Origin: Gammaproteobacteria bacterium
Lineage (GTDB): Bacteria; Pseudomonadota; Gammaproteobacteria; Arenicellales; UBA868
DNA length: 64,000 bases
Direction of reading: 5' to 3'
Assembly: GCA_022450155.1 (NCBI GenBank)
Contig: JAKUQR010000015.1
Span: 1-64,000, forward strand
Part shown: piece by piece, positions 1 through 64,000 of the stretch
Position numbering within the stretch: position 1 is the stretch's first letter
Layout: each line of letters opens with the position of its first letter
Notes under the pieces: model-generated
What the model was told of the DNA's origin: nothing
Seen by the model: the letters and a program-made list of their open reading frames with translations, nothing else
The model's database searches: none
Position numbers and translations under genes: made by a program

Positions 1-99
1 TCCTATGCAGGACGCACCTACGAAGGAGGTAAAAAGATTGGCTGGCGCGACGGCCTCAGAGCGCTGTGGTGTATCGTCCGGTATAACCTCGGACCGTGA
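1..99 (+). CDS. Family 2 glycosyltransferase, C-terminal end only
   Basis: The window opens inside a gene read in frame 1. It gives 32 codons and a TGA at 97-99. The visible residues include [12 protein letters not shown] and [11 protein letters not shown] recognise this as the extreme C-terminus of GT2 enzymes of the polyprenol-phosphate hexose transferase type, which typically end in a GRTYxEGKKIxWxDG...ALWCIxKY pattern. The catalytic domain lies outside the window, so donor and acceptor cannot be judged. The gene is convergent with the lipoprotein gene at 119-595, with 19 bases between the two stop codons. The call rests on this short tail alone. Confidence 0.55.
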
Positions 100-118
100 A
101 CTGCAGCCGGGCGCCCGA

Positions 119-595
119 TCAGTTCATGATCTTCCAGCTGCCGTCTGCCTGACGGCAGGCCGTGCCGTAGCCCTGATGGGTTTCACCGCCGACGACGATC
201 TCAGTGGTGAATTCACGGCAGGGCGTGCCATCGGAGGCGACTACGGTTTTAGTCGGGGAGGTGCTGCCGCTGTGACCGGTGTTCGGATTGTTCCACGTCG
301 ACGTCGCCCCGTCCGTTGTACTCTCCAGTGATATCTGCAGGTTCTCGCCGGCAAGCAGTCGGTCTTTTTCATCCAGCTGTGCACCGATCCGGTCACCCGC
401 TACTGCGCCGAAAGCAGCGCCCAGCATGACAGCGAGGTTCTTGTGTTTGTGGCCTTTGCCCAGACCATAACCGAGCACGGCGCCCAACAGGGCACCAGTC
501 GCGGCACCAGACTGCTGTTTGTTGATGGTGGTTGAACAACCGCCGAGCAGCAGGCTTGCGCTGATAATTCCGACGACGATACCGTTTGTTTTCAT
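119..595 (-). CDS. Glycine-zipper lipoprotein, 17 kDa surface-antigen-like
   Basis: A 158-residue predicted lipoprotein. The ATG at 595 is chosen over an upstream in-frame start because it opens a signal peptide ending in a lipobox (LLLGGC, lipidated Cys near residue 20) and has a GGAG about nine bases upstream. After the Cys comes a glycine-rich stretch (SGAATGALLGAVLGYGLG, then GAAFGAVAGDRIGA), typical of glycine-zipper membrane-spanning hairpins. The C-terminal third contains CREF...GYGTACRQADGSWKI, the signature of the 17 kDa surface antigen (RT0821/Lpp0805-like) family. It is probably an outer-membrane envelope protein of unknown exact role. It has no functional link to the neighbouring purine genes. 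Confidence 0.8.
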   Translation of the reverse strand: MKTNGIVVGIISASLLLGGCSTTINKQQSGAATGALLGAVLGYGLGKGHKHKNLAVMLGAAFGAVAGDRIGAQLDEKDRLLAGENLQISLESTTDGATSTWNNPNTGHSGSTSPTKTVVASDGTPCREFTTEIVVGGETHQGYGTACRQADGSWKIMN

Positions 596-811
596 GTTGA
601 TGCTCCGGTGAATGGGCTTTGTTTCTGCGTAAATCACCTGGTGGGCCAAAAGAATCCTGCTGGTTCGGCCGCACCAGTGCACACGTGAATGCGTCTATTT
701 TACAGCGTTCGCGGTGATTGGAATGTGGTAAATGCCTGGGTTTTTCAAACCGCCTGACGCTCAAACACAGATGCTGGCCAGTGCCAGCTGAGTGCACAGT
801 GGGCTAAGGCC

Positions 812-2005
812 TTAAGGCCGTAGCTGCCGCCGCAGCCAGGTGCCGAGTTCGGCGCGTTCGGTGTCCGTCATTCCGGTGGCGTTGCCAAGCGGCATGGCCT
901 TGCTCAGCACAGCCTGTGCCATCACCCGCTCAGCTGCCAGGATAACGGTTTCCCGGACGTCGAGTGTCAGCCCCGCGGGCGGGCTCTTAAATCCACGGTG
1001 GGTGGGCGTTGCGGCATGACACGCGACGCAGTGCATCTGAATGATGGCCAGGGCGCGTCCATCGGAGACCGATTCAGTCAGGGGCATCGTCTGTCGCGTC
1101 GACAGGAAAATCGCGAGCACGACGCCAAGCAGGACAGCCAGGGGCCACTGCCACAGCAGTGCAGAACCACGGGCGCCGGTGTGCCAGGTGTTGAAAAAAT
1201 GCCGAACCACGCCGCCGATCAGCAGAACGAGTGCGATCACCAGCCATCCCCAGGTGGCTTGGCCTGCGAACAGAAGGGGGTAATGGGCACTGACCATCAA
1301 CAACAGCACCGGCAGGGTCAGGTAATTGTTGTGCAGCGAACGCTGTTTGGCTTGTTGCCCGAGTTCGGCAGCTGGTTGCCGGCCCGCTTTCAGATCAGCA
1401 ACTACTTTTTTCTGGTTGGGGATAATAATGAAGAACACGTTGGCAGACATGATGGTGCCGATGACTGAGCCCACGTGTAAGAACGTTGCCCGGTCACTGA
1501 AGAGCTGGCTAAGGCCCCAACTGACCAGTACGATCAGAACAAATACTGCCAGGGCGAGCGGACCTGTGTGCCTGCCAACCGTTGATCGGCAGAGCAGATC
1601 GTAAACAAGCCAGCCCCCGGCGAGGAAAGCAAGACTGACCATAACCGCAATCGGTACCGAGATATCTGCACGGTCCCGATCGATGAGGAAAGTTTCTGCG
1701 CCGAAGTAATACATGACCGCCATCAGTGCAAAGCCCGACAGCCAGGTGAAATAAGCTTCGTACTTGAACCAGTGCAGTTCTTCGGGCAGCTGTTCGGGTG
1801 CAACCATGTACTTTTGTACGTGGTAGAAACCGCCGCCGTGGACAATCCAGGACTCGCCGTCGACACCTGTCGTCAATTGCTGGCGACGTCGCAGGCTCTG
1901 GTCCAGCCAGATGAAATAGAACGAGGTACCGATCCAGGCGATGCCCGTGGCCAGGTGTAACCAGCGGATAAAAAGTCCAGCCCAATCCTGCCAGGCGATT
2001 TCCAT
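812..2005 (-). CDS. puuD: Membrane urate oxidase (urate hydroxylase) with cytochrome c domain
   Basis: A 397-residue inner-membrane protein that oxidises urate to 5-hydroxyisourate and passes electrons to the respiratory chain rather than making H2O2. The first ~310 residues form a PuuD membrane domain with several hydrophobic helices. It carries characteristic stretches such as RWLHLATGIAWIGTSFYF near the N-terminus and GTIMSANVFFIIIPNQK. A hydrophobic helix (WPLAVLLGVVLAIFLS) leads into a C-terminal cytochrome c domain with haem motif CVACH at 326-330 and a likely Met axial ligand in KAMPLGN near residue 371. The product feeds the hydroxyisourate hydrolase and OHCU decarboxylase encoded in the same island. 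It is transcribed divergently from the GT1 glycosyltransferase gene, and the shared upstream region holds a 7-bp inverted repeat. Confidence 0.93.
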   Translation of the reverse strand: MEIAWQDWAGLFIRWLHLATGIAWIGTSFYFIWLDQSLRRRQQLTTGVDGESWIVHGGGFYHVQKYMVAPEQLPEELHWFKYEAYFTWLSGFALMAVMYYFGAETFLIDRDRADISVPIAVMVSLAFLAGGWLVYDLLCRSTVGRHTGPLALAVFVLIVLVSWGLSQLFSDRATFLHVGSVIGTIMSANVFFIIIPNQKKVVADLKAGRQPAAELGQQAKQRSLHNNYLTLPVLLLMVSAHYPLLFAGQATWGWLVIALVLLIGGVVRHFFNTWHTGARGSALLWQWPLAVLLGVVLAIFLSTRQTMPLTESVSDGRALAIIQMHCVACHAATPTHRGFKSPPAGLTLDVRETVILAAERVMAQAVLSKAMPLGNATGMTDTERAELGTWLRRQLRP

Positions 2006-2050
2006 ATTTGATCAGCTCCGGGTCGGGGTGCCGCCTGGGCGCACAGAGAA

Positions 2051-2075
2051 TGTTCTAGAATTGGACTGTAGAACA
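2051..2075. promoter_or_regulatory. Inverted repeat in the puuD / glycosyltransferase divergent region
   Basis: TGTTCTA (2051-2057) and TAGAACA (2069-2075) are perfect 7-bp arms separated by 11 bases. They lie between the puuD start (2005) and the glycosyltransferase start (2149). The left arm also forms an 8-bp palindrome, TTCTAGAA. Arm length and spacing would suit a dimeric regulator. No regulator gene is nearby, so its identity is unknown. Confidence 0.35.
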
Positions 2076-2148
2076 ACGCTCGACGGCATGCAAAGTACAG
2101 CGGTCTGCCCGTCATTTGACGATCGATATCACAGGAGCCCTCCCGGGT

Positions 2149-3438
2149 ATGAACGGCAAACTGATCGCATTTTTCCCAGAGGCGGCCTTTGGCCCGGCAC
2201 TCAACTCGGTTGGCATCGCGCAGGCCTGCGAAAAACTGGGGCACAAAGCTGTGTTTCTAACCGATCCGGGAATGGGTGGTGTATACCAGGGCTACGGCTA
2301 TGACGAGCACCTGGTCAACATGTCCGAGCCGATGCCGCCGGAAGAAATGGCCAAGTATTGGTCGGATTTCATCAACGGCCATATTCCAAATTTCGATCTT
2401 TCACCGTACGAGCAGATCGATAACTACGTGAAAGAGTGCTGGGAAGCTATTGTTGATACGTCGATCTGGGCGGAGAAAGAACTGCCGGATATTCTTGAGA
2501 CGCTCAAGCCCGACATGGTCTGTGTGGATAATGTGGTCCTTTTCCCGGCGATCAAGCGCTACGCACAGACAGACAACAAACCTTGGGTGCGCATCATCTC
2601 GTGCTCAGAAAACGAGATACCCGATCGTGACATACCCCCCCACCTGTCCGGATGTGGTGCGGATGACCATGACTGTCATGCGCGTTATCTGTCACGCTTT
2701 AACGAGATCGTGGGTCCGATTCATGAACGGTTCAATACCTTTCTCCAACAATGCGGCGAACAACCTTACCCGCTTGGCGAGTTCTTCGAGGCGTCTCCAC
2801 ACATGAATCTGTTGCTCTACCCCGAACCGGTCAAATTCAACCGGCGCGAGCCCCTGGACCCGGAACGGTTTCAATATCTGGAGGGCTGTGTGCGGGATGA
2901 GGCGGACTATGAACTGCCGGTCTTCGATGCAAACAACGATGCACCGTTGCTCTACGTGAGTTTTGGCAGCCTGGGATCAGGTGACACCACATTGCTGAAG
3001 CGGTTGATGAATGCGGTGTCCAAGCTACCGGTCCGCGCTCTTTTTAATGTGGGTGACTACGAAAGCGAGTACTCCGAGATTCCAGCAAACATATCGATCG
3101 CATCCTGGTACCCACAGCCGTCTGTCATCGCACAGACCGATGCGGTAATTCACCATGGCGGCAACAATTCATTTAACGAGTGCCTTTACTATGGCAAACC
3201 TGCCCTGATCATGCCCTACGTATGGGATGGGCACGACAATGCAACCCGCCTGCAAGAGACCGGTCACGGCCTCCATCTGCACCGTAACGAGTGGAATGAT
3301 CAGGAACTCGCTGACCGCATCGTGACATTACTGAATGATCAGCCGATGCAAGCCAGGCTGGCGGAAACTTCCGCGCACATGCGCAGCCGCCACGGCCCGA
3401 CCAAGGCGGCGGGTATTCTCAACGACCTGTTGGACTGA
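2149..3438 (+). CDS. GT1-family (UGT/MGT-like) glycosyltransferase
   Basis: A 429-residue protein with the two-domain layout of family 1 glycosyltransferases. The C-terminal half has LYVSFGSLGSGD, then WYPQPSVI and HHGGNNSFNECLYYGKPALIMP (about residues 320-355). This corresponds to the nucleotide-sugar binding signature of macrolide/UDP-glycosyltransferases (WxPQ...HGGxNSxxExLxxGxPxxxxP). ATG at 2149 is preferred because AGGAG lies at 2133-2137; a TTG at 2116 is an in-frame alternative. The donor and acceptor cannot be predicted. It stands between puuD and a creatinase-like gene and ends 5 bases from the convergent creatinase stop. A role in modifying a purine or ureide is possible but is only a guess from position. 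Confidence 0.75.
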   Translation: MNGKLIAFFPEAAFGPALNSVGIAQACEKLGHKAVFLTDPGMGGVYQGYGYDEHLVNMSEPMPPEEMAKYWSDFINGHIPNFDLSPYEQIDNYVKECWEAIVDTSIWAEKELPDILETLKPDMVCVDNVVLFPAIKRYAQTDNKPWVRIISCSENEIPDRDIPPHLSGCGADDHDCHARYLSRFNEIVGPIHERFNTFLQQCGEQPYPLGEFFEASPHMNLLLYPEPVKFNRREPLDPERFQYLEGCVRDEADYELPVFDANNDAPLLYVSFGSLGSGDTTLLKRLMNAVSKLPVRALFNVGDYESEYSEIPANISIASWYPQPSVIAQTDAVIHHGGNNSFNECLYYGKPALIMPYVWDGHDNATRLQETGHGLHLHRNEWNDQELADRIVTLLNDQPMQARLAETSAHMRSRHGPTKAAGILNDLLD

Positions 3439-3443
3439 GGCTG

Positions 3444-4628
3444 TCAGTCGATCACGATCACGTCGTTACGGAATCGGGTCAGTGGCTCGTTGCCGTTTTC
3501 GGTGATCAGAAACATGTCGGCGTGTTTGAACCCGCCGACACCGTCTACAGAGATCATCGGTTCCATAGACATCACCATATTGGGCTGCAGAACGTAATCG
3601 TTATAAGGACGAATTTCTCCGAGTTCATCACGGCCATACCAGTAACCCATGATGCCGAATGAATGACCGGTGCCAAAGGTTCTGTTCTCCAGCAGGTCGT
3701 GTTGTTCATAGATTGGATTGATGACGGCGTCATCGATGTCGCCGAGCCGTACACCGGGTTTGAGCGCGGCAATGCCGGCATGATGGACCTCAACCTGGAT
3801 CTCAAAGTACTTCTGTACCTCGGCTGATATCGGCCCAAAGACCAGGCTTCGTTCCAGCAGGTGGTAATAGCCCAGGATCATCGGAAATACGTTCAGGCTG
3901 AGCAGATCGCCGCTGTGCATCTGTCGATCGGTGTTGAGTCCATGAGCGACTTTGGTGTTTTCAGGGCCCGACTGTGCCCAGCAGAAGGTGCCATCGCATT
4001 CATGGCCGGGAAAACGGCGGCAGATTTCCTCTTCCATGGCGGTCACTGATGCCCGGGCGACTTGCACCTCAGTCACGCCGTCATGGACAGCATCGACAAA
4101 AGCCTGTGCGCCGAGATCACAGATTTCGGCCCCAGCCCGAATCAGTGCGATCTCTTCATCCGATTTGAGCATCTGCTCACACATCATGGCATAGCCCATT
4201 TCAACGAATTCGAGATCAGGAAGTGCAGTGCACAATGCCTTGTGCATGGTGATGCTGACATTATCTTCCTCAATTCCGATCCGCCCACTCGTGATGCCAC
4301 GATCAAGCAGGACCTGTCGCGCCAGGCCCACCCAGCCGTCTATTGCACTGGCATTGTCAGTGTAGATCCGGATGTCCCTGAAATTGCTGCCATCACCGAC
4401 CATTTTGGCAGGCCGGTCGTATTCAATATGGGGTGCAATCGCGGCGGGTTCATTCTCTCTTGGGATCACCAGCCCTTGTTCGCGGCCCCAGGGGATCATC
4501 CAGAAATTACTGTAATACAAGGTGTTGTGGACTGAGGTGATAAGGACCGCCTCGACGCTTTGATTGTCCATGGCGTGACGCAGGTTCGCCAGACGTCGGT
4601 TCATTTCCTGATCGGAAAAATAGCCCAT
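3444..4628 (-). CDS. Creatinase-like M24-fold amidinohydrolase
   Basis: A 394-residue pita-bread (M24) fold protein closely resembling creatinase, which hydrolyses creatine to sarcosine and urea without metals. Visible landmarks are the catalytic His in KVAHG (about residue 229), LLSLNVFPMILGYYHLLERS, FGTGHSFGIMGYWYGR and VMSMEPMI. These align well with creatinase (SLNxFPMIxGYY...LERT; GYGHSFG...YYGRE; VSMEPM). The Asp metal ligands of true M24 aminopeptidases are replaced (SLN, YYH), so it is unlikely to be a peptidase. The start is ATG 4626-4628, with AGGAG seven bases upstream; the TTG just before it is rejected. It is the last gene of the leftward purine arm. The substrate may be creatine or another guanidino or ureido compound. 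Confidence 0.78.
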   Translation of the reverse strand: MGYFSDQEMNRRLANLRHAMDNQSVEAVLITSVHNTLYYSNFWMIPWGREQGLVIPRENEPAAIAPHIEYDRPAKMVGDGSNFRDIRIYTDNASAIDGWVGLARQVLLDRGITSGRIGIEEDNVSITMHKALCTALPDLEFVEMGYAMMCEQMLKSDEEIALIRAGAEICDLGAQAFVDAVHDGVTEVQVARASVTAMEEEICRRFPGHECDGTFCWAQSGPENTKVAHGLNTDRQMHSGDLLSLNVFPMILGYYHLLERSLVFGPISAEVQKYFEIQVEVHHAGIAALKPGVRLGDIDDAVINPIYEQHDLLENRTFGTGHSFGIMGYWYGRDELGEIRPYNDYVLQPNMVMSMEPMISVDGVGGFKHADMFLITENGNEPLTRFRNDVIVID

Positions 4629-4697
4629 CAAGAATCTCCTGGTAGTTGTTATGCTGCAGTCAGGCTGAAAGTCGTGACGGTGAGGTGATGCTGATGA

Positions 4698-6050
4698 TCA
4701 TTCAAGCCCCGCCCGGTTGCGCAGCCGCCGGGCCAGCGCACTGTGTCTTGCAACAAGATCGACCTCATCGATGTGGCTGGCCCGGCCGTTTTCCACCTGC
4801 CACTGACCGGCGATCATGACGCGATCGGCCCGGTGTGCACCACATTGGACCAGCGCTGCGAGCGGGTCGTCGTGTCCCGAGTGCCGTAGCTCATCGAGTT
4901 TGAACAGCGCGATGTCGGCCTGCAGACCCGAGTCGATGCGCCCAAGGTCATCGCGTCCCAGACACCGGGCACCACCTGCCGTAGCCCAGCGCAGGGCATC
5001 CGTGTGGCTGACAGCTGCAGAACCTGAGTTGAACCGTTGCAGCATCAGGGCTGCCCTGACTTCTTCGATCGCGTTGGAGGCATCATTCGATGCCGACCCG
5101 TCTACCCCCAGGCCGACAGGACTGCCGGCCTGTTCCAGTGAACACGCAGGACAGAGTCCCGAGGACAGCAGCATATTGGAGTGCGGACAGTGGCTGACCG
5201 CCACACCCGCCTGGCCCAGCCGGGTGATCTCACTGTCTGAAAAATGAATGCCATGGGCCAGCCAGGTCCGCGCCTGAAGCCAGCCACATTGGTCAAGATA
5301 GTCTAGCGGACGCATACCTAAACGGGCTTGGCAGTAGTCGTTCTCGTCCTTGGTTTCTCCCAGATGGGTGTGCAGCCGCAGGTCAAGTTTTTCAGCTAGA
5401 AGTGCAGATTGTTGCATAACCTCTTGGGATACCGAAAACGGCGAACACGGTGCGAGCGCGATCTGGGTCATCGCACCAGGACCTGATTGGTGATATGCAC
5501 CCACCACCCGCTCGCAGTCGGCCAGAATGGTGTCCGGATCCTGGACGACGCTGGCGGGCGGGAGGCCGCCGTCGTCTACGCAAAGGTCCATTGAGCCGCG
5601 TGTCAGCACCACCCTCAGTCCGATCTGCCTCGCCATTTCGACCTGGACATCGATTGCCTTTTCAAGGCCTTTCGGGAACAGGTAGTGATGATCCGCGGCC
5701 GTGGTGCAGCCGGATAGCAGCAGTTCGGCCAGCGCCAGTTCAGTGGCTGCCGCAAGCATTTCCGGATCCAGGTGGGCCCAAACGGGATAGAGGGCGCCGA
5801 GCCAGTCGAACAGTTCCTTGTTCAGGGCTGTTCGCAGCGAGCGTGTGAGCGTCTGATAAAAATGGTGGTGGGTATTGATCAGCCCGGGCAGCACAACATG
5901 GGAAGAGGCATCGAACGTAGTGTCCACCGGTGCTGTGGGCGCTTTCCCGGCTGGAATCAGTTCTGTTATGAGCTGATTTTCAACGACGAAACCGCGTTCG
6001 GCATTGTCCGCATAGATGGCCAGTGGATCACGAATCCAGGTGCGGGACAT
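4698..6050 (-). CDS. 8-oxoguanine deaminase (amidohydrolase family)
   Basis: A 450-residue TIM-barrel amidohydrolase. It carries the metal-binding motif NTHHHFYQT (about residues 59-67), then CTTAADHHYLFP, a further His in HTHLGET, and GVDGSASNDASN. These stretches match characterised 8-oxoguanine deaminase of Pseudomonas closely (LPGLINTHHHFYQTLTR; SGCTTAADHHYLFP; LGVDGSASNDASN). The reaction converts 8-oxoguanine to urate plus ammonia, feeding oxidised guanine into the urate pathway. The ATG at 6050 (MSRTWIRDPLAIY) is chosen; the ORF extends 25 codons upstream but that part overlaps the terminator at 6085-6110. It is separated from the importer genes by that terminator and followed by the creatinase-like gene. 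A related guanine or triazine deaminase activity cannot be excluded. Confidence 0.88.
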   Translation of the reverse strand: MSRTWIRDPLAIYADNAERGFVVENQLITELIPAGKAPTAPVDTTFDASSHVVLPGLINTHHHFYQTLTRSLRTALNKELFDWLGALYPVWAHLDPEMLAAATELALAELLLSGCTTAADHHYLFPKGLEKAIDVQVEMARQIGLRVVLTRGSMDLCVDDGGLPPASVVQDPDTILADCERVVGAYHQSGPGAMTQIALAPCSPFSVSQEVMQQSALLAEKLDLRLHTHLGETKDENDYCQARLGMRPLDYLDQCGWLQARTWLAHGIHFSDSEITRLGQAGVAVSHCPHSNMLLSSGLCPACSLEQAGSPVGLGVDGSASNDASNAIEEVRAALMLQRFNSGSAAVSHTDALRWATAGGARCLGRDDLGRIDSGLQADIALFKLDELRHSGHDDPLAALVQCGAHRADRVMIAGQWQVENGRASHIDEVDLVARHSALARRLRNRAGLE

Positions 6051-6084
6051 GCTTATCTTTTCTACATTGGTCGAGGTACAGAAA

Positions 6085-6110
6085 ACCCGCTCCCGAATCC
6101 GGGAGCGGGT
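6085..6110 (-). terminator. Rho-independent terminator after the BMP importer operon
   Basis: Read on the minus strand, ACCCGCTCCC and GGGAGCGGGT form a GC-rich stem of 10-11 bp with a 4-6 base loop, followed by TTTTC. It lies 27 bases past the stop of the substrate-binding protein gene and just upstream of the 8-oxoguanine deaminase start. The U tract is short, so termination may be partial and allow some read-through into the deaminase and creatinase genes. Confidence 0.75.
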
Positions 6111-6136
6111 CTGTAAATACAACAATCAGCGAGTAC

Positions 6137-7213
6137 TTAATCCGGCAACTTGTCGTCGACGCCTTTGACGTAGAAGTTCATTCCAGCCAGCATGCCGTCG
6201 TCGGCTGTTGCACCTGTCGGTACTACGAGTTCGCCGGCCTGGTTGTAGATGGGGCCGGTAAACGGATGAAATGCACCTGTTCGAATCGACTCTGTCGTTT
6301 CGCGTGCCATCGTGGCGATGTCATTTGGCATGTTGGTAAACGGTGCCATGCCGACCATCCCGGGTCCCATTCCGTTCCAGGTATCCCCTGAAGTCCAGGT
6401 TCCCATCAAGACATCAACCGTTCGTTTGACGTAATACGGTCCCCAATTATCGAGAACTGCGGTTAACTGCGTATCTGGGGCAAACTGGATCATGTCAGAG
6501 GCTTGTCCGAAAGCGTTGATCCCGCGAGCCGCTGCTGCCTGAAGCGCCGCAGTACTGTCCGTATGTTGCGTAATGATGTCGGCGCCCTGGTCCATTAGCA
6601 CCTTGGCGGCATCTGCTTCCTTCGGTGGATCAAACCAGGTGTAAGCCCACACGATTTTTACCTTCATGTTCGAATTTATCGATTGCGCACCGAGCATGAA
6701 CGCGTTGATGCCACGTACGACTTCAGGAATCGGGAACGAAGCAATGTAGCCGATGATGCCACTCTTGGACATCTTGGCGGCAATCTGGCCTTGCACATAA
6801 CGGCCTTCGTAGAAACGTGCTGAGTAGGTTGAGACGTTGTCGGCCCGTTTATACCCGGTGGCATGCTCAAATTTGACGTCGGGGAATCGTTTGGCGACCT
6901 TGAGTGTTGGCTCCATATAGCCAAAGGACGTGGTAAAGATCAGTTTGTGCCCAGTTTCAGCCAGCTTGGCAATCGCACGCGCGGCATCGGGTCCTTCTGG
7001 CACACCTTCAACGTAGGTCGTCTCCACATGATCACCGAGCATATTGTCGATCATCAGTCGGCCCTGATCATGGGAATAGGTCCAGCCATGATCCCCCGGT
7101 GGGCCAATATAGATAAATCCAACTTTCAACTTGTCTGCAGACGCAGTAGTGATCGCGCCGAGACTCAACACGGCTGCAAAAATCACTACGACCAGTTTGA
7201 CGAGGTACTTCAT
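6137..7213 (-). CDS. BMP-family periplasmic purine/nucleoside-binding protein of ABC importer
   Basis: A 358-residue exported solute-binding protein (Bmp/Med family, PF02608-type). The chosen ATG at 7213 opens a Sec signal peptide (MKYLVKLVVVIFAAVLSLGAI, cleavage near TASA-DK) and has GGAGG about nine bases upstream. Landmarks are KVGFIYIGPPGDHGWTYSHDQGR and, further on, DQGADIITQHTDST. The first aligns with family members that bind nucleosides or purines (for example the PnrA/BmpA group). It is the fourth gene after ATPase, permease and permease, all on the minus strand, and is followed by a terminator. Context with guanine deaminase, XdhABC and 8-oxoguanine deaminase points to uptake of purine bases or nucleosides. 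The ligand is inferred, not shown. Confidence 0.87.
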   Translation of the reverse strand: MKYLVKLVVVIFAAVLSLGAITTASADKLKVGFIYIGPPGDHGWTYSHDQGRLMIDNMLGDHVETTYVEGVPEGPDAARAIAKLAETGHKLIFTTSFGYMEPTLKVAKRFPDVKFEHATGYKRADNVSTYSARFYEGRYVQGQIAAKMSKSGIIGYIASFPIPEVVRGINAFMLGAQSINSNMKVKIVWAYTWFDPPKEADAAKVLMDQGADIITQHTDSTAALQAAAARGINAFGQASDMIQFAPDTQLTAVLDNWGPYYVKRTVDVLMGTWTSGDTWNGMGPGMVGMAPFTNMPNDIATMARETTESIRTGAFHPFTGPIYNQAGELVVPTGATADDGMLAGMNFYVKGVDDKLPD

Positions 7214-7262
7214 TTTCAATTTCCTCCATTCATGGTGAGAGTTCCAACAGATGTCATTCTGC

Positions 7263-8186
7263 TCAACGCTCGGCCCGGAACGGCCGGCCCAGACAGGCTG
7301 GGGCGTTGAGGCGAATCTTAATGGCATCCCTGGAGATCAAGACTAATACAACTATGGTTGCAATGTAAGGGAGCATTGACATAAAAGCAGCAGGAATACC
7401 GAGGCCAGCTGCCTGGGCATTCAGCTGAAGAATCATGATGCTGCCAAAGAGGATCGCACCAAACAGGACTCTTTCAGGTCGCCAGGTGGCGAAAACCACC
7501 AGGGCAATGGCTATCCAGCCGCGTCCGGCCGCCATATTTTCTGCCCACAACGGGGTATACACCAGCGACAAGTAACCACCTCCCAGACCTGCCATCAATC
7601 CGCCAAAGGCCACAGCGGTGTAACGGATCAACACCACAGGATAGCCGATGGCGTGGGCGGATACATCGGAGTCGCCCACCGCTCTCAAAATCATCCCCGA
7701 GCGTGAACGGTTGAGGAACCAGGCCACGCCGGTCAGAAGGATGAGGCCCAGATATACCAGGGGATCGTGTCCGAACAACAATGGGCCCACAACCGGCAGA
7801 TCCGAAAGCACAGGCAGATGAATAGCCGCAATTCTGTCGATGGTTTCTCCGACATAATCGAAACCGAACAGCGCCGACAGGCCTGTACCGAATATGGTCA
7901 GCGCGAGGCCAGTCGCAACTTGATTTGAAAGCAACGTGAGTGTAAGGAACGCGAAGATAAGCGATGCAAGTATGCCTGAGGCTCCGGCTACCAGAAGTCC
8001 GAGTGGCGCGTTTCCGGTCACTGCGGCTGTGGCAAAACCAAATACTGCACCAATCAACATCATGCCTTCCACACCCAGATTCAGCACTCCAGAGCGCTCG
8101 CAGATGAGTTCGCCGGTGGCAGCGAACACCAGCGGTGTCGCTGCAGTCATCATCGTCATCACGGAAGCAATAATGAGTTCAGGCAT
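7263..8186 (-). CDS. ABC importer permease, nucleoside/purine type (second permease)
   Basis: A 307-residue hydrophobic inner-membrane permease of the BPD_transp_2 family. It contains ERSGVLNLGVEGMMLIGA near residues 31-48, the signature shared by NupQ/YufQ-like nucleoside permeases, and many transmembrane helices to the end. Its start is 2 bases downstream of the preceding permease stop, indicating translational coupling. It pairs with the 355-residue permease to form the membrane channel of the BMP-type importer. The C-terminal tail is polar and basic (ACLGRPFRAER). Confidence 0.87.
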   Translation of the reverse strand: MPELIIASVMTMMTAATPLVFAATGELICERSGVLNLGVEGMMLIGAVFGFATAAVTGNAPLGLLVAGASGILASLIFAFLTLTLLSNQVATGLALTIFGTGLSALFGFDYVGETIDRIAAIHLPVLSDLPVVGPLLFGHDPLVYLGLILLTGVAWFLNRSRSGMILRAVGDSDVSAHAIGYPVVLIRYTAVAFGGLMAGLGGGYLSLVYTPLWAENMAAGRGWIAIALVVFATWRPERVLFGAILFGSIMILQLNAQAAGLGIPAAFMSMLPYIATIVVLVLISRDAIKIRLNAPACLGRPFRAER

Positions 8187-8188
8187 GG

Positions 8189-9256
8189 TTACTCCGTGGC
8201 TCTCGAGCTTACGATGATCCGGTACCGGGTGAAGAGATCAAACGCGAGCAGATAGAACAGGATGATGCCCTGGAAAAGGCTGGTCACGGCTTTGGGCAGT
8301 CCCGCCGATATCTGAGCCCCTTCGCCACCGATGTAAGTGACTGCGATCGCGATGCCCGCCAGCAGAACCCCCAGCGGGTGGAGGCGACCCAGGAAGGCAA
8401 CAATGATGGCGGTGAAACCGTAGCCTGGAGAAATGTTCGGCACCAGTTGCCCAATGGTGCTGGTCGCTTCGATCACGCCGGCCAGACCGGCAAGTCCGCC
8501 ACCAATCAGCAGAGACTGCCAGATCATTCGGTGACCATGAACACCCGCGTGACGGGCGGCCAGTGGGGCTGATCCAAAGACCCGGACGGTGAAACCAAAT
8601 CGGGTCCGGGCCAGGATGAACCAGGCGATAAAAGGAACAGCCAAAGTGATCAGCGTGCCCAGATGCACACGCTTACCCGAAAACAGGAGCGGCATGGTAG
8701 CGGCGTCCGGAAACAACCGGGTGCCCGGAAATCCCCAGCCTTGGGGGTTACGCCACGGACCCTGCACCAGGTGAACGAGCAGCAGCTCTGCGACATAGAC
8801 CAGCATCAGTGAGACCAGTATCTCGTTGGCATTAAATCGGGTTTTCAGCAGCGCAGGCACTGCAGCCCAGGCCATCCCGCCAAGCGTACCGAGCACCAGC
8901 ATCGCCGGGAGCAGCAGGGTGCTTTCACTTTCGTAGAAGTAAACAGCCAGACCGCCGCCGGCAATTGCTCCGGCAATGTATTGGCCTTCGGCACCGATGT
9001 TCCAGATGCCGGCGCGAAATCCGAACGACAGTCCGATTCCGATCAGAATGAGTGGGCCTGCTTTGACCGCAACCTCGGAAAGTCCCGAGGTGGTCGTCAG
9101 CGGCTCCACAAAGTAGATATAGAGCGCTGTCGAGGGATCCTTGCCCATGGCCAGGAATATCACGCCACCCGTAATCACCGTCAGCACGAGGGCCATCAAC
9201 GGCGACAGCCAGGCGGCGGCAAACGACTGCGTGCTTCTGGGTTCAAGCCGCAACAT
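8189..9256 (-). CDS. ABC importer permease, nucleoside/purine type (first permease)
   Basis: A 355-residue multi-span permease of the NupP/YufP-like group. It has FGFRAGIWNIGAEGQYIAGA near residues 79-98, the partner of the LNLGVEGMM motif in the other permease. The start overlaps the end of the ATPase gene by 14 bases, so ATPase and permease are translationally coupled. With the 307-residue permease, the 512-residue ATPase and the lipidless periplasmic BMP protein it makes a complete ABC importer. Expected cargo is nucleosides, purine bases or related ureides, judging only from the surrounding catabolic genes. Confidence 0.87.
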   Translation of the reverse strand: MLRLEPRSTQSFAAAWLSPLMALVLTVITGGVIFLAMGKDPSTALYIYFVEPLTTTSGLSEVAVKAGPLILIGIGLSFGFRAGIWNIGAEGQYIAGAIAGGGLAVYFYESESTLLLPAMLVLGTLGGMAWAAVPALLKTRFNANEILVSLMLVYVAELLLVHLVQGPWRNPQGWGFPGTRLFPDAATMPLLFSGKRVHLGTLITLAVPFIAWFILARTRFGFTVRVFGSAPLAARHAGVHGHRMIWQSLLIGGGLAGLAGVIEATSTIGQLVPNISPGYGFTAIIVAFLGRLHPLGVLLAGIAIAVTYIGGEGAQISAGLPKAVTSLFQGIILFYLLAFDLFTRYRIIVSSRATE

Positions 9257-10781
9257 GATCTACCTTGGGCTGAACTTCGTGTCGGACCCCCATCAATAAA
9301 CCGATATCTTCAGGGCTGACTTCATCGATAGGTGTTGTGACCGAGAGGGTGCCTTGGGAGATGACAGCGATCCGGTGGGATAGCAGAAAAACCTCATCGA
9401 GGTCCTGAGAGATCATCAGCACAGCGGCCCCTGCACTGACCAGCCGCTGGATTTCTTCGTGTATCGCGGCAGCAGCGCCAGCGTCCACACCCCAGGTGGG
9501 TTGCGACACCACCAACAGGCTGGGTTGCTGCAGGATCTCCCGGCCCACAATGAATTTCTGCAGATTACCGCCTGACAGACTGCTGGCCAGTGCATCGACA
9601 CCGGTGGTGCGCACGTCGAAGTTCTGGACCACCTTTTGCGTAAATCGTGTGACCGCCGGCCAGTCGATCAGGCCCCGGTGGGAGAAGTTCATACGCGTAT
9701 CACCGGTAAGGTAACTGTTGTCTACCAGTGTCATGTCGGCGACGGCCGCGTGACCGATTCGTTCTTCAGGTACGAACACCGCGCCCAGGGACCGCCGTGC
9801 TGCCGGATTAAGGCCGATCGCGTCCGTGCCGAGTATCCTGATGGATCCAGCCATCGGCGAGCCGGTTTCCCCTGACAGAGCACCCATCAGTTCGATCTGT
9901 CCGTTGCCGGCAATTCCGGCGATTCCAAGTACTTCTCCGGCCCGGACTTCCAGACTGATATCGGTGAGGTTTACACCATGGGCCAGATCGGAGCGCACCT
10001 TGAGACCTGACACCGCCAGATGCACTGACGAACCGCTGTCGTTTGGTGACAGACGTGAGACCTGCCGCAATTTTCTGCCGATCATTTTCTCGGCCAGCGA
10101 TCGTGCAGTCTCCTGCGCCGGGAGGCAATCATCGACCCGGCGTCCACCACGCAGGATCGTCGCCCGATCACACAATGTCCGGACCTCTTCAAGCTTGTGG
10201 CTGATATACAGAATCGCCCGGCCCTCTTGAGCCAGCGTACGCAGGGTTTCAAACAGGATCTCGGCTTCCTGCGGTGTGAGTACTGAGGTGGGTTCATCCA
10301 GTATCAGTAGTTGCGGGTCTTGTAGTAGACAGCGAACGATCTCAATCCGCTGTCGCTCACCCATAGACAGATCATAAACGTGGCGGTCAGGTTGCAATGC
10401 CAGACCGTAGGCACTGGCGGTTTCCTGCAGCCGTGCTCTTAAGTCTTCAGGATCTTCAGGGGGCAGGGCCAGCGCGATGTTCTCCAGTGTGGTCATCGCT
10501 TCGAACAGGGAAAAATGCTGGAACACCATCCCGATGCCCAGTGTCCTTGCCTGGGCTGGATTTGCGATCCGCGTCACCTTGCCTTGCCAGCGAATATTTC
10601 CCTGGTCTGGACGCAACACGCCATAGATGATTTTGACCAGGGTGCTTTTGCCGGCGCCATTTTCACCGAGCAGGGCGTGAATCTCGCCGGCCGCAACATC
10701 CAGATCGATGTTGTCGTTGGCGATGCAACCCGGGAACGATTTACAGACGCCGGTCAGTGACAGCAGCCGTTGTTCAGTCAC
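9243..10781 (-). CDS. ABC importer duplicated ATPase, nucleoside/purine type
   Basis: A 512-residue protein with two tandem ABC ATPase domains, as in sugar and nucleoside importers (RbsA/NupO-like). The first half has Walker [10 protein letters not shown] (about residues 40-48), signature LSMGERQR and Walker [10 protein letters not shown]. The second half has the degenerate Walker [11 protein letters not shown], signature LSGGNLQK and VSQPTWGVD where a Walker B is expected. The second site is therefore probably weakly or non-hydrolytic, as usual for this family. The start codon is GTG at 10781 with AAGGA eight bases upstream. It is the first gene of the importer cluster and lies about 80 bases after guanine deaminase. 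Confidence 0.88.
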
Positions 10782-10864
10782 TCGTTCGATCCTTGGTCAG
10801 TGGTGCTGGGTGTGTTGGTCATTCCAGTGCGATGCTTGAGTGCCGCCCAGTAGCAGCCAGCAGA

Positions 10865-11344
10865 TCAATAGGGGATCTTATCCTGTTTTTCTGTCCACTC
10901 GCGCATCGCTTGTACTGCCTCTTGATTTGGGCAATGGACAAGTGGAATGCGCCGATCGGTTAGATCACGGGTGACCTCCTGATAGATTTCCGCATCATCG
11001 AATCCAATCCGGGCAGCATCGTTGCGGGTGTTTGCATAATAGATGCGGCTGATCCGGGCCCACCAGATCGCGGCAAGACACATCGGACAAGGCTCGCAGC
11101 TGGTGTAGATCAGCGCGCCCTCAAGGGTAAAGGACCCAACCCGGCTGCAGGCATCCCGTATAGCGACAATCTCGGCGTGGGCGGTTGGGTCAGCGGTAGA
11201 CGTCACTCGATTCCACCCCTCACCGAGGATGCTATCGTCACGGACAACAACGGCCCCGAATGGCCCGCCTTCGCCAGCAAGCATTTTCTGCCGTGATATC
11301 TCGGCGGCACGCTGCATATAAAGGTGATGACTGTCTTGATCCAT
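10865..11344 (-). CDS. guaD: Guanine deaminase, cytidine-deaminase fold
   Basis: A 159-residue zinc deaminase of the cytidine-deaminase superfamily. Zinc ligands are His56 in PTAHAEI (with Glu58 as proton shuttle) and Cys86/Cys89 in TSCEPCPMC. The stretches GGPFGAVVV and DPTAHAEIVAIR, with the short Tyr-terminated tail, match Bacillus GuaD, which converts guanine to xanthine plus ammonia. Xanthine is then the substrate of XdhAB encoded upstream. The gene starts seven bases after the xdhC stop, so it is almost certainly in the same transcript. It complements the unrelated amidohydrolase-type deaminase at 4698-6050. Confidence 0.9.
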   Translation of the reverse strand: MDQDSHHLYMQRAAEISRQKMLAGEGGPFGAVVVRDDSILGEGWNRVTSTADPTAHAEIVAIRDACSRVGSFTLEGALIYTSCEPCPMCLAAIWWARISRIYYANTRNDAARIGFDDAEIYQEVTRDLTDRRIPLVHCPNQEAVQAMREWTEKQDKIPY

Positions 11345-11351
11345 GATGCGC

Positions 11352-12386
11352 TCAGTTCGCGGTGGGAGTGATGTTGGCGCCCTGCACGGAAGGCGTGAGG
11401 TCGAGCGTAGCGGACTTCATGTTCAGCGTGAGTACTTCAGACAGTGCAGCCAGGGCAATCACGCCGGGTTCTTTCCCCTTCGGGCCGGAACTGCCGATGG
11501 GGCTGGTCAGCCGGGCCAGAGACTTCTCCGGAACATTGTCTTTTCTTAAGCGGCTACGGAATCGATTTGCCTTGGATCGGCTACCGATCAGGCCGACAAA
11601 GACGGCACTATTTTGTGTGAGCAGTGCATGGCACAAGGTGTAGTCCAGTTCGTGACTGTGTGTCATGACGAGAGCGGCTGAGCCTGACGACACCCTGGCC
11701 GCGGCTTCTTCGGCCGAGTCCATACCCATGACTTCGATATTATCTGCGTTCGGGATGAGCGCTCGTTGATTGGCTCTGCCATCGATGACAGTCAGGCGAA
11801 GCGGCAGTTGTGTTGATAGGGTGGCGACGGCTTGACCGACATGACCGGCACCAAACAAAAACAGACTCAGACGGGTATCGGTGAGCAGCTGAAGATGTAC
11901 GCCAGTTATGCCCGACAGGGCGCCATCGTTTGTGATGATCCGGGGTGTGGCAGCGGGCTCATTTGACTGGAACAGTACGCTGTATTGGTTGTCAGCTACC
12001 CGCGCCGATTCAGCGGCCTGCGCCAGCCAGTCAGTTGCTGACATGTCGAGGGGTTCGAGCATCAGTGTGACATGACCACCACAACACTGCCTGAGGTCCG
12101 GACCCAGTGCACAATGCAGTGAACTACGCTGCCAGGTACCGTGTCCAGCCAGCATCGCCCGGGCCGCTTCTTCGGCCAGCCGTTCAAGTTCGCCGCCGCC
12201 CAGGGTGCCGGACTGTTTGTCATCTGAGACCAGCATCCAGGTGCCGCTGTCCCGAGGCGTCGATCCCTTGTCCGCGGTGACCATGATCAGCACTGCACGC
12301 CGGCGTTCTGTGATCAGTCGCTGCGTCGTGCCGATCCAGTCAACCGGTCCACACGCACTCATCGATGAAAGATTGACGGTATTCAT
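11352..12386 (-). CDS. xdhC: XdhC, molybdenum cofactor insertion factor for xanthine dehydrogenase
   Basis: A 344-residue XdhC/CoxI family protein. The N-terminal part has the characteristic KGSTPRDSGTWMLV and GTLGGGELE, plus a cysteine pair in RQCCGGHVTL, where family members bind and sulfurate the molybdenum cofactor. The C-terminal half is a Rossmann-like domain beginning LFLFGAGHVGQA and containing FVGLIGSRSKANRF. XdhC binds Moco, promotes its sulfuration and loads it into XdhB. The gene follows xdhB with six bases between and precedes guaD by seven, giving the order xdhA-xdhB-xdhC-guaD. Confidence 0.92.
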   Translation of the reverse strand: MNTVNLSSMSACGPVDWIGTTQRLITERRRAVLIMVTADKGSTPRDSGTWMLVSDDKQSGTLGGGELERLAEEAARAMLAGHGTWQRSSLHCALGPDLRQCCGGHVTLMLEPLDMSATDWLAQAAESARVADNQYSVLFQSNEPAATPRIITNDGALSGITGVHLQLLTDTRLSLFLFGAGHVGQAVATLSTQLPLRLTVIDGRANQRALIPNADNIEVMGMDSAEEAAARVSSGSAALVMTHSHELDYTLCHALLTQNSAVFVGLIGSRSKANRFRSRLRKDNVPEKSLARLTSPIGSSGPKGKEPGVIALAALSEVLTLNMKSATLDLTPSVQGANITPTAN

Positions 12387-12392
12387 TGGCAG

Positions 12393-14696
12393 TTACGATG
12401 GCTGCAATGACTGAATCGCGTCCAGTACGGCTTCGGGTGTTGCCGGCGCACGCAACTGTGGCAATTCACCAGTATCGCTGATACTGGAGACCGCATCCGC
12501 GATTGCCTGGTGCACGGACAAGGCCAGCATCAGCGGCGGCTCACCAACCGCCTTCGAGCGGTATATCGTCGCTTCGATGTTTTCACTGCCCGCGTACATG
12601 TCCAGCCGAAAGTGCTCAGGCCGATCGCTACATACCGGTATTTTGTAGGTCGATGGTGCGTGCGTCATCATCCGACCGTCACTGTCCCACCACATTTCCT
12701 CAGTAGTCAGCCAGCCCACACCCTGAATGAAGCCCCCTTCGATCTGTCCGGCATCGACTGCAGGATTAAGTGAACGGCCGACATCGTGGAGGATGTCGAC
12801 TGCAACGACGCGGTTTTCACCCGTCAGCAGGTCTACCACCACTTCAGAAACAGCCGCGCCGTAGGCAAAATAGTAAAACGGCCGTCCGCGGGCTGTTTCG
12901 GCATCCCACCAGATTTTCGGTGTGCGGTAAAAACCAGTCGCGGAAAGTTGGACCCGGTGCAGGTAAGCCTCAAGTACAAGTTCAGAAAATGCTATCCAAC
13001 TGTCAGCGATGCGGACCTGCCCGCGCTGGAACTCTATATCATGTTCAGCGACGTCGTAATGGGTGGCCGCAAAAGCGGTGAGTCGTCGACGGATTGTGCG
13101 GGCGGCATTTTGTGCGGCCATGCCGTTGAGATCTGTCCCTGACGATGCGGCCGTGGCAGAGGTGTTGGGTACTTTACCCGTGTGTGTTGACGAGATCTGA
13201 ACCTGGTCTATGTCAATCTGTAGTTCGGCGGCAACCACTTGTGCGACCTTAATCAGGAGCCCTTGTCCCATCTCAGTACCACCGTGGTTCAAAAGAACGC
13301 TACCGTCTTTGTACACGTGTAACAGTGCACCGGCCTGGTTGAATGTCGTGTTGGTAAAAGAGATGCCGAATTTGACCGGCGTCAACGCGAGCCCACGCCG
13401 CAGGTATGGGTTTGAACTGTTGAACGCTTTTATAGACTGGCGGCGCTCACGGTAATGACTTGTCGATTCCAGTTGGTCAACCAACTCATCAAGAATGAAA
13501 TCTTCTACCTGCATGTGGTAGGGCGTCAGGTTGCGGTCTTTGTGCTCGTAAAAGTTAAGCCGTCGCACATCCAGGGGATCCAGGCGGCGTTCGTGTGCTA
13601 TGGCCTGAATGATCTGTTCTGCGATAAGCATCCCCTGCGGCCCCCCAAATCCACGAAACGCCGTATTGGATACCGTGTTGGTCTGACATCTGTCGGACCT
13701 GATGCGCACGGCCGGGTAATAATAGGCGTTGTCGGCGTGAAACATCGCCCGATCGTTCACTGGATCGGAGAGGTCGTGTGAACAGCCGCAGCGAGAAGCC
13801 ATGTGGATGTCAACGCCGACTATCCGCCCATCTTGGTCGTAGCCGACTTCCCACTGACTGTGAAAGTCGTGCCGTTTGCCCGTCATGATCATGTCGAGGT
13901 CCCGGTCCAGCCGGCATTTCACGGGCTGTCCGGTTTTGGCGGCAGCCAGAGCGGCGAGCACCGCCCATTGGGCAGCCTGCGTTTCCTTGCCACCGAATCC
14001 GCCCCCCATTCGCCGCACCTCTACGGTCACAGTGTGATCCGGCAGGCCCAGCACCTGTGCCGCGGCATGCTGAATTTCCGACGGGTGCTGGGTGGAGGCA
14101 TAGATGTGCACGCCGCCGTCTTCTTGTGGGATCGCCAGAGAAACCTGACCTTCCAGATAGAAGTGGTCCTGACTGCCGCTGACGGTGGTGCCGTGCAGGC
14201 GATGGGGGGCTTGTTCGATGGCGGCCTGCCAGTCATTACGTTGCATTTGCTTGGATTCACTGACGAAACTCTGGGTATTCAGAGCATCTTCGATCGTCAG
14301 GATCGGGTCTTCCGAATCAATGTCTATCTTGGCCAGGCGCGACGCACGGCGGGCGTCCTGGTAACTTCGTGCAACCACCGCAAAGATCGGTTCACCGAAA
14401 AACCGGATGCGGTCTTTGGCCAACAGAGGATCGTCCCCGGCGTGTGTGGGACTGATATCAAGGGTTCCCGGTACATCGTCTGCGCGCAGTACGGCAACAA
14501 CGTTTGCTGCAGATTCAACAGCAGACAGGTCCACACTGCGCAGCTGCCCACAGACCGCGTTGGCATACCCGGGGACCAGATGTAGCGTACCGCGGGGTTC
14601 TGGTATGTCGTCGATATATAGCGCTTCCCCGGTCGTGTGCTTTACGGCACTGTCGTGGCTGAGTGCTGCGCCCAGTATCGGTGCGCTATCAGACAT
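12393..14696 (-). CDS. xdhB: Xanthine dehydrogenase, molybdenum-binding subunit
   Basis: A 767-residue large subunit that hydroxylates hypoxanthine and xanthine to urate. Landmarks are RRMGGGFGGKETQ, FRGFGGPQG (with the substrate-binding Arg), NHGGTEMGQGL, TSATAASSGTDLNGMA and KAVGEPPLML (catalytic Glu). All align with Rhodobacter XdhB. The ATG at 14696 overlaps the xdhA stop in the sequence ATGTCTGA, a typical coupled start. An in-frame ATG ten codons upstream is possible but lies further inside xdhA. No truncation or disrupted motif was seen. It forms a heterotetramer with XdhA, with Moco supplied through XdhC. Confidence 0.94.
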   Translation of the reverse strand: MSDSAPILGAALSHDSAVKHTTGEALYIDDIPEPRGTLHLVPGYANAVCGQLRSVDLSAVESAANVVAVLRADDVPGTLDISPTHAGDDPLLAKDRIRFFGEPIFAVVARSYQDARRASRLAKIDIDSEDPILTIEDALNTQSFVSESKQMQRNDWQAAIEQAPHRLHGTTVSGSQDHFYLEGQVSLAIPQEDGGVHIYASTQHPSEIQHAAAQVLGLPDHTVTVEVRRMGGGFGGKETQAAQWAVLAALAAAKTGQPVKCRLDRDLDMIMTGKRHDFHSQWEVGYDQDGRIVGVDIHMASRCGCSHDLSDPVNDRAMFHADNAYYYPAVRIRSDRCQTNTVSNTAFRGFGGPQGMLIAEQIIQAIAHERRLDPLDVRRLNFYEHKDRNLTPYHMQVEDFILDELVDQLESTSHYRERRQSIKAFNSSNPYLRRGLALTPVKFGISFTNTTFNQAGALLHVYKDGSVLLNHGGTEMGQGLLIKVAQVVAAELQIDIDQVQISSTHTGKVPNTSATAASSGTDLNGMAAQNAARTIRRRLTAFAATHYDVAEHDIEFQRGQVRIADSWIAFSELVLEAYLHRVQLSATGFYRTPKIWWDAETARGRPFYYFAYGAAVSEVVVDLLTGENRVVAVDILHDVGRSLNPAVDAGQIEGGFIQGVGWLTTEEMWWDSDGRMMTHAPSTYKIPVCSDRPEHFRLDMYAGSENIEATIYRSKAVGEPPLMLALSVHQAIADAVSSISDTGELPQLRAPATPEAVLDAIQSLQPS

Positions 14697-16185
14697 GGGT
14701 GAAGGCCTGTGGCGAAGAAAACTCATAAACAGATGGCACGTCGGCCACGCTCAGAAACCGGAAATACTTCTCGAGCAGGTTCGCGGCAACCGTCCGGCGG
14801 TAGCGGGCACTCGCGCGCAGATCGGCAATAGGATCAAAATCCTGTTGCAGCGCATTTTGCGCCTCGGCCAGTGTTTCCTCATCGAGGCGGCGTCCTTCCA
14901 CTGCCGCTTCGCAACGACATGCCCGACGCGGTGTGGGGGCCATTCCGCCAAAACAAAAGCGGGCGCTGTGAACAACACCGTCGACCAGTGTCAGGGAAAA
15001 TGCCCCAAGAACCGCGCTGATATCCTGGTCGAAACGTTTCGCGATCTTCCAGCACCGAAAGTGTGGCTGTGGCTGTACCGAGAGCACGACCGACGCCACA
15101 TATTCGTTGTCTGCGAGATCCTGTTGTCCATAGTCGACGAAAAAATCTTCCAGCGGAATCTCTCGTTGTCCACTGGCGCTACCGATTCGCAGTGTTGCGC
15201 CCAGCGCGATCAGTGCGGGGGGTAGATCGCCGATGGGCGAGCCGTTCGCAATGTTGCCGCCAATGGTGCCCTGGCTGCGGACCTGACGCGCGCCAAACCG
15301 GCGCAGCAGGAGCCCAAGGTCCGGTGCAAGGCGGGTCAATTCAGGCTCTGCACGCTGTAGTGAAACCGCGGCGCCGATCTCGAGCTCGTCTGCTCGGCGA
15401 TTGACGGTTTTAAGGCTTGATATCTGTCCCAGATGGAGCAGCGTAGTGAGCTGCCGCCCCTCTTTTGTGATCCAAAGACCAATATCAGTGGCACCTGCGA
15501 GCAGGGTCGGTGGTGAGTGCTGGTCCGAAAGGTACGTGGCGAGTTCCGCTTCTGTGCGCGGTGCTGCAAACAGGCCCGACTCACATTCGACATGCAGTGT
15601 TTCATCCTGTTTTTGCCATTGGCTAAGTATGGACTGAACGGCGGTCTGCTGGTGTGACCAGTAGTCCGGTAACGGCTGGTTACAGGCCTGGCGGGCCGCA
15701 TCGATAATCGGCCCATAGCCCGTACACCGACACAGGTTGCCTGCGAGATGCTGGTCGATCTGTTCCCGATCAGGTGTTTGGATTGAATCCCCATGACGCA
15801 TATCGAGTTGCAATGCGGCGATCGACATCACGAAGCCCGGCGTACAGAAGCCGCACTGGGAGCCGTGGTGGTCAATCATGGCTTGTTGGGCTGGGTGAAG
15901 GGTGTCCGACGCCAGGTGCTCAACCGTCAGCACTTGTTTCCCATCCATCATGCCCAGCAGCAGGATGCACGCGTTGGCTGCCGTGTACTTGAGGCTGTTG
16001 TCGTACAACTCAGCGATCAGCACGGTACAAGCCCCGCAGTCGCCTTCGGCACAGCCTTCTTTGGTCCCGGTCAGGCATGCTTGGTTTCTGAGATAATCCA
16101 GCAGCGTGAGACCGGGATCATCCATACTGATTTCAAGCGGCGTACTGCCGAGGACAAAGCGGACCTGATTTCTACGGGGTTGCAT
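14689..16185 (-). CDS. xdhA: Xanthine dehydrogenase, iron-sulfur/FAD subunit
   Basis: A 498-residue small subunit carrying two [2Fe-2S] clusters and FAD. The ferredoxin-like domain has GCAEGDCGACTVL (Cys45, 50, 53). The second cluster domain has QCGFCTPGFVMS and LCRCTGYGPI. The FAD domain follows, with LLAGATDIGLW and GGNIANGSPIGDLPP. The start at ATG 16185 (MQPRRNQVRFVL) is chosen because the N-terminal domain of the family begins there; the open frame upstream overlaps the hydroxyisourate hydrolase gene. It sits 28 bases after that gene's stop and overlaps xdhB by 8 bases. Confidence 0.93.
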   Translation of the reverse strand: MQPRRNQVRFVLGSTPLEISMDDPGLTLLDYLRNQACLTGTKEGCAEGDCGACTVLIAELYDNSLKYTAANACILLLGMMDGKQVLTVEHLASDTLHPAQQAMIDHHGSQCGFCTPGFVMSIAALQLDMRHGDSIQTPDREQIDQHLAGNLCRCTGYGPIIDAARQACNQPLPDYWSHQQTAVQSILSQWQKQDETLHVECESGLFAAPRTEAELATYLSDQHSPPTLLAGATDIGLWITKEGRQLTTLLHLGQISSLKTVNRRADELEIGAAVSLQRAEPELTRLAPDLGLLLRRFGARQVRSQGTIGGNIANGSPIGDLPPALIALGATLRIGSASGQREIPLEDFFVDYGQQDLADNEYVASVVLSVQPQPHFRCWKIAKRFDQDISAVLGAFSLTLVDGVVHSARFCFGGMAPTPRRACRCEAAVEGRRLDEETLAEAQNALQQDFDPIADLRASARYRRTVAANLLEKYFRFLSVADVPSVYEFSSPQAFTHV

Positions 16186-16213
16186 GAGTCTGACTGTCCG
16201 ACGGGGTGAGGGT

Positions 16214-16564
16214 TCAACTCCCCCGGTAAGTGCTGTACCCATAGGGTGAAATGAGTAGAGGCACGTGATAGTGGCTCTGCGGTTCAGCAATGCCGAACCG
16301 AATGACCACCTCATCCAGGAAGGCTGGGTCCGGCAGTTCAATGCCGGCGTTTCGAAAATACTCCGCGGCATAGAACACCAGTTCGTATATGCCTGACACG
16401 AGATCTGCACCCTCTAAGATCGGTCCGGCATTCCGCCCGTCTACATTGGTGCGTCCTGTGGCAAGCACCGTGCGTTCGGGGTCGGCGCGATACAGGGCCC
16501 AGTTCATATTGTCCGCCGGTTTTCCGCGGGCCGTATCCAGCACGTGAGTTGTCAGTTGTCCCAT
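16214..16564 (-). CDS. 5-hydroxyisourate hydrolase (transthyretin-like)
   Basis: A 116-residue HIU hydrolase (HiuH/UraH family), which opens the ring of 5-hydroxyisourate to OHCU. The family signatures are visible: LTTHVLDTARGKPA at the N-terminus and HYHVPLLISPYGYSTYRGS at the C-terminus, ending in the invariant YRGS tetrapeptide. No signal peptide is evident, so it is probably cytoplasmic. It is the first gene of the leftward arm, 28 bases before xdhA, and diverges from puuE. PuuD supplies its substrate, and UraD, in the opposite arm, uses its product. Confidence 0.94.
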   Translation of the reverse strand: MGQLTTHVLDTARGKPADNMNWALYRADPERTVLATGRTNVDGRNAGPILEGADLVSGIYELVFYAAEYFRNAGIELPDPAFLDEVVIRFGIAEPQSHYHVPLLISPYGYSTYRGS

Positions 16565-16757
16565 TCGGTTGCTCCGGCTACAGTCGGTCCTATCGGTTGC
16601 GAAGAATCACCGATACGCACGGCAAGGCAACTGGAAACCTGGCCACCAGCCGTGTCTTTTCTGCAACTTTAAACATGTTTGACTCGGAATTCACGAAATC
16701 CAGTAGTCATCACATCCCACCAGAATGCGGTGGGTTTAAAGGAGATAGGCAAAAGCG
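16565..16757. promoter_or_regulatory. Bidirectional control region of the purine island
   Basis: This 193-base region separates the divergent hydroxyisourate hydrolase and puuE genes and is the natural control point for both arms. It contains the perfect 10-bp palindrome AAACATGTTT at 16671-16680. It also contains a hairpin with arms CCCACC (16716-16721) and GGTGGG (16729-16734) just before the puuE ribosome binding site (AAAGGAG). A TTGACT at 16679-16684 could be a -35 box, but no convincing -10 follows. No regulator binding can be assigned. Confidence 0.45.
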
Positions 16758-17678
16758 ATGACCCCAAAGGATGTCTACCCACGTGACCTTGTTGGCTACG
16801 GGCGGTCTGTACCCGCCGCAAACTGGCCTGATCAAGCCAGGCTGGCACTTCAGTTTGTGGTCAACTACGAAGAAGGTGGTGAAAACAGCATATTACACGG
16901 TGATCCGGCGTCCGAAGCATTTTTGTCCGAGATCGTCGGTGCTGCGCCATGGCCTGGCCAGCGACATTTGAGTATGGAATCAATCTATGAATACGGCTCA
17001 CGTGTCGGGATCTGGCGTCTTTTGGACCTTTTCGAACAAAAACGGATTCCGATCACAGTTTTCGCCGTCGCGATGGCGCTTGCGCGGAACCCGGCGGTAG
17101 CCGACGCTGTGGTTAGTGCGGGGCACGAGATCTGCTCACACGGCTACCGCTGGATTGACTACCGGGACGTACCGGAGGCGACGGAACGAGAGCATCTGTA
17201 CAAAGCTATCGAGATCATTGAGCAGCTGACTGGTGAACGGCCATTGGGCTGGTATACGGGCCGGACCAGCGAGAACACCCGTCGCCTGGTGGCTGAGGAA
17301 GGCGGTTTCCTTTATGACGCTGATGACTACAACGATGACTTACCCTTTTGGTCAACGGTCAACGGTCATCAACACCTGGTTGTACCCTATACACTGGATG
17401 CCAATGACATGCGGTTTGCAACTCCACAGGGGTTTAACTCGGGTGATCAGTTCTTCAGCTATCTAAGAGACACATTTGACACATTGTACGAGGAAGGTTC
17501 CCGCATCCCACGGATGATGTCGGTCGGTCTGCATTGCCGCCTGGTCGGCAGACCTGGTCGGATTCGGGCGCTGGAACGGTTTATCGATCACGCCCAGAGC
17601 CACGAAGGTGTGTGGTTCTGTCGACGGATCGATATTGCCCGGCACTGGTGGGAACACCACCCGGTTGTCCAAGGTTAA
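16758..17678 (+). CDS. puuE: Allantoinase, polysaccharide-deacetylase fold
   Basis: A 306-residue cofactor-independent allantoinase of the PuuE type, hydrolysing (S)-allantoin to allantoate. Landmarks are the N-terminal PRDLVGYGRSVP and VNYEEGGENSILHGD, the deacetylase-like GHEICSHGYRW, and GWYTGRTSENTRRL followed by YDADDYNDDLPFW. This set distinguishes PuuE from true polysaccharide deacetylases. It starts the rightward arm. Its stop TAA overlaps the start of the OHCU decarboxylase gene as TAATG, so the two are translationally coupled. Confidence 0.94.
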   Translation: MTPKDVYPRDLVGYGRSVPAANWPDQARLALQFVVNYEEGGENSILHGDPASEAFLSEIVGAAPWPGQRHLSMESIYEYGSRVGIWRLLDLFEQKRIPITVFAVAMALARNPAVADAVVSAGHEICSHGYRWIDYRDVPEATEREHLYKAIEIIEQLTGERPLGWYTGRTSENTRRLVAEEGGFLYDADDYNDDLPFWSTVNGHQHLVVPYTLDANDMRFATPQGFNSGDQFFSYLRDTFDTLYEEGSRIPRMMSVGLHCRLVGRPGRIRALERFIDHAQSHEGVWFCRRIDIARHWWEHHPVVQG

Positions 17679-18217
17679 TGGTGACGGGTGATCGATTGCA
17701 GAACCAGCGTAAGCCCAGTGAAATGGGTCGCGAGGATTTCATCGCAGTGTTCGGTCATGTCTATGAGAAATCCCCCTGGATTGTCGACCAGGCCTGGGAC
17801 CAAGGTCTCGCGATTACCGAAGATACGCCTGAAGGTCTGCGCCTGGCCCTGGCCGCAATAGTCGAGGAGGCAGGTCCGGAACTCCAGCTCAGGCTGCTGC
17901 GCACACACCCTGATCTTGCTGGCAAACTGGGCGTGGGCGATGTCCTGACGGCCAAGTCCCGATCTGAACAAGCCGGTGCGGGACTGGACCAGTGTACAAA
18001 CGATGAATACGCTGAGTTTCAGTCTCTCAATCAGTGCTACACCAAACAATTTGGATTTCCTTTTATTCTTGCGGTACGCGGTCGCAATAGGCAGCAGGTG
18101 CTGGAGAATTTCCGCAGCCGAATCGACAATGATTGTGGCGATGAATTTGCCGAAGCGCTCAGACAGGTGCATCGTATAGCCTGGCTCAGGCTGCAGGAGA
18201 TCGAATTCTACGACTGA
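17678..18217 (+). CDS. uraD: OHCU decarboxylase
   Basis: A 179-residue 2-oxo-4-hydroxy-4-carboxy-5-ureidoimidazoline decarboxylase giving (S)-allantoin. Family landmarks are FGHVYEKSPWIVDQAW, LLRTHPDLAGKL with the catalytic His, SEQAGAGLDQ and NQCYTKQFGFPFILAVRGR. The start is ATG 17678, overlapping the puuE stop by one base (TAATG); an internal ATG 15 codons later (MGREDF) is a weaker alternative. The longer open frame reaching back into puuE is not coding. Together with PuuD and the hydroxyisourate hydrolase it completes urate to (S)-allantoin. Confidence 0.93.
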   Translation: MVTGDRLQNQRKPSEMGREDFIAVFGHVYEKSPWIVDQAWDQGLAITEDTPEGLRLALAAIVEEAGPELQLRLLRTHPDLAGKLGVGDVLTAKSRSEQAGAGLDQCTNDEYAEFQSLNQCYTKQFGFPFILAVRGRNRQQVLENFRSRIDNDCGDEFAEALRQVHRIAWLRLQEIEFYD

Positions 18218-18262
18218 CGGTAGACACTGAGCACAGAACTGGGCTGTCTAACAGGCCAAGTG

Positions 18263-18290
18263 GTGACTGCCGTGGGAGTTCGCTTAGAAT
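18263..18290 (+). promoter_or_regulatory. Candidate promoter for the ureide-breakdown genes
   Basis: GTGACT (18263-18268) and TAGAAT (18285-18290) are separated by 16 bases and resemble sigma-70 -35 and -10 boxes (four and five matches of six). They lie in the 235-base gap between uraD and the carbamoyltransferase gene, the largest gap in the rightward arm. A second transcription start here would allow the late genes to be expressed apart from puuE-uraD. This is judged by eye only. Confidence 0.33.
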
Positions 18291-18452
18291 GCGCAGTGCT
18301 GCAGCTGGATTTTCAGAGCATGTCTGAACACAGTTTATGTTCCAGCCTGTCCGGGGTTCTGCCATAGCGACGATGGATCCTGGCCTGGGATTCATCGGCA
18401 GTTGATACCGCGATCTACACAGTCCACTTTGAATCAGCGAGGAAGCGCAACT

Positions 18453-19484
18453 ATGGCATTGACGCCAGACTTTGGCCCCAGAGACATTTATGCACAGGTC
18501 GAAAAAACCGCGATTAAAGGTCGCCACCTGACTTTTATCGACGACCTGTCTGCGGATGAACTCGACAACCTTTTTCTGACCGCGGAACTGCTCGAGCCTT
18601 ACTGGCGGAGCGGTCTGGAACTGCTTCGGCACAGGATTTTGTGCACTTTGTTTTTCCAACCCAGTACCCGAACCCGGTTTAGTCATGAGACGGCCATGTA
18701 CCGCCTTGGTGGCAACGTTCTGACGGAGTCCAACCCGCTGGTTAGTTCGTCTGCAGCAAAGAACGAATCCCTTTACGATTCGATCCGGGTAATCTCGCAG
18801 TATGCCGATGTTCTTGTACTCAGACACCCCGATGATGAAAGAGTGCTGGCAGATATAGAACTTCTAGCGGCTGACACAATACCGATTATCAGCGGGGGTT
18901 ACGGCAATGTGACGCATCCCACACAGGGCCTTCTCGACATGTACACCGCGTGGCGGGTTTTGGGCGGTGATTTTTCGGCTATGAGCGTGATGATCGCCAC
19001 GCCCGACCTGTCGCGGGCGCGTTCCGGGCAGTCCTTTGCCCTGGGCCTGGCTCGAATGGGTGCCAGGATTGTGTATTCCGGTACGACCGGCCTACGTACA
19101 CCGGATGTCATCCGTGAAAAACTCGACGGGATGAACGCGACCTACGTGGAACACAATGACCTTACGATTCGGCAACAGGAGGATCTGATTGCCGACGAGG
19201 GTATAGATCTGTTGTATCTGCCGGGGTGTTCAGTCAAGAAAGGTGATCCAGGGCGGGATGACTTCATGAAAAAGATGGAGGAATACTATTTCACCGTTGA
19301 CGGGCTGGAAAAAATCCGTAAACAAAGTGGAAAGACTGTGGGTGTTATGCACTCGTTGCCACGTAATGAAGGAGAATTCGACTTCTGTATCGACCAGACA
19401 GCACACGAACTGTATTTCAAGCAGATCGGTTTCTCTGTACCACTGCGTATGTCATTGATTGCCAATATCGTCGGATTGACCTGA
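18453..19484 (+). CDS. ATCase-like carbamoyltransferase, candidate ureidoglycine transcarbamylase
   Basis: A 343-residue aspartate/ornithine carbamoyltransferase family protein. The carbamoyl-phosphate site is intact: STRTR at 71-75, an ATCase-like loop SSSAAKNESL near 98-107, and HPTQ at 155-158. The second-substrate loop reads MHSLPRNEG instead of the HPLP-R-EI of ATCase, so the co-substrate is probably not aspartate. ATG 18453 is chosen because GAGGAAG lies eight bases upstream. It sits between uraD/puuE and carbamate kinase, PucG and AllFGH. It is therefore best read as the enzyme cleaving allantoate with phosphate to ureidoglycine and carbamoyl phosphate, as proposed for an orphan transcarbamylase of Rubrobacter. 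A misplaced pyrB paralogue is the main alternative. Confidence 0.75.
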   Translation: MALTPDFGPRDIYAQVEKTAIKGRHLTFIDDLSADELDNLFLTAELLEPYWRSGLELLRHRILCTLFFQPSTRTRFSHETAMYRLGGNVLTESNPLVSSSAAKNESLYDSIRVISQYADVLVLRHPDDERVLADIELLAADTIPIISGGYGNVTHPTQGLLDMYTAWRVLGGDFSAMSVMIATPDLSRARSGQSFALGLARMGARIVYSGTTGLRTPDVIREKLDGMNATYVEHNDLTIRQQEDLIADEGIDLLYLPGCSVKKGDPGRDDFMKKMEEYYFTVDGLEKIRKQSGKTVGVMHSLPRNEGEFDFCIDQTAHELYFKQIGFSVPLRMSLIANIVGLT

Positions 19485-19507
19485 CTCTGTCTTTGGGCGT
19501 TGAGCAA

Positions 19508-20509
19508 ATGCCGTCAGAACCTAAGGTCGTCATCATCGGTACCGGCGGAACCATCGCTGGCCGCGCCGATTCGGCTACTAACCTCGCTTACAGTGCAGGT
19601 CAGTTGTCGATCGAGGATCTGCTGGAGGTCATTCCCGATCTGGCGAACGTTGCACAAATCAGTGGGCAGAACCTGTTTTCTTTGAATTCCAAGGATATGG
19701 GCCCTGCCCAGTGGCAGTTGCTCGCCCGGACGATCAGCGAGGAGGTCAGTAGAAAAGACGTGTCCGGTGTGGTGATTACCCATGGTACCGATACACTTGA
19801 GGAAGCAGCGCTGTTTCTGCATCTTACGCTCCGTACCGATAAACCAATCGTTTTGACCGGCAGCATGCGTCCGGCAACAGCACTGAGTCCGGATGGACCT
19901 GCCAATCTTTTCCACGCGGTGCAGGTGTGTGCGTCGGCAAAAGCTAGTGGCCGGGGTGTCTTGGTGGTGATGAACGGTGAGATTCTGCCCGCACTGCACC
20001 TAGTCAAGCGCCATTCCATCGCCACAAATGCATTCACTTCATCGCCCGCCGGGCCACTGGGGCGGGTCTATTCCGGCCGCACCTCCTTTTTTTCTGGCCC
20101 GACTAAAGTAGCGCTGGCTGGTGCATTTGGTATCGCACTGGCCAACGACGTGACGTTACCGGCTGTGGATATTCATTACGTTGCCGCTGGCAGTTCGCAC
20201 GCGGGACTGTTGTCCTGTGACTGGACAGAGCGCAACGGCCTGGTGATAGCCGGCTTTGGCAGTGGGGAGATTCCTGACGGGCTGGTGCCGGAGATTAACC
20301 GGCTGGCGGACGAAGGCATAACCATTGTTGTATCGTCCCGTGTCGCCGGCGTTGTAGTGTTGCCCGAAACGATGACTCTGACAGAGGGGCACCACATCGT
20401 AGCTTCGCGCCACCTGAACCCGCACAAGTCTGCACTGCTGCTTTCATTGACACTGGCAGCTGGAAAAGATGTAGCAGCTACTTTTATACGCACCGATGCA
20501 GACGGCTAA
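19508..20509 (+). CDS. Asparaginase-family amidohydrolase of the ureide cluster
   Basis: A 333-residue type I/II asparaginase homologue. The catalytic residues are present: Thr12 in TGGTIAG, the Tyr of the flexible loop (NLAYSAG), Thr94-Asp95 in THGTDTLEEA, and Lys166 in LHLVKRH. The substrate-carboxylate segment, GSQDM in E. coli AnsB, reads NSKDM (60-64), so the Gln is replaced by Lys. No signal peptide is seen, so it is cytoplasmic. ATG 19508 is chosen over a TTG five codons upstream. It lies between the carbamoyltransferase and carbamate kinase genes. That context suggests an amide other than asparagine, for example oxamate, but this is inference. Plain L-asparaginase remains possible. 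Confidence 0.75.
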   Translation: MPSEPKVVIIGTGGTIAGRADSATNLAYSAGQLSIEDLLEVIPDLANVAQISGQNLFSLNSKDMGPAQWQLLARTISEEVSRKDVSGVVITHGTDTLEEAALFLHLTLRTDKPIVLTGSMRPATALSPDGPANLFHAVQVCASAKASGRGVLVVMNGEILPALHLVKRHSIATNAFTSSPAGPLGRVYSGRTSFFSGPTKVALAGAFGIALANDVTLPAVDIHYVAAGSSHAGLLSCDWTERNGLVIAGFGSGEIPDGLVPEINRLADEGITIVVSSRVAGVVVLPETMTLTEGHHIVASRHLNPHKSALLLSLTLAAGKDVAATFIRTDADG

Positions 20510-20515
20510 ACCGCA

Positions 20516-21490
20516 ATGACTTCACCTACCCACTCACGGGAACTTCCTCCTCGGTTGTTGATCGCAGTGGGTGGAAATGCCATTCATCCGCCGGGCATTA
20601 AAGGCACATCTGAAGAACAAATGGATTCAGCCGCCCGCGCGGCCCAGACACTGTTACCCATTCTAGAACTGGAGCGTGAACTGATCGTTACGCACGGCAA
20701 TGGTCCAGGTGTCGGCAAAACAATGATGCGTCAGGCCCTGGCAAGACATCGGGTTGCACCCATGTCGGTTGATATCTGTGTTGCCAATACACAGGGTGTA
20801 ACGGCTTATCTGTTGATGCAGGCTTTCGAGAATGCGCTGCGCGGCGTTGGTAACCCAAGACACGCTATCGGCCTGGTTACACAGGTTGAGGTTGATCCGG
20901 CAGATCCTGCATTTAGACACCCGAACAAGCCCGTAGGATATTTTTTCTCTGAGCAAGAGGCACAAGAACTCGAAACTGAACTCGGTTGGGTTATGCGCGA
21001 AGATGCCGGCCGTGGATGGCGCCAAGTTGTGCCATCACCTGAGCCCAAACACATCTGCGACATCTCGCTGATCGATGGACTGGCCAGTCGCGGTACGATT
21101 GTGATTGCTGGCGGCGGCGGCGGTATACCGGTTGTCAGAGATGCCCACGGCATACGCCGGGGGATAGGAGCGGTGATCGATAAAGACCTGACTTCACAGC
21201 ACATGGCCAATGTACTGGGTATCGAACACATGTTGATCCTGACCGCGGTGCCGCGGGTGGCACTGGATTTTGGCGGGCCGAATGAAAGGGAGATTGCCCA
21301 ATGCTCGGCCCCACAGATGAGACAGCACCAGGCGGACGGGCACTTTGCACCGGGAAGCATGGGACCAAAGGTCGAAGCCGCAATGAGATTTGTTGAGCAG
21401 GGCGGCAGACGTGCGATCATCGCCCACCTCGAGCAAGCACTGCCGGCATTGATGGGAGACGCCGGTACCCACATTATTGCCAGCGACTGA
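20516..21490 (+). CDS. Carbamate kinase
   Basis: A 324-residue amino-acid-kinase-fold carbamate kinase (ArcC/AllK family), converting carbamoyl phosphate plus ADP to ATP, CO2 and ammonia. Landmarks are IAVGGNAI near the N-terminus, VTHGNGPGVG, CVANTQG, VIAGGGGGIPVV with the adjoining VIDKDL, and HFAPGSMGPKVEA near the C-terminus. It begins six bases after the asparaginase homologue, so the two are co-transcribed. No arginine deiminase genes are present. Its carbamoyl phosphate is therefore expected from the carbamoyltransferase upstream and from AllFGH downstream. Confidence 0.93.
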   Translation: MTSPTHSRELPPRLLIAVGGNAIHPPGIKGTSEEQMDSAARAAQTLLPILELERELIVTHGNGPGVGKTMMRQALARHRVAPMSVDICVANTQGVTAYLLMQAFENALRGVGNPRHAIGLVTQVEVDPADPAFRHPNKPVGYFFSEQEAQELETELGWVMREDAGRGWRQVVPSPEPKHICDISLIDGLASRGTIVIAGGGGGIPVVRDAHGIRRGIGAVIDKDLTSQHMANVLGIEHMLILTAVPRVALDFGGPNEREIAQCSAPQMRQHQADGHFAPGSMGPKVEAAMRFVEQGGRRAIIAHLEQALPALMGDAGTHIIASD

Positions 21491-21516
21491 CAACCTAAAA
21501 GATCTGGAAAACAATC

Positions 21517-22773
21517 ATGAGTAACAGCACAAATCCGGGGCCGAGTACCCTGTTTGAAGAACTTGATCCAGAACCAAGACTGCTGATGGGACCCGGTCCC
21601 GTCGATGTCTATCCCCGGGTTCTACAGGCAATGTCCAGGGCCATGCTTGGGCAATTTGATCCGCAGTTCACTACCTATATGAATCAGGTGATGGCGCTGT
21701 ACCGACGGGTGTTTCGTACTGAAAACCAGTGGACTCTGCTGGTTAACGGGACAGCCCGTTCAGGGATCGAGGCTTGTCTTACTTCGTTGATCTCGCCCGG
21801 GGATAAAGTGCTGGTACCGATTTTTGGCCGCTTTGGACATCTGCTGACCGAAATCGCACGGCGTGCCGGTGGTGATCTGGTCAACATAGAAACTGAGTGG
21901 GGTACGGTATTCGACCCCGAGCAGGTCACTGATGCGATTCGTGCGCATCAACCCAAATTGGTGGCGATGGTCCATGGTGATACGTCAACGACGATGCTGC
22001 AACCGCTGGGGGATGTCGGACGCTTCTGTCGTGAAGCCGGCATTCTGGTTTATGCCGACACCACCGCGACACTCGGCGGTAGTCCGGTGGAAACTGACGC
22101 CTGGTGCCTGGACGCGGTGTCCTCGGGACTGCAGAAATGCATGTCGGGACCACCCGGTACGTCACCCGTTACTTTGAGTGAACACGCAGTGGACAGGATC
22201 AACGCCCGCAAGCATGTCGAGGCCGGTATACGAGGCGCGGACAGCGTAGATGCTGAAGGTGCGATCATTCAATCCAACTACCTCGACCTCGCCATGCTGA
22301 TGGATTACTGGAGTCCTTTGCGTCTGAATCATCACACCGAGTCGACTTCTATGCTGTACGCTGCCCGGGAATGTGCTCGAGTAGTTCTCGGGGAAGGATT
22401 GGAAGCCGGTTTCGAGCGCCATAGACTGACTTCGCAGGCGCTGCGGGCGGGGTTGGCTGCAATGGGGCTTGGCCTCTTCGGTGATACCGAGCATCGAATG
22501 GCCAATGTGACCGGTGTCTACATACCCGAGTCGATCGAGAATGGCGACGCTGTTCGTGCCGCGTTACTGGACGATTTTGGTATAGAGATAGGGACATCAT
22601 TTGGTCCACTGCATGGCAAGATCTGGCGAATTGGCACTATGGGGTACGGCTGTCGTAAAACGAATGTTCTGCGCTGTTTAAGTGCGCTGGAGACTGTTCT
22701 GCGGCGAAATGGCTATACGGCTACTTCCGGGGCGGCTATCGATGCGGCCTATGAGGTCTACAGTGGTGTCTGA
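21517..22773 (+). CDS. pucG: Ureidoglycine-glyoxylate aminotransferase
   Basis: A 418-residue class V PLP aminotransferase. It has MGPGPVDVYPRVLQAMS near the N-terminus, NGTARSGIEA, HGDTSTTMLQPL, ADTTATLGG and the PLP lysine in SGLQKCMSGPPG (Lys207). These match ureidoglycine-glyoxylate aminotransferase (UGXT, PucG) rather than generic alanine-glyoxylate enzymes. The reaction is (S)-ureidoglycine plus glyoxylate to oxalurate (N-carbamoyl-2-oxoglycine) plus glycine. It is followed directly by the AllFGH genes that use oxalurate. The 3-prime end overlaps the small FdrA-C gene. The glyoxylate source is not obvious from this locus. Confidence 0.85.
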   Translation: MSNSTNPGPSTLFEELDPEPRLLMGPGPVDVYPRVLQAMSRAMLGQFDPQFTTYMNQVMALYRRVFRTENQWTLLVNGTARSGIEACLTSLISPGDKVLVPIFGRFGHLLTEIARRAGGDLVNIETEWGTVFDPEQVTDAIRAHQPKLVAMVHGDTSTTMLQPLGDVGRFCREAGILVYADTTATLGGSPVETDAWCLDAVSSGLQKCMSGPPGTSPVTLSEHAVDRINARKHVEAGIRGADSVDAEGAIIQSNYLDLAMLMDYWSPLRLNHHTESTSMLYAARECARVVLGEGLEAGFERHRLTSQALRAGLAAMGLGLFGDTEHRMANVTGVYIPESIENGDAVRAALLDDFGIEIGTSFGPLHGKIWRIGTMGYGCRKTNVLRCLSALETVLRRNGYTATSGAAIDAAYEVYSGV

Positions 22774-22969
22774 CCAGAACGACACACCGGCTGGCGGAAC
22801 TATCTCCTCTGAATTGCTGCACTCACCCCCCCGGGTCGTCAACGTAGGGCTTGCTGTTTTTGCAGCAGACTTGGATGCTCAGGATGTCGACGTTGTTCAC
22901 GTTGATTGGCGACCCCCGGCGGGTGGGGACAAAGACCTGGCACGATTGCTCTCAATGCTGACAGATTAA
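22766..22969 (+). CDS. Stand-alone FdrA/AllF C-terminal domain protein
   Basis: A 67-residue protein with RVVNVGLAVFAADLDAQDVD and VVHVDWRPPAGGDKDLARLL. This corresponds to the last ~55 residues of full-length FdrA in E. coli (VINIGLRSFALEL...VVHYQWSPVAGGNKKLARLLERL), here encoded as its own gene. The GTG start at 22766 overlaps the pucG stop as GTGTCTGA; ATG at 22751 is an alternative adding five codons. Its stop overlaps the allG start as TAATG. Such tight coupling on both sides argues that it is a real gene. The fdrA gene further on ends without this domain, so the protein probably joins the AllFGH complex in trans. Confidence 0.78.
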   Translation: MSDQNDTPAGGTISSELLHSPPRVVNVGLAVFAADLDAQDVDVVHVDWRPPAGGDKDLARLLSMLTD

Positions 22970-24240
22970 TGATGGACAGTATGTCGCTCGCCTCTGCAAT
23001 TCGGTCGGCCAATTCAAAGGCACTGGAGGTTCTGTTACAGGGTGACCCGGTACTGGTCGATGTATTGCCGGCAGAGAATCTCATCCCCGAATTGAGAGAG
23101 CGCAAGATTTTGCACGCTGGCCCACCCATCGAGTGGGACAGGATGTGCGGTCCGATGCGTGGTGCTATCGCAGGTGTGGTGGTATTCGAAGGCTGGGCTG
23201 GCGATCTCGACGACGCCGCCGATCAGGCGTCAAAAGGGTGCTTCGACTTTCATCCAAATCATCACTTTGCTGCCGTAGGTCCGATGACCGGACTGACGAC
23301 CTGCAGCCAACCCTTGCTGGTGGTCGAGAACCGCACAACGGGCAACCGTGCCTACTGCACCGTCAACGAGGGACTGGGCAAAGTGATGCGGTTTGGTGGC
23401 AATGACGAGTCGGTACGGGACAGACTGGCCTGGATTCGCGATTCGCTGGGCCCGGCCCTGGGCGCCGCGCTGCAGAGCTGCGGGGGTATTCCGCTGAGGC
23501 CGCTGGTTGCCCGCGGATTGACGATGGGAGATGAAATGCACCAGCGCAATGTGGCCTGTTCAAGCTTGCTCCTGCGCGAACTGGCACCTGCACTGGCGTC
23601 GGCAGTGGCAGACCACAGTGATCTGTCTGAAATGCTGGCATTCATGGGCAGCAACGATCAGTTTTTTCTCAACATCGCCATGGCGATGGGTAAGTCCATC
23701 ATGGACCCGGTTCGTGATATTGAACTGTCTACTGTGGTCACTGCGATGACGCGCAACGGCACCGATTTCGGAATTCGTGTCAGTGGACTGGGCGACGAAT
23801 GGTTTACGGCGCCGGTTGAGATGCCGGCAGGGCTTTACTTCCCAGGATTCAGTGCAGTCGATGCCAACCCGGATATGGGGGACTCAACTATTGTCGAGAC
23901 GATCGGACTGGGTGGGTTTGCAATGGCGGCAGCGCCCGCGGTTGCTGGATTTGTAGGCGCAGGATCTGTTGCCGAGGCGGCCGGCATTACCGCGAGAATG
24001 CGGGAGATCACGCTGGGTGAACATTCCGAGTGGACGATCGTGAATGAGAATTATCGAGGTGTAGCCACAGGTATTGATATCCGACTGGTGGTTGAGACCG
24101 GGATCGTACCAACGATCAATACCGGGATCGCTCATCGACAACCCGGGATCGGGCAGGTCGGTGCCGGTGTGGTCAAAGCACCGCTGGCGTGTTTTGAAAA
24201 AGCGCTTCGGGCGCTTGGAGAAAGGCTGGGTCTTTCATGA
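22969..24240 (+). CDS. allG: AllG (YlbE-like, DUF1116), oxamate carbamoyltransferase subunit
   Basis: A 423-residue DUF1116 protein matching E. coli YlbE along its length. Shared stretches include LHAGPPIEW, GPMRGAIAGVVVFEGWA, AVGPMTGLT, NEGLGKVMRFGG, GITMGDEMHQRN in the slightly varied form GLTMGDEMHQRN, TAMTRNGTDFGIRVSGLG and INTGIAHRQPGIGQVGAG. With AllF and AllH it is reported to form oxamate carbamoyltransferase, which cleaves oxalurate with phosphate to oxamate and carbamoyl phosphate. The start at 22969 overlaps the previous stop (TAATG), with a second ATG directly after. The end overlaps the fdrA start by four bases. Confidence 0.87.
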   Translation: MMDSMSLASAIRSANSKALEVLLQGDPVLVDVLPAENLIPELRERKILHAGPPIEWDRMCGPMRGAIAGVVVFEGWAGDLDDAADQASKGCFDFHPNHHFAAVGPMTGLTTCSQPLLVVENRTTGNRAYCTVNEGLGKVMRFGGNDESVRDRLAWIRDSLGPALGAALQSCGGIPLRPLVARGLTMGDEMHQRNVACSSLLLRELAPALASAVADHSDLSEMLAFMGSNDQFFLNIAMAMGKSIMDPVRDIELSTVVTAMTRNGTDFGIRVSGLGDEWFTAPVEMPAGLYFPGFSAVDANPDMGDSTIVETIGLGGFAMAAAPAVAGFVGAGSVAEAAGITARMREITLGEHSEWTIVNENYRGVATGIDIRLVVETGIVPTINTGIAHRQPGIGQVGAGVVKAPLACFEKALRALGERLGLS

Positions 24241-25727
24241 GTGTAACGGTCAATACAGTACGCGCCGGAGTTTTTCTCGACTCAGTCGTATTGATGCAGA
24301 TATCACGGAAATTGACGGCGATTCAGGGTGTGGAAGATGCAGCCCTGATGATGGCGACCCCAGCCAATCGGGACATTCTTTCTGACGCCGGCCTTCTTGA
24401 AGAGGGCACTATGGCCGGTCCCGGTGACCTGCTGGTCGCGGTGCGCGCCCAGGATCGGGCCATTGCTGATTCGACACTGCAGCGGGCAGCCGAACTGATG
24501 GAGCGCCCCGCGCAACGGAATGACGGTGCGCAAGAACTTCATCCACTTACGTTGCGCTCGGCCTGCCGCCAGCTGCCCACCGCGAATCTCGCTTTGATTT
24601 CGGTACCCGGTGACTATGCCGGGGCAGAAGCCCGTAAAGCGCTCAGGGCCGGTCTCAATGTGATGATCTTCAGTGACAATGTGCCGCTGGCCGAAGAAAT
24701 CTCCCTCAAACGAGAAGCCCGCGATCTGGGACTTGTTGTGATGGGCCCTGACTGCGGAACGGCGATTATCGACGGGGTGCCGCTGGCTTTTGCCAACGTT
24801 GTGCCGCGCGGCGATATTGCAATTGTGGGCGCTTCAGGTACGGGGATACAGGAGGTGTCCTGCCTGATTGCCCGCGCCGGTAAAGGTATCTCGCACGCAA
24901 TAGGTGTTGGTGGCCGTGATCTGACTGAAGCGGTTGGCGCTATCAGCACCTTGACTGCGCTTGACTGGCTGGAAAGAGATGCTGCAACCCACCACATTGT
25001 GCTCATTTCAAAGCCGCCGGCCCCTGGCGTTGCGGATCGGATCGTTCAGTTCATCCGCCGGAGTTCAAAAAGCTACACCGTCTGTTTGGTCGGTAGTGAT
25101 GACCTGGTGTTACCCGACAATGCGAAGCTGACGACTACTTTAAAAGACGCAGCGGTGGCCGCAGCAAATAGCGGCAAGGGTCTGGCAGCGGTGTCGGCTG
25201 TTCAGCGGGCACCGGCGGTAAGCGGATACGTTAGAGGACTTTATAGCGGCGGTACGCTCGCTGCTGAAGCACAGGCCGTCTTTCTTTCGCATAGACAGCC
25301 CGTTTTATCGAATGCGCCAATACCCGGGGCTGGGTTGTTTACTTCACAGCGCACAAACCACATCATGATTGATTTGGGTGACGATCGGTTTACCCGTGGG
25401 CGGCCACACCCGATGATTGACCCGGCTGTACGTGATGAGCCTATTCTTGCAGCGTTGTCAGACCCTGATGTGGGTGCGGTGTTGTTGGATGTGGTCATAG
25501 GTTTTGGTGCCCATCCCGATCCAGCTGGCCATCTTGCTGGTCTGTTAGAACGCCAAAGTCGTCCTTGTCCGGTCGTTATCGCATCTGTCACGGGTACAGA
25601 CGAAGATCCGCAGGTCCGGGCAAGACAGGTCAGTGTATTGGAACAGGCGGGTGTGATGGTTGCACCCAGCAATGCGGATGCTGCAGAGTTGGCGCTGGCT
25701 TGTCTGAACACCGGCAAAGACCCGTAA
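24237..25727 (+). CDS. allF: AllF (FdrA), oxamate carbamoyltransferase subunit lacking its C-terminal domain
   Basis: A 496-residue FdrA family protein with an acyl-CoA-synthetase/succinyl-CoA-ligase-like architecture. It matches E. coli FdrA from the N-terminus (SVVLMQISRKL, VEDAALMMATPAN) through ANLALISVPGDYA, NVMIFSDNV, VVMGPDCGTAII, GASGTGIQE, GVGGRDL and IDLGDDRFTRGRPHPMIDP to TGTDEDPQ. It stops about 59 residues before the end of E. coli FdrA (555 residues). The missing tail is the separately encoded protein at 22766-22969. ATG 24237 overlaps the allG stop (ATGA). Function in oxalurate phosphorolysis is inferred from the family and the allG/allH/carbamate kinase context. Confidence 0.87.
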   Translation: MSVTVNTVRAGVFLDSVVLMQISRKLTAIQGVEDAALMMATPANRDILSDAGLLEEGTMAGPGDLLVAVRAQDRAIADSTLQRAAELMERPAQRNDGAQELHPLTLRSACRQLPTANLALISVPGDYAGAEARKALRAGLNVMIFSDNVPLAEEISLKREARDLGLVVMGPDCGTAIIDGVPLAFANVVPRGDIAIVGASGTGIQEVSCLIARAGKGISHAIGVGGRDLTEAVGAISTLTALDWLERDAATHHIVLISKPPAPGVADRIVQFIRRSSKSYTVCLVGSDDLVLPDNAKLTTTLKDAAVAAANSGKGLAAVSAVQRAPAVSGYVRGLYSGGTLAAEAQAVFLSHRQPVLSNAPIPGAGLFTSQRTNHIMIDLGDDRFTRGRPHPMIDPAVRDEPILAALSDPDVGAVLLDVVIGFGAHPDPAGHLAGLLERQSRPCPVVIASVTGTDEDPQVRARQVSVLEQAGVMVAPSNADAAELALACLNTGKDP

Positions 25728-25733
25728 CTGAAA

Positions 25734-26738
25734 TTGAAAGTCAGCGTACCCCAATACCCAGATTCAAGACCTGCTTTCCCTTGGTTGAACACAGAACAGC
25801 GGCCAGTTCTCGGCTCTGTTTTGAGGGCCCAAAGCATCGGCTCTTTTGCTGTCCGTGAAATCAGTCAGACGGTAACCGGACGGATCGCTGCCGTGTTCGA
25901 TCGGAGTGTCTACGTTGATCTGGGCAATCAGTGGATCTGTGTCGGCGATGCCACGGTCGGTAACGGGCCGGTCAACCTGTTACTTGAGCCCACACCACAC
26001 CCGGGCGTATTCGGCGGTCTAGTAGTCGACCAGACTGTGCGGGTTTGTGCTGGTGCTGTGCATCTCGGCGAGCGACCCCTCAGCATAGACACGACGGCCA
26101 AAGTCTGGTCACCGCCATTGGTTTCCGACTGGACACACGATACGTTGACGCGTGGTCTTGATGCGCTCAATGTTATCAGCAGGGGCCGGGCCCCAAAGCA
26201 GGGGCTGGGTGTGTTTTTATGCAGCCCTGGTTCTGAATTATCAGACACTCGAGAAACGCGTGTTTGCGCGCCTGTCGTCTCCGAACTCGAAAGTTGGATT
26301 CGTGATCGGTTGGTTGACATGCGCTGTGTAGAGGGCGTGCCGGAATCGGTGCAACAGCTGATCGGCCTGGGCCCCGGACTCACACCCTCCGGCGACGACT
26401 TTCTTGGGGGTGTCCTCATCGCCCTTTCTCTTGTTCAACGCCGGGATATTGCCGCGTTGCTTTATGCCGATTTGTGTCCACGACTGTTGGCCAGAACCGG
26501 TCCGATCAGTCGCACGCATCTGGCCGCTGCGAGCGCCGGTCAGGGGCTTGAGACACTGCACCTGGCTATCAACTCAGTGATCGAAGGCAACGTGGAGATG
26601 ATTCCCGATCGACTGCGCCACGTTGACCGAATAGGTTGCTCCTCTGGTTGGGATGCCTTGGCGGGGGCCTACGTCGTGTTACGTGCTTGTCTTGTTCAGC
26701 CTGCCGCGTTGCATCGAAGCCCGTTGTGGACTAACTGA
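25734..26738 (+). CDS. allH: AllH (DUF2877), oxamate carbamoyltransferase subunit
   Basis: A DUF2877 family protein of up to 334 residues. The C-terminal half carries the family hallmark LIGLGPGLTPSGDDFLGGVLIAL, followed by HLAAASAGQG. E. coli YlbF-type AllH is the third component of oxamate carbamoyltransferase with AllF and AllG. No ATG is available near the N-terminus. TTG at 25734, six bases after the allF stop, gives the longest product; later in-frame TTG codons in the first ~35 codons are also possible, so the start is uncertain. The stop overlaps the following M24 gene by one base. Confidence 0.8.
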   Translation: MKVSVPQYPDSRPAFPWLNTEQRPVLGSVLRAQSIGSFAVREISQTVTGRIAAVFDRSVYVDLGNQWICVGDATVGNGPVNLLLEPTPHPGVFGGLVVDQTVRVCAGAVHLGERPLSIDTTAKVWSPPLVSDWTHDTLTRGLDALNVISRGRAPKQGLGVFLCSPGSELSDTRETRVCAPVVSELESWIRDRLVDMRCVEGVPESVQQLIGLGPGLTPSGDDFLGGVLIALSLVQRRDIAALLYADLCPRLLARTGPISRTHLAAASAGQGLETLHLAINSVIEGNVEMIPDRLRHVDRIGCSSGWDALAGAYVVLRACLVQPAALHRSPLWTN

Positions 26739-27910
26739 TGGCCGCACCATTTCAGCCGGACGAATACCGTCGTCGGCTGACGTCTGTACGAGCCGCCATG
26801 AACGAACGTCAGCTGGACGTTCTGGTCATCGGAGATCCGGCGAATATGAATTGGTTAACCGGATTTGACGCCTGGTCATTTTATGTACCCCAGGTGATGT
26901 GTGTGATCCCTGATGGTCCACCTGTCTGGATCGGCCGGGAAATGGACGCCGGTGCGGTGGGTTTGACCACGCATCTGGATGCACGCAGCGTTGTCCCTTA
27001 TCCGGAAGCGCTGGTGCAGCGCGACGATACCCATCCATCTGAATTCATGGCCGGATGGCTGCATGGTGCAGGCTTGGGGGATAAGCACATCGGTTACGAA
27101 AGCGACAGCTACTTTTTTTCACCGCGAGCACTTTCGGGATTGCAGTCAGGGCTGCCCGATGCCCGGTGGTCTGATGCTGACCGATTAGTGAACTGGATAC
27201 GTACAGTTAAAAGCCAAGTGGAGGTCGACATACTGGCACAGGCCGCGGCAATCGCTGGACGCGCCATGCAGGCAGCTTGGGATCAGGTTAAGCCCGGTGG
27301 ACGACAGTGTGATCTTGCGGCGGAGATTATGGCAGCCCAGATCAGGGGTACCGCCGATTTTGGTGGTGACCAGACGGCGATCTGTCCACTTATACTGGCT
27401 GGAGAAGGTGCATCGACGGCACATCCGCTGTGGACCGACGAGTGCTTTGCAAAAGATCAGACTGTTGCATTTGAGATCGGCGGCACACGTAAAAGATACA
27501 ACGCCGGGCTGGCGAGAACAGTGCACCTCGGTAAGCCTCCGCTTAAGCTGACGCAGACGCTCGCGGCTGTGAACGAAGGGCTTGATGCAGTGCTGGGTGT
27601 CCTGAAGGCGGGTGTAACAGCCGGTACAGTGCACAGTGCCTGGCAGGACGTACTGGATCATTATGGGTTGCAAAAGCCCAGCCGTATCGGCTATTCGATC
27701 GGTGTCGGGTATCCTCCAGACTGGGGTGAACGCACGATCAGTTTGCGTGCTGATGAGCAGACAACCATCCCGCAAGATGCCGTGCTCCATGTCATGTTGG
27801 GCATGTGGCTGGACGGTTGGGGAATGGAAATGAGCGAGACCGTACATGTCACGTCGACAGGCTGTAACTGTCTGACCCATTTTCCCCGCGAGTTGCACAT
27901 TGTGGATTGA
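26738..27910 (+). CDS. M24-fold hydrolase of the ectoine hydrolase (DoeA/EutD) type
   Basis: A 390-residue pita-bread fold protein. It has DPANMNWLTGFDAWSFYVPQ near the N-terminus, WIRTVKSQVEVDIL in the linker, and GYSIGVGYPPDWGERTISLR, GMWLDGWGMEMSET and HFPREL in the catalytic half. These are hallmarks of the DoeA/EutD subfamily, which opens the ectoine ring, rather than of Xaa-Pro peptidases. The usual metal-site DxG...D pattern appears as FEIGGTRKRYNAG, without the Asp pair. Its start overlaps the allH stop, so it is translated with the oxalurate genes. No other ectoine catabolic genes (doeB, doeC, doeD) are in the window. The substrate may be a purine-derived amide or ureide. Confidence 0.75.
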   Translation: MAAPFQPDEYRRRLTSVRAAMNERQLDVLVIGDPANMNWLTGFDAWSFYVPQVMCVIPDGPPVWIGREMDAGAVGLTTHLDARSVVPYPEALVQRDDTHPSEFMAGWLHGAGLGDKHIGYESDSYFFSPRALSGLQSGLPDARWSDADRLVNWIRTVKSQVEVDILAQAAAIAGRAMQAAWDQVKPGGRQCDLAAEIMAAQIRGTADFGGDQTAICPLILAGEGASTAHPLWTDECFAKDQTVAFEIGGTRKRYNAGLARTVHLGKPPLKLTQTLAAVNEGLDAVLGVLKAGVTAGTVHSAWQDVLDHYGLQKPSRIGYSIGVGYPPDWGERTISLRADEQTTIPQDAVLHVMLGMWLDGWGMEMSETVHVTSTGCNCLTHFPRELHIVD

Positions 27911-27916
27911 GTCATC

Positions 27917-28759
27917 ATGAGCGAATCAAACCGGGTCAATGCCGATATCAAGAGCATGAAGCTCTACCATCACGTTGATCGGGTACTCACTGAACTTCGA
28001 CAGATGGGGAAAGAAGATGAGGGACCGCTGTCCGTCGATGAACTGACACCATTTGATCAGTTGCATTATCAAGGCACAGCAGCCGTCGATCATGCTGTTC
28101 GGGCTACCGGTATTAGCGCCACCAGTTCGGTCCTCGAGATCGGATCGGGGCTGGGCGGACCGGCTCGGCATATTGCCGCAGCGGTTGGTGCACGGGTCAC
28201 GGCATTGGAACTCCAGAGCGACCAGAACCTACTTGCCTCAAACCTCACTGCCCGCTGCGGATTGGCAGAGAAAGTGACCCATGTCTGTGGTGATTTTTTG
28301 ACTTGCAACTGGGTCGGGCAGCACTTCGATGTTATTGTCAGTTGGCTTGCCCTCTATCATATACCCGAGCGAGACAGGCTGCTGAAACGTTGTCATGACC
28401 TGCTGGATCAAGGCGGCTATCTCCATGCTGAGGATCTTTACGCCCGTGGGCAATTCACGGACAGTGAACAGTCTGAACTGGCCACGGAGCTTTTCGCCAA
28501 TTACCTGCCTGATTATGAAAATTACCGCTGGGATCTCGAAAGAGCTGGATTTGAATTGGCCAGCTGCCAGGAGATGTCAGATGAATGGACCGCGTTTACC
28601 CGTGAGCGCATGGCCGCTTACCGCGGACAGAAAGCAAGGCACATCGATGTGCACGGTGAAGCCGTGTTTACTAGCCTGGACGACTTCTACGATTTGGTGG
28701 TGCGCTATTTCACCGCAGGCAAACTCGGCGGCATTCGCTTTGTCGCCCGGAAAGTTTAG
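27917..28759 (+). CDS. SAM-dependent methyltransferase of unknown substrate
   Basis: A 280-residue class I methyltransferase. The SAM-binding motif I is VLEIGSGLGGPARHIA (about residues 72-87), followed by an acidic position in TALELQSDQN and motif IV-like FDVIVSWLALYHIPER. The N-terminal FDQLHYQGTAAVDHA and the overall pattern resemble sarcosine/dimethylglycine and related small-molecule N-methyltransferases. I cannot fix the acceptor. It starts six bases after the M24 gene and is probably its transcriptional partner. Glycine from PucG would be one locally available acceptor, but that is speculation. Confidence 0.72.
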   Translation: MSESNRVNADIKSMKLYHHVDRVLTELRQMGKEDEGPLSVDELTPFDQLHYQGTAAVDHAVRATGISATSSVLEIGSGLGGPARHIAAAVGARVTALELQSDQNLLASNLTARCGLAEKVTHVCGDFLTCNWVGQHFDVIVSWLALYHIPERDRLLKRCHDLLDQGGYLHAEDLYARGQFTDSEQSELATELFANYLPDYENYRWDLERAGFELASCQEMSDEWTAFTRERMAAYRGQKARHIDVHGEAVFTSLDDFYDLVVRYFTAGKLGGIRFVARKV

Positions 28760-28800
28760 GGTGAATTCATCATGGCGGAGCTGAACATCGTATGTAATTG

Positions 28801-29118
28801 ATGATGATTACGATTCGACCTGCACTTCTGAGCATCGCGGTTCTGTTCCCCATTGCAGTTTCAGCGTTTTTACCGGGAGATCCTCAAAACGGTTACCCAT
28901 TGCACCAGCTCAATTGCAGCGGTTGCCATGTTGCACTGTACGGGGGTGATGGGGCGAAGATCTACACGCGTTTGGATCGCCAGGTACAGACCGTGGAAGG
29001 GCTGATGGGTATGGTCACCTTCTGTAATGAACAGGCCCGGACGGGCCTCAATGAATTTGAACTCGATGATATCGTGGCCTACCTGAAGGAGTCGTTCAAC
29101 AAGTTTGAATTCGACTGA
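28801..29118 (+). CDS. Small periplasmic monohaem cytochrome c
   Basis: A 105-residue exported c-type cytochrome. A signal peptide (RPALLSIAVLFPIAVSA) precedes a single haem-binding CSGCH. The tail DDIVAYLKESFNKFEFD is the usual C-terminal helix. The Met ligand is not certain; GLMGMV is a candidate. ATG 28801 is chosen, with the ATG directly after as an alternative and the TTG before it less likely. It lies about 90 bases upstream of a GMC oxidoreductase gene and could take its electrons, since GMC dehydrogenases often pair with cytochromes. It could equally serve another dehydrogenase. Confidence 0.78.
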   Translation: MMITIRPALLSIAVLFPIAVSAFLPGDPQNGYPLHQLNCSGCHVALYGGDGAKIYTRLDRQVQTVEGLMGMVTFCNEQARTGLNEFELDDIVAYLKESFNKFEFD

Positions 29119-29165
29119 CTGTATGGCACTTACTGGTCTGTGTGACGGCGCCTCACTGCTACAAA

Positions 29166-29187
29166 TCAGCATGGTTGTTTATGCTGA
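29166..29187 (+). promoter_or_regulatory. Hairpin upstream of the GMC oxidoreductase gene
   Basis: TCAGCAT (29166-29172) and ATGCTGA (29181-29187) are perfect 7-bp arms around an 8-base loop. They lie in the 93-base gap between the cytochrome c stop and the GTG start at 29212. There is no T tract after it on the plus strand, so an operator or weak terminator are equally possible. Confidence 0.3.
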
Positions 29188-29211
29188 CGGCAGTGACCTA
29201 TCTTTAGCGGC

Positions 29212-30858
29212 GTGAAAAACGAATCCTTCAATAAACAAAGCATCGACGCAAAGTCTCAAACGCAGTTTGACTATGTGATCGTCGGTGCGGGGTCGTCCGG
29301 TTGTGTGTTAGCGGACAGGTTGTCCGCGTCAGGGCGCTATACGGTGTGCCTGCTTGAGGCCGGGCCGCGCGGACACAACCCCTGGCTGCATATACCGATT
29401 GGCTATGCAAAGACGATGTTCCATCGCAGATACAACTGGAAGTTCTACACTGAACCCGAACCGGGTTTGCATAACCGCCAGATCTACTGGCCGCGCGGTA
29501 AGGTGCTGGGCGGTTCAAGTGCCATAAATGGTCTGATCTATATCCGTGGCCAACATCAGGACTACGATCAGTGGGCTGAGCGGGGGAACGCCGGCTGGTC
29601 ATGGGCCGATGTAAGACCTTACTTTATTCGCTCGGAACGCAATCAGCGCGGGGCCAGCGTCGACCACGGTGATTCGGGACCGATGGGTGTTTCCGACGTT
29701 AAGCGACCCAACCCTCTGGCAGAAGCCTTCGTGCAGGCCTGTGCGCAGGCCGGATACCTTCGAAATCCAGATTTCAACGGTCAAAACCAGGAGGGTGCCG
29801 GGTTTTATCAGCTGACTACGTGGAATGGATTCCGCAGCAGCAGTGCGATAGCGTATCTGAAACCGGCCCGCCACAGATCAGGTCTTCATATCGTTACTGA
29901 TGCCCGGGTAGAACAGATTAAGTTCCAGGACAATCGGGCACGAGCGGTGGTTTATCGGCGTGGACACACCGAACACACCGTTCTGGTCGGGCGAGAGATC
30001 ATACTCAGTGCAGGTGCCGTTCAGTCTCCCCAACTGCTGCAATTGTCCGGTATCGGTGAAGCCTGCCGCTTACAGCAGTTTGGTATTCCAGTGGTTCAGG
30101 ATCTGCCAGAGGTGGGTCAGAACCTGCAGGACCACCTTCAGGTCCGGCTGATTCACCGCACCACCCACCCGGGAACAACAAACAGCCAGATGCGAGACCC
30201 GTGGTCTTGGCTGTGTATGGGAATCAGCTATGTGTTGTCGAGAAGTGGTCCCATGGCTGTGGGTATTAATCAGGCCGGTGCATTCATTCGAAGTTCAGAT
30301 GCGGTGGACCGACCAGACATTCAATTTCATTTTGCGGCCCTGTCGGCCGACCTGCCAGGTGCCCCGCTCCACAGTTTTCCGGGCTTTACGTCGTTTGTCT
30401 GCCAGTTGCGACCAACCAGTCGGGGCAGTGTCACACTGAAATCGCGGGATGCTCAGGCAGCGCCCGCGATCTGTCCAAATTATCTAACGACCGAGCACGA
30501 CCGGCTTACCGTCGTTGCTGGCCTGAAAACTGGACGGCAGATTGCGGCTCAACCCGCACTCAACACGCATATTTCGGCAGAGTACAGACCTGGAAACTCG
30601 GTTCAGAGCGACGACGAGCTGCTGGCATTTGCACAGGAAACTGGCGTGACGACATTCCATCCAGTGGGATCGTGTCGCATGGGTAGCGACGATCGCGCGG
30701 TCGTCGATGTGCGTCTGAGAGTCCGCGGCGTAACGGGTCTGCGTGTGGTTGACTGCTCAGTGATGCCCACCCTGGTGTCGGGTAATACACACGCTGCTGC
30801 CGTCATGATCGGCGAAAAAGGCGCCGACATGATCCTACAGGATGCCGAGCGCAGCTGA
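29212..30858 (+). CDS. GMC-family FAD-dependent alcohol/choline dehydrogenase
   Basis: A 548-residue glucose-methanol-choline oxidoreductase. The FAD-binding dinucleotide motif is YVIVGAGSSGCVLADRLS (about residues 21-38). GMC signature 1 is PRGKVLGGSSAINGLIYIRG, and signature 2 is GAVQSPQLLQLSGIG. The C-terminal TTFHPVGSCRMG carries the catalytic His, with the second conserved residue in VSGNTHAAAVMIGEK. The family oxidises alcohol groups such as choline or long-chain and aromatic alcohols; the substrate cannot be read here. The start is GTG 29212. It ends 10 bases from the convergent glycerol kinase stop. No glycine betaine aldehyde dehydrogenase or BetI is nearby, so a betA assignment is not supported. 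Confidence 0.83.
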   Translation: MKNESFNKQSIDAKSQTQFDYVIVGAGSSGCVLADRLSASGRYTVCLLEAGPRGHNPWLHIPIGYAKTMFHRRYNWKFYTEPEPGLHNRQIYWPRGKVLGGSSAINGLIYIRGQHQDYDQWAERGNAGWSWADVRPYFIRSERNQRGASVDHGDSGPMGVSDVKRPNPLAEAFVQACAQAGYLRNPDFNGQNQEGAGFYQLTTWNGFRSSSAIAYLKPARHRSGLHIVTDARVEQIKFQDNRARAVVYRRGHTEHTVLVGREIILSAGAVQSPQLLQLSGIGEACRLQQFGIPVVQDLPEVGQNLQDHLQVRLIHRTTHPGTTNSQMRDPWSWLCMGISYVLSRSGPMAVGINQAGAFIRSSDAVDRPDIQFHFAALSADLPGAPLHSFPGFTSFVCQLRPTSRGSVTLKSRDAQAAPAICPNYLTTEHDRLTVVAGLKTGRQIAAQPALNTHISAEYRPGNSVQSDDELLAFAQETGVTTFHPVGSCRMGSDDRAVVDVRLRVRGVTGLRVVDCSVMPTLVSGNTHAAAVMIGEKGADMILQDAERS

Positions 30859-30868
30859 GCTGTTATGG

Positions 30869-32362
30869 CTATCGGCTCTCGCCAAATGTTCGGGTACTGT
30901 GTACTGCGCGCTGCCACTGACCGAGCAGTGTTTGCCGGTCCAGATCGCTCATGTCCGGCTCAAATCGTACGTCCTCCTGCCAGCGGTCAGCAAATTCGTC
31001 GAGTGACCCGATAATACCGGCTTGCAGCGCTGCCAGGCTGGCAGCGCCCAGCGCAGAGGTTTCTGTTGTCGTCGGTCGTTGAACCGGTCTATTCAGAATG
31101 TCTGCAAGAAACTGCATCTGCCAGCTGTTTTTCGCCATCCCACCGTCTACCCTGAGCGTGGAAATTGCCGGAACGTTGTCGTTGACCATGGCCTCGAGCA
31201 AGTCGACGGTCTGGTAGCAGACGGATTCGAGAGCGCTGCGAACGAGATCGTTGATGCCGGTGTCGCGGGTGAGTCCAAAGAGTGCGCCTCGCGCGTGGGG
31301 GTCCCAGTAGGGCGCACCCAGACCGGTGAAGGCAGGCACCATGTAGACCCCTCGGTTTGAGGTCAGTGCGGCGGCCCGTTCTTCTGATTCGTGGGCTGAC
31401 TGAATCACACCCAGCCCATCTCGAAGCCACTGTATTGCCGCTCCAGCGACGAATATTGAGCCTTCAAGTGCATAAGTGGTCTGTCCAGACAAACGGTATG
31501 CGACCGTCGTCAGCAGCCGGTTCTGTGATGAGAGTGCGTCCGGACCCGTGTTGACGATAGCAAAACAACCGGTGCCGTAGGTACTCTTGATCATGCCTGG
31601 TTGAATGCAGGCCTGACCAAGCAGTGCGGCCTGCTGGTCTCCTGCAACACCACAGATCGGAATGGTACTGCCCAGTAGGTCTGGGTCGGTGTAGCCATAA
31701 TCGTCGGCGCAATCGCGAACGTCAGGTAATAATGATTCGGGTATATCAAAGAGCGACAACAGCTCAGGATCCCACTGCTGCGAATGAATGTTGAAAAGCA
31801 GGGTGCGCGACGCATTGGTCGCGTCCGTAGCGTGGACCTTTCCGCCGGTAAGGCGCCAGAGCAGGAAAGAATCTATGGTACCGACAGCCAGTTCACCTGC
31901 TTGTGCCCGGATTCGCGCCCCTTCAACGTTATCAAGCAGCCAGCCGATCTTGGTTGCCGAGAAGTAAGGATCCAATAACAGCCCTGTTTTCTGCTGTATA
32001 GACGATTCGTGTCCATTGTTGCGCAATACTTCACACTGTTTGGCCGTTCTGCGGTCCTGCCAAACGATCGCATTGTGCAGAGTCCGGCCGGTGGCTTTTT
32101 CCCAAAGCACGATCGTCTCGCGCTGGTTTGTGATCCCGATTGCGACAGGGTACTGTTCGATGGCCGATAGACTTTCGCGGCACACAGCAACAGTGGTCTG
32201 CCAGATCTCTTCGGGGTCGTGTTCCACCCAGCCATCGGCTGGAAAAATCTGAGAGAACTCCTTCTGCGCTGTAAAGCAGTCGTTACCCAGACGGTCAAAA
32301 ACAATTGCGCGGGAACTGGTGGTTCCCTGGTCGATGGCAAGTAGGTAAGGGGATAAAGTCAT
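30869..32362 (-). CDS. glpK: Glycerol kinase
   Basis: A 497-residue FGGY kinase phosphorylating glycerol to glycerol 3-phosphate. Diagnostic stretches are [15 protein letters not shown] at the N-terminus, [27 protein letters not shown], the central [14 protein letters not shown], and the FGGY signature region with [20 protein letters not shown] and VDGGMAKN. Length and motifs are typical of GlpK. No glpF or glpD neighbour is visible, so it stands alone. It is divergent from the D-glutamate genes, with a 267-base intergenic region. Confidence 0.94.
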
Positions 32363-32629
32363 GTGGTCGATGGAGCGGGTTATTCGAAGACAATGCGTTG
32401 GCTGAATCTGGTGTTGAATCAGTCTGGTTCTTGTTCGCAGTCATACGGGAGACAGGACGGGACTTTATACTCAAAAGACACGTTACAAGACAATACCCAT
32501 TGAGTCTGAGTTGACCCAATGCGCCTCACTCATGTGGCCACGGTCGGGTCCGACTTGGGAATCTGCTATCCTTTTGGCTGCTAACAGGCTGAGCAGTCCT
32601 GGACAACACGATTAAGCCGGGGGGTGGAG
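32363..32629. promoter_or_regulatory. Divergent intergenic region between glpK and dgcA
   Basis: A 267-base region that must hold promoters for both glpK (minus) and dgcA (plus). TATCCT near 32568 on the plus strand is a possible -10 for dgcA, and TTGACC near 32510 is too far away to be its -35. I see no clear GlpR-like palindrome, hairpin or small ORF worth calling. Confidence 0.3.
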
Positions 32630-33673
32630 ATGGATGTTTCTTTTCGCAGTGTTGCGCTCAATAAACGTTATCCGCTGCGTATCAGCCGGGGTGAATTCTC
32701 AGGATCTGTCAATCTGTTTGCTTCTGTACGGTCGGGCGACCTGGACGGCCTGGGTGAAGCCGCCCCTGGCAGCTTGATCGGCACAGACACTGCCGAGTCG
32801 TTCCAGGCAGAACTGACATCTTTCCTCGAAGACTGCCCCGAGGCGCTGGATAATCCCCATGAAGGATGGCAACTCGCGCGCAGTGCAGAGGTTGCCTCCT
32901 GCGCCTGGGCAGCCGTCGACATTGCATTATGGGACTTGCTTGCAAAACGCGCCCGGTTGCCGCTTTATCGTCTGCTGGGCCTGCCGCGACGTTCGGTGCC
33001 GACATCGGTAACAGTGGGGATCCTGCCTCCTGAGGTGGTACACGAACGGGTCCCTGAGATTCTGGATCGAATCGGGGCCTGTTATCTCAAGGTTAAGTTG
33101 GGAAGTCCTGAAGGCCTGGACGCCGACCAGTCTATGTACGCCGCGGTCGTCGAAGTTGCCCGAAAGTATGAAGTAGCTGTCCGTGTGGATGCCAATGGGG
33201 GTTGGGACCTTGCCGGTGCAAGTACCATGATGAGATGGTTGAAGGACCGTGGTTGCGATTACGTCGAACAACCGCTGCATCATGATGCTGACGATCAACT
33301 GCCCCAACTGTATGCTGGTCGCGCATTGCCCATTTTTGTGGATGAATCCTGCCGCTATGCTACGGATGTTTCCCGTCTGGCGAACTGTGTGGACGGGATC
33401 AATCTGAAGTTGATGAAATGCGGTGGGATTACCGAAGCGCTGCGCATCGTTGCCGCTGCCCGGGCTCATGGTCTGGGCACCATGATCGGCTGTATGGGTG
33501 AGTCATCCGTTGCGATTGCCGCGGGTGCTTCGATGGCGGCACTGTTCGACCATATCGATCTGGATTCTCATCTCAATCTCCTTCCCGATCCGGCTACTGG
33601 GTTGAGTATGGAATCCGGTGTGGTCACCGTATCCGAAACCGCACATGGTCATGGGGTGGCGCTGACATGCTGA
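32630..33673 (+). CDS. dgcA: Enolase-superfamily racemase/epimerase, N-acetyl-D-glutamate racemase DgcA-like
   Basis: A 347-residue enolase-superfamily protein of the dipeptide epimerase/muconate cycloisomerase group. Catalytic-site landmarks are LKVKLG (the lysine pair), RVDANGGW, YVEQPLH, VDESCRY and INLKLMKCGG. Because it overlaps a DUF1611 (DgcN) gene, it best fits DgcA of the D-glutamate pathway described in marine proteobacteria, where DgcN acetylates D-glutamate and DgcA racemises N-acetyl-D-glutamate to the L form. L-Ala-D/L-Glu epimerase (YcjG) is the alternative. ATG 32630 is preferred over the GTG two codons upstream, both following a G-rich ribosome binding site. Confidence 0.77.
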   Translation: MDVSFRSVALNKRYPLRISRGEFSGSVNLFASVRSGDLDGLGEAAPGSLIGTDTAESFQAELTSFLEDCPEALDNPHEGWQLARSAEVASCAWAAVDIALWDLLAKRARLPLYRLLGLPRRSVPTSVTVGILPPEVVHERVPEILDRIGACYLKVKLGSPEGLDADQSMYAAVVEVARKYEVAVRVDANGGWDLAGASTMMRWLKDRGCDYVEQPLHHDADDQLPQLYAGRALPIFVDESCRYATDVSRLANCVDGINLKLMKCGGITEALRIVAAARAHGLGTMIGCMGESSVAIAAGASMAALFDHIDLDSHLNLLPDPATGLSMESGVVTVSETAHGHGVALTC

Positions 33674-34698
33674 GAAAAGAACAAAAACTGGTGATTCATT
33701 TCTACGAGCAGATTGACAAGCTGAATGGAAAAATGGGTCACGGCATTCTGCGTTACTCCGAGAATCCGATAGCCTGTGTTATCGACTTCAACCAGGGCGG
33801 CAAAACAACCCGTGATCTGTTCGAATTCGGTCCCGATGTGCCGGTGGTCTCAAATGTTGAGCAGGCGCTGGGCTATGGCGGGGAGGTCCTGGTACTCGGC
33901 ATGGCACCCTCAGGTGGCCACCTGCCAGAGTCGATGGTCGCGGAAGTCGAGCAAGCGCTGGCTGCAGGCATGTGTGTGGTCAATGGACTGCATGAGCGTC
34001 TTTCAGAGCGCTATCCCAATCTAAAGGCGGGACAGTGGATCTGGGATATTCGTGAGGAGCCTGAAGGTCTGGGTATTGCCTGGGCCCGCGCTTCGGAATT
34101 GGCGAACCGTCGGCTGCTGCTGGTGGGCAGTGATATGGCGGTTGGCAAGATGACAGCCGGGCTCGAAATCTGGAAGTCCGCCCGAGCACGGGGTATACAG
34201 GCTGAGTTTCTGGCAACCGGACAGATCGGCATCGTACTCAGTGGCGGAGGTATAGCCCTTGATGCCATACGCGTAGATTATGCAGGCGGTGCGGTGGAAA
34301 AGATGGTTCTGGATGCAGCCGACGCGGAACTCGTGATTGTTGAAGGTCAGGGCTCTTTGCTTCACCCCGGCAGCACCTCCACACTGCCGCTGCTGCGCGG
34401 TGCCTGCCCAACCCATCTGATACTGTGTCATCGCGCTGGTATGACTGAACTGGACACCGTCGGTGTTACCGTCAAGGTGCCACCGCTAAATGAAATCATT
34501 GCTCTCTACGAAGATGTTGCTTCAGCCTGCGGTATCTACCCCCGGCCGGTGACCGTCGGTATTGCTTTGAATACGGCACACTTGAATGATGACCAGGCGC
34601 ATCGTGCTATATCGGAAACTGCCGATACCACAGGACGTCTGGTCCTTGATCCGGTCCGCCAGGGGTGTGACCAATGGGTTGATGCCTTAATGGCTTGA
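33667..34698 (+). CDS. dgcN: DUF1611 protein, D-glutamate N-acetyltransferase DgcN-like
   Basis: A 343-residue DUF1611 family protein. The central P-loop-like segment is LLLVGSDMAVGKMTAGLEI (about residues 154-172), followed by ATGQIGIVLSGGGIALDA and VIVEGQGSLLHPGS. These are features of DgcN, reported to N-acetylate D-glutamate. The start overlaps the dgcA stop by seven bases (ATGCTGA), so the two are coupled. The pair would convert D-glutamate, for example from peptidoglycan, to N-acetyl-L-glutamate. The deacylase that would complete the pathway is not in the window. Confidence 0.77.
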   Translation: MLRKEQKLVIHFYEQIDKLNGKMGHGILRYSENPIACVIDFNQGGKTTRDLFEFGPDVPVVSNVEQALGYGGEVLVLGMAPSGGHLPESMVAEVEQALAAGMCVVNGLHERLSERYPNLKAGQWIWDIREEPEGLGIAWARASELANRRLLLVGSDMAVGKMTAGLEIWKSARARGIQAEFLATGQIGIVLSGGGIALDAIRVDYAGGAVEKMVLDAADAELVIVEGQGSLLHPGSTSTLPLLRGACPTHLILCHRAGMTELDTVGVTVKVPPLNEIIALYEDVASACGIYPRPVTVGIALNTAHLNDDQAHRAISETADTTGRLVLDPVRQGCDQWVDALMA

Positions 34699-34725
34699 CT
34701 GGGCGTCGCTTCTGAAAACAGCCAT

Positions 34726-36474
34726 TCAGCTGGAATCGCCGGCTGGAAATCCAGCGAGCACTAGGCCATCGATGAAAGGTTGTATGTGCGCCGGATTTTC
34801 GTACGGTTGATGCAGACGGCTGTCTGCTGCTGTGTATCCTGGAGTTTCGGCCATCACCATTTCTCGCTGTGTCCGTGCACTGTCCAAGTCGCCGAGTCGA
34901 GCGTAACTGGCAGACAGGACACGCCGGTGGAATCTGTTTAAATCCAGGATTCCCTGCAGGGTTTGTACTGCTTCATGGTAGCGTGCACTGTTGTACTGTG
35001 CGATGGCAAGCGCCCAGCGATACCACGATGGTGGAAATGGATTGCGTTCGAATGCAAGGCCGATCTGTCGAATGCTGGCAACTGGGTCACCGGTGAATAT
35101 CAAGGCCAGTCCCATACCCGCGAACGCATCCGCGTGGTTTGGATTCAGCTCCAGAGCTTGGTCCAGGTGCGACACTGCTTCGATGTGCTGTCCTCGCCAT
35201 AGCCCGGTAATTCCGTACACGGCGTGCGCCAGACTGTCCGTGTAGTCGAGCTCAAGTGACCGTTGGGCATACTGCGTGGCCCTGGGAACACAAGTGTCGG
35301 GTTCAGGAGACCATGACATCAGCAGGTCGGTGAGATGAGTGAGCGCCAGGCCGGACAGTGCCGGCGCAAACTGCGGGTCGATCCGGATGACTTTGTGAAA
35401 CAGAGTGCGGGCCATTTCAGTGTCTGGTGGCTCTCGCATCCGGTAAACCAACTGTCGGGCACGTATTACGTCAGTGTAGTCGGCATCAGTATGTCTGTCA
35501 TCAGCCCTGCGGATGGCGCTGTGTTCGAGATTGCTGACCAAAGTCGATGCTACTCGCCGGGTTATTTCATCCTAGATGGACAGTAATTCTTGGTTGCCTC
35601 CGTCATAACTTTCCGACCACAGATAACCGCCGGACACGGTATCGATCAACTGAACTGCCACCCGGAACCCTCTGCCAACGGTACGGATACTCCCATCAAC
35701 GAGGTAACGGGTGCCCAACTGATGACCGAGTGCCATTGTGTTTACGCTGTCCAGTTTCTGGGCCAATGAGGTATGTTGGGCAATTACAAAAAGCTGCCGA
35801 AACCGCGACAACGCACTGATAAGATCGACCGTAAGCCCCAAACCCAGGCCAGCCAGGTCCGCATTTCCGGTTTGGCTGGTAAAGGGTAATACAGCGATTG
35901 AGAGCCGAGGGTCATCAGGTTCGCGCGTCGCTTTTTGGGGTTGATCGCTACCGTTGATGACCAGGTGGGCGCTGATTTTGGAGGCGATATTGCGTAATTG
36001 TTGTTTACCGACGGCCTGGAAACTGACAGACAGCGTGTTTCCGATCACAACGCGAGCAGAGTCGGAAATACAGATTCCACCTGGCGGTGCGATTTCCTGC
36101 AGCCGGGCTGCAACGTTGACTCCGTCGCCAAAAACCCTCTGGCCATCATCAATGATGTCGCCCAGGTTAATGCCGATACGAGTGTGAATCTGGCGGTCAG
36201 CCGCTAGAACCGCATTTTTTGTAGTCAGCCATTCCTGTATATTGACAGCGGCCATGACCGAATCGGCGGCAACTGGAAACACCGCCAGCAGATTGTCGCC
36301 AGACCTATCCGCGGTTCGCCCACCACGGTTTTTGATAATGGCATCTATATCACGAAGATAGTTCTGCAACGTCCGATAGGTAGCGTCTTCATTGTCGTGA
36401 GTCAGGCGACTGAACTCGACTACGTCAAGATGGAGGATGGCTGCAAGCCGGCGAGGTAGCGTATCAGCGACCAC
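34726..36474 (-). pseudogene. Class III adenylate cyclase-TPR protein interrupted by one amber codon
   Basis: Two open stretches in the same frame form one gene, split by a TAG at 35574-35572. The first (36474-35572, 300 residues from a GTG) has a class III cyclase domain with LHLDVVEFSRL, RSGDNLLAVFP and FGDGVNVAARL, then the LSIAVLPF...SIRTVGRGFRVAVQLIDT...GGYLWSESYD domain common in cyclase-TPR proteins. The second (open on to 34726) continues DEITRRVASTL and carries TPR-like repeats. In the family this junction usually reads Q-DE(V/I)T, so the TAG is explained by a single CAG-to-TAG change. Other genes here (dacB, hslU, the methyltransferase) end in TAG, so amber is a working stop. A recent pseudogene or truncated product is likely. 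Confidence 0.75.
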
Positions 36475-36594
36475 GGTGATTACCGAACTGAGTGTAATTG
36501 GTGATGATGAAACTCATGGATACGCTTGGTGGGTGTGACAGCAGCTGAACCTGGTCTGCGGTGGTCCCTTTGTCGGACCAATTCAACACTAATG

Positions 36595-39500
36595 TTAGGC
36601 TGACACAGCCTGCGTTGCACGCACTCCGCCCAGTTGATGGGAGACCAGTCGAGCGTAAAGATGTCGGTTGTTCAGCAAGTCCGCGTGTGTGCCGGTTTCA
36701 ACAACCCGGCCGTTTTCGAGAACGACAATTATGTCCGCGTCCCGTATGGTCGAAAGACGGTGGGCAATAATGATGGTGGTTCTGTCGGCTTTTAACTGAT
36801 CCAGTGCTTGGCGTACGCTCTGCTCACTGATGGCATCAAGATGTGAAGTCGCCTCATCCAGGATCAGTACCGGTGCATCCTTCAGGAACGCACGGGCTAT
36901 CGCGACGCGCTGTCGTTGTCCGCCGGACAGACTTGTGCCTCTCTCTCCGACTGGGGTATTCAGCCCCTGCGGGAGTGACTTGACGAGATCTGACAGTGCC
37001 GCCAGCTCGACCGCCTGCGCCAGTTCTGTGTCACTGGCAGTGGGTTTGGCGATGAGGATATTTTCTCTGAGTGAGTTGTTGAACAAATAGGTGTCTTGCG
37101 AAACTAGAGCGATTCGAGAACGTAGATCGTCCAGGTGGTAATCCCGCAGGTCAGTGTTGCCAAGCGTGACGACGCCGTCCGAAGGATCCCAGAACCGCAT
37201 TAACAGTTGTGCCAAGGTTGTCTTGCCGGCACCCGATGGCCCTACCAGGGCGACTGTTTTACCGGCCGGAATCGTGAAATCCACGTCAGCAAGTACTCGC
37301 CGTGGTCGGCCGGGATAACTAAAGTTAACCGAAGACAGTGTGATAGCTACAGAATTTTCAGATTCCTGAGCGCCGGGACCGTCTACCACTGGTACCGGTT
37401 CGTTTTCCAGCGCATAAACCCGCCGCGTGGCACCCAGCGTATCGGCGAGTTGTCGACCCACCTGCGCAATCTCGGAGACCGGTAGAAACGCGGCCATCGC
37501 AAGAATCGTAAGCAATGGTAGAAGGCCCGCGTTGATGGACTGAGTGCCGACCAGGAATGCGCCCGTCGTCACCACAGCCAGTCCCCCCAATCCGGTAAAT
37601 ATCTCGAGCAGAGTGTGCTGCAGGGTCAGCTGACCAAAGAACGGCAGGCGCAGCGAAATGTGATGCTCGCCCAGTGCGTCAAACTGATCACCGCGACTAG
37701 TTTCCTGCTGGTAGGAGACAATTTCACCCAGCCCCTGCACGCTGTCGATCGCATGTGCGGCTAACTCGCCCGCTGCTTCTCGTGAGCGGGAGCCCAGATG
37801 ATCGACACTGCCGCGCATTAGAAACGGACTCAGGCCGACGGCAAGTAAAAATGGAACCAGAGCGGCAGCGATCCATGCGTTGGCCGTACCCAAGATAAAC
37901 ACGACTACGACGGGCCCGAGTACCGCGACGAAGGCAGGTGCGACTGTGTGTGCAAAAAAATACTCGACCAGCTCGACATCTTGGGTAGCGATGCCCATCA
38001 GGTCACCTGTTCGCCGTCGTACCAGGTAAGCGGGGGCAAGCTGGTCCAGTTTGCGAAACACGCCGACACGCATTTCTGCTAACAGTCTAAAAGCCATATC
38101 GTGCGCTATCCACGATTCGAGCCAGTGCAGGACACCCGACAGTGGTGCCACAACAGCGAGTCCGATCAGATAATGGGTGTAGGGTGCGTGGTTCTTGAGC
38201 GCCAGGACGATCAGCGCACTCAGTGCGCCGACGCCGATGAACGCAACCACGCGCAGAACACCAAAGATAAAGGTTAAAGTCAGTCGGCCTTTCCAGGGCA
38301 TGATATGGCCCATAAGGATTTTGACAACCTGTCGCCAGTTGAGTCCTTCAGCTTTGATAATGCCCTCGGTTGGCACACTGCTTATGTCTTCTGTCACGTC
38401 CGGCTGCGGCGACGGCGATACCTCGATTTCCAAAGAGGCCTTCTCTTCAGGTTGTTCCCGATCTGCCTCACGTGCCTGTTCAGACATTAGGTTGGCGTAG
38501 ATGCCATTGCTCGCCATCAATTGACTGTGGTTTCCGGATTCAGCAACTCTGCCCTGGTCCAGGACGAGAATTCGGTCGCAGTTAATGACACTGGAAAGTC
38601 GGTGGGCCAGGACGAGGGTGGTGCGACCTTTCATCAACCTGTCCAAGGCCTTCTGGATGAAAGCCTCGTTTTCGGCATCGACCGCCGACAGAGCTTCATC
38701 GAGAACCAAAATTGGTGAGTCTCGCAGCAGCGCACGAGCAATCGCCACGCGTTGTCGCTGGCCGCCGGAAAGTTTGATGCCCTTTTCTCCAATGAGGCTG
38801 TCGTATGTTTGGGGCAGGCCTGATACAAACTCATGGATGTTTGCGTTTTTTGCGGCATCGGTGACCTCGGCATCGGTTGCTTCGGGTCTGCCTAGCCGGA
38901 TGTTCTCACCGATGGTGCCATGAAACAGAAAGGTGTCCTGATTCACTACGGATATTTGCCGCCTGAGCGCAGCGAGTGACAGGTCTTTGATATCGTATCC
39001 GCCGAGCCTGACGGTTCCCCGGTCCGGATCATAAAAACGCAGCAGTAGCCGCACGATCGTCGATTTGCCGCATCCACTGGCCCCGACGATGCCGACGCGC
39101 TCGCCGGGAACTATTGAAAGGTCGAGTTGATCGTGAACACGGTGTCGTTGCTCGGGGTAGCTGAAGCGCACCGATTCGAAAGATACAGTGGGTTGAGGGT
39201 CGACCGGTTCAACAGCGGTGGTTTTTTCCACGATGGGCGGTTGCGCATCCAGAATCCGATAGATCCCCTGTGCGGCCGACAGACCGACCATGCCCTGGTG
39301 GAGCACCGTACGCAGGTCGCGCATCGGACGGAAGATTTCAACGCCCATCATCAAAATAATCAGCAGTGCAGTAAGTTCCATCTGTTCCGACGCCACCCGG
39401 TGGGCTCCCAAACCCAGCGCGAACGCGGCACCCACTGCGATCGCCGTATCGGTGATGCCGCGGGCCAGCGAATTGGTGGCCAACACCCACATGGTGGTGC

Positions 39501-40188
39501 GAAAAACATCCCGCGCTTTGTCAGCCAGCAGGTCGGCCCGCGGTCGGCTCTGGCCAAAAGCCTTGAGGGTGGCCAGCCCCTGTACGGCATCCAGAAATTC
39601 CGATGCAAATTCAGCATAAGCATCCTGGCGTTCCTGGGATTTCTTGGTGTCAAAGCGATGCCACAGCGCCGGGGCAGTCAACGCAATCAGCGCGGCGATG
39701 AACAGCGTCAGCGCCACGGGCAGGTCCAGGAAGGCGACGAAGGCGAAGATCAGTGCTGGGGTGATCGCAGAAACCAGTAGTTGGGGCAGATACTGCCCGA
39801 AATAGGTTTCCAGTTGTTCTACTCCGTCGACCAGCGACAGGACCAGTTCACCTGACCGCTGTCTTCCTGTGTATCCGGGCCCCAGCGCGACGATCTGGTC
39901 ATACACTCGGCGACGCAGCATTTTTTGAACGATTGCCGCTGTCTGATGCGCGACCAGGGTACGCCAGTGCTCGAAGACGCCTCTTAGCACCATAACACAA
40001 GCGGTCACGAACAAGGGGAGGATCAAGGTGGTGACGTTACGACCCTCGAAAACCAGGCCGATAAGCCAACCGAGCAGCGCAAGTCGGGCCACACCCAGAG
40101 TCGTTGCCAGGACGCCGATCAGGACCGCAAAAAAAATCCGGCCTCTGACCCCGCGGGTAAAGCCCCAGAGGCGATAGTCAAAATGCAT
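36595..40188 (-). CDS. Fused two-module ABC exporter (TMD-NBD-TMD-NBD)
   Basis: A 1197-residue protein containing two complete ABC exporter half-transporters in one chain. Module 1 has about six membrane segments, then Walker A GASGCGKST, signature LSGGQRQRVAIARALL and Walker B ILVLDEALSA. A linker rich in Glu, Pro and Ser follows (near residues 580-620). Module 2 has another membrane domain, Walker A GPSGAGKTT, LSGGQRQRVAIARAFL and ILDEATSHLD. Both ATP sites look intact apart from Asp-Glu-Ala variation after Walker B. The layout resembles a fused CydDC-like or lipid/peptide exporter. The substrate cannot be deduced. It lies 120 bases after the broken cyclase gene and has no obvious partner. 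Confidence 0.87.
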   Translation of the reverse strand: MHFDYRLWGFTRGVRGRIFFAVLIGVLATTLGVARLALLGWLIGLVFEGRNVTTLILPLFVTACVMVLRGVFEHWRTLVAHQTAAIVQKMLRRRVYDQIVALGPGYTGRQRSGELVLSLVDGVEQLETYFGQYLPQLLVSAITPALIFAFVAFLDLPVALTLFIAALIALTAPALWHRFDTKKSQERQDAYAEFASEFLDAVQGLATLKAFGQSRPRADLLADKARDVFRTTMWVLATNSLARGITDTAIAVGAAFALGLGAHRVASEQMELTALLIILMMGVEIFRPMRDLRTVLHQGMVGLSAAQGIYRILDAQPPIVEKTTAVEPVDPQPTVSFESVRFSYPEQRHRVHDQLDLSIVPGERVGIVGASGCGKSTIVRLLLRFYDPDRGTVRLGGYDIKDLSLAALRRQISVVNQDTFLFHGTIGENIRLGRPEATDAEVTDAAKNANIHEFVSGLPQTYDSLIGEKGIKLSGGQRQRVAIARALLRDSPILVLDEALSAVDAENEAFIQKALDRLMKGRTTLVLAHRLSSVINCDRILVLDQGRVAESGNHSQLMASNGIYANLMSEQAREADREQPEEKASLEIEVSPSPQPDVTEDISSVPTEGIIKAEGLNWRQVVKILMGHIMPWKGRLTLTFIFGVLRVVAFIGVGALSALIVLALKNHAPYTHYLIGLAVVAPLSGVLHWLESWIAHDMAFRLLAEMRVGVFRKLDQLAPAYLVRRRTGDLMGIATQDVELVEYFFAHTVAPAFVAVLGPVVVVFILGTANAWIAAALVPFLLAVGLSPFLMRGSVDHLGSRSREAAGELAAHAIDSVQGLGEIVSYQQETSRGDQFDALGEHHISLRLPFFGQLTLQHTLLEIFTGLGGLAVVTTGAFLVGTQSINAGLLPLLTILAMAAFLPVSEIAQVGRQLADTLGATRRVYALENEPVPVVDGPGAQESENSVAITLSSVNFSYPGRPRRVLADVDFTIPAGKTVALVGPSGAGKTTLAQLLMRFWDPSDGVVTLGNTDLRDYHLDDLRSRIALVSQDTYLFNNSLRENILIAKPTASDTELAQAVELAALSDLVKSLPQGLNTPVGERGTSLSGGQRQRVAIARAFLKDAPVLILDEATSHLDAISEQSVRQALDQLKADRTTIIIAHRLSTIRDADIIVVLENGRVVETGTHADLLNNRHLYARLVSHQLGGVRATQAVSA

Positions 40189-40494
40189 AGTGTGTGGACC
40201 CGATGAAACTTAGACGGAGCGACCAGCCAGTCAGGTACGAGGTTTCACCTGAAGACGAGTGTATCTGCCCATTCGCTATAACTGGGAGAGGCTGTCTCAC
40301 AAAGCGCGCTATCTTAAGTTGGCTCAATCTATAGGGCAAAATATGCACCTCGGCTTTCGTTCAATCGGTACAGCTTTTTCGCAGGACTTTCGCGAGGTAT
40401 AGCTGATATACCAACTATAGGTGTCTTTTTGCTTATGAAACACCCACAGTCTGTGTAGAATATGCGCCCTTTTACCGGATGATGACTAGCTGAC
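40189..40494 (+). promoter_or_regulatory. Intergenic region upstream of the isopropylmalate/citramalate synthase gene
   Basis: A 306-base divergent region with no convincing ORF. It holds a perfect inverted repeat, GGTATA (40396-40401) and TATACC (40407-40412) with a 5-base spacer. A -10-like TAGAAT lies at 40456-40461, with only a poor -35 (TTATGA at 40433-40438, spacer 17). The repeat lies just upstream of the possible -35, a place where an activator or repressor could act. I saw no leucine-rich leader peptide with hairpins. Confidence 0.4.
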
Positions 40495-42063
40495 ATGAGT
40501 AAGTCCCGACAGGTCCTCCTGATGGATACGACCCTGCGAGATGGCGAGCAGACGCAGGGGGTTTCTTTCTCTCCTGAAGAGAAGGTCAGTATCGCACGAG
40601 GGTTACTGCAGAGCCTTAAGGTAGATCGGATAGAGGTTGCGTCTGCGGGTGTGTCCCATGGTGAAAAGCAGGCGGTGACTCAGATTCACGAATGGGCAGC
40701 TGAAAATGACTGCCTCGAGCGTGTTGAAGTGCTTGGATTTACGGATCACCGGCGAAGTGTAGACTGGCTGGCCAGCGCTGGCGGCCGCGTACTCAACCTG
40801 CTTACCAAGGGAAGCGAAAAACACTGCAGGGAGCAGCTCAGGAAGTCTCTTGACGAACACATCGCCGATATTGAGCGGACAATCGACTATGCCAAGGCGC
40901 AGCAACTTCTGGTCAATGTCTATCTGGAAGATTGGTCGAACGGTTATCGGGACAGCCGTGATTATGTCTACAGAATCACCGAAGCACTTGCAGACTCCGA
41001 CGTGGTGCACGTGATGCTGCCCGATACGCTGGGTGTAATGAGTCCTCAAGAAGTATTCGAAAGCGTCGGCGATATGTGTAGCCGCTATCCCGGACTCGCA
41101 TTTGATTTTCATCCCCACAACGATTATGGCCTAGCCACTGCCAATGCGATGATGGCTGTCCAGGCGGGTGCGCGCTCGATACACGTGACCGTAAACTGTC
41201 TTGGGGAGCGGGCTGGAAATGTTTCGCTGGCAGAAGTGGCGGTGGTCTTGCGGGACAAACTCGGGATGAGCCTGCGGCTGGATGAATCCAAGATTCATGC
41301 ACTCAGTCAGATGGTCGAGAATTTTTCAGGAAAACGGGTGGCGGCGAATTCACCCGTGGTGGGCAACGATGTGTTCACTCAGACCAGCGGGATACACGCC
41401 GATGGCGACAATAAAGGTGGGCTCTACCAGTCTGAGTTGAGTCCCACTCGATTTGGTCGAAAACACAGTTACGCCCTTGGTAAGATGAGCGGTCGGGCTT
41501 CGGTGCTCAAGAACCTGGAGGACCTTGGTCTTGAACTCTCACCGCAAAATCAGCAGAAGGTGCTGGAGAGAATTGTCGAAATCGCAGACACCAAAGCGAC
41601 CATTACCCCTGAGGATTTACCTTTCATCATCGCCGACATTCTGGAAAGCCGGGATTTTCAGCACATTGAGTTACTGAATTGTTCGATAACCAGTGGACTT
41701 GAAATCGAATCCACGGCCAGTATTCGGGTTCGGGTGGGCAATGAATTTCACAAGGCGTCCGGGTCAGGTAATGGTGGATTCGATGCGTTTGCAAACGCTA
41801 TGAAAAGCGTGTTGGATCCTATCGGTTTGTCTCCTCCGGAATTGGCAGATTTTGAGGTCCGTATACCCAAGGGGGGCAGTTCAAACGCCCTGACCGAATG
41901 TTTTATCACCTGGGATGACGGTCAGGACAGCTTTAAGACGCGCGGGGTACACGCCAATCAGGTCTTTGCCGGTATTAACGCAACCCTTCGTATGCTGAAC
42001 CTGGTGATGCATCGGCAGACCGAAGGCAAAGAGCACTCGATTCCACTGGCAAAACCCGAGTGA
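40495..42063 (+). CDS. 2-isopropylmalate / citramalate synthase family protein
   Basis: A 522-residue Claisen-type synthase. The TIM barrel shows MDTTLRDGEQTQGVSF, the metal-site DFHPHNDYGLATAN, and VNCLGERAGNVSLAEV. The linker has GNDVFTQTSGIHADGDNKGG. The C-terminal ~110 residues form a LeuA-type allosteric domain. The sequence follows the less common type best known from Bacteroidetes and Leptospira (KVDRIEVAS; VNVYLEDWSNG), where both isopropylmalate and (R)-citramalate synthases occur. So I do not choose between leuA and cimA. It converges with leuB, 22 bases between stops. No leuC or leuD is in the window. Confidence 0.82.
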   Translation: MSKSRQVLLMDTTLRDGEQTQGVSFSPEEKVSIARGLLQSLKVDRIEVASAGVSHGEKQAVTQIHEWAAENDCLERVEVLGFTDHRRSVDWLASAGGRVLNLLTKGSEKHCREQLRKSLDEHIADIERTIDYAKAQQLLVNVYLEDWSNGYRDSRDYVYRITEALADSDVVHVMLPDTLGVMSPQEVFESVGDMCSRYPGLAFDFHPHNDYGLATANAMMAVQAGARSIHVTVNCLGERAGNVSLAEVAVVLRDKLGMSLRLDESKIHALSQMVENFSGKRVAANSPVVGNDVFTQTSGIHADGDNKGGLYQSELSPTRFGRKHSYALGKMSGRASVLKNLEDLGLELSPQNQQKVLERIVEIADTKATITPEDLPFIIADILESRDFQHIELLNCSITSGLEIESTASIRVRVGNEFHKASGSGNGGFDAFANAMKSVLDPIGLSPPELADFEVRIPKGGSSNALTECFITWDDGQDSFKTRGVHANQVFAGINATLRMLNLVMHRQTEGKEHSIPLAKPE

Positions 42064-42085
42064 GTGCGTTAGTCAGGCCCCGGTG

Positions 42086-43195
42086 TCAGTTGTCAACTGG
42101 TTGTTTCTCGAGTTCACTTACCACTCGGTCACCAAACTCGGCAGTACTGATCTTTTTCTCGGATTTACCTCGTCGTACCAGATCGGGTGTCGTATAGCCT
42201 GCAGCAAAGACGCTTTGCATAGCCTGCCAGAGATTACGCGCCTCACTATCCATGCCAAAGCTCATTTCCAGCATCATGGCGACAGAGCCAATCATGGAAT
42301 AGGGATTGGCAATGCCCTGGCCGGCGATATCGGGTGCCGATCCGTGGGAGGGTTCGTAGTAGGATTTTTCAGGCCCCACACAAGCCGATGGCATCAGCCC
42401 CAGCGACCCGAGAATACCACCACCTTGATCACTGAGAATATCGCCAAACATGTTTTCCATCACCATCACATCGAATCTGGCCGGATCGAGACACAGGTAG
42501 GTGGCCGCCGCATCGACTAGAACGTGTTTTACCTCAATGTCGGGATAGCTCGGACGGACTTCCTCGACGATCTCATTCCACAAGACGCTGGATTTGAGCA
42601 CGTTGCTCTTGTGAATATTGTGGAGCACTTTCTTGCGTTTGCTGGCGAGCTGAAACGCCACTTCGAGGACGCGGCGGATTTGATCTTCGTTGTATTCCAG
42701 CATTTCGTGGACATAACGTCTGCCCTGGTCATCGATTCCGCTCTCTTTGCTGCCAAAATAAAGTCCACCGACCAGTTCACGGATAATGATCAGATCTATA
42801 CCATCACCGATCACTTCCGGCTTGAGTGGGGAAAAATGGGCCAGGCTGCGCGGTAGGTAAACCGGTCGAAAATTGGCGTAAGTATCATAGCGTCGCCGCA
42901 TGGGTAACAACGCGCCGCGTTCAGGTTGTTCATCCACCGGGATTTTGTTTGAGTCTTCGTGGTTCAGTCCGATGGTCCCTTTAAGGATGGCATCAGCCTG
43001 ATCACAGATGGCTATTGATTCTTCCGGAAAAGATTTGCCGGTCTCAAAGTAGGCCGATGCACCAAACAAGGCCGGTTTTAGATCAAAAGTGACTGCATTT
43101 CGGGATTCAACGAGCCGCAATATCTTGACCGCTTCGTCCATGATTTCAGGTCCGATACCGTCACCGGCCAGCAGTGCAATGGTGTAAGTCGACAT
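42086..43195 (-). CDS. leuB: 3-isopropylmalate dehydrogenase
   Basis: A 369-residue isocitrate/isopropylmalate dehydrogenase family enzyme. It has IALLAGDGIGPEIMDEAVKIL at the N-terminus, IIIRELVGGLYFGSKE (usual LeuB reads VRELTGGIYFG), the catalytic-site HNIHKSNVLKSS and VDAAATYLCLDP, and MFGDILSDQGGGILGSLGLMPSA. It ends with YEPSHGSAPDIAGQGIANP, which covers the NAD-binding region. It oxidises 3-isopropylmalate, or possibly a methylmalate analogue, in branched-chain amino acid synthesis. It lies opposite the synthase gene at 40495-42063, an unusual convergent layout for these two pathway partners. Confidence 0.87.
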   Translation of the reverse strand: MSTYTIALLAGDGIGPEIMDEAVKILRLVESRNAVTFDLKPALFGASAYFETGKSFPEESIAICDQADAILKGTIGLNHEDSNKIPVDEQPERGALLPMRRRYDTYANFRPVYLPRSLAHFSPLKPEVIGDGIDLIIIRELVGGLYFGSKESGIDDQGRRYVHEMLEYNEDQIRRVLEVAFQLASKRKKVLHNIHKSNVLKSSVLWNEIVEEVRPSYPDIEVKHVLVDAAATYLCLDPARFDVMVMENMFGDILSDQGGGILGSLGLMPSACVGPEKSYYEPSHGSAPDIAGQGIANPYSMIGSVAMMLEMSFGMDSEARNLWQAMQSVFAAGYTTPDLVRRGKSEKKISTAEFGDRVVSELEKQPVDN

Positions 43196-43326
43196 GTACG
43201 TGCCTCAGTCAGGTTGGTGGTAGAAACACCGGAATTGGCGTACTAGCGCCCATTGTAACGTTGCAGCATGACCGGTTCGCAACGATGGCCAGCACCGGTC
43301 AGATGAAAATCGCCAGCAACGGCGTA

Positions 43327-44673
43327 CTAAAGACGATCCGAAAAAGCACGTTCCATTTCCCGACGGGCCTGGACGGCGGGGTCGTTGTCATCGAATTCCA
43401 CGTCTGCCCAGCGCAGAGTTGAACCTGCGGCAACATTGCAACGCATCTTAATATCTGCTGCCAACCCAAGCGGCAGAGCGCCCCGTTCGATTGAGTCTGC
43501 AGCGGGCATTTGTCGACCCCATACGCAATGCCCCCCCTCACCATCGAGAATTTGACCCGCAGTCAAAGCATGTTTGGCCGTTGCGACTACGTCTGAATAA
43601 AAACCTTTGGGGCACCCGGTGGGTTCACCCCGGAGCACCACCGAGGCGACAGAGATGCCAAGTTCCATCCCGATCATGTGGGTGGGTCGATACAGGGCGG
43701 CGTAGCGTCCAGTTGAGTCCTGTAGCATGTGGTATTCACGAAAACACTGCTGCGCATAGTCTCCAGCACCTTCGACCACCACGTAGGTGCCCATGGCCAG
43801 ATGATGAGGTATCGGTTCACCGCTGCGTGTGAGGGATGACACCACCTCCGTGGTACCGCGCCGACTGAGCATGCCGCCGTCTTCTGAAGGCTTGCAGATG
43901 TCTGCCAGATCAAATCGGGAACTGGGCGGAAAGCCCAGGCCGTTATTCTGTGGGGTGAGTCCAGTGGTGTTACAAACAGCGCTCATCTCAATGCCTGACT
44001 TACTGCCATCGAGAAACGAATTGAACATTTTCAGATTGATGCTGGTGGGGTCATCAATTTCCAGGTACTGCTGCAGTACCTCCCACACGCTATCGGGGGT
44101 GAGTTCATGATAGGACGGGTGATAACGTGTACCTTTGCCCGCGCAAACAACTTCAAAGCCGCAGGTTCGCGCCCAGTCGACATGTTCACAGATCAACGCC
44201 GGTTGATCACCCCACGCTAGGCTGTAGACCACACCCGCAGCTTGGGCTTCCCGGGCCAGCAGGGGACCGGCAACTACATCCGCTTCTACATTGACCATAA
44301 TAATATGATGTCCCGCGGCGATCGCCCGCCGGCAGTGGTGAATGCCTGCTGTGGGAATGCCTGTCGCCTCAACGACAACATCGATCTCGTTGAGGTCGAT
44401 CAGCTGGTCGGCATCCTCAGTGAGCCAGGTTGAGCCGTTTGCCATAGCGTCAGTCGGTTTACTGGCTGCGTATTGCTCAGCTGTCCAGCCAGCCATCGCG
44501 AGCTGTTTCATCGCCCGCGCCAGGTCGAGATCAGCGATACCAACAACATGGATTCCCGCTGTTTGACGGGCCTGAGTGAGATACATGGTGGCGAATTTGC
44601 CGCACCCTATGAGGGCAACGCGGATCGGATGGTCACTGCGGACTCTCTCACTGAGCAGAAACGACAGATTCAT
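43327..44673 (-). CDS. NAD(P)-dependent oxidoreductase with SAF domain, homoserine-dehydrogenase-like
   Basis: A 448-residue protein with an N-terminal Rossmann domain (RVALIGCGKFATMYLTQA, about residues 18-35) and DLNEIDVVVEATGIPTAGI. A middle domain follows with DGSKSGIEMSAVCNTTGL, then a C-terminal SAF-like segment (LPLGLAADIKMRCNVAAGSTLRWADVEFDD). This combination occurs in a group of homoserine-dehydrogenase-like oxidoreductases often mislabelled FlgA-like and found in sugar-acid catabolism. The substrate is unknown. The upstream leuB and downstream djlA give no functional hint. No C-terminal ACT domain of biosynthetic homoserine dehydrogenase is present. Confidence 0.7.
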   Translation of the reverse strand: MNLSFLLSERVRSDHPIRVALIGCGKFATMYLTQARQTAGIHVVGIADLDLARAMKQLAMAGWTAEQYAASKPTDAMANGSTWLTEDADQLIDLNEIDVVVEATGIPTAGIHHCRRAIAAGHHIIMVNVEADVVAGPLLAREAQAAGVVYSLAWGDQPALICEHVDWARTCGFEVVCAGKGTRYHPSYHELTPDSVWEVLQQYLEIDDPTSINLKMFNSFLDGSKSGIEMSAVCNTTGLTPQNNGLGFPPSSRFDLADICKPSEDGGMLSRRGTTEVVSSLTRSGEPIPHHLAMGTYVVVEGAGDYAQQCFREYHMLQDSTGRYAALYRPTHMIGMELGISVASVVLRGEPTGCPKGFYSDVVATAKHALTAGQILDGEGGHCVWGRQMPAADSIERGALPLGLAADIKMRCNVAAGSTLRWADVEFDDNDPAVQARREMERAFSDRL

Positions 44674-44728
44674 GAAGGCACCTCGGTCTCAAATTGTCAG
44701 TGACTGGGCCATCAACAAGGCTTGGGGC

Positions 44729-45511
44729 TCAGGCTGCTTTCTTGCGATGGTCTCGAACTTGATCCCAGGCACTTCGGATCTCCTGCGTTTTTTCTGTCGC
44801 CAGCTTGATCATCTCTTCGGGGACACCCTTGGCGACCAGCTTGTCGGGGTGATGCTGGTTCATCAGACGACGGTAGGATTTTTTGATCTCGGCATCGGAA
44901 TCGTCCTTTGACGCTCCGAGTATCTTGTAGGCCTGATCTATTGAACGAGCGGGCTTACTGCCGACGGAACCAGCGGTACCGCTTATTAGGTCGATCAGAT
45001 TTTCAACTTCCGACTGATCAAAGCCCAGCACGTCTGCGGCATGCAGGAGAATCGAGTTTTCTTGGGGATCGAGCCGACCATCAGCCATGGCGGCCTGAAC
45101 CTGCATCTCAATAAACATCCTCAGTACAGTTGTGCGGCGCTGACATTCGTGCCGGAACTGATGGAGCACATCGTTCAGGGGAAAGTCGGTGTGTTTACCT
45201 TGTTCGAACAGATCAATAGCAGCTTTGCGCTGTTGCTTATCCAAACGCATCTGGTCCATCAGGCTTTTCGCCATCTGGATTTCTTGTTGGGAGACCTGGC
45301 CATCGGCCTTGGCGATATGCCCCATGACTGAGAAAGTGGCCGTGAAGAAGGCGAGCTGTATTCGTTCCTGGTCACCGGGTAGGGCGCGTACACCAGCGCC
45401 ACGCCGCTTCGCATCAAACTGGTGTCCCAGAGTCGTACCGAGTAACGCGCCGAGCGGTCCTCCCATCATGAAGCCCAGCGATCCACCGATCAGTTTGCCC
45501 CACCATGCCAT
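44729..45511 (-). CDS. djlA: DnaJ-like membrane co-chaperone DjlA
   Basis: A 260-residue DjlA. The N-terminus is a glycine-rich membrane segment (MAWWGKLIGGSLGFMMGGPLGALLGTTLG). The centre is a TerB-like helical domain (FFTATFSVMGHIAKADGQVSQQEI). The last ~70 residues form a J domain with the essential HPD in QHHPDKLV. It recruits and stimulates DnaK at the inner membrane. Length and domain order are as in E. coli DjlA. It appears monocistronic. Confidence 0.92.
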   Translation of the reverse strand: MAWWGKLIGGSLGFMMGGPLGALLGTTLGHQFDAKRRGAGVRALPGDQERIQLAFFTATFSVMGHIAKADGQVSQQEIQMAKSLMDQMRLDKQQRKAAIDLFEQGKHTDFPLNDVLHQFRHECQRRTTVLRMFIEMQVQAAMADGRLDPQENSILLHAADVLGFDQSEVENLIDLISGTAGSVGSKPARSIDQAYKILGASKDDSDAEIKKSYRRLMNQHHPDKLVAKGVPEEMIKLATEKTQEIRSAWDQVRDHRKKAA

Positions 45512-45600
45512 TGTAGCTTCCCCTTTTTACCCTTTGTTCAAATGACAGTGTACTGAATAGAATCTGAAATGGAATTCCTCAGTAGTGTCTCTGCTCAAAT

Positions 45601-46953
45601 TCAACGCAGCGTGACCAGCTCTTCGGCCGCAGTAGGATGGATCGCGACAGTGTTGTCAAAATCTGTTTTTGTTGCGCCCATTTTCAGTGCCACCGCAAAC
45701 CCCTGAATGATTTCGTCTGCAGCCTGTCCGATCATGTGGCAGCCAACCACCTTTTCTTTAGGGCCGGTGACAATCAGTTTGACCACTGTCGCTGGTTTCT
45801 GCTGGGAAACCGCGTACTGCATATTGGTGAATCGACTCTGGTAGACCTTGACGCTGTCTTCACCGTGTTGAGCTTTGGCCTGTTCTTCGGTCAGTCCGAC
45901 GGTGCCTATAGGGGGATGTGAAAAGATCACCGTGGGGACAACTGTGTAGTCAAGGTGGGCATCGGCCTGGCCGCCATATAAACGATCTGCTAGCCGCCGG
46001 CCGGCAGCTATCGCGACTGGGGTCAGGGCCTGTCTGCCGGTGACATCACCCACAGCGCAAACCCCGTCAACATTGGTACACTGATACTTATCCGTTGGTA
46101 TGAAGCCCTCCGTGTCAACCTGTACACCGGCGTGATCGAGATTTAGATCGGCCGTTAAAGGTTTCCGTCCTATCGCCCACAAGACCGAATCGAACCCATT
46201 GGTGGTTTGATCAGCATCGTGCAATATGCTGAGTGTGCCGTCCGGCTCAGTACGGATTTCCTGCAAACGAACCTCGGTCAGTATTTTGATGCCTGCAGCC
46301 CGCATTTCTGTCATGAGAGTTTCGCCAAGGGTTGCGTCGAACTCTTTCAGCAGAGTCTTCTTGCGAAGCAGCATGGTCACCTCAGTTCCCAGGCTGTTCA
46401 GGACGCCGGCCAACTCGGTAGCGATGTAGCCGGCACCGACGACCAGCGTGGACTGCGGTTGATGGCCGAGTTCAAAAAACCCGTCACTGGTGATGCCCAG
46501 CCGGGCGCCCGGTATATCCGGGACAGTGGGACGTGCACCTGTTGCAATCAGTATGTGATCGGCATGCAACTCATGGTCATTGACCCGTACGCTGTGTGGA
46601 GCCTGAAACGACGCCCAGCCAGTGTACAGGGAGACCCCTGAAGCATCGAGGTTTTTCTTATAGATTTCGTTGAGGCGTTGAACGTATCCATCCCGAGCTT
46701 TTGTTATGGTCGGCCAGTCGAAGTTATTGCTCGCAACCGAAAACCCGTAGTCCGGAGCTTGACGGATGACCTCGGCGACATGCGCGGTGTTCCACATCAC
46801 TTTTTTGGGTACACAGCCGACATTGACACAAGTGCCTCCTAGACGGTGAGCTTCGATCAGCGCTGTCCGCGCGCCATGGTCCGCAGCTCTACGGGCGGCA
46901 GCAATGCCCCCGCTGCCCCCACCGATGACCAGAAAGTCGTATCGTTCAGTCAT
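45601..46953 (-). CDS. gor: Glutathione-disulfide reductase
   Basis: A 450-residue flavoprotein disulfide reductase. It has [18 protein letters not shown] for FAD binding and the redox-active pair in [16 protein letters not shown] (about residues 39-54). The NAD(P)-binding motif [18 protein letters not shown] is followed by [12 protein letters not shown] with Arg/Lys residues fitting NADPH. The C-terminal [13 protein letters not shown] supplies the catalytic His-Glu to the partner subunit. It reduces GSSG to GSH. It is divergent from prlC. Confidence 0.93.
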
Positions 46954-47098
46954 GTTGTGTCCTGTGTGCTATCCAAGATGATCGAAAACCAACAGTTGGG
47001 TGCCGAATGATAGAGTAAAGTCAGTTTACATGAGGGCGTGTATAAACACTCGCTGGAGGCGTGACTGTGCAATTGTGTGTTTGACCTGAGGCTGCGCG

Positions 47099-49147
47099 AT
47101 GACCAAAAACAATCCATTGTTAGATGTCGAAGGGCTGCCTCGTTTTGCAGCAATCCGTCCTGAACATGTCGGGTCGGCGCTCGATGCATTGCTTGTTTCG
47201 AATCAAGCGGTTATCGGCCAGTTGGAAAGCGCAGTGAGGGACGATGCAGATTGGGAGAGTTTTGCACAGCCCCTCGAAGATCTGGAAGACAGGTTACAGA
47301 AAATGTGGTCCCCCGTTTCGCATCTCAATGCCGTCGCCGACACCGAAGACCTCAGAGATGCCTACCAGAACAGTCTCGAAAAACTGACGGCTTACCGGGC
47401 CGCGCTGGGACAGAACAAAACGATTTTTCAGGGTTATCGCAACATCCAGGCGCACGCTGATTTTTCTGGCCTGGATGCGGCAAAACGAAAGGTCATACTT
47501 AATGCGGTTCGTGATTTTCGACTTTCCGGCGTGGAACTTGAGGGCAAGGAGCGGGCACGGTTCAAGGACATCATCACGGATCTTGCTACCTTGTCGAACA
47601 AGTTTGAACACAATGTCATGGATGCCACAGACGGTTGGGCGCTTTTGCTTGATGTGCCAGCTGATCTTGCCGGACTGCCTGAATCGGCCATCACTCTTGC
47701 CCGAAAGACGGCAGAGTCAGCCGGGCACAGTGGCTGGCAATTTACCTTGCAGGCGCCATCGTACATGCCGTTTATGCGCTATTCCGAACGCTCGGATCTG
47801 AGGCGCCAGATGTATGAAGCGTTTGTAACCCGGGCGAGTGATCGCGGACCCCAGGCCGATCGCTGGGACAACACCACACTCATGACGCAGATACTTGGAT
47901 TGCGCCAGGAGCTTGCGGCGCTTCTTGGCTATTCAAATTATGCCGAGTATGCGCTGGTCGATCGGATGGCGTCTTCAGTAGCTGAGGTCGAAGGCTTCCT
48001 CATCGATCTGATATCCCGGGCTCGGCCTCAGGCACAGCGTGAACTGCAAGCGCTGGAAGACTTTGCCGGCCGGTCAACAGGCGACAATGTTGTAGCACCG
48101 TGGGATATCGCATACCACTCAGAAAAGTTGCGGCAGGCGACCTACCATTTCGATCAGGAGGAACTGCGTCCCTACTTTCCGCTGCCCAGAGTATTGAGTG
48201 GTCTGTTTGAGATCGTGAACAGATTGTTTGGGATCACGGTGACCAAAGCCGTTGCAGATGTCTGGCATCCGGATGTGATGTTCTATGAAATTCGAGATGA
48301 AGGTGGCGAGATCCGGGGTCGTTTCTACCTGGATCTGTATGCCAGGGAACACAAGCGCAGTGGTGCATGGATGGCAGAGTGTGTAGGTCGGTATCGCCGG
48401 CCGGATAATGCAGTGCAAACCCCGGTCGCCTTTCTGACCTGCAATTTCACACAGCCACTGGACGACAAACCGGCGTTACTGACGCATGACGATGTCATCA
48501 CGCTTTTTCACGAATTTGGACACGGCCTTCATCACCTGCTCAGCCTGGTCGAGGAACCGTCAGTCACCGGGATCAGCGGGGTACCATGGGATGCGGTCGA
48601 ACTGCCCAGCCAGTTTCTGGAAAACTGGTGTTGGGAGCAAGGCGCGCTGGATCTTGTGACGTGTCATGTAGACACGGGAGAACCATTGCCTGACAAATTG
48701 TTGCAGAAATTGCGTGGGGCAAGAAATTTTCAGTCAGGCATGCAGATGGTTCGTCAGCTGGAGTTCGGGTTGTTTGATTTCCGACTGCATGCGAGTGCTG
48801 CGCAGATTTCGGCCGACGACATTCAGCGTCTCCTGGATGATGTCCGTCAGCAGGTCGCAGTGGTTACTCCGCCACCCTTCGATAGATTCCCCCATGCGTT
48901 TTCGCATATTTTTTCCGGCGGTTATGCCGCCGGTTACTACGGTTATCTGTGGGCCGAAGTGCTCTCTGCTGACGCTTACAATCGATTCGAACAAGAAGGT
49001 GTTTTCAATACCGCCGCGGGTCGGGCTTTTTTGCAGCATATCCTGGAGACCGGAGGCGTTGAGGAGCCCCTGGATGTCTTCAGGGCTTTCAGGGGTCGAG
49101 AGCCGTCTATTGATGCATTTCTCCGACACTGGGGACTCAATTCCTGA
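47099..49147 (+). CDS. prlC: Oligopeptidase A (M3 metallopeptidase)
   Basis: A 682-residue cytoplasmic zinc oligopeptidase. The zinc-binding motif is LFHEFGHGLHHLL (about residues 469-481), with the third ligand downstream near EEPSVTGISGVPWDAVELPSQFLENW. The N-terminal helical region (NPLLDVEGLPRFAAIRPEHV) is typical of PrlC/OpdA. It degrades short peptides, including cleaved signal peptides. ATG 47099 is used. The 145-base divergent region with gor shows no clear heat-shock promoter by eye. Confidence 0.93.
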   Translation: MTKNNPLLDVEGLPRFAAIRPEHVGSALDALLVSNQAVIGQLESAVRDDADWESFAQPLEDLEDRLQKMWSPVSHLNAVADTEDLRDAYQNSLEKLTAYRAALGQNKTIFQGYRNIQAHADFSGLDAAKRKVILNAVRDFRLSGVELEGKERARFKDIITDLATLSNKFEHNVMDATDGWALLLDVPADLAGLPESAITLARKTAESAGHSGWQFTLQAPSYMPFMRYSERSDLRRQMYEAFVTRASDRGPQADRWDNTTLMTQILGLRQELAALLGYSNYAEYALVDRMASSVAEVEGFLIDLISRARPQAQRELQALEDFAGRSTGDNVVAPWDIAYHSEKLRQATYHFDQEELRPYFPLPRVLSGLFEIVNRLFGITVTKAVADVWHPDVMFYEIRDEGGEIRGRFYLDLYAREHKRSGAWMAECVGRYRRPDNAVQTPVAFLTCNFTQPLDDKPALLTHDDVITLFHEFGHGLHHLLSLVEEPSVTGISGVPWDAVELPSQFLENWCWEQGALDLVTCHVDTGEPLPDKLLQKLRGARNFQSGMQMVRQLEFGLFDFRLHASAAQISADDIQRLLDDVRQQVAVVTPPPFDRFPHAFSHIFSGGYAAGYYGYLWAEVLSADAYNRFEQEGVFNTAAGRAFLQHILETGGVEEPLDVFRAFRGREPSIDAFLRHWGLNS

Positions 49148-49377
49148 CGCTGTGTTCTGTTCCTGGTCCCGGCCAGTGAGATTGAGCATACCGGGGTTCT
49201 GGTACCGATCCCGTGCGCCCGCTCCGCCGATGGAGTTGTCACTTGAGCCCCGTCATTTAGACTGAATTTGTTATACTTCGGCGTCGTTTGGGGCGCAATG
49301 CGTAAGCCGTCAGTGGCGCGGCCAGTGTGGTGCCCTGCTGTTTCTGTCGATCTTTCGATTTTCCGCGTGAGGAACCT
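49148..49377 (+). promoter_or_regulatory. petABC promoter region with extended -10 box
   Basis: The 230-base gap before petA contains TTGTTATACT. TATACT at 49272-49277 preceded by TGT forms an extended -10 element (TGnTATAAT-like), about 100 bases before the petA start. No good -35 lies at 16-18 bases, which fits an extended -10 promoter. No other gene or repeat is seen in the gap. Confidence 0.4.
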
Positions 49378-49977
49378 ATGACCCAGGAAGTTGATAACAG
49401 TCGGCGGCGTATGCTGACGACAGTAACCTCAGGAGTCGGTCTGGTCGGCGTCGGTGCGATGGTTGTGCCATTCGTTGCAAGCATGGCGCCGAGTGCCCGC
49501 GCGAAGGCAGCCGGTGCCCCTGTCGAAGTGGATATCAGCGCACTGAAGGAAGGACGCATGCTGACAGTGGCATGGCGCGGTAAACCCGTGTGGATAATTC
49601 GCCGGACCCAGAAAATGCTTGATGATTTGACCCAGATTCGTGATCGATTGTCTGATCCTGATTCCACGGTATTGGATCAGCAGCCGGCCTATGCACACAA
49701 CGAATTCCGCTCGATCAGGCCTGAAATCCTGGTTGTACTGGGTGTCTGCACCCACCTGGGATGTGCACCGACCGAAAAATTCGAAACCGGCGCCGCATCG
49801 GGCATCAGTGATGATTGGGTCGGCGGGTTTTTCTGTCCCTGTCATGGCTCGGCCTTTGATTTTGCAGGACGGGTTTATCGAAACGTTCCGGCGCCCACAA
49901 ATTTGGTCGTGCCGCCCCATAGTTTTCTGTCCGAGAATCGCATACTTGTCGGAGTCGATCAGGAGGAGACAGCCTGA
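49378..49977 (+). CDS. petA: Rieske iron-sulfur subunit of cytochrome bc1 complex
   Basis: A 199-residue Rieske protein. An N-terminal twin-arginine-type signal anchor (NSRRRMLTTVTSGVGLVGVGAMVVPF) is followed by the Rieske domain. Its [2Fe-2S] ligands lie in CTHLGC and CPCHGS, about 40 residues apart. ATG 49378 is chosen because GAGGAA lies just upstream and the twin-arginine anchor begins there; 17 upstream codons are rejected. It transfers electrons from ubiquinol to cytochrome c1. Its stop overlaps the petB start as TGATG. Confidence 0.95.
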   Translation: MTQEVDNSRRRMLTTVTSGVGLVGVGAMVVPFVASMAPSARAKAAGAPVEVDISALKEGRMLTVAWRGKPVWIIRRTQKMLDDLTQIRDRLSDPDSTVLDQQPAYAHNEFRSIRPEILVVLGVCTHLGCAPTEKFETGAASGISDDWVGGFFCPCHGSAFDFAGRVYRNVPAPTNLVVPPHSFLSENRILVGVDQEETA

Positions 49978-51227
49978 TGGCGAGATTGATGGAGTGGATT
50001 GACGAACGTTTTCCGGCCACCAAGGTCTGGGAGGAGCACGTCTCCAAGTACTACACTCCGAAAAATTTCAATTTCTGGTATTACTTTGGTTCACTGCTGT
50101 TGCTGGTCATGGTCCTGCAGATCGTCACCGGCATCGTTTTGACAATGCATTACAAACCGGACTCTAGCCTGGCATTTGCATCGGTCGAGTACATCATGCG
50201 CGATGTGCCCGCCGGCTGGTTCATTCGCTACCTTCATTCTGTTGGCGCCTCGATGATGTTTCTGGCGGTCTACCTGCACATGTTCCGGGCAATGCTGTAC
50301 GGTTCCTACAAAGGTCCTCGCGAGTTGATTTGGATCCTGGGGATGATCATTTATATCGTGTTGATGGCCGAAGCGTTTTTCGGTTATTTGTTGCCATGGG
50401 GAAATATGTCCTACTGGGGAGCGCAGGTCATCATTTCGCTTTTTGGTGCCATCCCTGTGGTCGGTGAGGGACTTGCCGAGTGGGTCCGTGGTGATTTCGT
50501 GATCTCGGATGCTACCCTAAACAGGTTTTTTGCCTTTCATGTCATCCTATTGCCATTGCTCTTGGCTCTGCTGGTTTACCTGCATATCGTCGCGCTGCAT
50601 AAAACCGGCTCCAATAATCCAGATGGCGTAGAGATCAAAAAACAAAAAGATGATAAAGGCGTCCCCTTAGACGGAATTCCATTCCATCCGTACTACACGG
50701 TAAAAGACATTTTTGGTGCTGCGGTGTTTATGGCCATATTCCTCGCGATTGTATTTTTCGCGCCAGAGCTGAGTGGCTGGTTTCTTGAAAAAGATAATTT
50801 TGAACCCGCCAACATTCTTCAGACACCTCCGGATATTGTGCCGCTGTGGTACCTGACCCCCTACTACTCGATTCTGCGCGCGGTAACCTTCGAATGGTTA
50901 CCCGGTGGCGCGAAACTCTGGGGCGTCATGGCGATGGGCCTCGCCATCGTTCTTTTCTTCTTTCTACCCTGGCTCGACCGATCAAAAGTAAAGTCGATTC
51001 GCTACCGTGGCTGGATGTACAAGACTATGCTGACGTTGTTTGCGGTTACTTTTGTGATGCTGGGCTACCTCGGGACCAAGAATCCTGGTCACGTTGATCT
51101 GATCTGGTTCAAAAATGTGGTTTGGGCACAGATTGGCCTGGTCATTTATTTTGCGTTTTTTCTTCTTATGCCGATCTACACTCAACTTGATCGTACAAAA
51201 CCAGAACCAGACAGGCTGACAGGATGA
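49977..51227 (+). CDS. petB: Cytochrome b of the bc1 complex
   Basis: A 416-residue integral membrane subunit with eight or more helices. It carries the haem b ligating His residues (RYLHSVGASMMF and VYLHMFRAM in the first half; FFAFHVILLP and VYLHIVALH in the second) and the Qo-site PEWY-type motif as PLWYLTPYYSILRA. Full length for a proteobacterial b subunit not split into b6 and IV. It is the core of ubiquinol oxidation. It overlaps petA by one base and petC by four (ATGA). Confidence 0.95.
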   Translation: MARLMEWIDERFPATKVWEEHVSKYYTPKNFNFWYYFGSLLLLVMVLQIVTGIVLTMHYKPDSSLAFASVEYIMRDVPAGWFIRYLHSVGASMMFLAVYLHMFRAMLYGSYKGPRELIWILGMIIYIVLMAEAFFGYLLPWGNMSYWGAQVIISLFGAIPVVGEGLAEWVRGDFVISDATLNRFFAFHVILLPLLLALLVYLHIVALHKTGSNNPDGVEIKKQKDDKGVPLDGIPFHPYYTVKDIFGAAVFMAIFLAIVFFAPELSGWFLEKDNFEPANILQTPPDIVPLWYLTPYYSILRAVTFEWLPGGAKLWGVMAMGLAIVLFFFLPWLDRSKVKSIRYRGWMYKTMLTLFAVTFVMLGYLGTKNPGHVDLIWFKNVVWAQIGLVIYFAFFLLMPIYTQLDRTKPEPDRLTG

Positions 51228-51958
51228 TGAAGAATCTCATCAAAATAGCAGTTCTGTGTCTGTTGCCGGTGTTGGCGATGGCTTCCGGCGGGGGTGATGA
51301 GGGGCTGGACCCAGTGGACATCGATTTAGCGGATAAAGCATCACTACAAAGGGGAGCGAAGACCTTTGTCAATTACTGTCTATCGTGTCATAGCGCCGCC
51401 TACATGCGTTACGAGCGCATGGGGACCGATCTCGGAATAAACGAACAGTTGTTACGGGAAAACCTGATGCTTGCAACTGAAAAGCCGGGCGACACCATGA
51501 CGGTAACCATGTCAGAAGATGGTGCAAAAAAATGGTTTGGTGTGGTTCCACCGGATCTCAGTCTGACTGCGCGCTCGAAGAGCCCTAAGTGGATCTATAC
51601 CTACCTCCGCAGTTTTTACTGGGATGAATCCAGTGGTACCGGCTGGAACAATACCTTGGTTCCCAATGTGGCGATGCCGCATGTGCTTTATCGCTTGCAG
51701 GGCTATCGTGAGGCGAAGTTCGAAGGCACCGCCGGTGGTATTCGACACTTCGCCGGTTACGTTGAGAAAACGCCGGGCCAGATGAGCAACGAAGAATATG
51801 ATGCAGCCGTGCGGGACCTAACTAACTTCATGGTCTATCTGGCCGAACCAGCCAAGCTCGTGCGTTATAAGATCGGAATTTGGGTGATGATCTTCATGGG
51901 TATTTTGATCATTCTGACTTATGCCACAAAGAAGGAATACTGGCGCGACGTACATTGA
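51224..51958 (+). CDS. petC: Cytochrome c1 of the bc1 complex
   Basis: A 244-residue cytochrome c1. A short signal peptide (LIKIAVLCLLPVLAMA) precedes the haem motif CLSCHSAAYMRYERM, and the Met ligand region is in VAMPHVLYRL. A C-terminal anchor helix (IGIWVMIFMGILIILTYA) fixes it in the inner membrane with the haem domain periplasmic. ATG 51224 overlaps the petB stop; a second ATG follows directly. petABC form one transcript, followed by sspA. Confidence 0.95.
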   Translation: MMKNLIKIAVLCLLPVLAMASGGGDEGLDPVDIDLADKASLQRGAKTFVNYCLSCHSAAYMRYERMGTDLGINEQLLRENLMLATEKPGDTMTVTMSEDGAKKWFGVVPPDLSLTARSKSPKWIYTYLRSFYWDESSGTGWNNTLVPNVAMPHVLYRLQGYREAKFEGTAGGIRHFAGYVEKTPGQMSNEEYDAAVRDLTNFMVYLAEPAKLVRYKIGIWVMIFMGILIILTYATKKEYWRDVH

Positions 51959-52054
51959 CTGATTCTACCGTTCAAGCTGCGACCTTTTGTCGTCTGCCAT
52001 TTAGATTGGCAAACGCGGTGCGTCGCTCCATTAACAAGACAACTTAATCCAACG

Positions 52055-52654
52055 ATGAAAATATACTCTGGCCCACTTTGTATATATGGACATGCCTGCC
52101 GTATCGTGCTGCAGGAGAAAACCATTGAACACGAAATCGTGTACGCCAAGCCAGGTGAGATGGCAGAACAACTGGCTGAGCTAAATCCTTATGGCGAAAC
52201 GCCGATACTGCAGGATCGGGATCTCGTCCTATATGGCCCGACACTGATCACCGAGTACCTTGATGAAAGACTACCTCATCCGCCATTGATGCCAATAGAT
52301 CCTGTGGGTCGCGGTAAGGCACGTCTGGCGATAGCCGATATACATAGGGACTGGCTCAACAATGCTCAGCGCAGCATCGAATTAGGCACCAAGCTCGACA
52401 AAAAATCGACTGACTTGATCCGTGATGGCCTAACAGCGATGGCTGTACAGCTGGAAGGGAAAAAGTTTGTACTTGGAGAAGAATTTTCCCTGGTTGACTG
52501 TTATGTAGGTCCTTTGCTTTGGCGTTTGCCGATGTTTAACCTGAAACTGCCAAAACAGGCAAAGCGACTGGAAGACTACGGCAACCGAATTTTTGCACGG
52601 CAGTCGTTTGCCAAGAGCTTAAGTGACGCGGAGAAGGAGATCCGCGGCATTTAA
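52055..52654 (+). CDS. sspA: Stringent starvation protein A
   Basis: A 199-residue glutathione-S-transferase-fold protein that binds RNA polymerase and supports stress and stationary-phase gene expression. The thioredoxin-like N-terminal half shows SGPLCIYGHACRIVLQEK and NPYGETPILQDRDLVLYGPTLITEYLDER. The helical C-terminal half includes FSLVDCYVGPLLWRL. These match SspA more closely than catalytic GSTs. Position after petABC and before sspB is the common gammaproteobacterial order. Confidence 0.94.
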   Translation: MKIYSGPLCIYGHACRIVLQEKTIEHEIVYAKPGEMAEQLAELNPYGETPILQDRDLVLYGPTLITEYLDERLPHPPLMPIDPVGRGKARLAIADIHRDWLNNAQRSIELGTKLDKKSTDLIRDGLTAMAVQLEGKKFVLGEEFSLVDCYVGPLLWRLPMFNLKLPKQAKRLEDYGNRIFARQSFAKSLSDAEKEIRGI

Positions 52655-52702
52655 CTGTTTCGATGGGCCTAAACGGGCCAGTTTGTATTTTGGATTTCGG
52701 AT

Positions 52703-53128
52703 ATGGAAAATGATAACGTCAGTTTAACATCCACTCGACCCTATCTGATTCGCGCAATCCGCGACTGGGTTGTGGACAACGGACTAACGCCACAAATCCT
52801 GGTGGATGCCACAGTAGAGGGCGTACAGGTACCCATCAGGTTTGTTAAAGATGGACGTATCGTACTGAACATAGACACCAATGCTGTCGTAGATCTTTAC
52901 CTGGGCGACGACCAGATCAGCTTTAAGACTCGTTTCCACGGTCAATCGATGGAAGTGTTGCTGCCTGTTTGCAGCGTCATGGCAATTTATGCACGAGAAA
53001 ACAATGATCGGGGATTTTTCTTTCAGGAAGCCACCACACGGAACACGCAAGAAGATAGATTCGACAACAAACAGGCAGGCGGTTCTGGCAAGAATCCGCG
53101 GCGCCCTAACCTCAAGTTAGTTGAATAA
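52703..53128 (+). CDS. sspB: Stringent starvation protein B, ClpXP adaptor
   Basis: A 141-residue adaptor delivering ssrA-tagged proteins to ClpXP. The folded domain carries [21 protein letters not shown] and [19 protein letters not shown] flexible charged linker leads to the ClpX-binding tail RPNLKLVE at the very C-terminus. It lies 48 bases after sspA. The last codons overlap the open frame upstream of hslV, but not the chosen hslV start. Confidence 0.94.
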
Positions 53129-53156
53129 CGGTAACGCAGTGGCCATAAAGAATCAG

Positions 53157-53687
53157 ATGCACGGCACAACTATATTGTCAGTACGGCGAGGTGAACACGT
53201 CGTCATCGGCGGCGATGGGCAGGTTACTCTGGGCGAGACTATCATGAAGGGTAATGCCCGAAAGGTACGCCGCCTGTACGAAGACAAGGTGATCGCAGGC
53301 TTTGCAGGAGGTACCGCTGATGCGTTCACTCTGTTTGAGCGCTTCGAAGGTAAGTTACAGAAACATCAGGGTAATCTTTTACGTTCCGCAGTGGAACTGG
53401 CAAAGGACTGGCGGACCGATCGGATGCTCCGTCGACTGGAAGCGCTGCTGGCGGTTGCCGATAGATCTGTATCTCTGGTTATCTCTGGAACAGGTGATGT
53501 TATTGAGCCCGAGGGAGGCGTTATGTCGATCGGTTCCGGCGGGTCGTATGCAAAGGCGGCAGCGGTTGCGCTACTGGAGAACACTGATATGGACGCGCGG
53601 GCTATCGTAGAGCGGTCGCTCACGATTACTGCTGACATCTGTATTTACACCAATCACGAAGTCACTATCGAGGAGCTGGGCGGCTGA
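53157..53687 (+). CDS. hslV: ATP-dependent protease peptidase subunit HslV (ClpQ)
   Basis: A 176-residue proteasome-like threonine peptidase. The catalytic N-terminal Thr lies in [23 protein letters not shown], three residues after the chosen ATG (MHG-TTIL). Lys in [12 protein letters not shown] and the later [15 protein letters not shown] are also family features. ATG 53157 is preferred because it places the Thr close to the start; GTG 53139 and the TTG at 53121 are alternatives. It forms a dodecamer with HslU hexamers, whose gene follows 115 bases later. Confidence 0.93.
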
Positions 53688-53802
53688 TGGGCGGTTTTTA
53701 CGCTGCGTTGGTTCCGGCTCAGCCAGCAGCCAGCAGAAATCATACTGTTCAACGGGTTAAGTGTGAGACTACGGGTGCCGATCTTAAGGGAGGTTCAAGC
53801 TG

Positions 53803-55149
53803 ATGTCGCAGATGACCCCGCGCGAGATCGTAGAAGAACTCGATAAGCACATCATCGGCCAGTCCGATGCCAAACGGGCTGTTGCGATCGCCCTGCGAAA
53901 TCGATGGCGGCGCGCCCAGGTCGCGGATGAATTTTTGCGTAACGAAATCACGCCCAAGAACATCCTGATGATCGGTCCCACTGGTGTAGGTAAGACCGAA
54001 ATTGCAAGGCGGCTCGCTCGACTGGCAAAAGCGCCATTTATCAAGGTCGAAGCGACCAAATTCACCGAAGTCGGATATGTAGGCCGTGAAGTCGATTCCA
54101 TAATCCGCGACCTGGCGGACATGGCTGTCAAAATGACGCGAGAAGAGGCGTTTGAAAAGGTCCGGCCACGCGCTGAAGACGCTGCAGAGGACCGGATACT
54201 CGACATATTGCTGCCACCCGCACGTGATGCTGGCAGTGAAGCATCAGGTACGGATGATTCGGCGAGCACGGACGGCGCCGGTCGTCAACGCTTCCGCAAG
54301 CTATTCCGGGAAGGGAAACTGGACGACAAAGAGATAGAAATTGAAGTAAGCGGCCCATCAGTCGGCGTAGAAATTATGGGCCCGCCTGGAATGGAAGAGA
54401 TGACCAGTCAGCTGCAGGGGATGTTTCAGAACATGGGTGGCCAGCAGACGCGCACCCGCAAGGTCAGAATTTCCGAGGCTAAGAAACTGCTCACGGAGGA
54501 GGAAGCCGCCAAGCTGGTAAACGATGATGACTTGAAGCATCAAGCGGTCAAGCGGGTCGAACAGGACGGCATCGTTTTTCTGGACGAAATGGACAAAATC
54601 GTCGGCCGTACCGACTACCACGGGGGCGATGTATCCAGGGAGGGCGTACAGCGTGACTTACTGCCGCTGGTTGAGGGCTGTACCGTCAGCACTCGCTATG
54701 GCATGGTGCGCACCGACCATGTGCTGTTTATAGCCTCAGGTGCTTTTCAAATGAGCAAACCGTCTGACCTTATGCCCGAGTTGCAGGGTCGTTTACCGAT
54801 ACGCGTAGAACTTGATGCACTGACCACAGAAGATTTCGTACGCGTGTTGACAGAGCCGGATGCTTCATTGACGGAGCAGTACACCGCGTTGATGGAAACA
54901 GAGGGCGTTCACCTGGAGTTTGCCGCAGACGGTGTACAGCGGGTTGCCGAAGTCGCATGGAAGGTGAATGAATCGACCGAAAACATTGGTGCACGTCGAC
55001 TACATACGGTTATGGAACGTCTGCTCGAAACAGTCTCGTTCGAGTCAGGAGATCGTTCGGGTGACCATGTGACGATAGATCGGGAATACGTCGACAAGCA
55101 CCTCGAAAAATTAGCCGGTGACGAGGATTTGTCACGCTACATCCTTTAG
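53803..55149 (+). CDS. hslU: ATP-dependent protease ATPase subunit HslU (ClpY)
   Basis: A 448-residue AAA+ unfoldase. It has [34 protein letters not shown] at the N-terminus, Walker [10 protein letters not shown] (about residues 57-65), pore loop GYVGR, and Walker [12 protein letters not shown]. The C-terminus ends in LSRYIL, which docks into HslV. An intermediate I-domain lies between residues ~110 and 240. GGGAGG lies about ten bases before the ATG. It unfolds substrates for HslV. Confidence 0.95.
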
Positions 55150-55273
55150 CCTGTCCCCCCGGGGTAGCCCCCTGTGAGTGTGTGTGGTCCAGTTGAGCCG
55201 TTCCTACAACCCTGACGCAGTCGGTACCTGAAGCGTATACTGGGCTGTCCACCCATAGCGGGAGGACAGCAGA

Positions 55274-56044
55274 ATGCGTGTACTGCTGATTGACGGGCTG
55301 AATCTGATTCGACGAGTCTACGCCGGTGTACCGGCGGCAGATGATCCAGGGTCCCGACACGACACCATCGTCAAATCGTGTGTGTTATCCCTGCAAAGAG
55401 CCTTGCGTCTTCAGCCGGCAACACATGTTGTTTGTGTAATGGACAGTCGTAGTCCGAGCTGGCGTCTGAAAGCTTATCCCGATTACAAGAAGAACCGCTC
55501 ACCGATGCCTGACGAGTTGCGTGACTGTCTTCCTACAATTCTGGATGCATTTCGTAATGTCGGGGTGAGGGCATCGGAGGTCGAGGGCCTGGAAGCAGAT
55601 GATGTAATTGCGACCATCGCCTGTCGTGTTGTTCAGGCAGGTGGTGCAGTGACGGTTGTTTCTACGGACAAGAGTTTTTGTCAATTGCTTGAGTTCGGTG
55701 TTCAGGTTTACGATCATTTTGCTGACGTCGAACACGATCACAACTGGGTGTCTGAAAGATTTGGGGTAGAGCCAGGACAGCTGGTGGATCTGTTTGCCCT
55801 GGCTGGTGACAGCTCTTTGGGTATTCCGGGTGTGCGGTCGGTAGGAATTCACACTGCAGTGAAGCTGCTACACGACTATGGTAATTTAGAGGGGGTTCTG
55901 TCCGCCGCTACCAAGATACCCGGGCGTCTTGGCAACAAGATTAGCCAAGGGTGTGATGATGCACGTTTGGCCAGGCGACTGGTCGCACTGCGCAGTGATG
56001 CGCAGCTTGGAATTAACCTGAAAGACTTTCGAATTGAAGCCTGA
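55274..56044 (+). CDS. xni: 5-prime nuclease Xni (flap endonuclease / ExoIX)
   Basis: A 256-residue protein of the 5-prime to 3-prime exonuclease family. It has LLIDGLNLIRRVYAG at the N-terminus, the acidic metal-site segment YPDYKKNRSPMPDEL, EGLEADDVIATIA, TVVSTDKSFCQLL, and the helix-hairpin-helix GIPGVRSVGIHTAVKLL. Length matches Xni (about 250) rather than the Pol I N-terminal domain alone. Part of the second metal site (Asp) is reduced, as reported for ExoIX. It starts 124 bases after hslU. Confidence 0.88.
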   Translation: MRVLLIDGLNLIRRVYAGVPAADDPGSRHDTIVKSCVLSLQRALRLQPATHVVCVMDSRSPSWRLKAYPDYKKNRSPMPDELRDCLPTILDAFRNVGVRASEVEGLEADDVIATIACRVVQAGGAVTVVSTDKSFCQLLEFGVQVYDHFADVEHDHNWVSERFGVEPGQLVDLFALAGDSSLGIPGVRSVGIHTAVKLLHDYGNLEGVLSAATKIPGRLGNKISQGCDDARLARRLVALRSDAQLGINLKDFRIEA

Positions 56045-56062
56045 CTGCCTGGTTATGGTCAG

Positions 56063-56431
56063 CTACTCCTTCTCATCGAGAATTTCTATACGGTCATCGG
56101 CACCCAGTGTCACCGCCACATCATCCAGGGTGGTAAACCGCCGGCCATCGATAGATTTCTTATAGGCCTGATAGGTCATTGATTGACCCTGACTGTCTGT
56201 AACCTGAATGTTCATGATTCGATGTTGCTCGTTCCAATGCAGAACAAACACCAGGGCTGACGTTGCGATAACCAGGGCCAGTAGTGTGTAGCCGACGAAC
56301 CGAGCTGAGACACCACCTGAGTCTTTATCATTATCAATAGGGCCGTGGAGCCGCGCCGGCTGTGTTTTGGTCCGGAATATCAGCGCCACAATGACGATTA
56401 CTGCCAGTGTGAAAAGTATCTTGGTCAGCAT
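56063..56431 (-). CDS. Small membrane protein of unknown function
   Basis: A 122-residue protein with two hydrophobic segments (ILFTLAVIVIVALIF near residues 5-19 and VGYTLLALVIATSALVFVL near 46-64). They are joined by a polar loop. A C-terminal soluble domain of about 55 residues contains IQVTDSQGQSMTYQAYKKSIDGRRFTT. I do not recognise the family. It is convergent with xni (18 bases between stops) and lies downstream of the YcgL gene on the same strand, 33 bases away, so they may be co-transcribed. Confidence 0.6.
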   Translation of the reverse strand: MLTKILFTLAVIVIVALIFRTKTQPARLHGPIDNDKDSGGVSARFVGYTLLALVIATSALVFVLHWNEQHRIMNIQVTDSQGQSMTYQAYKKSIDGRRFTTLDDVAVTLGADDRIEILDEKE

Positions 56432-56464
56432 GTCAGGTGCAGTTGGTTTTTCGTGGTGCTGTCG

Positions 56465-56713
56465 TCACAGAGGTGATTCGGTTTCGGCCGGTGGCAGCTG
56501 TAGGTAGAAACCTTTGTCACGTAATTGCTGCCGGACGGTATCAGGGTCTGCTCTAGCCAGAGTCTGACCTGGCGATAACTCGAGGTTCATGACCTTTTCA
56601 AGTGTGCCCAGGGCTTCCAATAGATCAGAAGGCACCTTGGAGATATCAGAGTCGCGTTTTACGAACAGGTAAGCTTCCGACTTGCGGACACCCTTATAAA
56701 CAACACACTTCAT
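56465..56713 (-). CDS. YcgL domain protein
   Basis: An 82-residue YcgL family protein. It begins with MKCVVYKGVRKSEAYLFV, followed by the alpha-beta core with LLEALGTLEKVMNLEL and ending LRDKGFYLQLPP, the pattern that defines the family. The biochemical role is not established. It lies 25 bases downstream of the gltA stop on the same strand. Confidence 0.88.
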   Translation of the reverse strand: MKCVVYKGVRKSEAYLFVKRDSDISKVPSDLLEALGTLEKVMNLELSPGQTLARADPDTVRQQLRDKGFYLQLPPAETESPL

Positions 56714-56738
56714 CGGCGTGAGCAGTCTGCCTTACAGG

Positions 56739-58133
56739 CTACTCGCTGTTTCTCTTACCGCCCCAGAGCCACGACCAGCTGCTCTTTTTCTCGGTGTGAG
56801 CCCTTTGGGCTACTGCTGTGAAGTCGCGCGATTCATTGCCAACATAAAGCTGTCGTGGCCGACCGATCTTGCTCTCTGAAGATTCGAGCATTTCCTTCCA
56901 GTGAGCGATCCAGCCGACGGTACGCCCGATGGAGAACAGTACAGTAAACATATTGGTGGGAAATCCAAGTGCCCGAAGGATAATCCCGGAATAGAAGTCC
57001 ACATTGGGATAGAGTTTCTTCTCGACGAAGTAATCATCCTCCAGGGCAATTCGTTCCAGTTCCATTGCCAATTCCAGGGTGGAATCCTGCACGCCGAGTT
57101 CGTTGAGTACCTCATGGCATGTTACACGCATCACCTTGGCTCTGGGGTCGTGGTTCTTGTAGACTCGATGGCCAAATCCCATCAGACGAAATTTGTCCTG
57201 AGGGTCTTGCGCTTTACCGAGATATTTTGATATCCGGTCACGGGTTCCGATTTCATCCAGCATATTCAGCACGGCCTCATTTGCCCCCCCATGTGCGGGC
57301 CCCCAGAGCGACGCGATGCCGGCTGCAATACACGCAAAAGGATTCGCCTGCGACGAACCTGCGAGTCGTACTGTAGACGTAGAAGCGTTTTGCTCGTGGT
57401 CAGCGTGCAGAATCAATATTCTGTCGAGTGCCCTGGCCAGAACAGGGTTGATTTCATAGTCTTCGGTGGGTACAGCGAACATCAGGCGCAGCAGGTTTTC
57501 CGAATAGCTTAGCTTGTTCTCCGGATAAAGAAATGGCTGCCCCAGGGAGTACTTGAAGGCATAGGCACCAATTGTGGGCATCTTCGCAATCAGTCGATGG
57601 GCTGCGACCATACGCTGCATGGGGTCCTTAATATTGGTGCTGTCATGGTAGAACGCAGACAGTGCACCGACGACTCCAACCATGATTGCCATAGGATGAG
57701 CACTGCGAACAAAACCGCTGTAGAACCGAACCAGCTGCTCATGCAGCATCGTATGCTGATTGATGTTTGTATCGAAATCAGACTTTTCTTCAGGTGACGG
57801 CAGTTCACCGTGCAGCAGCAGATAGCAGACATCCATGAAATCTGTTTTCTCGGCCAGCTGATCGATCGGATAACCTCGATGCAGGAGTATGCCTTTGTCA
57901 CCGTCGATGTAAGTAATCTCCGATGAGCATGAGGCAGTGGAGGTGAAGCCGGGATCGTAGGTAAAAACACCACTCTGCTCATACAGTTTTCGGATGTCGA
58001 TGACTTTTGGGCCGATCGAACCGTGAATTGTGGGTAACTCCCAGCTTTCACCGGTCTCATTGTCTGTAAAGGTGAACGAATGCCGAACGGATTGTGCCGG
58101 CTCAACCCGTTTACGCTGTGTCGCTTCTGTCAT
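56739..58133 (-). CDS. gltA: Citrate synthase, type II
   Basis: A 464-residue citrate synthase. Catalytic His and Asp segments are visible as [12 protein letters not shown] and [16 protein letters not shown] (first and second His), and the Asp in [27 protein letters not shown]. The N-terminal [31 protein letters not shown] is typical of NADH-sensitive gammaproteobacterial enzymes. It has a C-terminal extension rich in Trp, Ser and Lys ([14 protein letters not shown]) past the usual end of about 430 residues. Confidence 0.95.
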
Positions 58134-58442
58134 GATGCCCCCAGTCCTGCCAAATCCTTGAGAAAAATAAATGAGTTCAGTGTCCCTGAGTCATCCGCCC
58201 CAGACCTTATTTATACGCTTGTGGGGACAAAAGAAAACCTTGACAGGCGGATACGACCTCGCTCAACCATAAGCCGATTCTGCGAATCACGCCTGCTTGC
58301 GCATTTTACTTGAAATTACAATTGTTTATGGAAAAGATCGTGAAATTGTCTCAATATGACCGAAGTTACCGGCTGGTATAAGGACTGGTGACGTCCGGTA
58401 GCGCGATGCGAATCGACCAGGCAGGTGTGTTCAGGGTAGCCT
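58134..58442 (-). promoter_or_regulatory. Intergenic region upstream of gltA
   Basis: A 309-base region between the gltA start and the dacB stop. On the minus strand a TATAAA (58215-58210) is preceded at 16 bases by TTTTCT, a weak -35, making a possible gltA promoter about 80 bases upstream of its ATG. A second AT-rich TAAAAT lies near 58306. No terminator with T run for dacB and no convincing ORF were seen. Confidence 0.35.
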
Positions 58443-59882
58443 CTAGCGCTGTGAATACAGCCAGTCAATTACGCCTTCGTGAACAGAATAATCTGGGGTG
58501 AGTTTGGTGGAGCTGTGATTTTGCAGTATGACGACAATCCAAGTCTTGTTGTCGGGTGTCTCCGCGAAACCTGCTATTGCACGAACATGTTTTAGGCGGC
58601 CGGTCTTCAAACGCAGCTTTCCCTTAGTCGCCACATCGCGAAAATACCGTCGTGCCGATCCATCGTAGCCTGCAAGCGGCAGCGAGGCTTTGAATTCGGA
58701 AGCGAAGGTACTGTAGTGAGCGTGTTCCAGCAGGTCAGCAAGACCGCGAGCGGTCAGTCGGGCATGACGAGAAAGACCGGCGCCGTTGACCATGTTAAGC
58801 GCTCCCAGCTTCAAGCCCTGTGTATTCAGCCATCTTTGTACGACGGCGACACCCTGTTCCGGTTTTACGGAGGCGCCATTGTGTTCTGCCGCAAGGGTCA
58901 GCAACAGGTTGCGACTCATTACGTTATTACTGAATTTGTTGATGTAGGTTACGATCTGTCCTAGTGGTACTGATGGAAAATTCAAGAATTCGGTGTCACC
59001 AGGTGCTGCAGTACCTGTTCGAAAAGTCCCCGTTAAACTGCCACCCATTTCCTCCCACAGGTGACGGAAGACACCATAAATATACTGATGGTGTGGCAGT
59101 ACTGACCGTACCAGAACGATTTCACCACAAGTTGGGGGATATTGACCGCCCACGGTGACTTCAGTTCTATTGCTGTGTGCGGTGACGTCAAGCGTAATTC
59201 CGCCATTGCGCCCGTTACAGGCACCCGGAAGTACACGCACCTTGTTCTTGATCTGCAGCGTGCTGGCCGGGGGCTCGGCCCGTACTGTCAGTCGGTTCAG
59301 CGCCGGGCGGATCACGATCCGGGTGGCAGAAAAATTGATCAGCGCTGCGCTCGGCGGCGTGTTGTAGGCTCGGAATATACGGCCGTCCAAAGTCTGCGTG
59401 TCGATTGCAGATTGATCGAATAGATGATCGTCGACGACGAGGTCGCCGTCGATGCGTTTAAGGCCCTGCGCCTGCAGGTTCTTCAGTAACTTCCAGAAGC
59501 GTTCGATCACAAACCAGGGATCTCCGCTGCCCTTAAGAACCAGATCCCCCTTAAGCGTCCCCGCTTTCAACGTACCGCTTAAATAGGTTTTTGTTTCCCA
59601 CTGATAGCTCGGGCCAAGCAGATCCAGCGCAGCGATGGTTGTGAGCAGTTTCATCGTAGAAGCCGGGTTTCTCGGTGTGTCAGCCAGGTGCGATACCAGG
59701 GGCATCGATGCCCCTGCTTCTTTGATTAAAATGCTGACCGATGAAGAGGGTATGCCTTTCTTCTTCAGCAAATTGGCCAGTTGATCGGGCAGAATGGCCT
59801 GTGCCGTACTGCTAGTTGCAAGTACACTGATCATGCAGACCAAGAGCGCCGCAGCCCGGAAGGACATTGGATTGTTTTTCAT
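58443..59882 (-). CDS. dacB: D-Ala-D-Ala carboxypeptidase/endopeptidase, PBP4 class (DacB)
   Basis: A 479-residue exported penicillin-binding protein of the S13 (PBP4) family. A signal peptide (FRAAALLVCMISVLATSSTAQA) is followed by the catalytic motif STMK, then the long inserted domains, SNN, and the KTG triad in RLKTGRLKHV. It trims or cleaves peptidoglycan cross-links in the periplasm. ATG 59882 is chosen; the TTG ten codons upstream gives an N-terminus with extra charged residues. The stop is TAG. It is divergent from the DUF1820 gene. Confidence 0.9.
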   Translation of the reverse strand: MKNNPMSFRAAALLVCMISVLATSSTAQAILPDQLANLLKKKGIPSSSVSILIKEAGASMPLVSHLADTPRNPASTMKLLTTIAALDLLGPSYQWETKTYLSGTLKAGTLKGDLVLKGSGDPWFVIERFWKLLKNLQAQGLKRIDGDLVVDDHLFDQSAIDTQTLDGRIFRAYNTPPSAALINFSATRIVIRPALNRLTVRAEPPASTLQIKNKVRVLPGACNGRNGGITLDVTAHSNRTEVTVGGQYPPTCGEIVLVRSVLPHHQYIYGVFRHLWEEMGGSLTGTFRTGTAAPGDTEFLNFPSVPLGQIVTYINKFSNNVMSRNLLLTLAAEHNGASVKPEQGVAVVQRWLNTQGLKLGALNMVNGAGLSRHARLTARGLADLLEHAHYSTFASEFKASLPLAGYDGSARRYFRDVATKGKLRLKTGRLKHVRAIAGFAETPDNKTWIVVILQNHSSTKLTPDYSVHEGVIDWLYSQR

Positions 59883-59927
59883 CGTGACCAGGGTCTTGTT
59901 TTTTTCACGCAAACCCCCATGTGATGG

Positions 59928-59968
59928 TTGAAGCGCGATCGGGACAGCCTGTTATAATTTGAACAGGC
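59928..59968 (+). promoter_or_regulatory. Promoter and overlapping operator-like repeat before the DUF1820 gene
   Basis: TATAAT at 59953-59958 is a perfect -10 and is preceded by TGT, giving an extended -10. TTGAAG at 59928-59933 is a possible -35 with a long 19-base spacer. A 7-bp inverted repeat, GCCTGTT (59947-59953) and AACAGGC (59962-59968), straddles the -10. A bound dimer there would block transcription. It lies 40-60 bases before the ATG at 60008. Confidence 0.55.
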
Positions 59969-60007
59969 GCTTCTCTATTGTCCGTAATTCTGATCTGACA
60001 TCGCAAC

Positions 60008-60343
60008 ATGGCAAAAAAAAGCATATTCAGAGTTGTTTTCCATAGCCAAGGGAATGTTTACGAGCTTTATGCCCGCGAAGTCTCCCAGGGGGCTATGTAC
60101 GCTTTTGTTGAGGTCGGTGATATTATTTTCGGAGAACGTTCGAAGCTGGTGGTAGATCCTTCGGAGGAAAAACTTAAATCGGAGTTCAGCGAGGTCAAAC
60201 GGACCTATATTCCTTTGCATGCGATTATCCGCATCGATGAGGTTGAAAAAGAGGGTAAAGCCAAGATTACGCCTACTGATGGTGAGAAGATCGGCAACAT
60301 ATCGCCCTTCCCGATGCCGCTTAAACCCCCCGCAGTCGATTGA
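60008..60343 (+). CDS. DUF1820 family protein
   Basis: A 111-residue protein starting MAKKSIFRVVFHSQGNVYELYAREVSQG, with GFxEVGDxxFGE-like FVEVGDIIFGERSKLVVDPSEEKLKSEF and a central RTYIPLHAIIRIDEVEKEG. This is the DUF1820 pattern found in many gammaproteobacteria. Function is unknown. No signal peptide or membrane segment is seen. It has its own strong-looking promoter and converges with msrA, 18 bases between stops. Confidence 0.87.
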   Translation: MAKKSIFRVVFHSQGNVYELYAREVSQGAMYAFVEVGDIIFGERSKLVVDPSEEKLKSEFSEVKRTYIPLHAIIRIDEVEKEGKAKITPTDGEKIGNISPFPMPLKPPAVD

Positions 60344-60361
60344 TCGACAACAACAAGGATC

Positions 60362-61009
60362 TTAACCGGTAGACCAGACACAACTCACACCGGTTCCACC
60401 CAAGCCGCAGTACCCAGCCGGGTTTTTTGCTAGATACTGTTGGTGATAGTCCTCAGCATAGTAAAACTCGGTAGCTGGGAGAATTTCGGTTGTAATGGGG
60501 TCGAAGCCACGCTCTCTGAGAGTGTTCTCATAAGATCTTCTCGAACTTTCGGCCTCTCTGGTCTGTTCCTGATCAAAGGTATAGATTCCCGACCGGTACT
60601 GCGTACCGATGTCGTTTCCCTGTCGCATGCCTTGGGTCGGATTATGAGCTTCCCAGAAAATTTTCAGTAGTGCTGCATAGTCAACGTGTGTCGTGTCATA
60701 AATCGCCAGAACGACTTCGTTATGGCCAGTCAGTCCCGAGCAGACTTCTTCGTAGGTAGGATTCGGTGTGAGGCCGGCTGCATACCCCACCGCCGTTGTA
60801 TAGATGCCATCTTGTTGCCAGAAAAAACGTTCTGCACCCCAAAAACAACCCAAGCCGAAGACGGCTTGTCTGCAGTTGTCGGGGAACGGGTCTTTAATGG
60901 GGCGACCGGTGACAAAGTGCTGGTCAGTGACAATCATGGCATGCTCTCGACCCGGTAACGCGTGTTTTCTGGACGGGAGGTTCAATGTTTTTTCAGCAAA
61001 TCCGAACAT
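60362..61009 (-). CDS. msrA: Peptide-methionine (S)-S-oxide reductase
   Basis: A 215-residue MsrA. The nucleophile Cys lies in [13 protein letters not shown] (about residues 51-63). Further conserved stretches are [52 protein letters not shown] and the C-terminal [11 protein letters not shown] with resolving cysteines. It reduces the S form of methionine sulfoxide in oxidised proteins. AGGA precedes the ATG by about nine bases. It starts 11 bases after the prmC stop on the same strand and may be co-transcribed with hemA-prfA-prmC. Confidence 0.94.
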
Positions 61010-61020
61010 AGTAATTGTTC

Positions 61021-61863
61021 CTATTTCTGGCGGCGGCCCCAGGTAACACGTGGTTTTCCTGCGAGGTCTGTGCTGGAAACTATAGTCTCGAATCCACCTT
61101 GCGACAATAACTTGTGTACAGCGTTTTTCTGGTCACAGGCATGTTCGAGTACCAGCACTCCCTGGCTGTTCAGATAACGTCTGGCAGCGGCGCAGATCAT
61201 ACGCAGTGCATCCAGGCCATCGTAGCCTGATATCAGCGCATCGACAGGTTCGTACAATGTTCCAGCTTCCAGCCGCGGGTCTCCCACTCGTACATAAGGT
61301 GGATTACTTACGATGAGCCGGTAGTGCTGATCTGCCAAAGGCGCAAACCAATCGCCTTGTCGGAAGGTGACATTTCGGACTCCCAACCTGGCTGCATTTT
61401 TCATTGCGACCTCCAACGCCGATTGGGAAATGTCAGTTGCAGTGACCTGAACATTCGGCCGCTCAGTAGCAATGGCCAGAGCGATTGCACCACTCCCCGT
61501 GCCAAGATCAGCAACATTGCAGGGTTGTTCCGGTAGGTGTTCCAGGGCCTGCTCGACCAGTAGCTCAGTTTCGGGCCGTGGAATCAGAACTTCTGGACTG
61601 ACCAGCAGGTCCTGCGACCAGAACTCCTTTCGTCGCAGCAGATAGGCGATCGGTTCACCGGCCGCACGCCGCTTGATCAGCGTCGAAAAGACCTCTCTTT
61701 GCCGATTGGTCAGTGTCATTGATCGACCGGTGGTTACCGCACTCCGGTCGATCCCGCTGATGGCACAAAACAGCAGCTCTGCGTCCAGGGCCGGTGTATC
61801 GCTGGTTTTGTTGAGCTGGCTGGTGGCCTGATACAAAAGTGCCGCAGTATCGGGCAGGGTCAT
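61021..61863 (-). CDS. prmC: Peptide chain release factor N5-glutamine methyltransferase
   Basis: A 280-residue methyltransferase that modifies the Gln of the GGQ motif in RF1 and RF2. An N-terminal helical domain precedes the SAM-binding motif [16 protein letters not shown] (about residues 118-133) and the catalytic NPPYV, followed by [11 protein letters not shown]. The start overlaps the prfA stop by four bases (ATGA), the standard hemA-prfA-prmC order. Confidence 0.95.
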
Positions 61864-62945
61864 TTCGATGCCATGGCGGCAAGGAGATCAGCTTGATGTT
61901 CGGCACCCAGGGGTTCAACAACTTGCAAAAGATCCCCGGATAGAATCTCATCGAGCTTATAAAGCGTCAGATTGATACGGTGATCGGTAACCCGGCCTTG
62001 AGGAAAATTGTAGGTTCGGATACGTTCAGATCGGTCCCCGCTACCGACAAGATTGCGACGGTTTTCAGCTTCGGCCTCGCGCTGTTTGCGTTGTTCAGAT
62101 TCCAGCAACCTGGATCGCAGAATCGACATGGCGCGAGCCTTGTTTTTGTGTTGGGAACGCTCATCCTGGCACTCCACCACTATTCCAGTTGGGAGATGCG
62201 TGAGACGCACCGCGGAATCGGTTCGGTTGACGTGCTGGCCACCGGCCCCAGAGGCGCGAAAAGTATCGACCCGCAAATCTGAGGTGTCGATCGGTACATC
62301 GCTGATTTCGTCGGCCTCGGGCATGATAGCCACCGTGCACGCCGAGGTATGAATCCGGCCTTGAGCTTCTGTCTCTGGCACACGCTGTACCCTGTGGGCA
62401 CCGGACTCGAACTTCAACCACGAGTAAGCCCCGCGACCCACAATCCTGCTGATAATCTCCTTAAAGCCGCCATGCTCGCCCGAACTCTGGCTCATGACCT
62501 CGATTTTCCATCGTTGTTTTTCGGCAAAGCTGCTGTACATACGGAAAAGATCCCCGGCAAACAGAGCGGCTTCGTCACCGCCTGTCCCGGCCCTTATTTC
62601 AAGAAAAATATTACGCTCGTCGTTAGGGTCTTTGGGGATCAAAAGCTTTTGCAATTGGCCCAGAAGCGTATCGAGCTGCATCTGCAGTCGAGGCAGTTCT
62701 TCCTGGGCCATTTTCCGAATCGAGAGATCATCGTCGTTGATCATAATCTCGGTCTGGTGGAGTTCCTGGGCCAGCCTCTGGTATTCCTGAAACTTGGTTA
62801 CCACAGGGGAGATATCCGCAAGTTCAATGGACAGGCCACGGAACGTGTCCTGTTGAGCGATCACGCTGGGATTAGACAGGAGTGCATTGATTTCTTCCTG
62901 ACGCTCAGCCAGGTGCTCGAGCTTTTCCTGAATCGAAGGATTCAT
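61860..62945 (-). CDS. prfA: Peptide chain release factor 1
   Basis: A 361-residue class I release factor. The hydrolysis motif GGQ is in [18 protein letters not shown]. The codon-recognition motif reads PET in [18 protein letters not shown], where E. coli RF1 has PAT. It terminates at UAA and UAG codons, so UAG is expected to be a working stop in this organism. It starts three bases after hemA and overlaps prmC. Confidence 0.96.
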
Positions 62946-62948
62946 GGA

Positions 62949-64000
62949 TCAGTCCGGTAGCTTGAATAGTTTTCGAGCGGCGTCTATGAGAGAACCGTTG
63001 CCGTCTTCATCGGCCTGTTTTAGAGCCTGGCTGGGTGCATGAGCGAATTTTCTGGAAAGCGTACGGGCGAATGCTTCAAGGACTTCTCCGGGATCCTCTC
63101 CATTTTCGATTCGGCGCTGAGCCTGACGAAGTTCACTATCTTGCAGGGCATCGATCTGTCCTCGGATAGCGCGGATTGTAGGTATCGAGTCCAGCGACCG
63201 GAACCAGCGCATGAAACGGACCACCTGCAGATCGATGATCTTTTCAGCATCATCAGCAGCTTCTCTGCGCGAGCCAATGTTCTTTTCTACGATGTTCTCA
63301 AGATCATCTACCGTGTAAAGGAAAACGTCTCTGAGAGATCCAACTTCGGGTTCAATGTCACGGGGTACCGCAAGATCGATCATCAAAACTGGTTTGTGGC
63401 GGCGTGTCTTTAGAGCCCGCTCAACTGTGCCCTTGCCGACAATGGGCAGTGTACTGGCTGTAGAAGCGACGACGATATCGGCCTCGTGAAGTCGGTCTGC
63501 AATGTCTGCCAGTGAAATGGCTTCACTGTTATGCCCGCCTGCCAGCATTTGTGCACGTTCGATCGAACGGTTTGCAACAATAATACGGTTCACGACACTG
63601 TTGCGAAAGTACCGAGCAACCAGTTCGATTGTTTCACCGGCGCCGATCAGTAGGACTGTCTGATCTGTCAGCTGGGAAAATATCCTGCGGGCAAGGTCGA
63701 CAGCTGCAAAGGCGACGGATACTGTGCTGGCACCAATGAGAGTTTCGGTACGGACCTGTTTTGCGACGGAAAATGTATGCTGAAAAAGACGATTGAGGAT
63801 CTTTCCCGTCGCCCCTGCGTTGTAGGCGGTTGTAAATGCGGATTTCATCTGACCCAGAATCTGAGGTTCTCCAAGCACCAATGAATCAAGACCAGACGCG
63901 ACTCGAAAGGCATGCTGAACAGCTTCCTCACCAGGCAGACAGTAGGTTGCAGCATCAAGGTTTGCAGCATCCAGTTGTCCGTAATTGCACAGCCATTCGA
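62949..64000 (-). CDS. hemA: Glutamyl-tRNA reductase, N-terminus outside window
   Basis: The C-terminal ~350 residues of HemA, the first enzyme of the C5 pathway to haem (glutamyl-tRNA to glutamate-1-semialdehyde). The frame stays open to the window edge, reading EWLCNYGQLD and later ASGLDSLVLGEPQILGQMK, a family signature. Next come the NADPH domain TVLLIGAGETIELVARYFRN, then VNRIIVANRSIERAQ, ASTASTLPIVGKG and MIDLAVPRDIEPEV. The C-terminal dimerisation helices follow. The catalytic N-terminal Cys lies beyond the edge. Confidence 0.95.
   Translation of the reverse strand, partial: EWLCNYGQLDAANLDAATYCLPGEEAVQHAFRVASGLDSLVLGEPQILGQMKSAFTTAYNAGATGKILNRLFQHTFSVAKQVRTETLIGASTVSVAFAAVDLARRIFSQLTDQTVLLIGAGETIELVARYFRNSVVNRIIVANRSIERAQMLAGGHNSEAISLADIADRLHEADIVVASTASTLPIVGKGTVERALKTRRHKPVLMIDLAVPRDIEPEVGSLRDVFLYTVDDLENIVEKNIGSRREAADDAEKIIDLQVVRFMRWFRSLDSIPTIRAIRGQIDALQDSELRQAQRRIENGEDPGEVLEAFARTLSRKFAHAPSQALKQADEDGNGSLIDAARKLFKLPD

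Follow-up and report, generated by a model that had tools for sequence, protein, structure and literature searches.

An asparaginase-family amidohydrolase in an allantoate-degrading gene block, with oxamate or a ureide as its possible substrate

Homologues of bacterial asparaginases are usually annotated as asparaginases by default. A gene of this family in a gammaproteobacterium (contig JAKUQR010000015.1 of assembly GCA_022450155.1, of which positions 1 to 64,000 were analyzed and are here called the window) lies inside a block of purine-degradation genes, raising the question of which compound its product, here P0001, hydrolyzes. The original prediction was that it may convert oxamate to oxalate and ammonia.

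The gene and its purine-degrading neighborhood

The frame at 19508-20509 is stop-free on the forward strand for 333 amino acids; the reverse complement is interrupted by stops in the same register, and the longest open reading frame on the opposite strand there is 161 amino acids. In a profile search the product matches PF00710 (208.2 bits) and PF17763 (60.7 bits), each above its cut-off, which together with the open frame bears out the original reading as an asparaginase homologue. P0001 is a homologue of type II asparaginases in which the catalytic residues are intact. Its score against the type II asparaginase model TIGR00520 is 298.6 bits, below the cut-off of 314.3, and no N-terminal signal sequence is visible from the ATG. 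The closest solved structure is 3nxk (208.2 bits), with Escherichia coli AnsB (3eca) at 201.2 bits, and no other PF00710 gene was found in the genome (95.5% complete). A predicted structure of P0001 was set aside, as it was built on a 10-row alignment with a mean pLDDT of 59.4 and values partly below 50 in the catalytic region. The gene and its neighbors are as follows.

11352-16410: xanthine dehydrogenase-like genes (read from sequence only)
16214..16564, reverse strand: hydroxyisourate hydrolase (TIGR02962, 123.3 bits, cut-off 87.45)
16758..17678, forward strand: allantoinase PuuE (TIGR03212, 530.4 bits, cut-off 424.6)
17681..18217, forward strand: OHCU decarboxylase UraD (TIGR03164, 192.7 bits, cut-off 96.25)
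18402..19484, forward strand: ATCase-like carbamoyltransferase with the UGTCase signature (PF02729, 131.6 bits)
19508..20509, forward strand: asparaginase-family amidohydrolase P0001 (PF00710 and PF17763)
20516..21490, forward strand: carbamate kinase (NF009007, 310.4 bits, cut-off 266; TIGR00746, 325.1 bits, below its cut-off of 358.25)
21517..22773, forward strand: ureidoglycine aminotransferase of the UGXT/PucG type, class V (nearest solved relatives)
22969..24240, forward strand: AllG, oxamate carbamoyltransferase subunit (PF06545, 298.1 bits; frame open from 22906)
24237..25727, forward strand: AllF (FdrA), oxamate carbamoyltransferase subunit (NF004760, 512.3 bits, cut-off 433)
25734..26738, forward strand: AllH, oxamate carbamoyltransferase subunit (PF11392, 67.2 bits, cut-off 25)

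As first read, the gene is flanked by those for the carbamoyltransferase and carbamate kinase, at distances of 23 and 6 bases, respectively, and it is the single gene between that for UGTCase and allH to which no pathway step is assigned. The aminotransferase was placed by its scores against ureidoglycine-glyoxylate aminotransferase 3nnk (541.7 bits) and PucG 3isl (445.8 bits), the next solved relative reaching 284.8 bits. The carbamoyltransferase falls below the TIGR00670 ATCase cut-off (176 versus 236.95) and carries the motifs STRT, HPTQ, HSLP and GCSVKK, identical in all 13 family members, so that the UGTCase signature (STRT, HPTQ, H(T/S)LP, and GX[SC] with a lysine three residues after the serine) is present in every one. 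The enzyme is thus a probable UGTCase by its motifs, predicted to convert allantoate and phosphate to ureidoglycine and carbamoyl phosphate. The UGTCase residues given in PMC4581275 match it, with H(T/S)LP assigned there to Rubrobacter, and one pseudo-ATCase row in Table 1 of PMC4016543 matches its motifs as well. That table has H[ST]LP under group 2 and Rubrobacter in group 1; the two papers thus disagree on which pseudo-ATCase group carries H(T/S)LP, and one numbering seems to be wrong. As PMC4016543 presents it, the activity itself, allantoate phosphorolysis, was demonstrated for Rxyl_2847 only.

From these observations of sequence, residues, operon and co-occurrence (below), we infer the catalytic steps in the organism, that of the substrate of P0001 most tentatively. 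Allantoinase would supply allantoate, which UGTCase would phosphorolyze to ureidoglycine and carbamoyl phosphate; UGXT would transaminate ureidoglycine to oxalurate; AllFGH would phosphorolyze oxalurate, giving oxamate and a second carbamoyl phosphate; and carbamate kinase would use both carbamoyl phosphates to form ATP. The assigned enzymes of this allantoate-degrading block would end at oxamate, in agreement with the original reading. P0001, acting in the cytoplasm, would use Thr15, with Tyr28 and a Thr94-Asp95-Lys167 triad, to free ammonia from an amide or ureide of the pathway.

Several further genes of the window were noted. An 8-oxoguanine deaminase gene (4698-6125, reverse strand; 655.6 bits, cut-off 532) adjoins genes of a BMP-type ABC transporter, which suggests purine uptake and use. 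Two M24/creatinase-fold genes are related to the ectoine hydrolase DoeA but score below its cut-off; one (26738-27910) closes the allGFH block, and the other (3444-4631) lies beyond the xanthine dehydrogenase-like genes. Adjacent relatives of DgcA (N-acetyl-D-Glu racemase) and DgcN occur at 32624-34698, each well under its cut-off.

Active-site residues and the lysine at the substrate site

Residues of P0001 were matched to those of AnsB (mature numbering) in a 96-row MAFFT alignment. P0001 shares with AnsB the PF00710/PF17763 fold family and the Thr/Tyr plus Thr-Asp-Lys catalytic residues: AnsB Thr12, Tyr25, Thr89, Asp90 and Lys162 correspond to Thr15, Tyr28, Thr94, Asp95 and Lys167, all kept and unvarying in 13 of 13 family sequences. 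The catalytic residues originally named are therefore present but need renumbering, as the nucleophile is Thr15 (12 being the AnsB number) and the lysine is 167 rather than 166. At the substrate site Ser58 is retained as Ser61, and P0001 departs from AnsB at three positions, with Lys62 for Gln59, Glu254 for Asn248 and Met289 for Glu283, so that the Gln59, Asn248 and Glu283 of a type II L-asparaginase are all replaced. Two of these changes fall in the following segments.

19685..19699, forward strand: codons N60-S61-K62-D63-M64, NSKDM (GSQDM in AnsB), K62 aligned to AnsB Gln59
20366..20374, forward strand: codons E287-T288-M289, M289 aligned to AnsB Glu283

The alignment upholds the original observation of NSKDM where asparaginases have GSQDM. 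Lys62 and Met289 are each invariant across the 13 family sequences, among which one pair is identical, and Lys62 is therefore no sequencing accident. Position 254 is Glu in nine of the 13 and Thr in four. Position 287, two residues before Met289, is Glu in 12 and Asp in one, and this acidic residue might, judging from the alignment, compensate for an altered alpha-amino pocket. The original prediction gave the GSQDM segment the role of holding the substrate carboxylate; we take that role to suit Ser58 better than Gln59, and take Gln59, Asn248 and Glu283 of AnsB to be binders of the substrate alpha-amino group.

How far the lysine marks a different substrate was judged against 78 nonfamily homologues (L039 to L116), which are the best listed matches to the family alignment, so that fractions among them are not those of all asparaginases. 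Within this set the residue at the site is Lys in 13, Gln in 13 and Glu in 33. The 13 Lys-bearing sequences are spread over several lineages, although eight form one Burkholderiaceae clade, and on the tree the Lys label needs six changes, at least four of them forced by well-supported branches. This tree is midpoint-rooted, with several long rows, some of them Lys-bearing, unsurely placed according to the program's own warning; L037 and L038, repeat contigs of L027 and L025, were left out of it, and in the 78-row table L035 and L036 were held separate because of their distance. On these grounds we reject the idea that the lysine marks oxamate activity.

A Glu283 equivalent is missing from 12 of the 13 Lys-bearing homologues compared with 19 of the 65 others listed (Fisher 3e-5, ignoring descent), an association that rests on few lineages because of the Burkholderiaceae clade. 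The argument that losing Glu283 would prove a substrate other than asparagine is in turn weakened by the absence of this residue from 31 of these 78 matches (one of them, L093, an incomplete sequence), by a solved asparaginase that departs from GSQDM (below) and by the acidic residue that the family retains two places ahead of Met289. The exception among the Lys-bearing homologues, L053 (DSKDM), keeps a Glu at this position, scores 451.9 bits against TIGR00520 and is found within a dcu-asparaginase-argH-aspA run, as would be ordinary for a gene of aspartate and asparagine use; the gene contexts of L042, L064, L070, L092 and L076 were left out, as their ORF calls were too uncertain. The Gln is likewise absent from a solved enzyme labeled "L-asparaginase 2" (9bad), which has GSTNI in place of the canonical GSQDM. 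The original prediction named a lysine common in ordinary bacterial asparaginases as the result that would speak against it, and to a degree this is what is seen (13 of the 78 listed, L053 included). Lys alone tells little about substrate; loss of the Glu anchor tells somewhat more, though solved asparaginases vary here too.

Conservation of the block and its spread

Of 33 family genomes, the same 12 have both the asparaginase and the UGTCase gene, and the other 21 have neither (Fisher 2.8e-9, ignoring descent). The order UGTCase, asparaginase, carbamate kinase, UGXT, AllG, AllF, AllH is kept in 12 other family loci, from 11 genomes, up to the limit of each contig. A close AllG (at least 64% identical) is found in 11 of the 12 asparaginase-bearing genomes, and in the twelfth, G012, the contig ends early. 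Median identity to the window across the 12 loci is 89% for UGTCase, 79.5% for the aminotransferase, 78% for carbamate kinase and 60% for the asparaginase, with 78% for AllG (11 loci), 66% for AllF (nine loci) and 58.5% for AllH (eight loci). The asparaginase is by this measure among the faster-changing members of the block, and the P0001 clade lies on a long branch of the tree (0.96 changes per column). Records L037 (Gammaproteobacteria isolate ALOHA) and L038 (Acidiferrobacteraceae isolate NP122) suggest a marine habitat for these relatives. Two block copies, L027 (G014:C87) and L024 (G010:C32), are nearly identical to those of genus g1 and occur in genomes of other genera, which may reflect recent transfer or mis-binned contigs; G014 additionally has its own diverged copy, and G010 is counted among the 12 genomes.

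The UGTCase-containing block looks rare, with none found outside the family in the samples searched. UGTCase had no match among 397 other genomes of the phylum (Pseudomonadota; E <= 1e-40), none among 368 other genomes of the class (1e-45; a sample that overlaps the 397) and only the same 12 among 109 genomes of the order (1e-42). Viral contigs gave no match, and the 16 plasmid records matched are all less than 60% identical, 10 annotated as aspartate carbamoyltransferase and six without annotation there. AllG has relatives in 172 plasmid records. Five of these regions were inspected, and within 9 kb of AllG no asparaginase is annotated in their gene tables, which are incomplete; three are allFGH-arcC clusters, and those of Rhodococcus and Methylocystis are not, the Rhodococcus region having a glutaminase A gene about 5 kb away. 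On one conjugative IncF plasmid of E. coli (NZ_MW800638.1, L139), genes of the allFGH type are accompanied by arcC and by genes for a cysteine hydrolase and a cytosine permease.

A published parallel concerns the neighborhood. In Rubrobacter, the asparaginase-like gene Rxyl_2849 adjoins UGTCase Rxyl_2847 and carbamate kinase Rxyl_2848 in a purine-degrading cluster (PMC4016543), the same adjacency as in the window (18402-21490) and in the 12 other family loci. In contrast to the window, the published table of that cluster lists no UGXT or AllFGH. The same paper reports asparaginase genes beside pseudo-ATCases of several marine bacteria, in a passage that does not mention AllFGH; pseudo-ATCases with such a neighbor include those of Nitrosococcus, Kangiella, Synechococcus and Rhodopirellula. 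The asparaginase tracks UGTCase more clearly than AllFGH: both accompany it in this family, whereas the Rubrobacter table has UGTCase without AllFGH, and the five AllG plasmid regions inspected have no asparaginase annotated nearby.

Candidate substrates and a second oxamate hydrolase

That P0001 belongs to the purine (allantoate-degrading) pathway is very probable. It probably acts on one of the pathway's nitrogen compounds, though not demonstrably on oxamate. Oxamate is the single likeliest substrate, if only tentatively so, with ureidoglycine or ureidoglycolate close behind. Under this reading P0001 would release oxalate and ammonia, Lys62 helping to hold a carboxylate. Oxamate is kept foremost because no other end product has a free amide, because the alpha-amino pocket is altered, and because UGXT takes ureidoglycine and two PF04115 matches may account for ureidoglycolate. 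It is not proven because Lys also occurs in ordinary-looking asparaginases and an HpxW-like gene lies elsewhere in the genome. Since oxamate is a shorter molecule than asparagine, its carboxylate presumably could not reach the usual pocket unchanged.

In Klebsiella the reaction originally proposed for P0001 is that of HpxW, an Ntn hydrolase (PF01019) of unrelated fold; P0001 itself matches PF00710 and PF17763 only. The original statement that no other oxamate hydrolase is present agrees with the window's contig, on which no PF01019 gene was found, but appears to fail for the genome as a whole. PF01019 is represented there by at least five full-length genes, a sixth (contig C18) matched as two parts of a single frame, and two fragmentary ones. 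Four of the five full-length proteins were compared with solved structures, and that of G000:C23:9689-11287 (locus L142, 9659-11293) was closest to 5hft (288.6 and 243.7 bits for the two chains), ahead of the "cephalosporin acylase" 2nlz (256.5 bits), 2i3o (217.5 bits) and a gamma-glutamyltranspeptidase (157.4 bits). We take 5hft, deposited under the label gamma-glutamyltranspeptidase, to be the Klebsiella HpxW of Hicks and Ealick 2016. Over its small subunit 108 of 185 residues (58%) are identical, and the first Thr, presumably the processing residue, is kept. In the window's genus this gene lies with a Rieske oxygenase gene, plus lpd-dut-coaBC where the contig reaches, and there is no hpxWXYZ operon, which by the context rule given in PMC3560190 makes its identity as an HpxW-like oxamate hydrolase likely but not certain. 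Close orthologues (56 to 100% identical, two matched partly) occur in eight of the 12 asparaginase-bearing genomes and in none of the 21 others; the remaining family genomes have relatives of 34 to 39% identity or none. No close orthologue was found in genus g2 (G004 and G009, 86% and 92% complete), where another oxamate hydrolase would be needed if oxamate is used, leaving room for the asparaginase.

Against oxamate stand the HpxW-like gene in eight of 12 genomes, the recurrence of Lys elsewhere, the five inspected AllG regions with no asparaginase annotated nearby, the Rubrobacter table without AllFGH, and the lack of any oxalyl-CoA decarboxylase above cut-off in the genome. A hydrolase for oxamate is also not obligatory. 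In the E. coli allantoin route, AllFGH (the oxamate transcarbamylase) and the carbamate kinase AllK likewise turn oxalurate into oxamate and ATP, and E. coli is described as not metabolizing oxamate further (PMC11326118). There oxalurate comes from ureidoglycolate, whereas in the window it would come through UGTCase and UGXT.

The tracking of UGTCase pulls instead toward ureidoglycine or ureidoglycolate, on the product side of that enzyme, a reading we regard as only somewhat less likely than oxamate. By comparison of structures, (S)-ureidoglycine differs from L-asparagine in having NH in place of the side-chain CH2 and would hence fit the pocket of an asparaginase; if its ureido group were hydrolyzed, the end products would be ammonia and glyoxylate, the latter being the amino acceptor of the adjacent UGXT. 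Asparaginase and UGTCase co-occur in 12 of 12 genomes, the window's carbamoyltransferase bears the UGTCase signature, and the (S)-ureidoglycine aminohydrolase model TIGR03214 has no match in the genome. Ureas, however, are poor substrates for an asparaginase-type nucleophile; ureidoglycine is already used by UGXT; the alpha-amino-binding residues of AnsB are altered in P0001; and two matches to ureidoglycolate lyase (PF04115, 44.9 and 39.0 bits, cut-off 23) mean that another route to glyoxylate may exist. A related idea, ureidoglycine deamination, was proposed for Rxyl_2849 by Barba et al. 2013 (PMC4016543), and the asparaginase-like genes near UGTCase and carbamate kinase in Rubrobacter, and near pseudo-ATCases in marine bacteria, fit it.

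An ordinary L-asparaginase or asparaginase/glutaminase, supplying ammonia and aspartate within a nitrogen-scavenging operon, would fit the intact catalytic residues and the fact that no second PF00710 gene was found in the genome, and neither Lys62 (given L053) nor the missing Gln (given 9bad) is foreign to such an enzyme. Against this stand the linkage to the purine block in all 12 genomes that have the gene, the long branch of the clade, the score under the TIGR00520 cut-off and the altered alpha-amino pocket, and we consider it unlikely. It is equally unlikely that P0001 hydrolyzes some other operon-linked amide or ureide, such as oxalurate, 2-oxosuccinamate from transamination, or an amide connected with the M24 and methyltransferase neighbors. 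Loss of Gln59 and Glu283 would suit substrates without an alpha-amino group, and 12 of the 13 listed Lys homologues lack Glu283; yet oxalurate is already the substrate of AllFGH, and no gene points to the remaining candidates.

No asparaginase acting on oxamate is described in the literature matches listed (title and start of abstract; subscription journals thinly covered), and none found joins UGTCase, UGXT and AllFGH in one route. Taken together, it is reasonably probable that an asparaginase fold has been recruited to purine degradation in this apparently marine gammaproteobacterial family, acting on oxamate or a ureide and completing an allantoate pathway with two carbamoyl phosphates and up to two ATP per allantoate. 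If so, the operon would combine UGTCase, UGXT and AllFGH in a single ATP-yielding route for purine nitrogen, and the 2013 proposal on the asparaginase-like gene found in UGTCase clusters could be put to a direct test.
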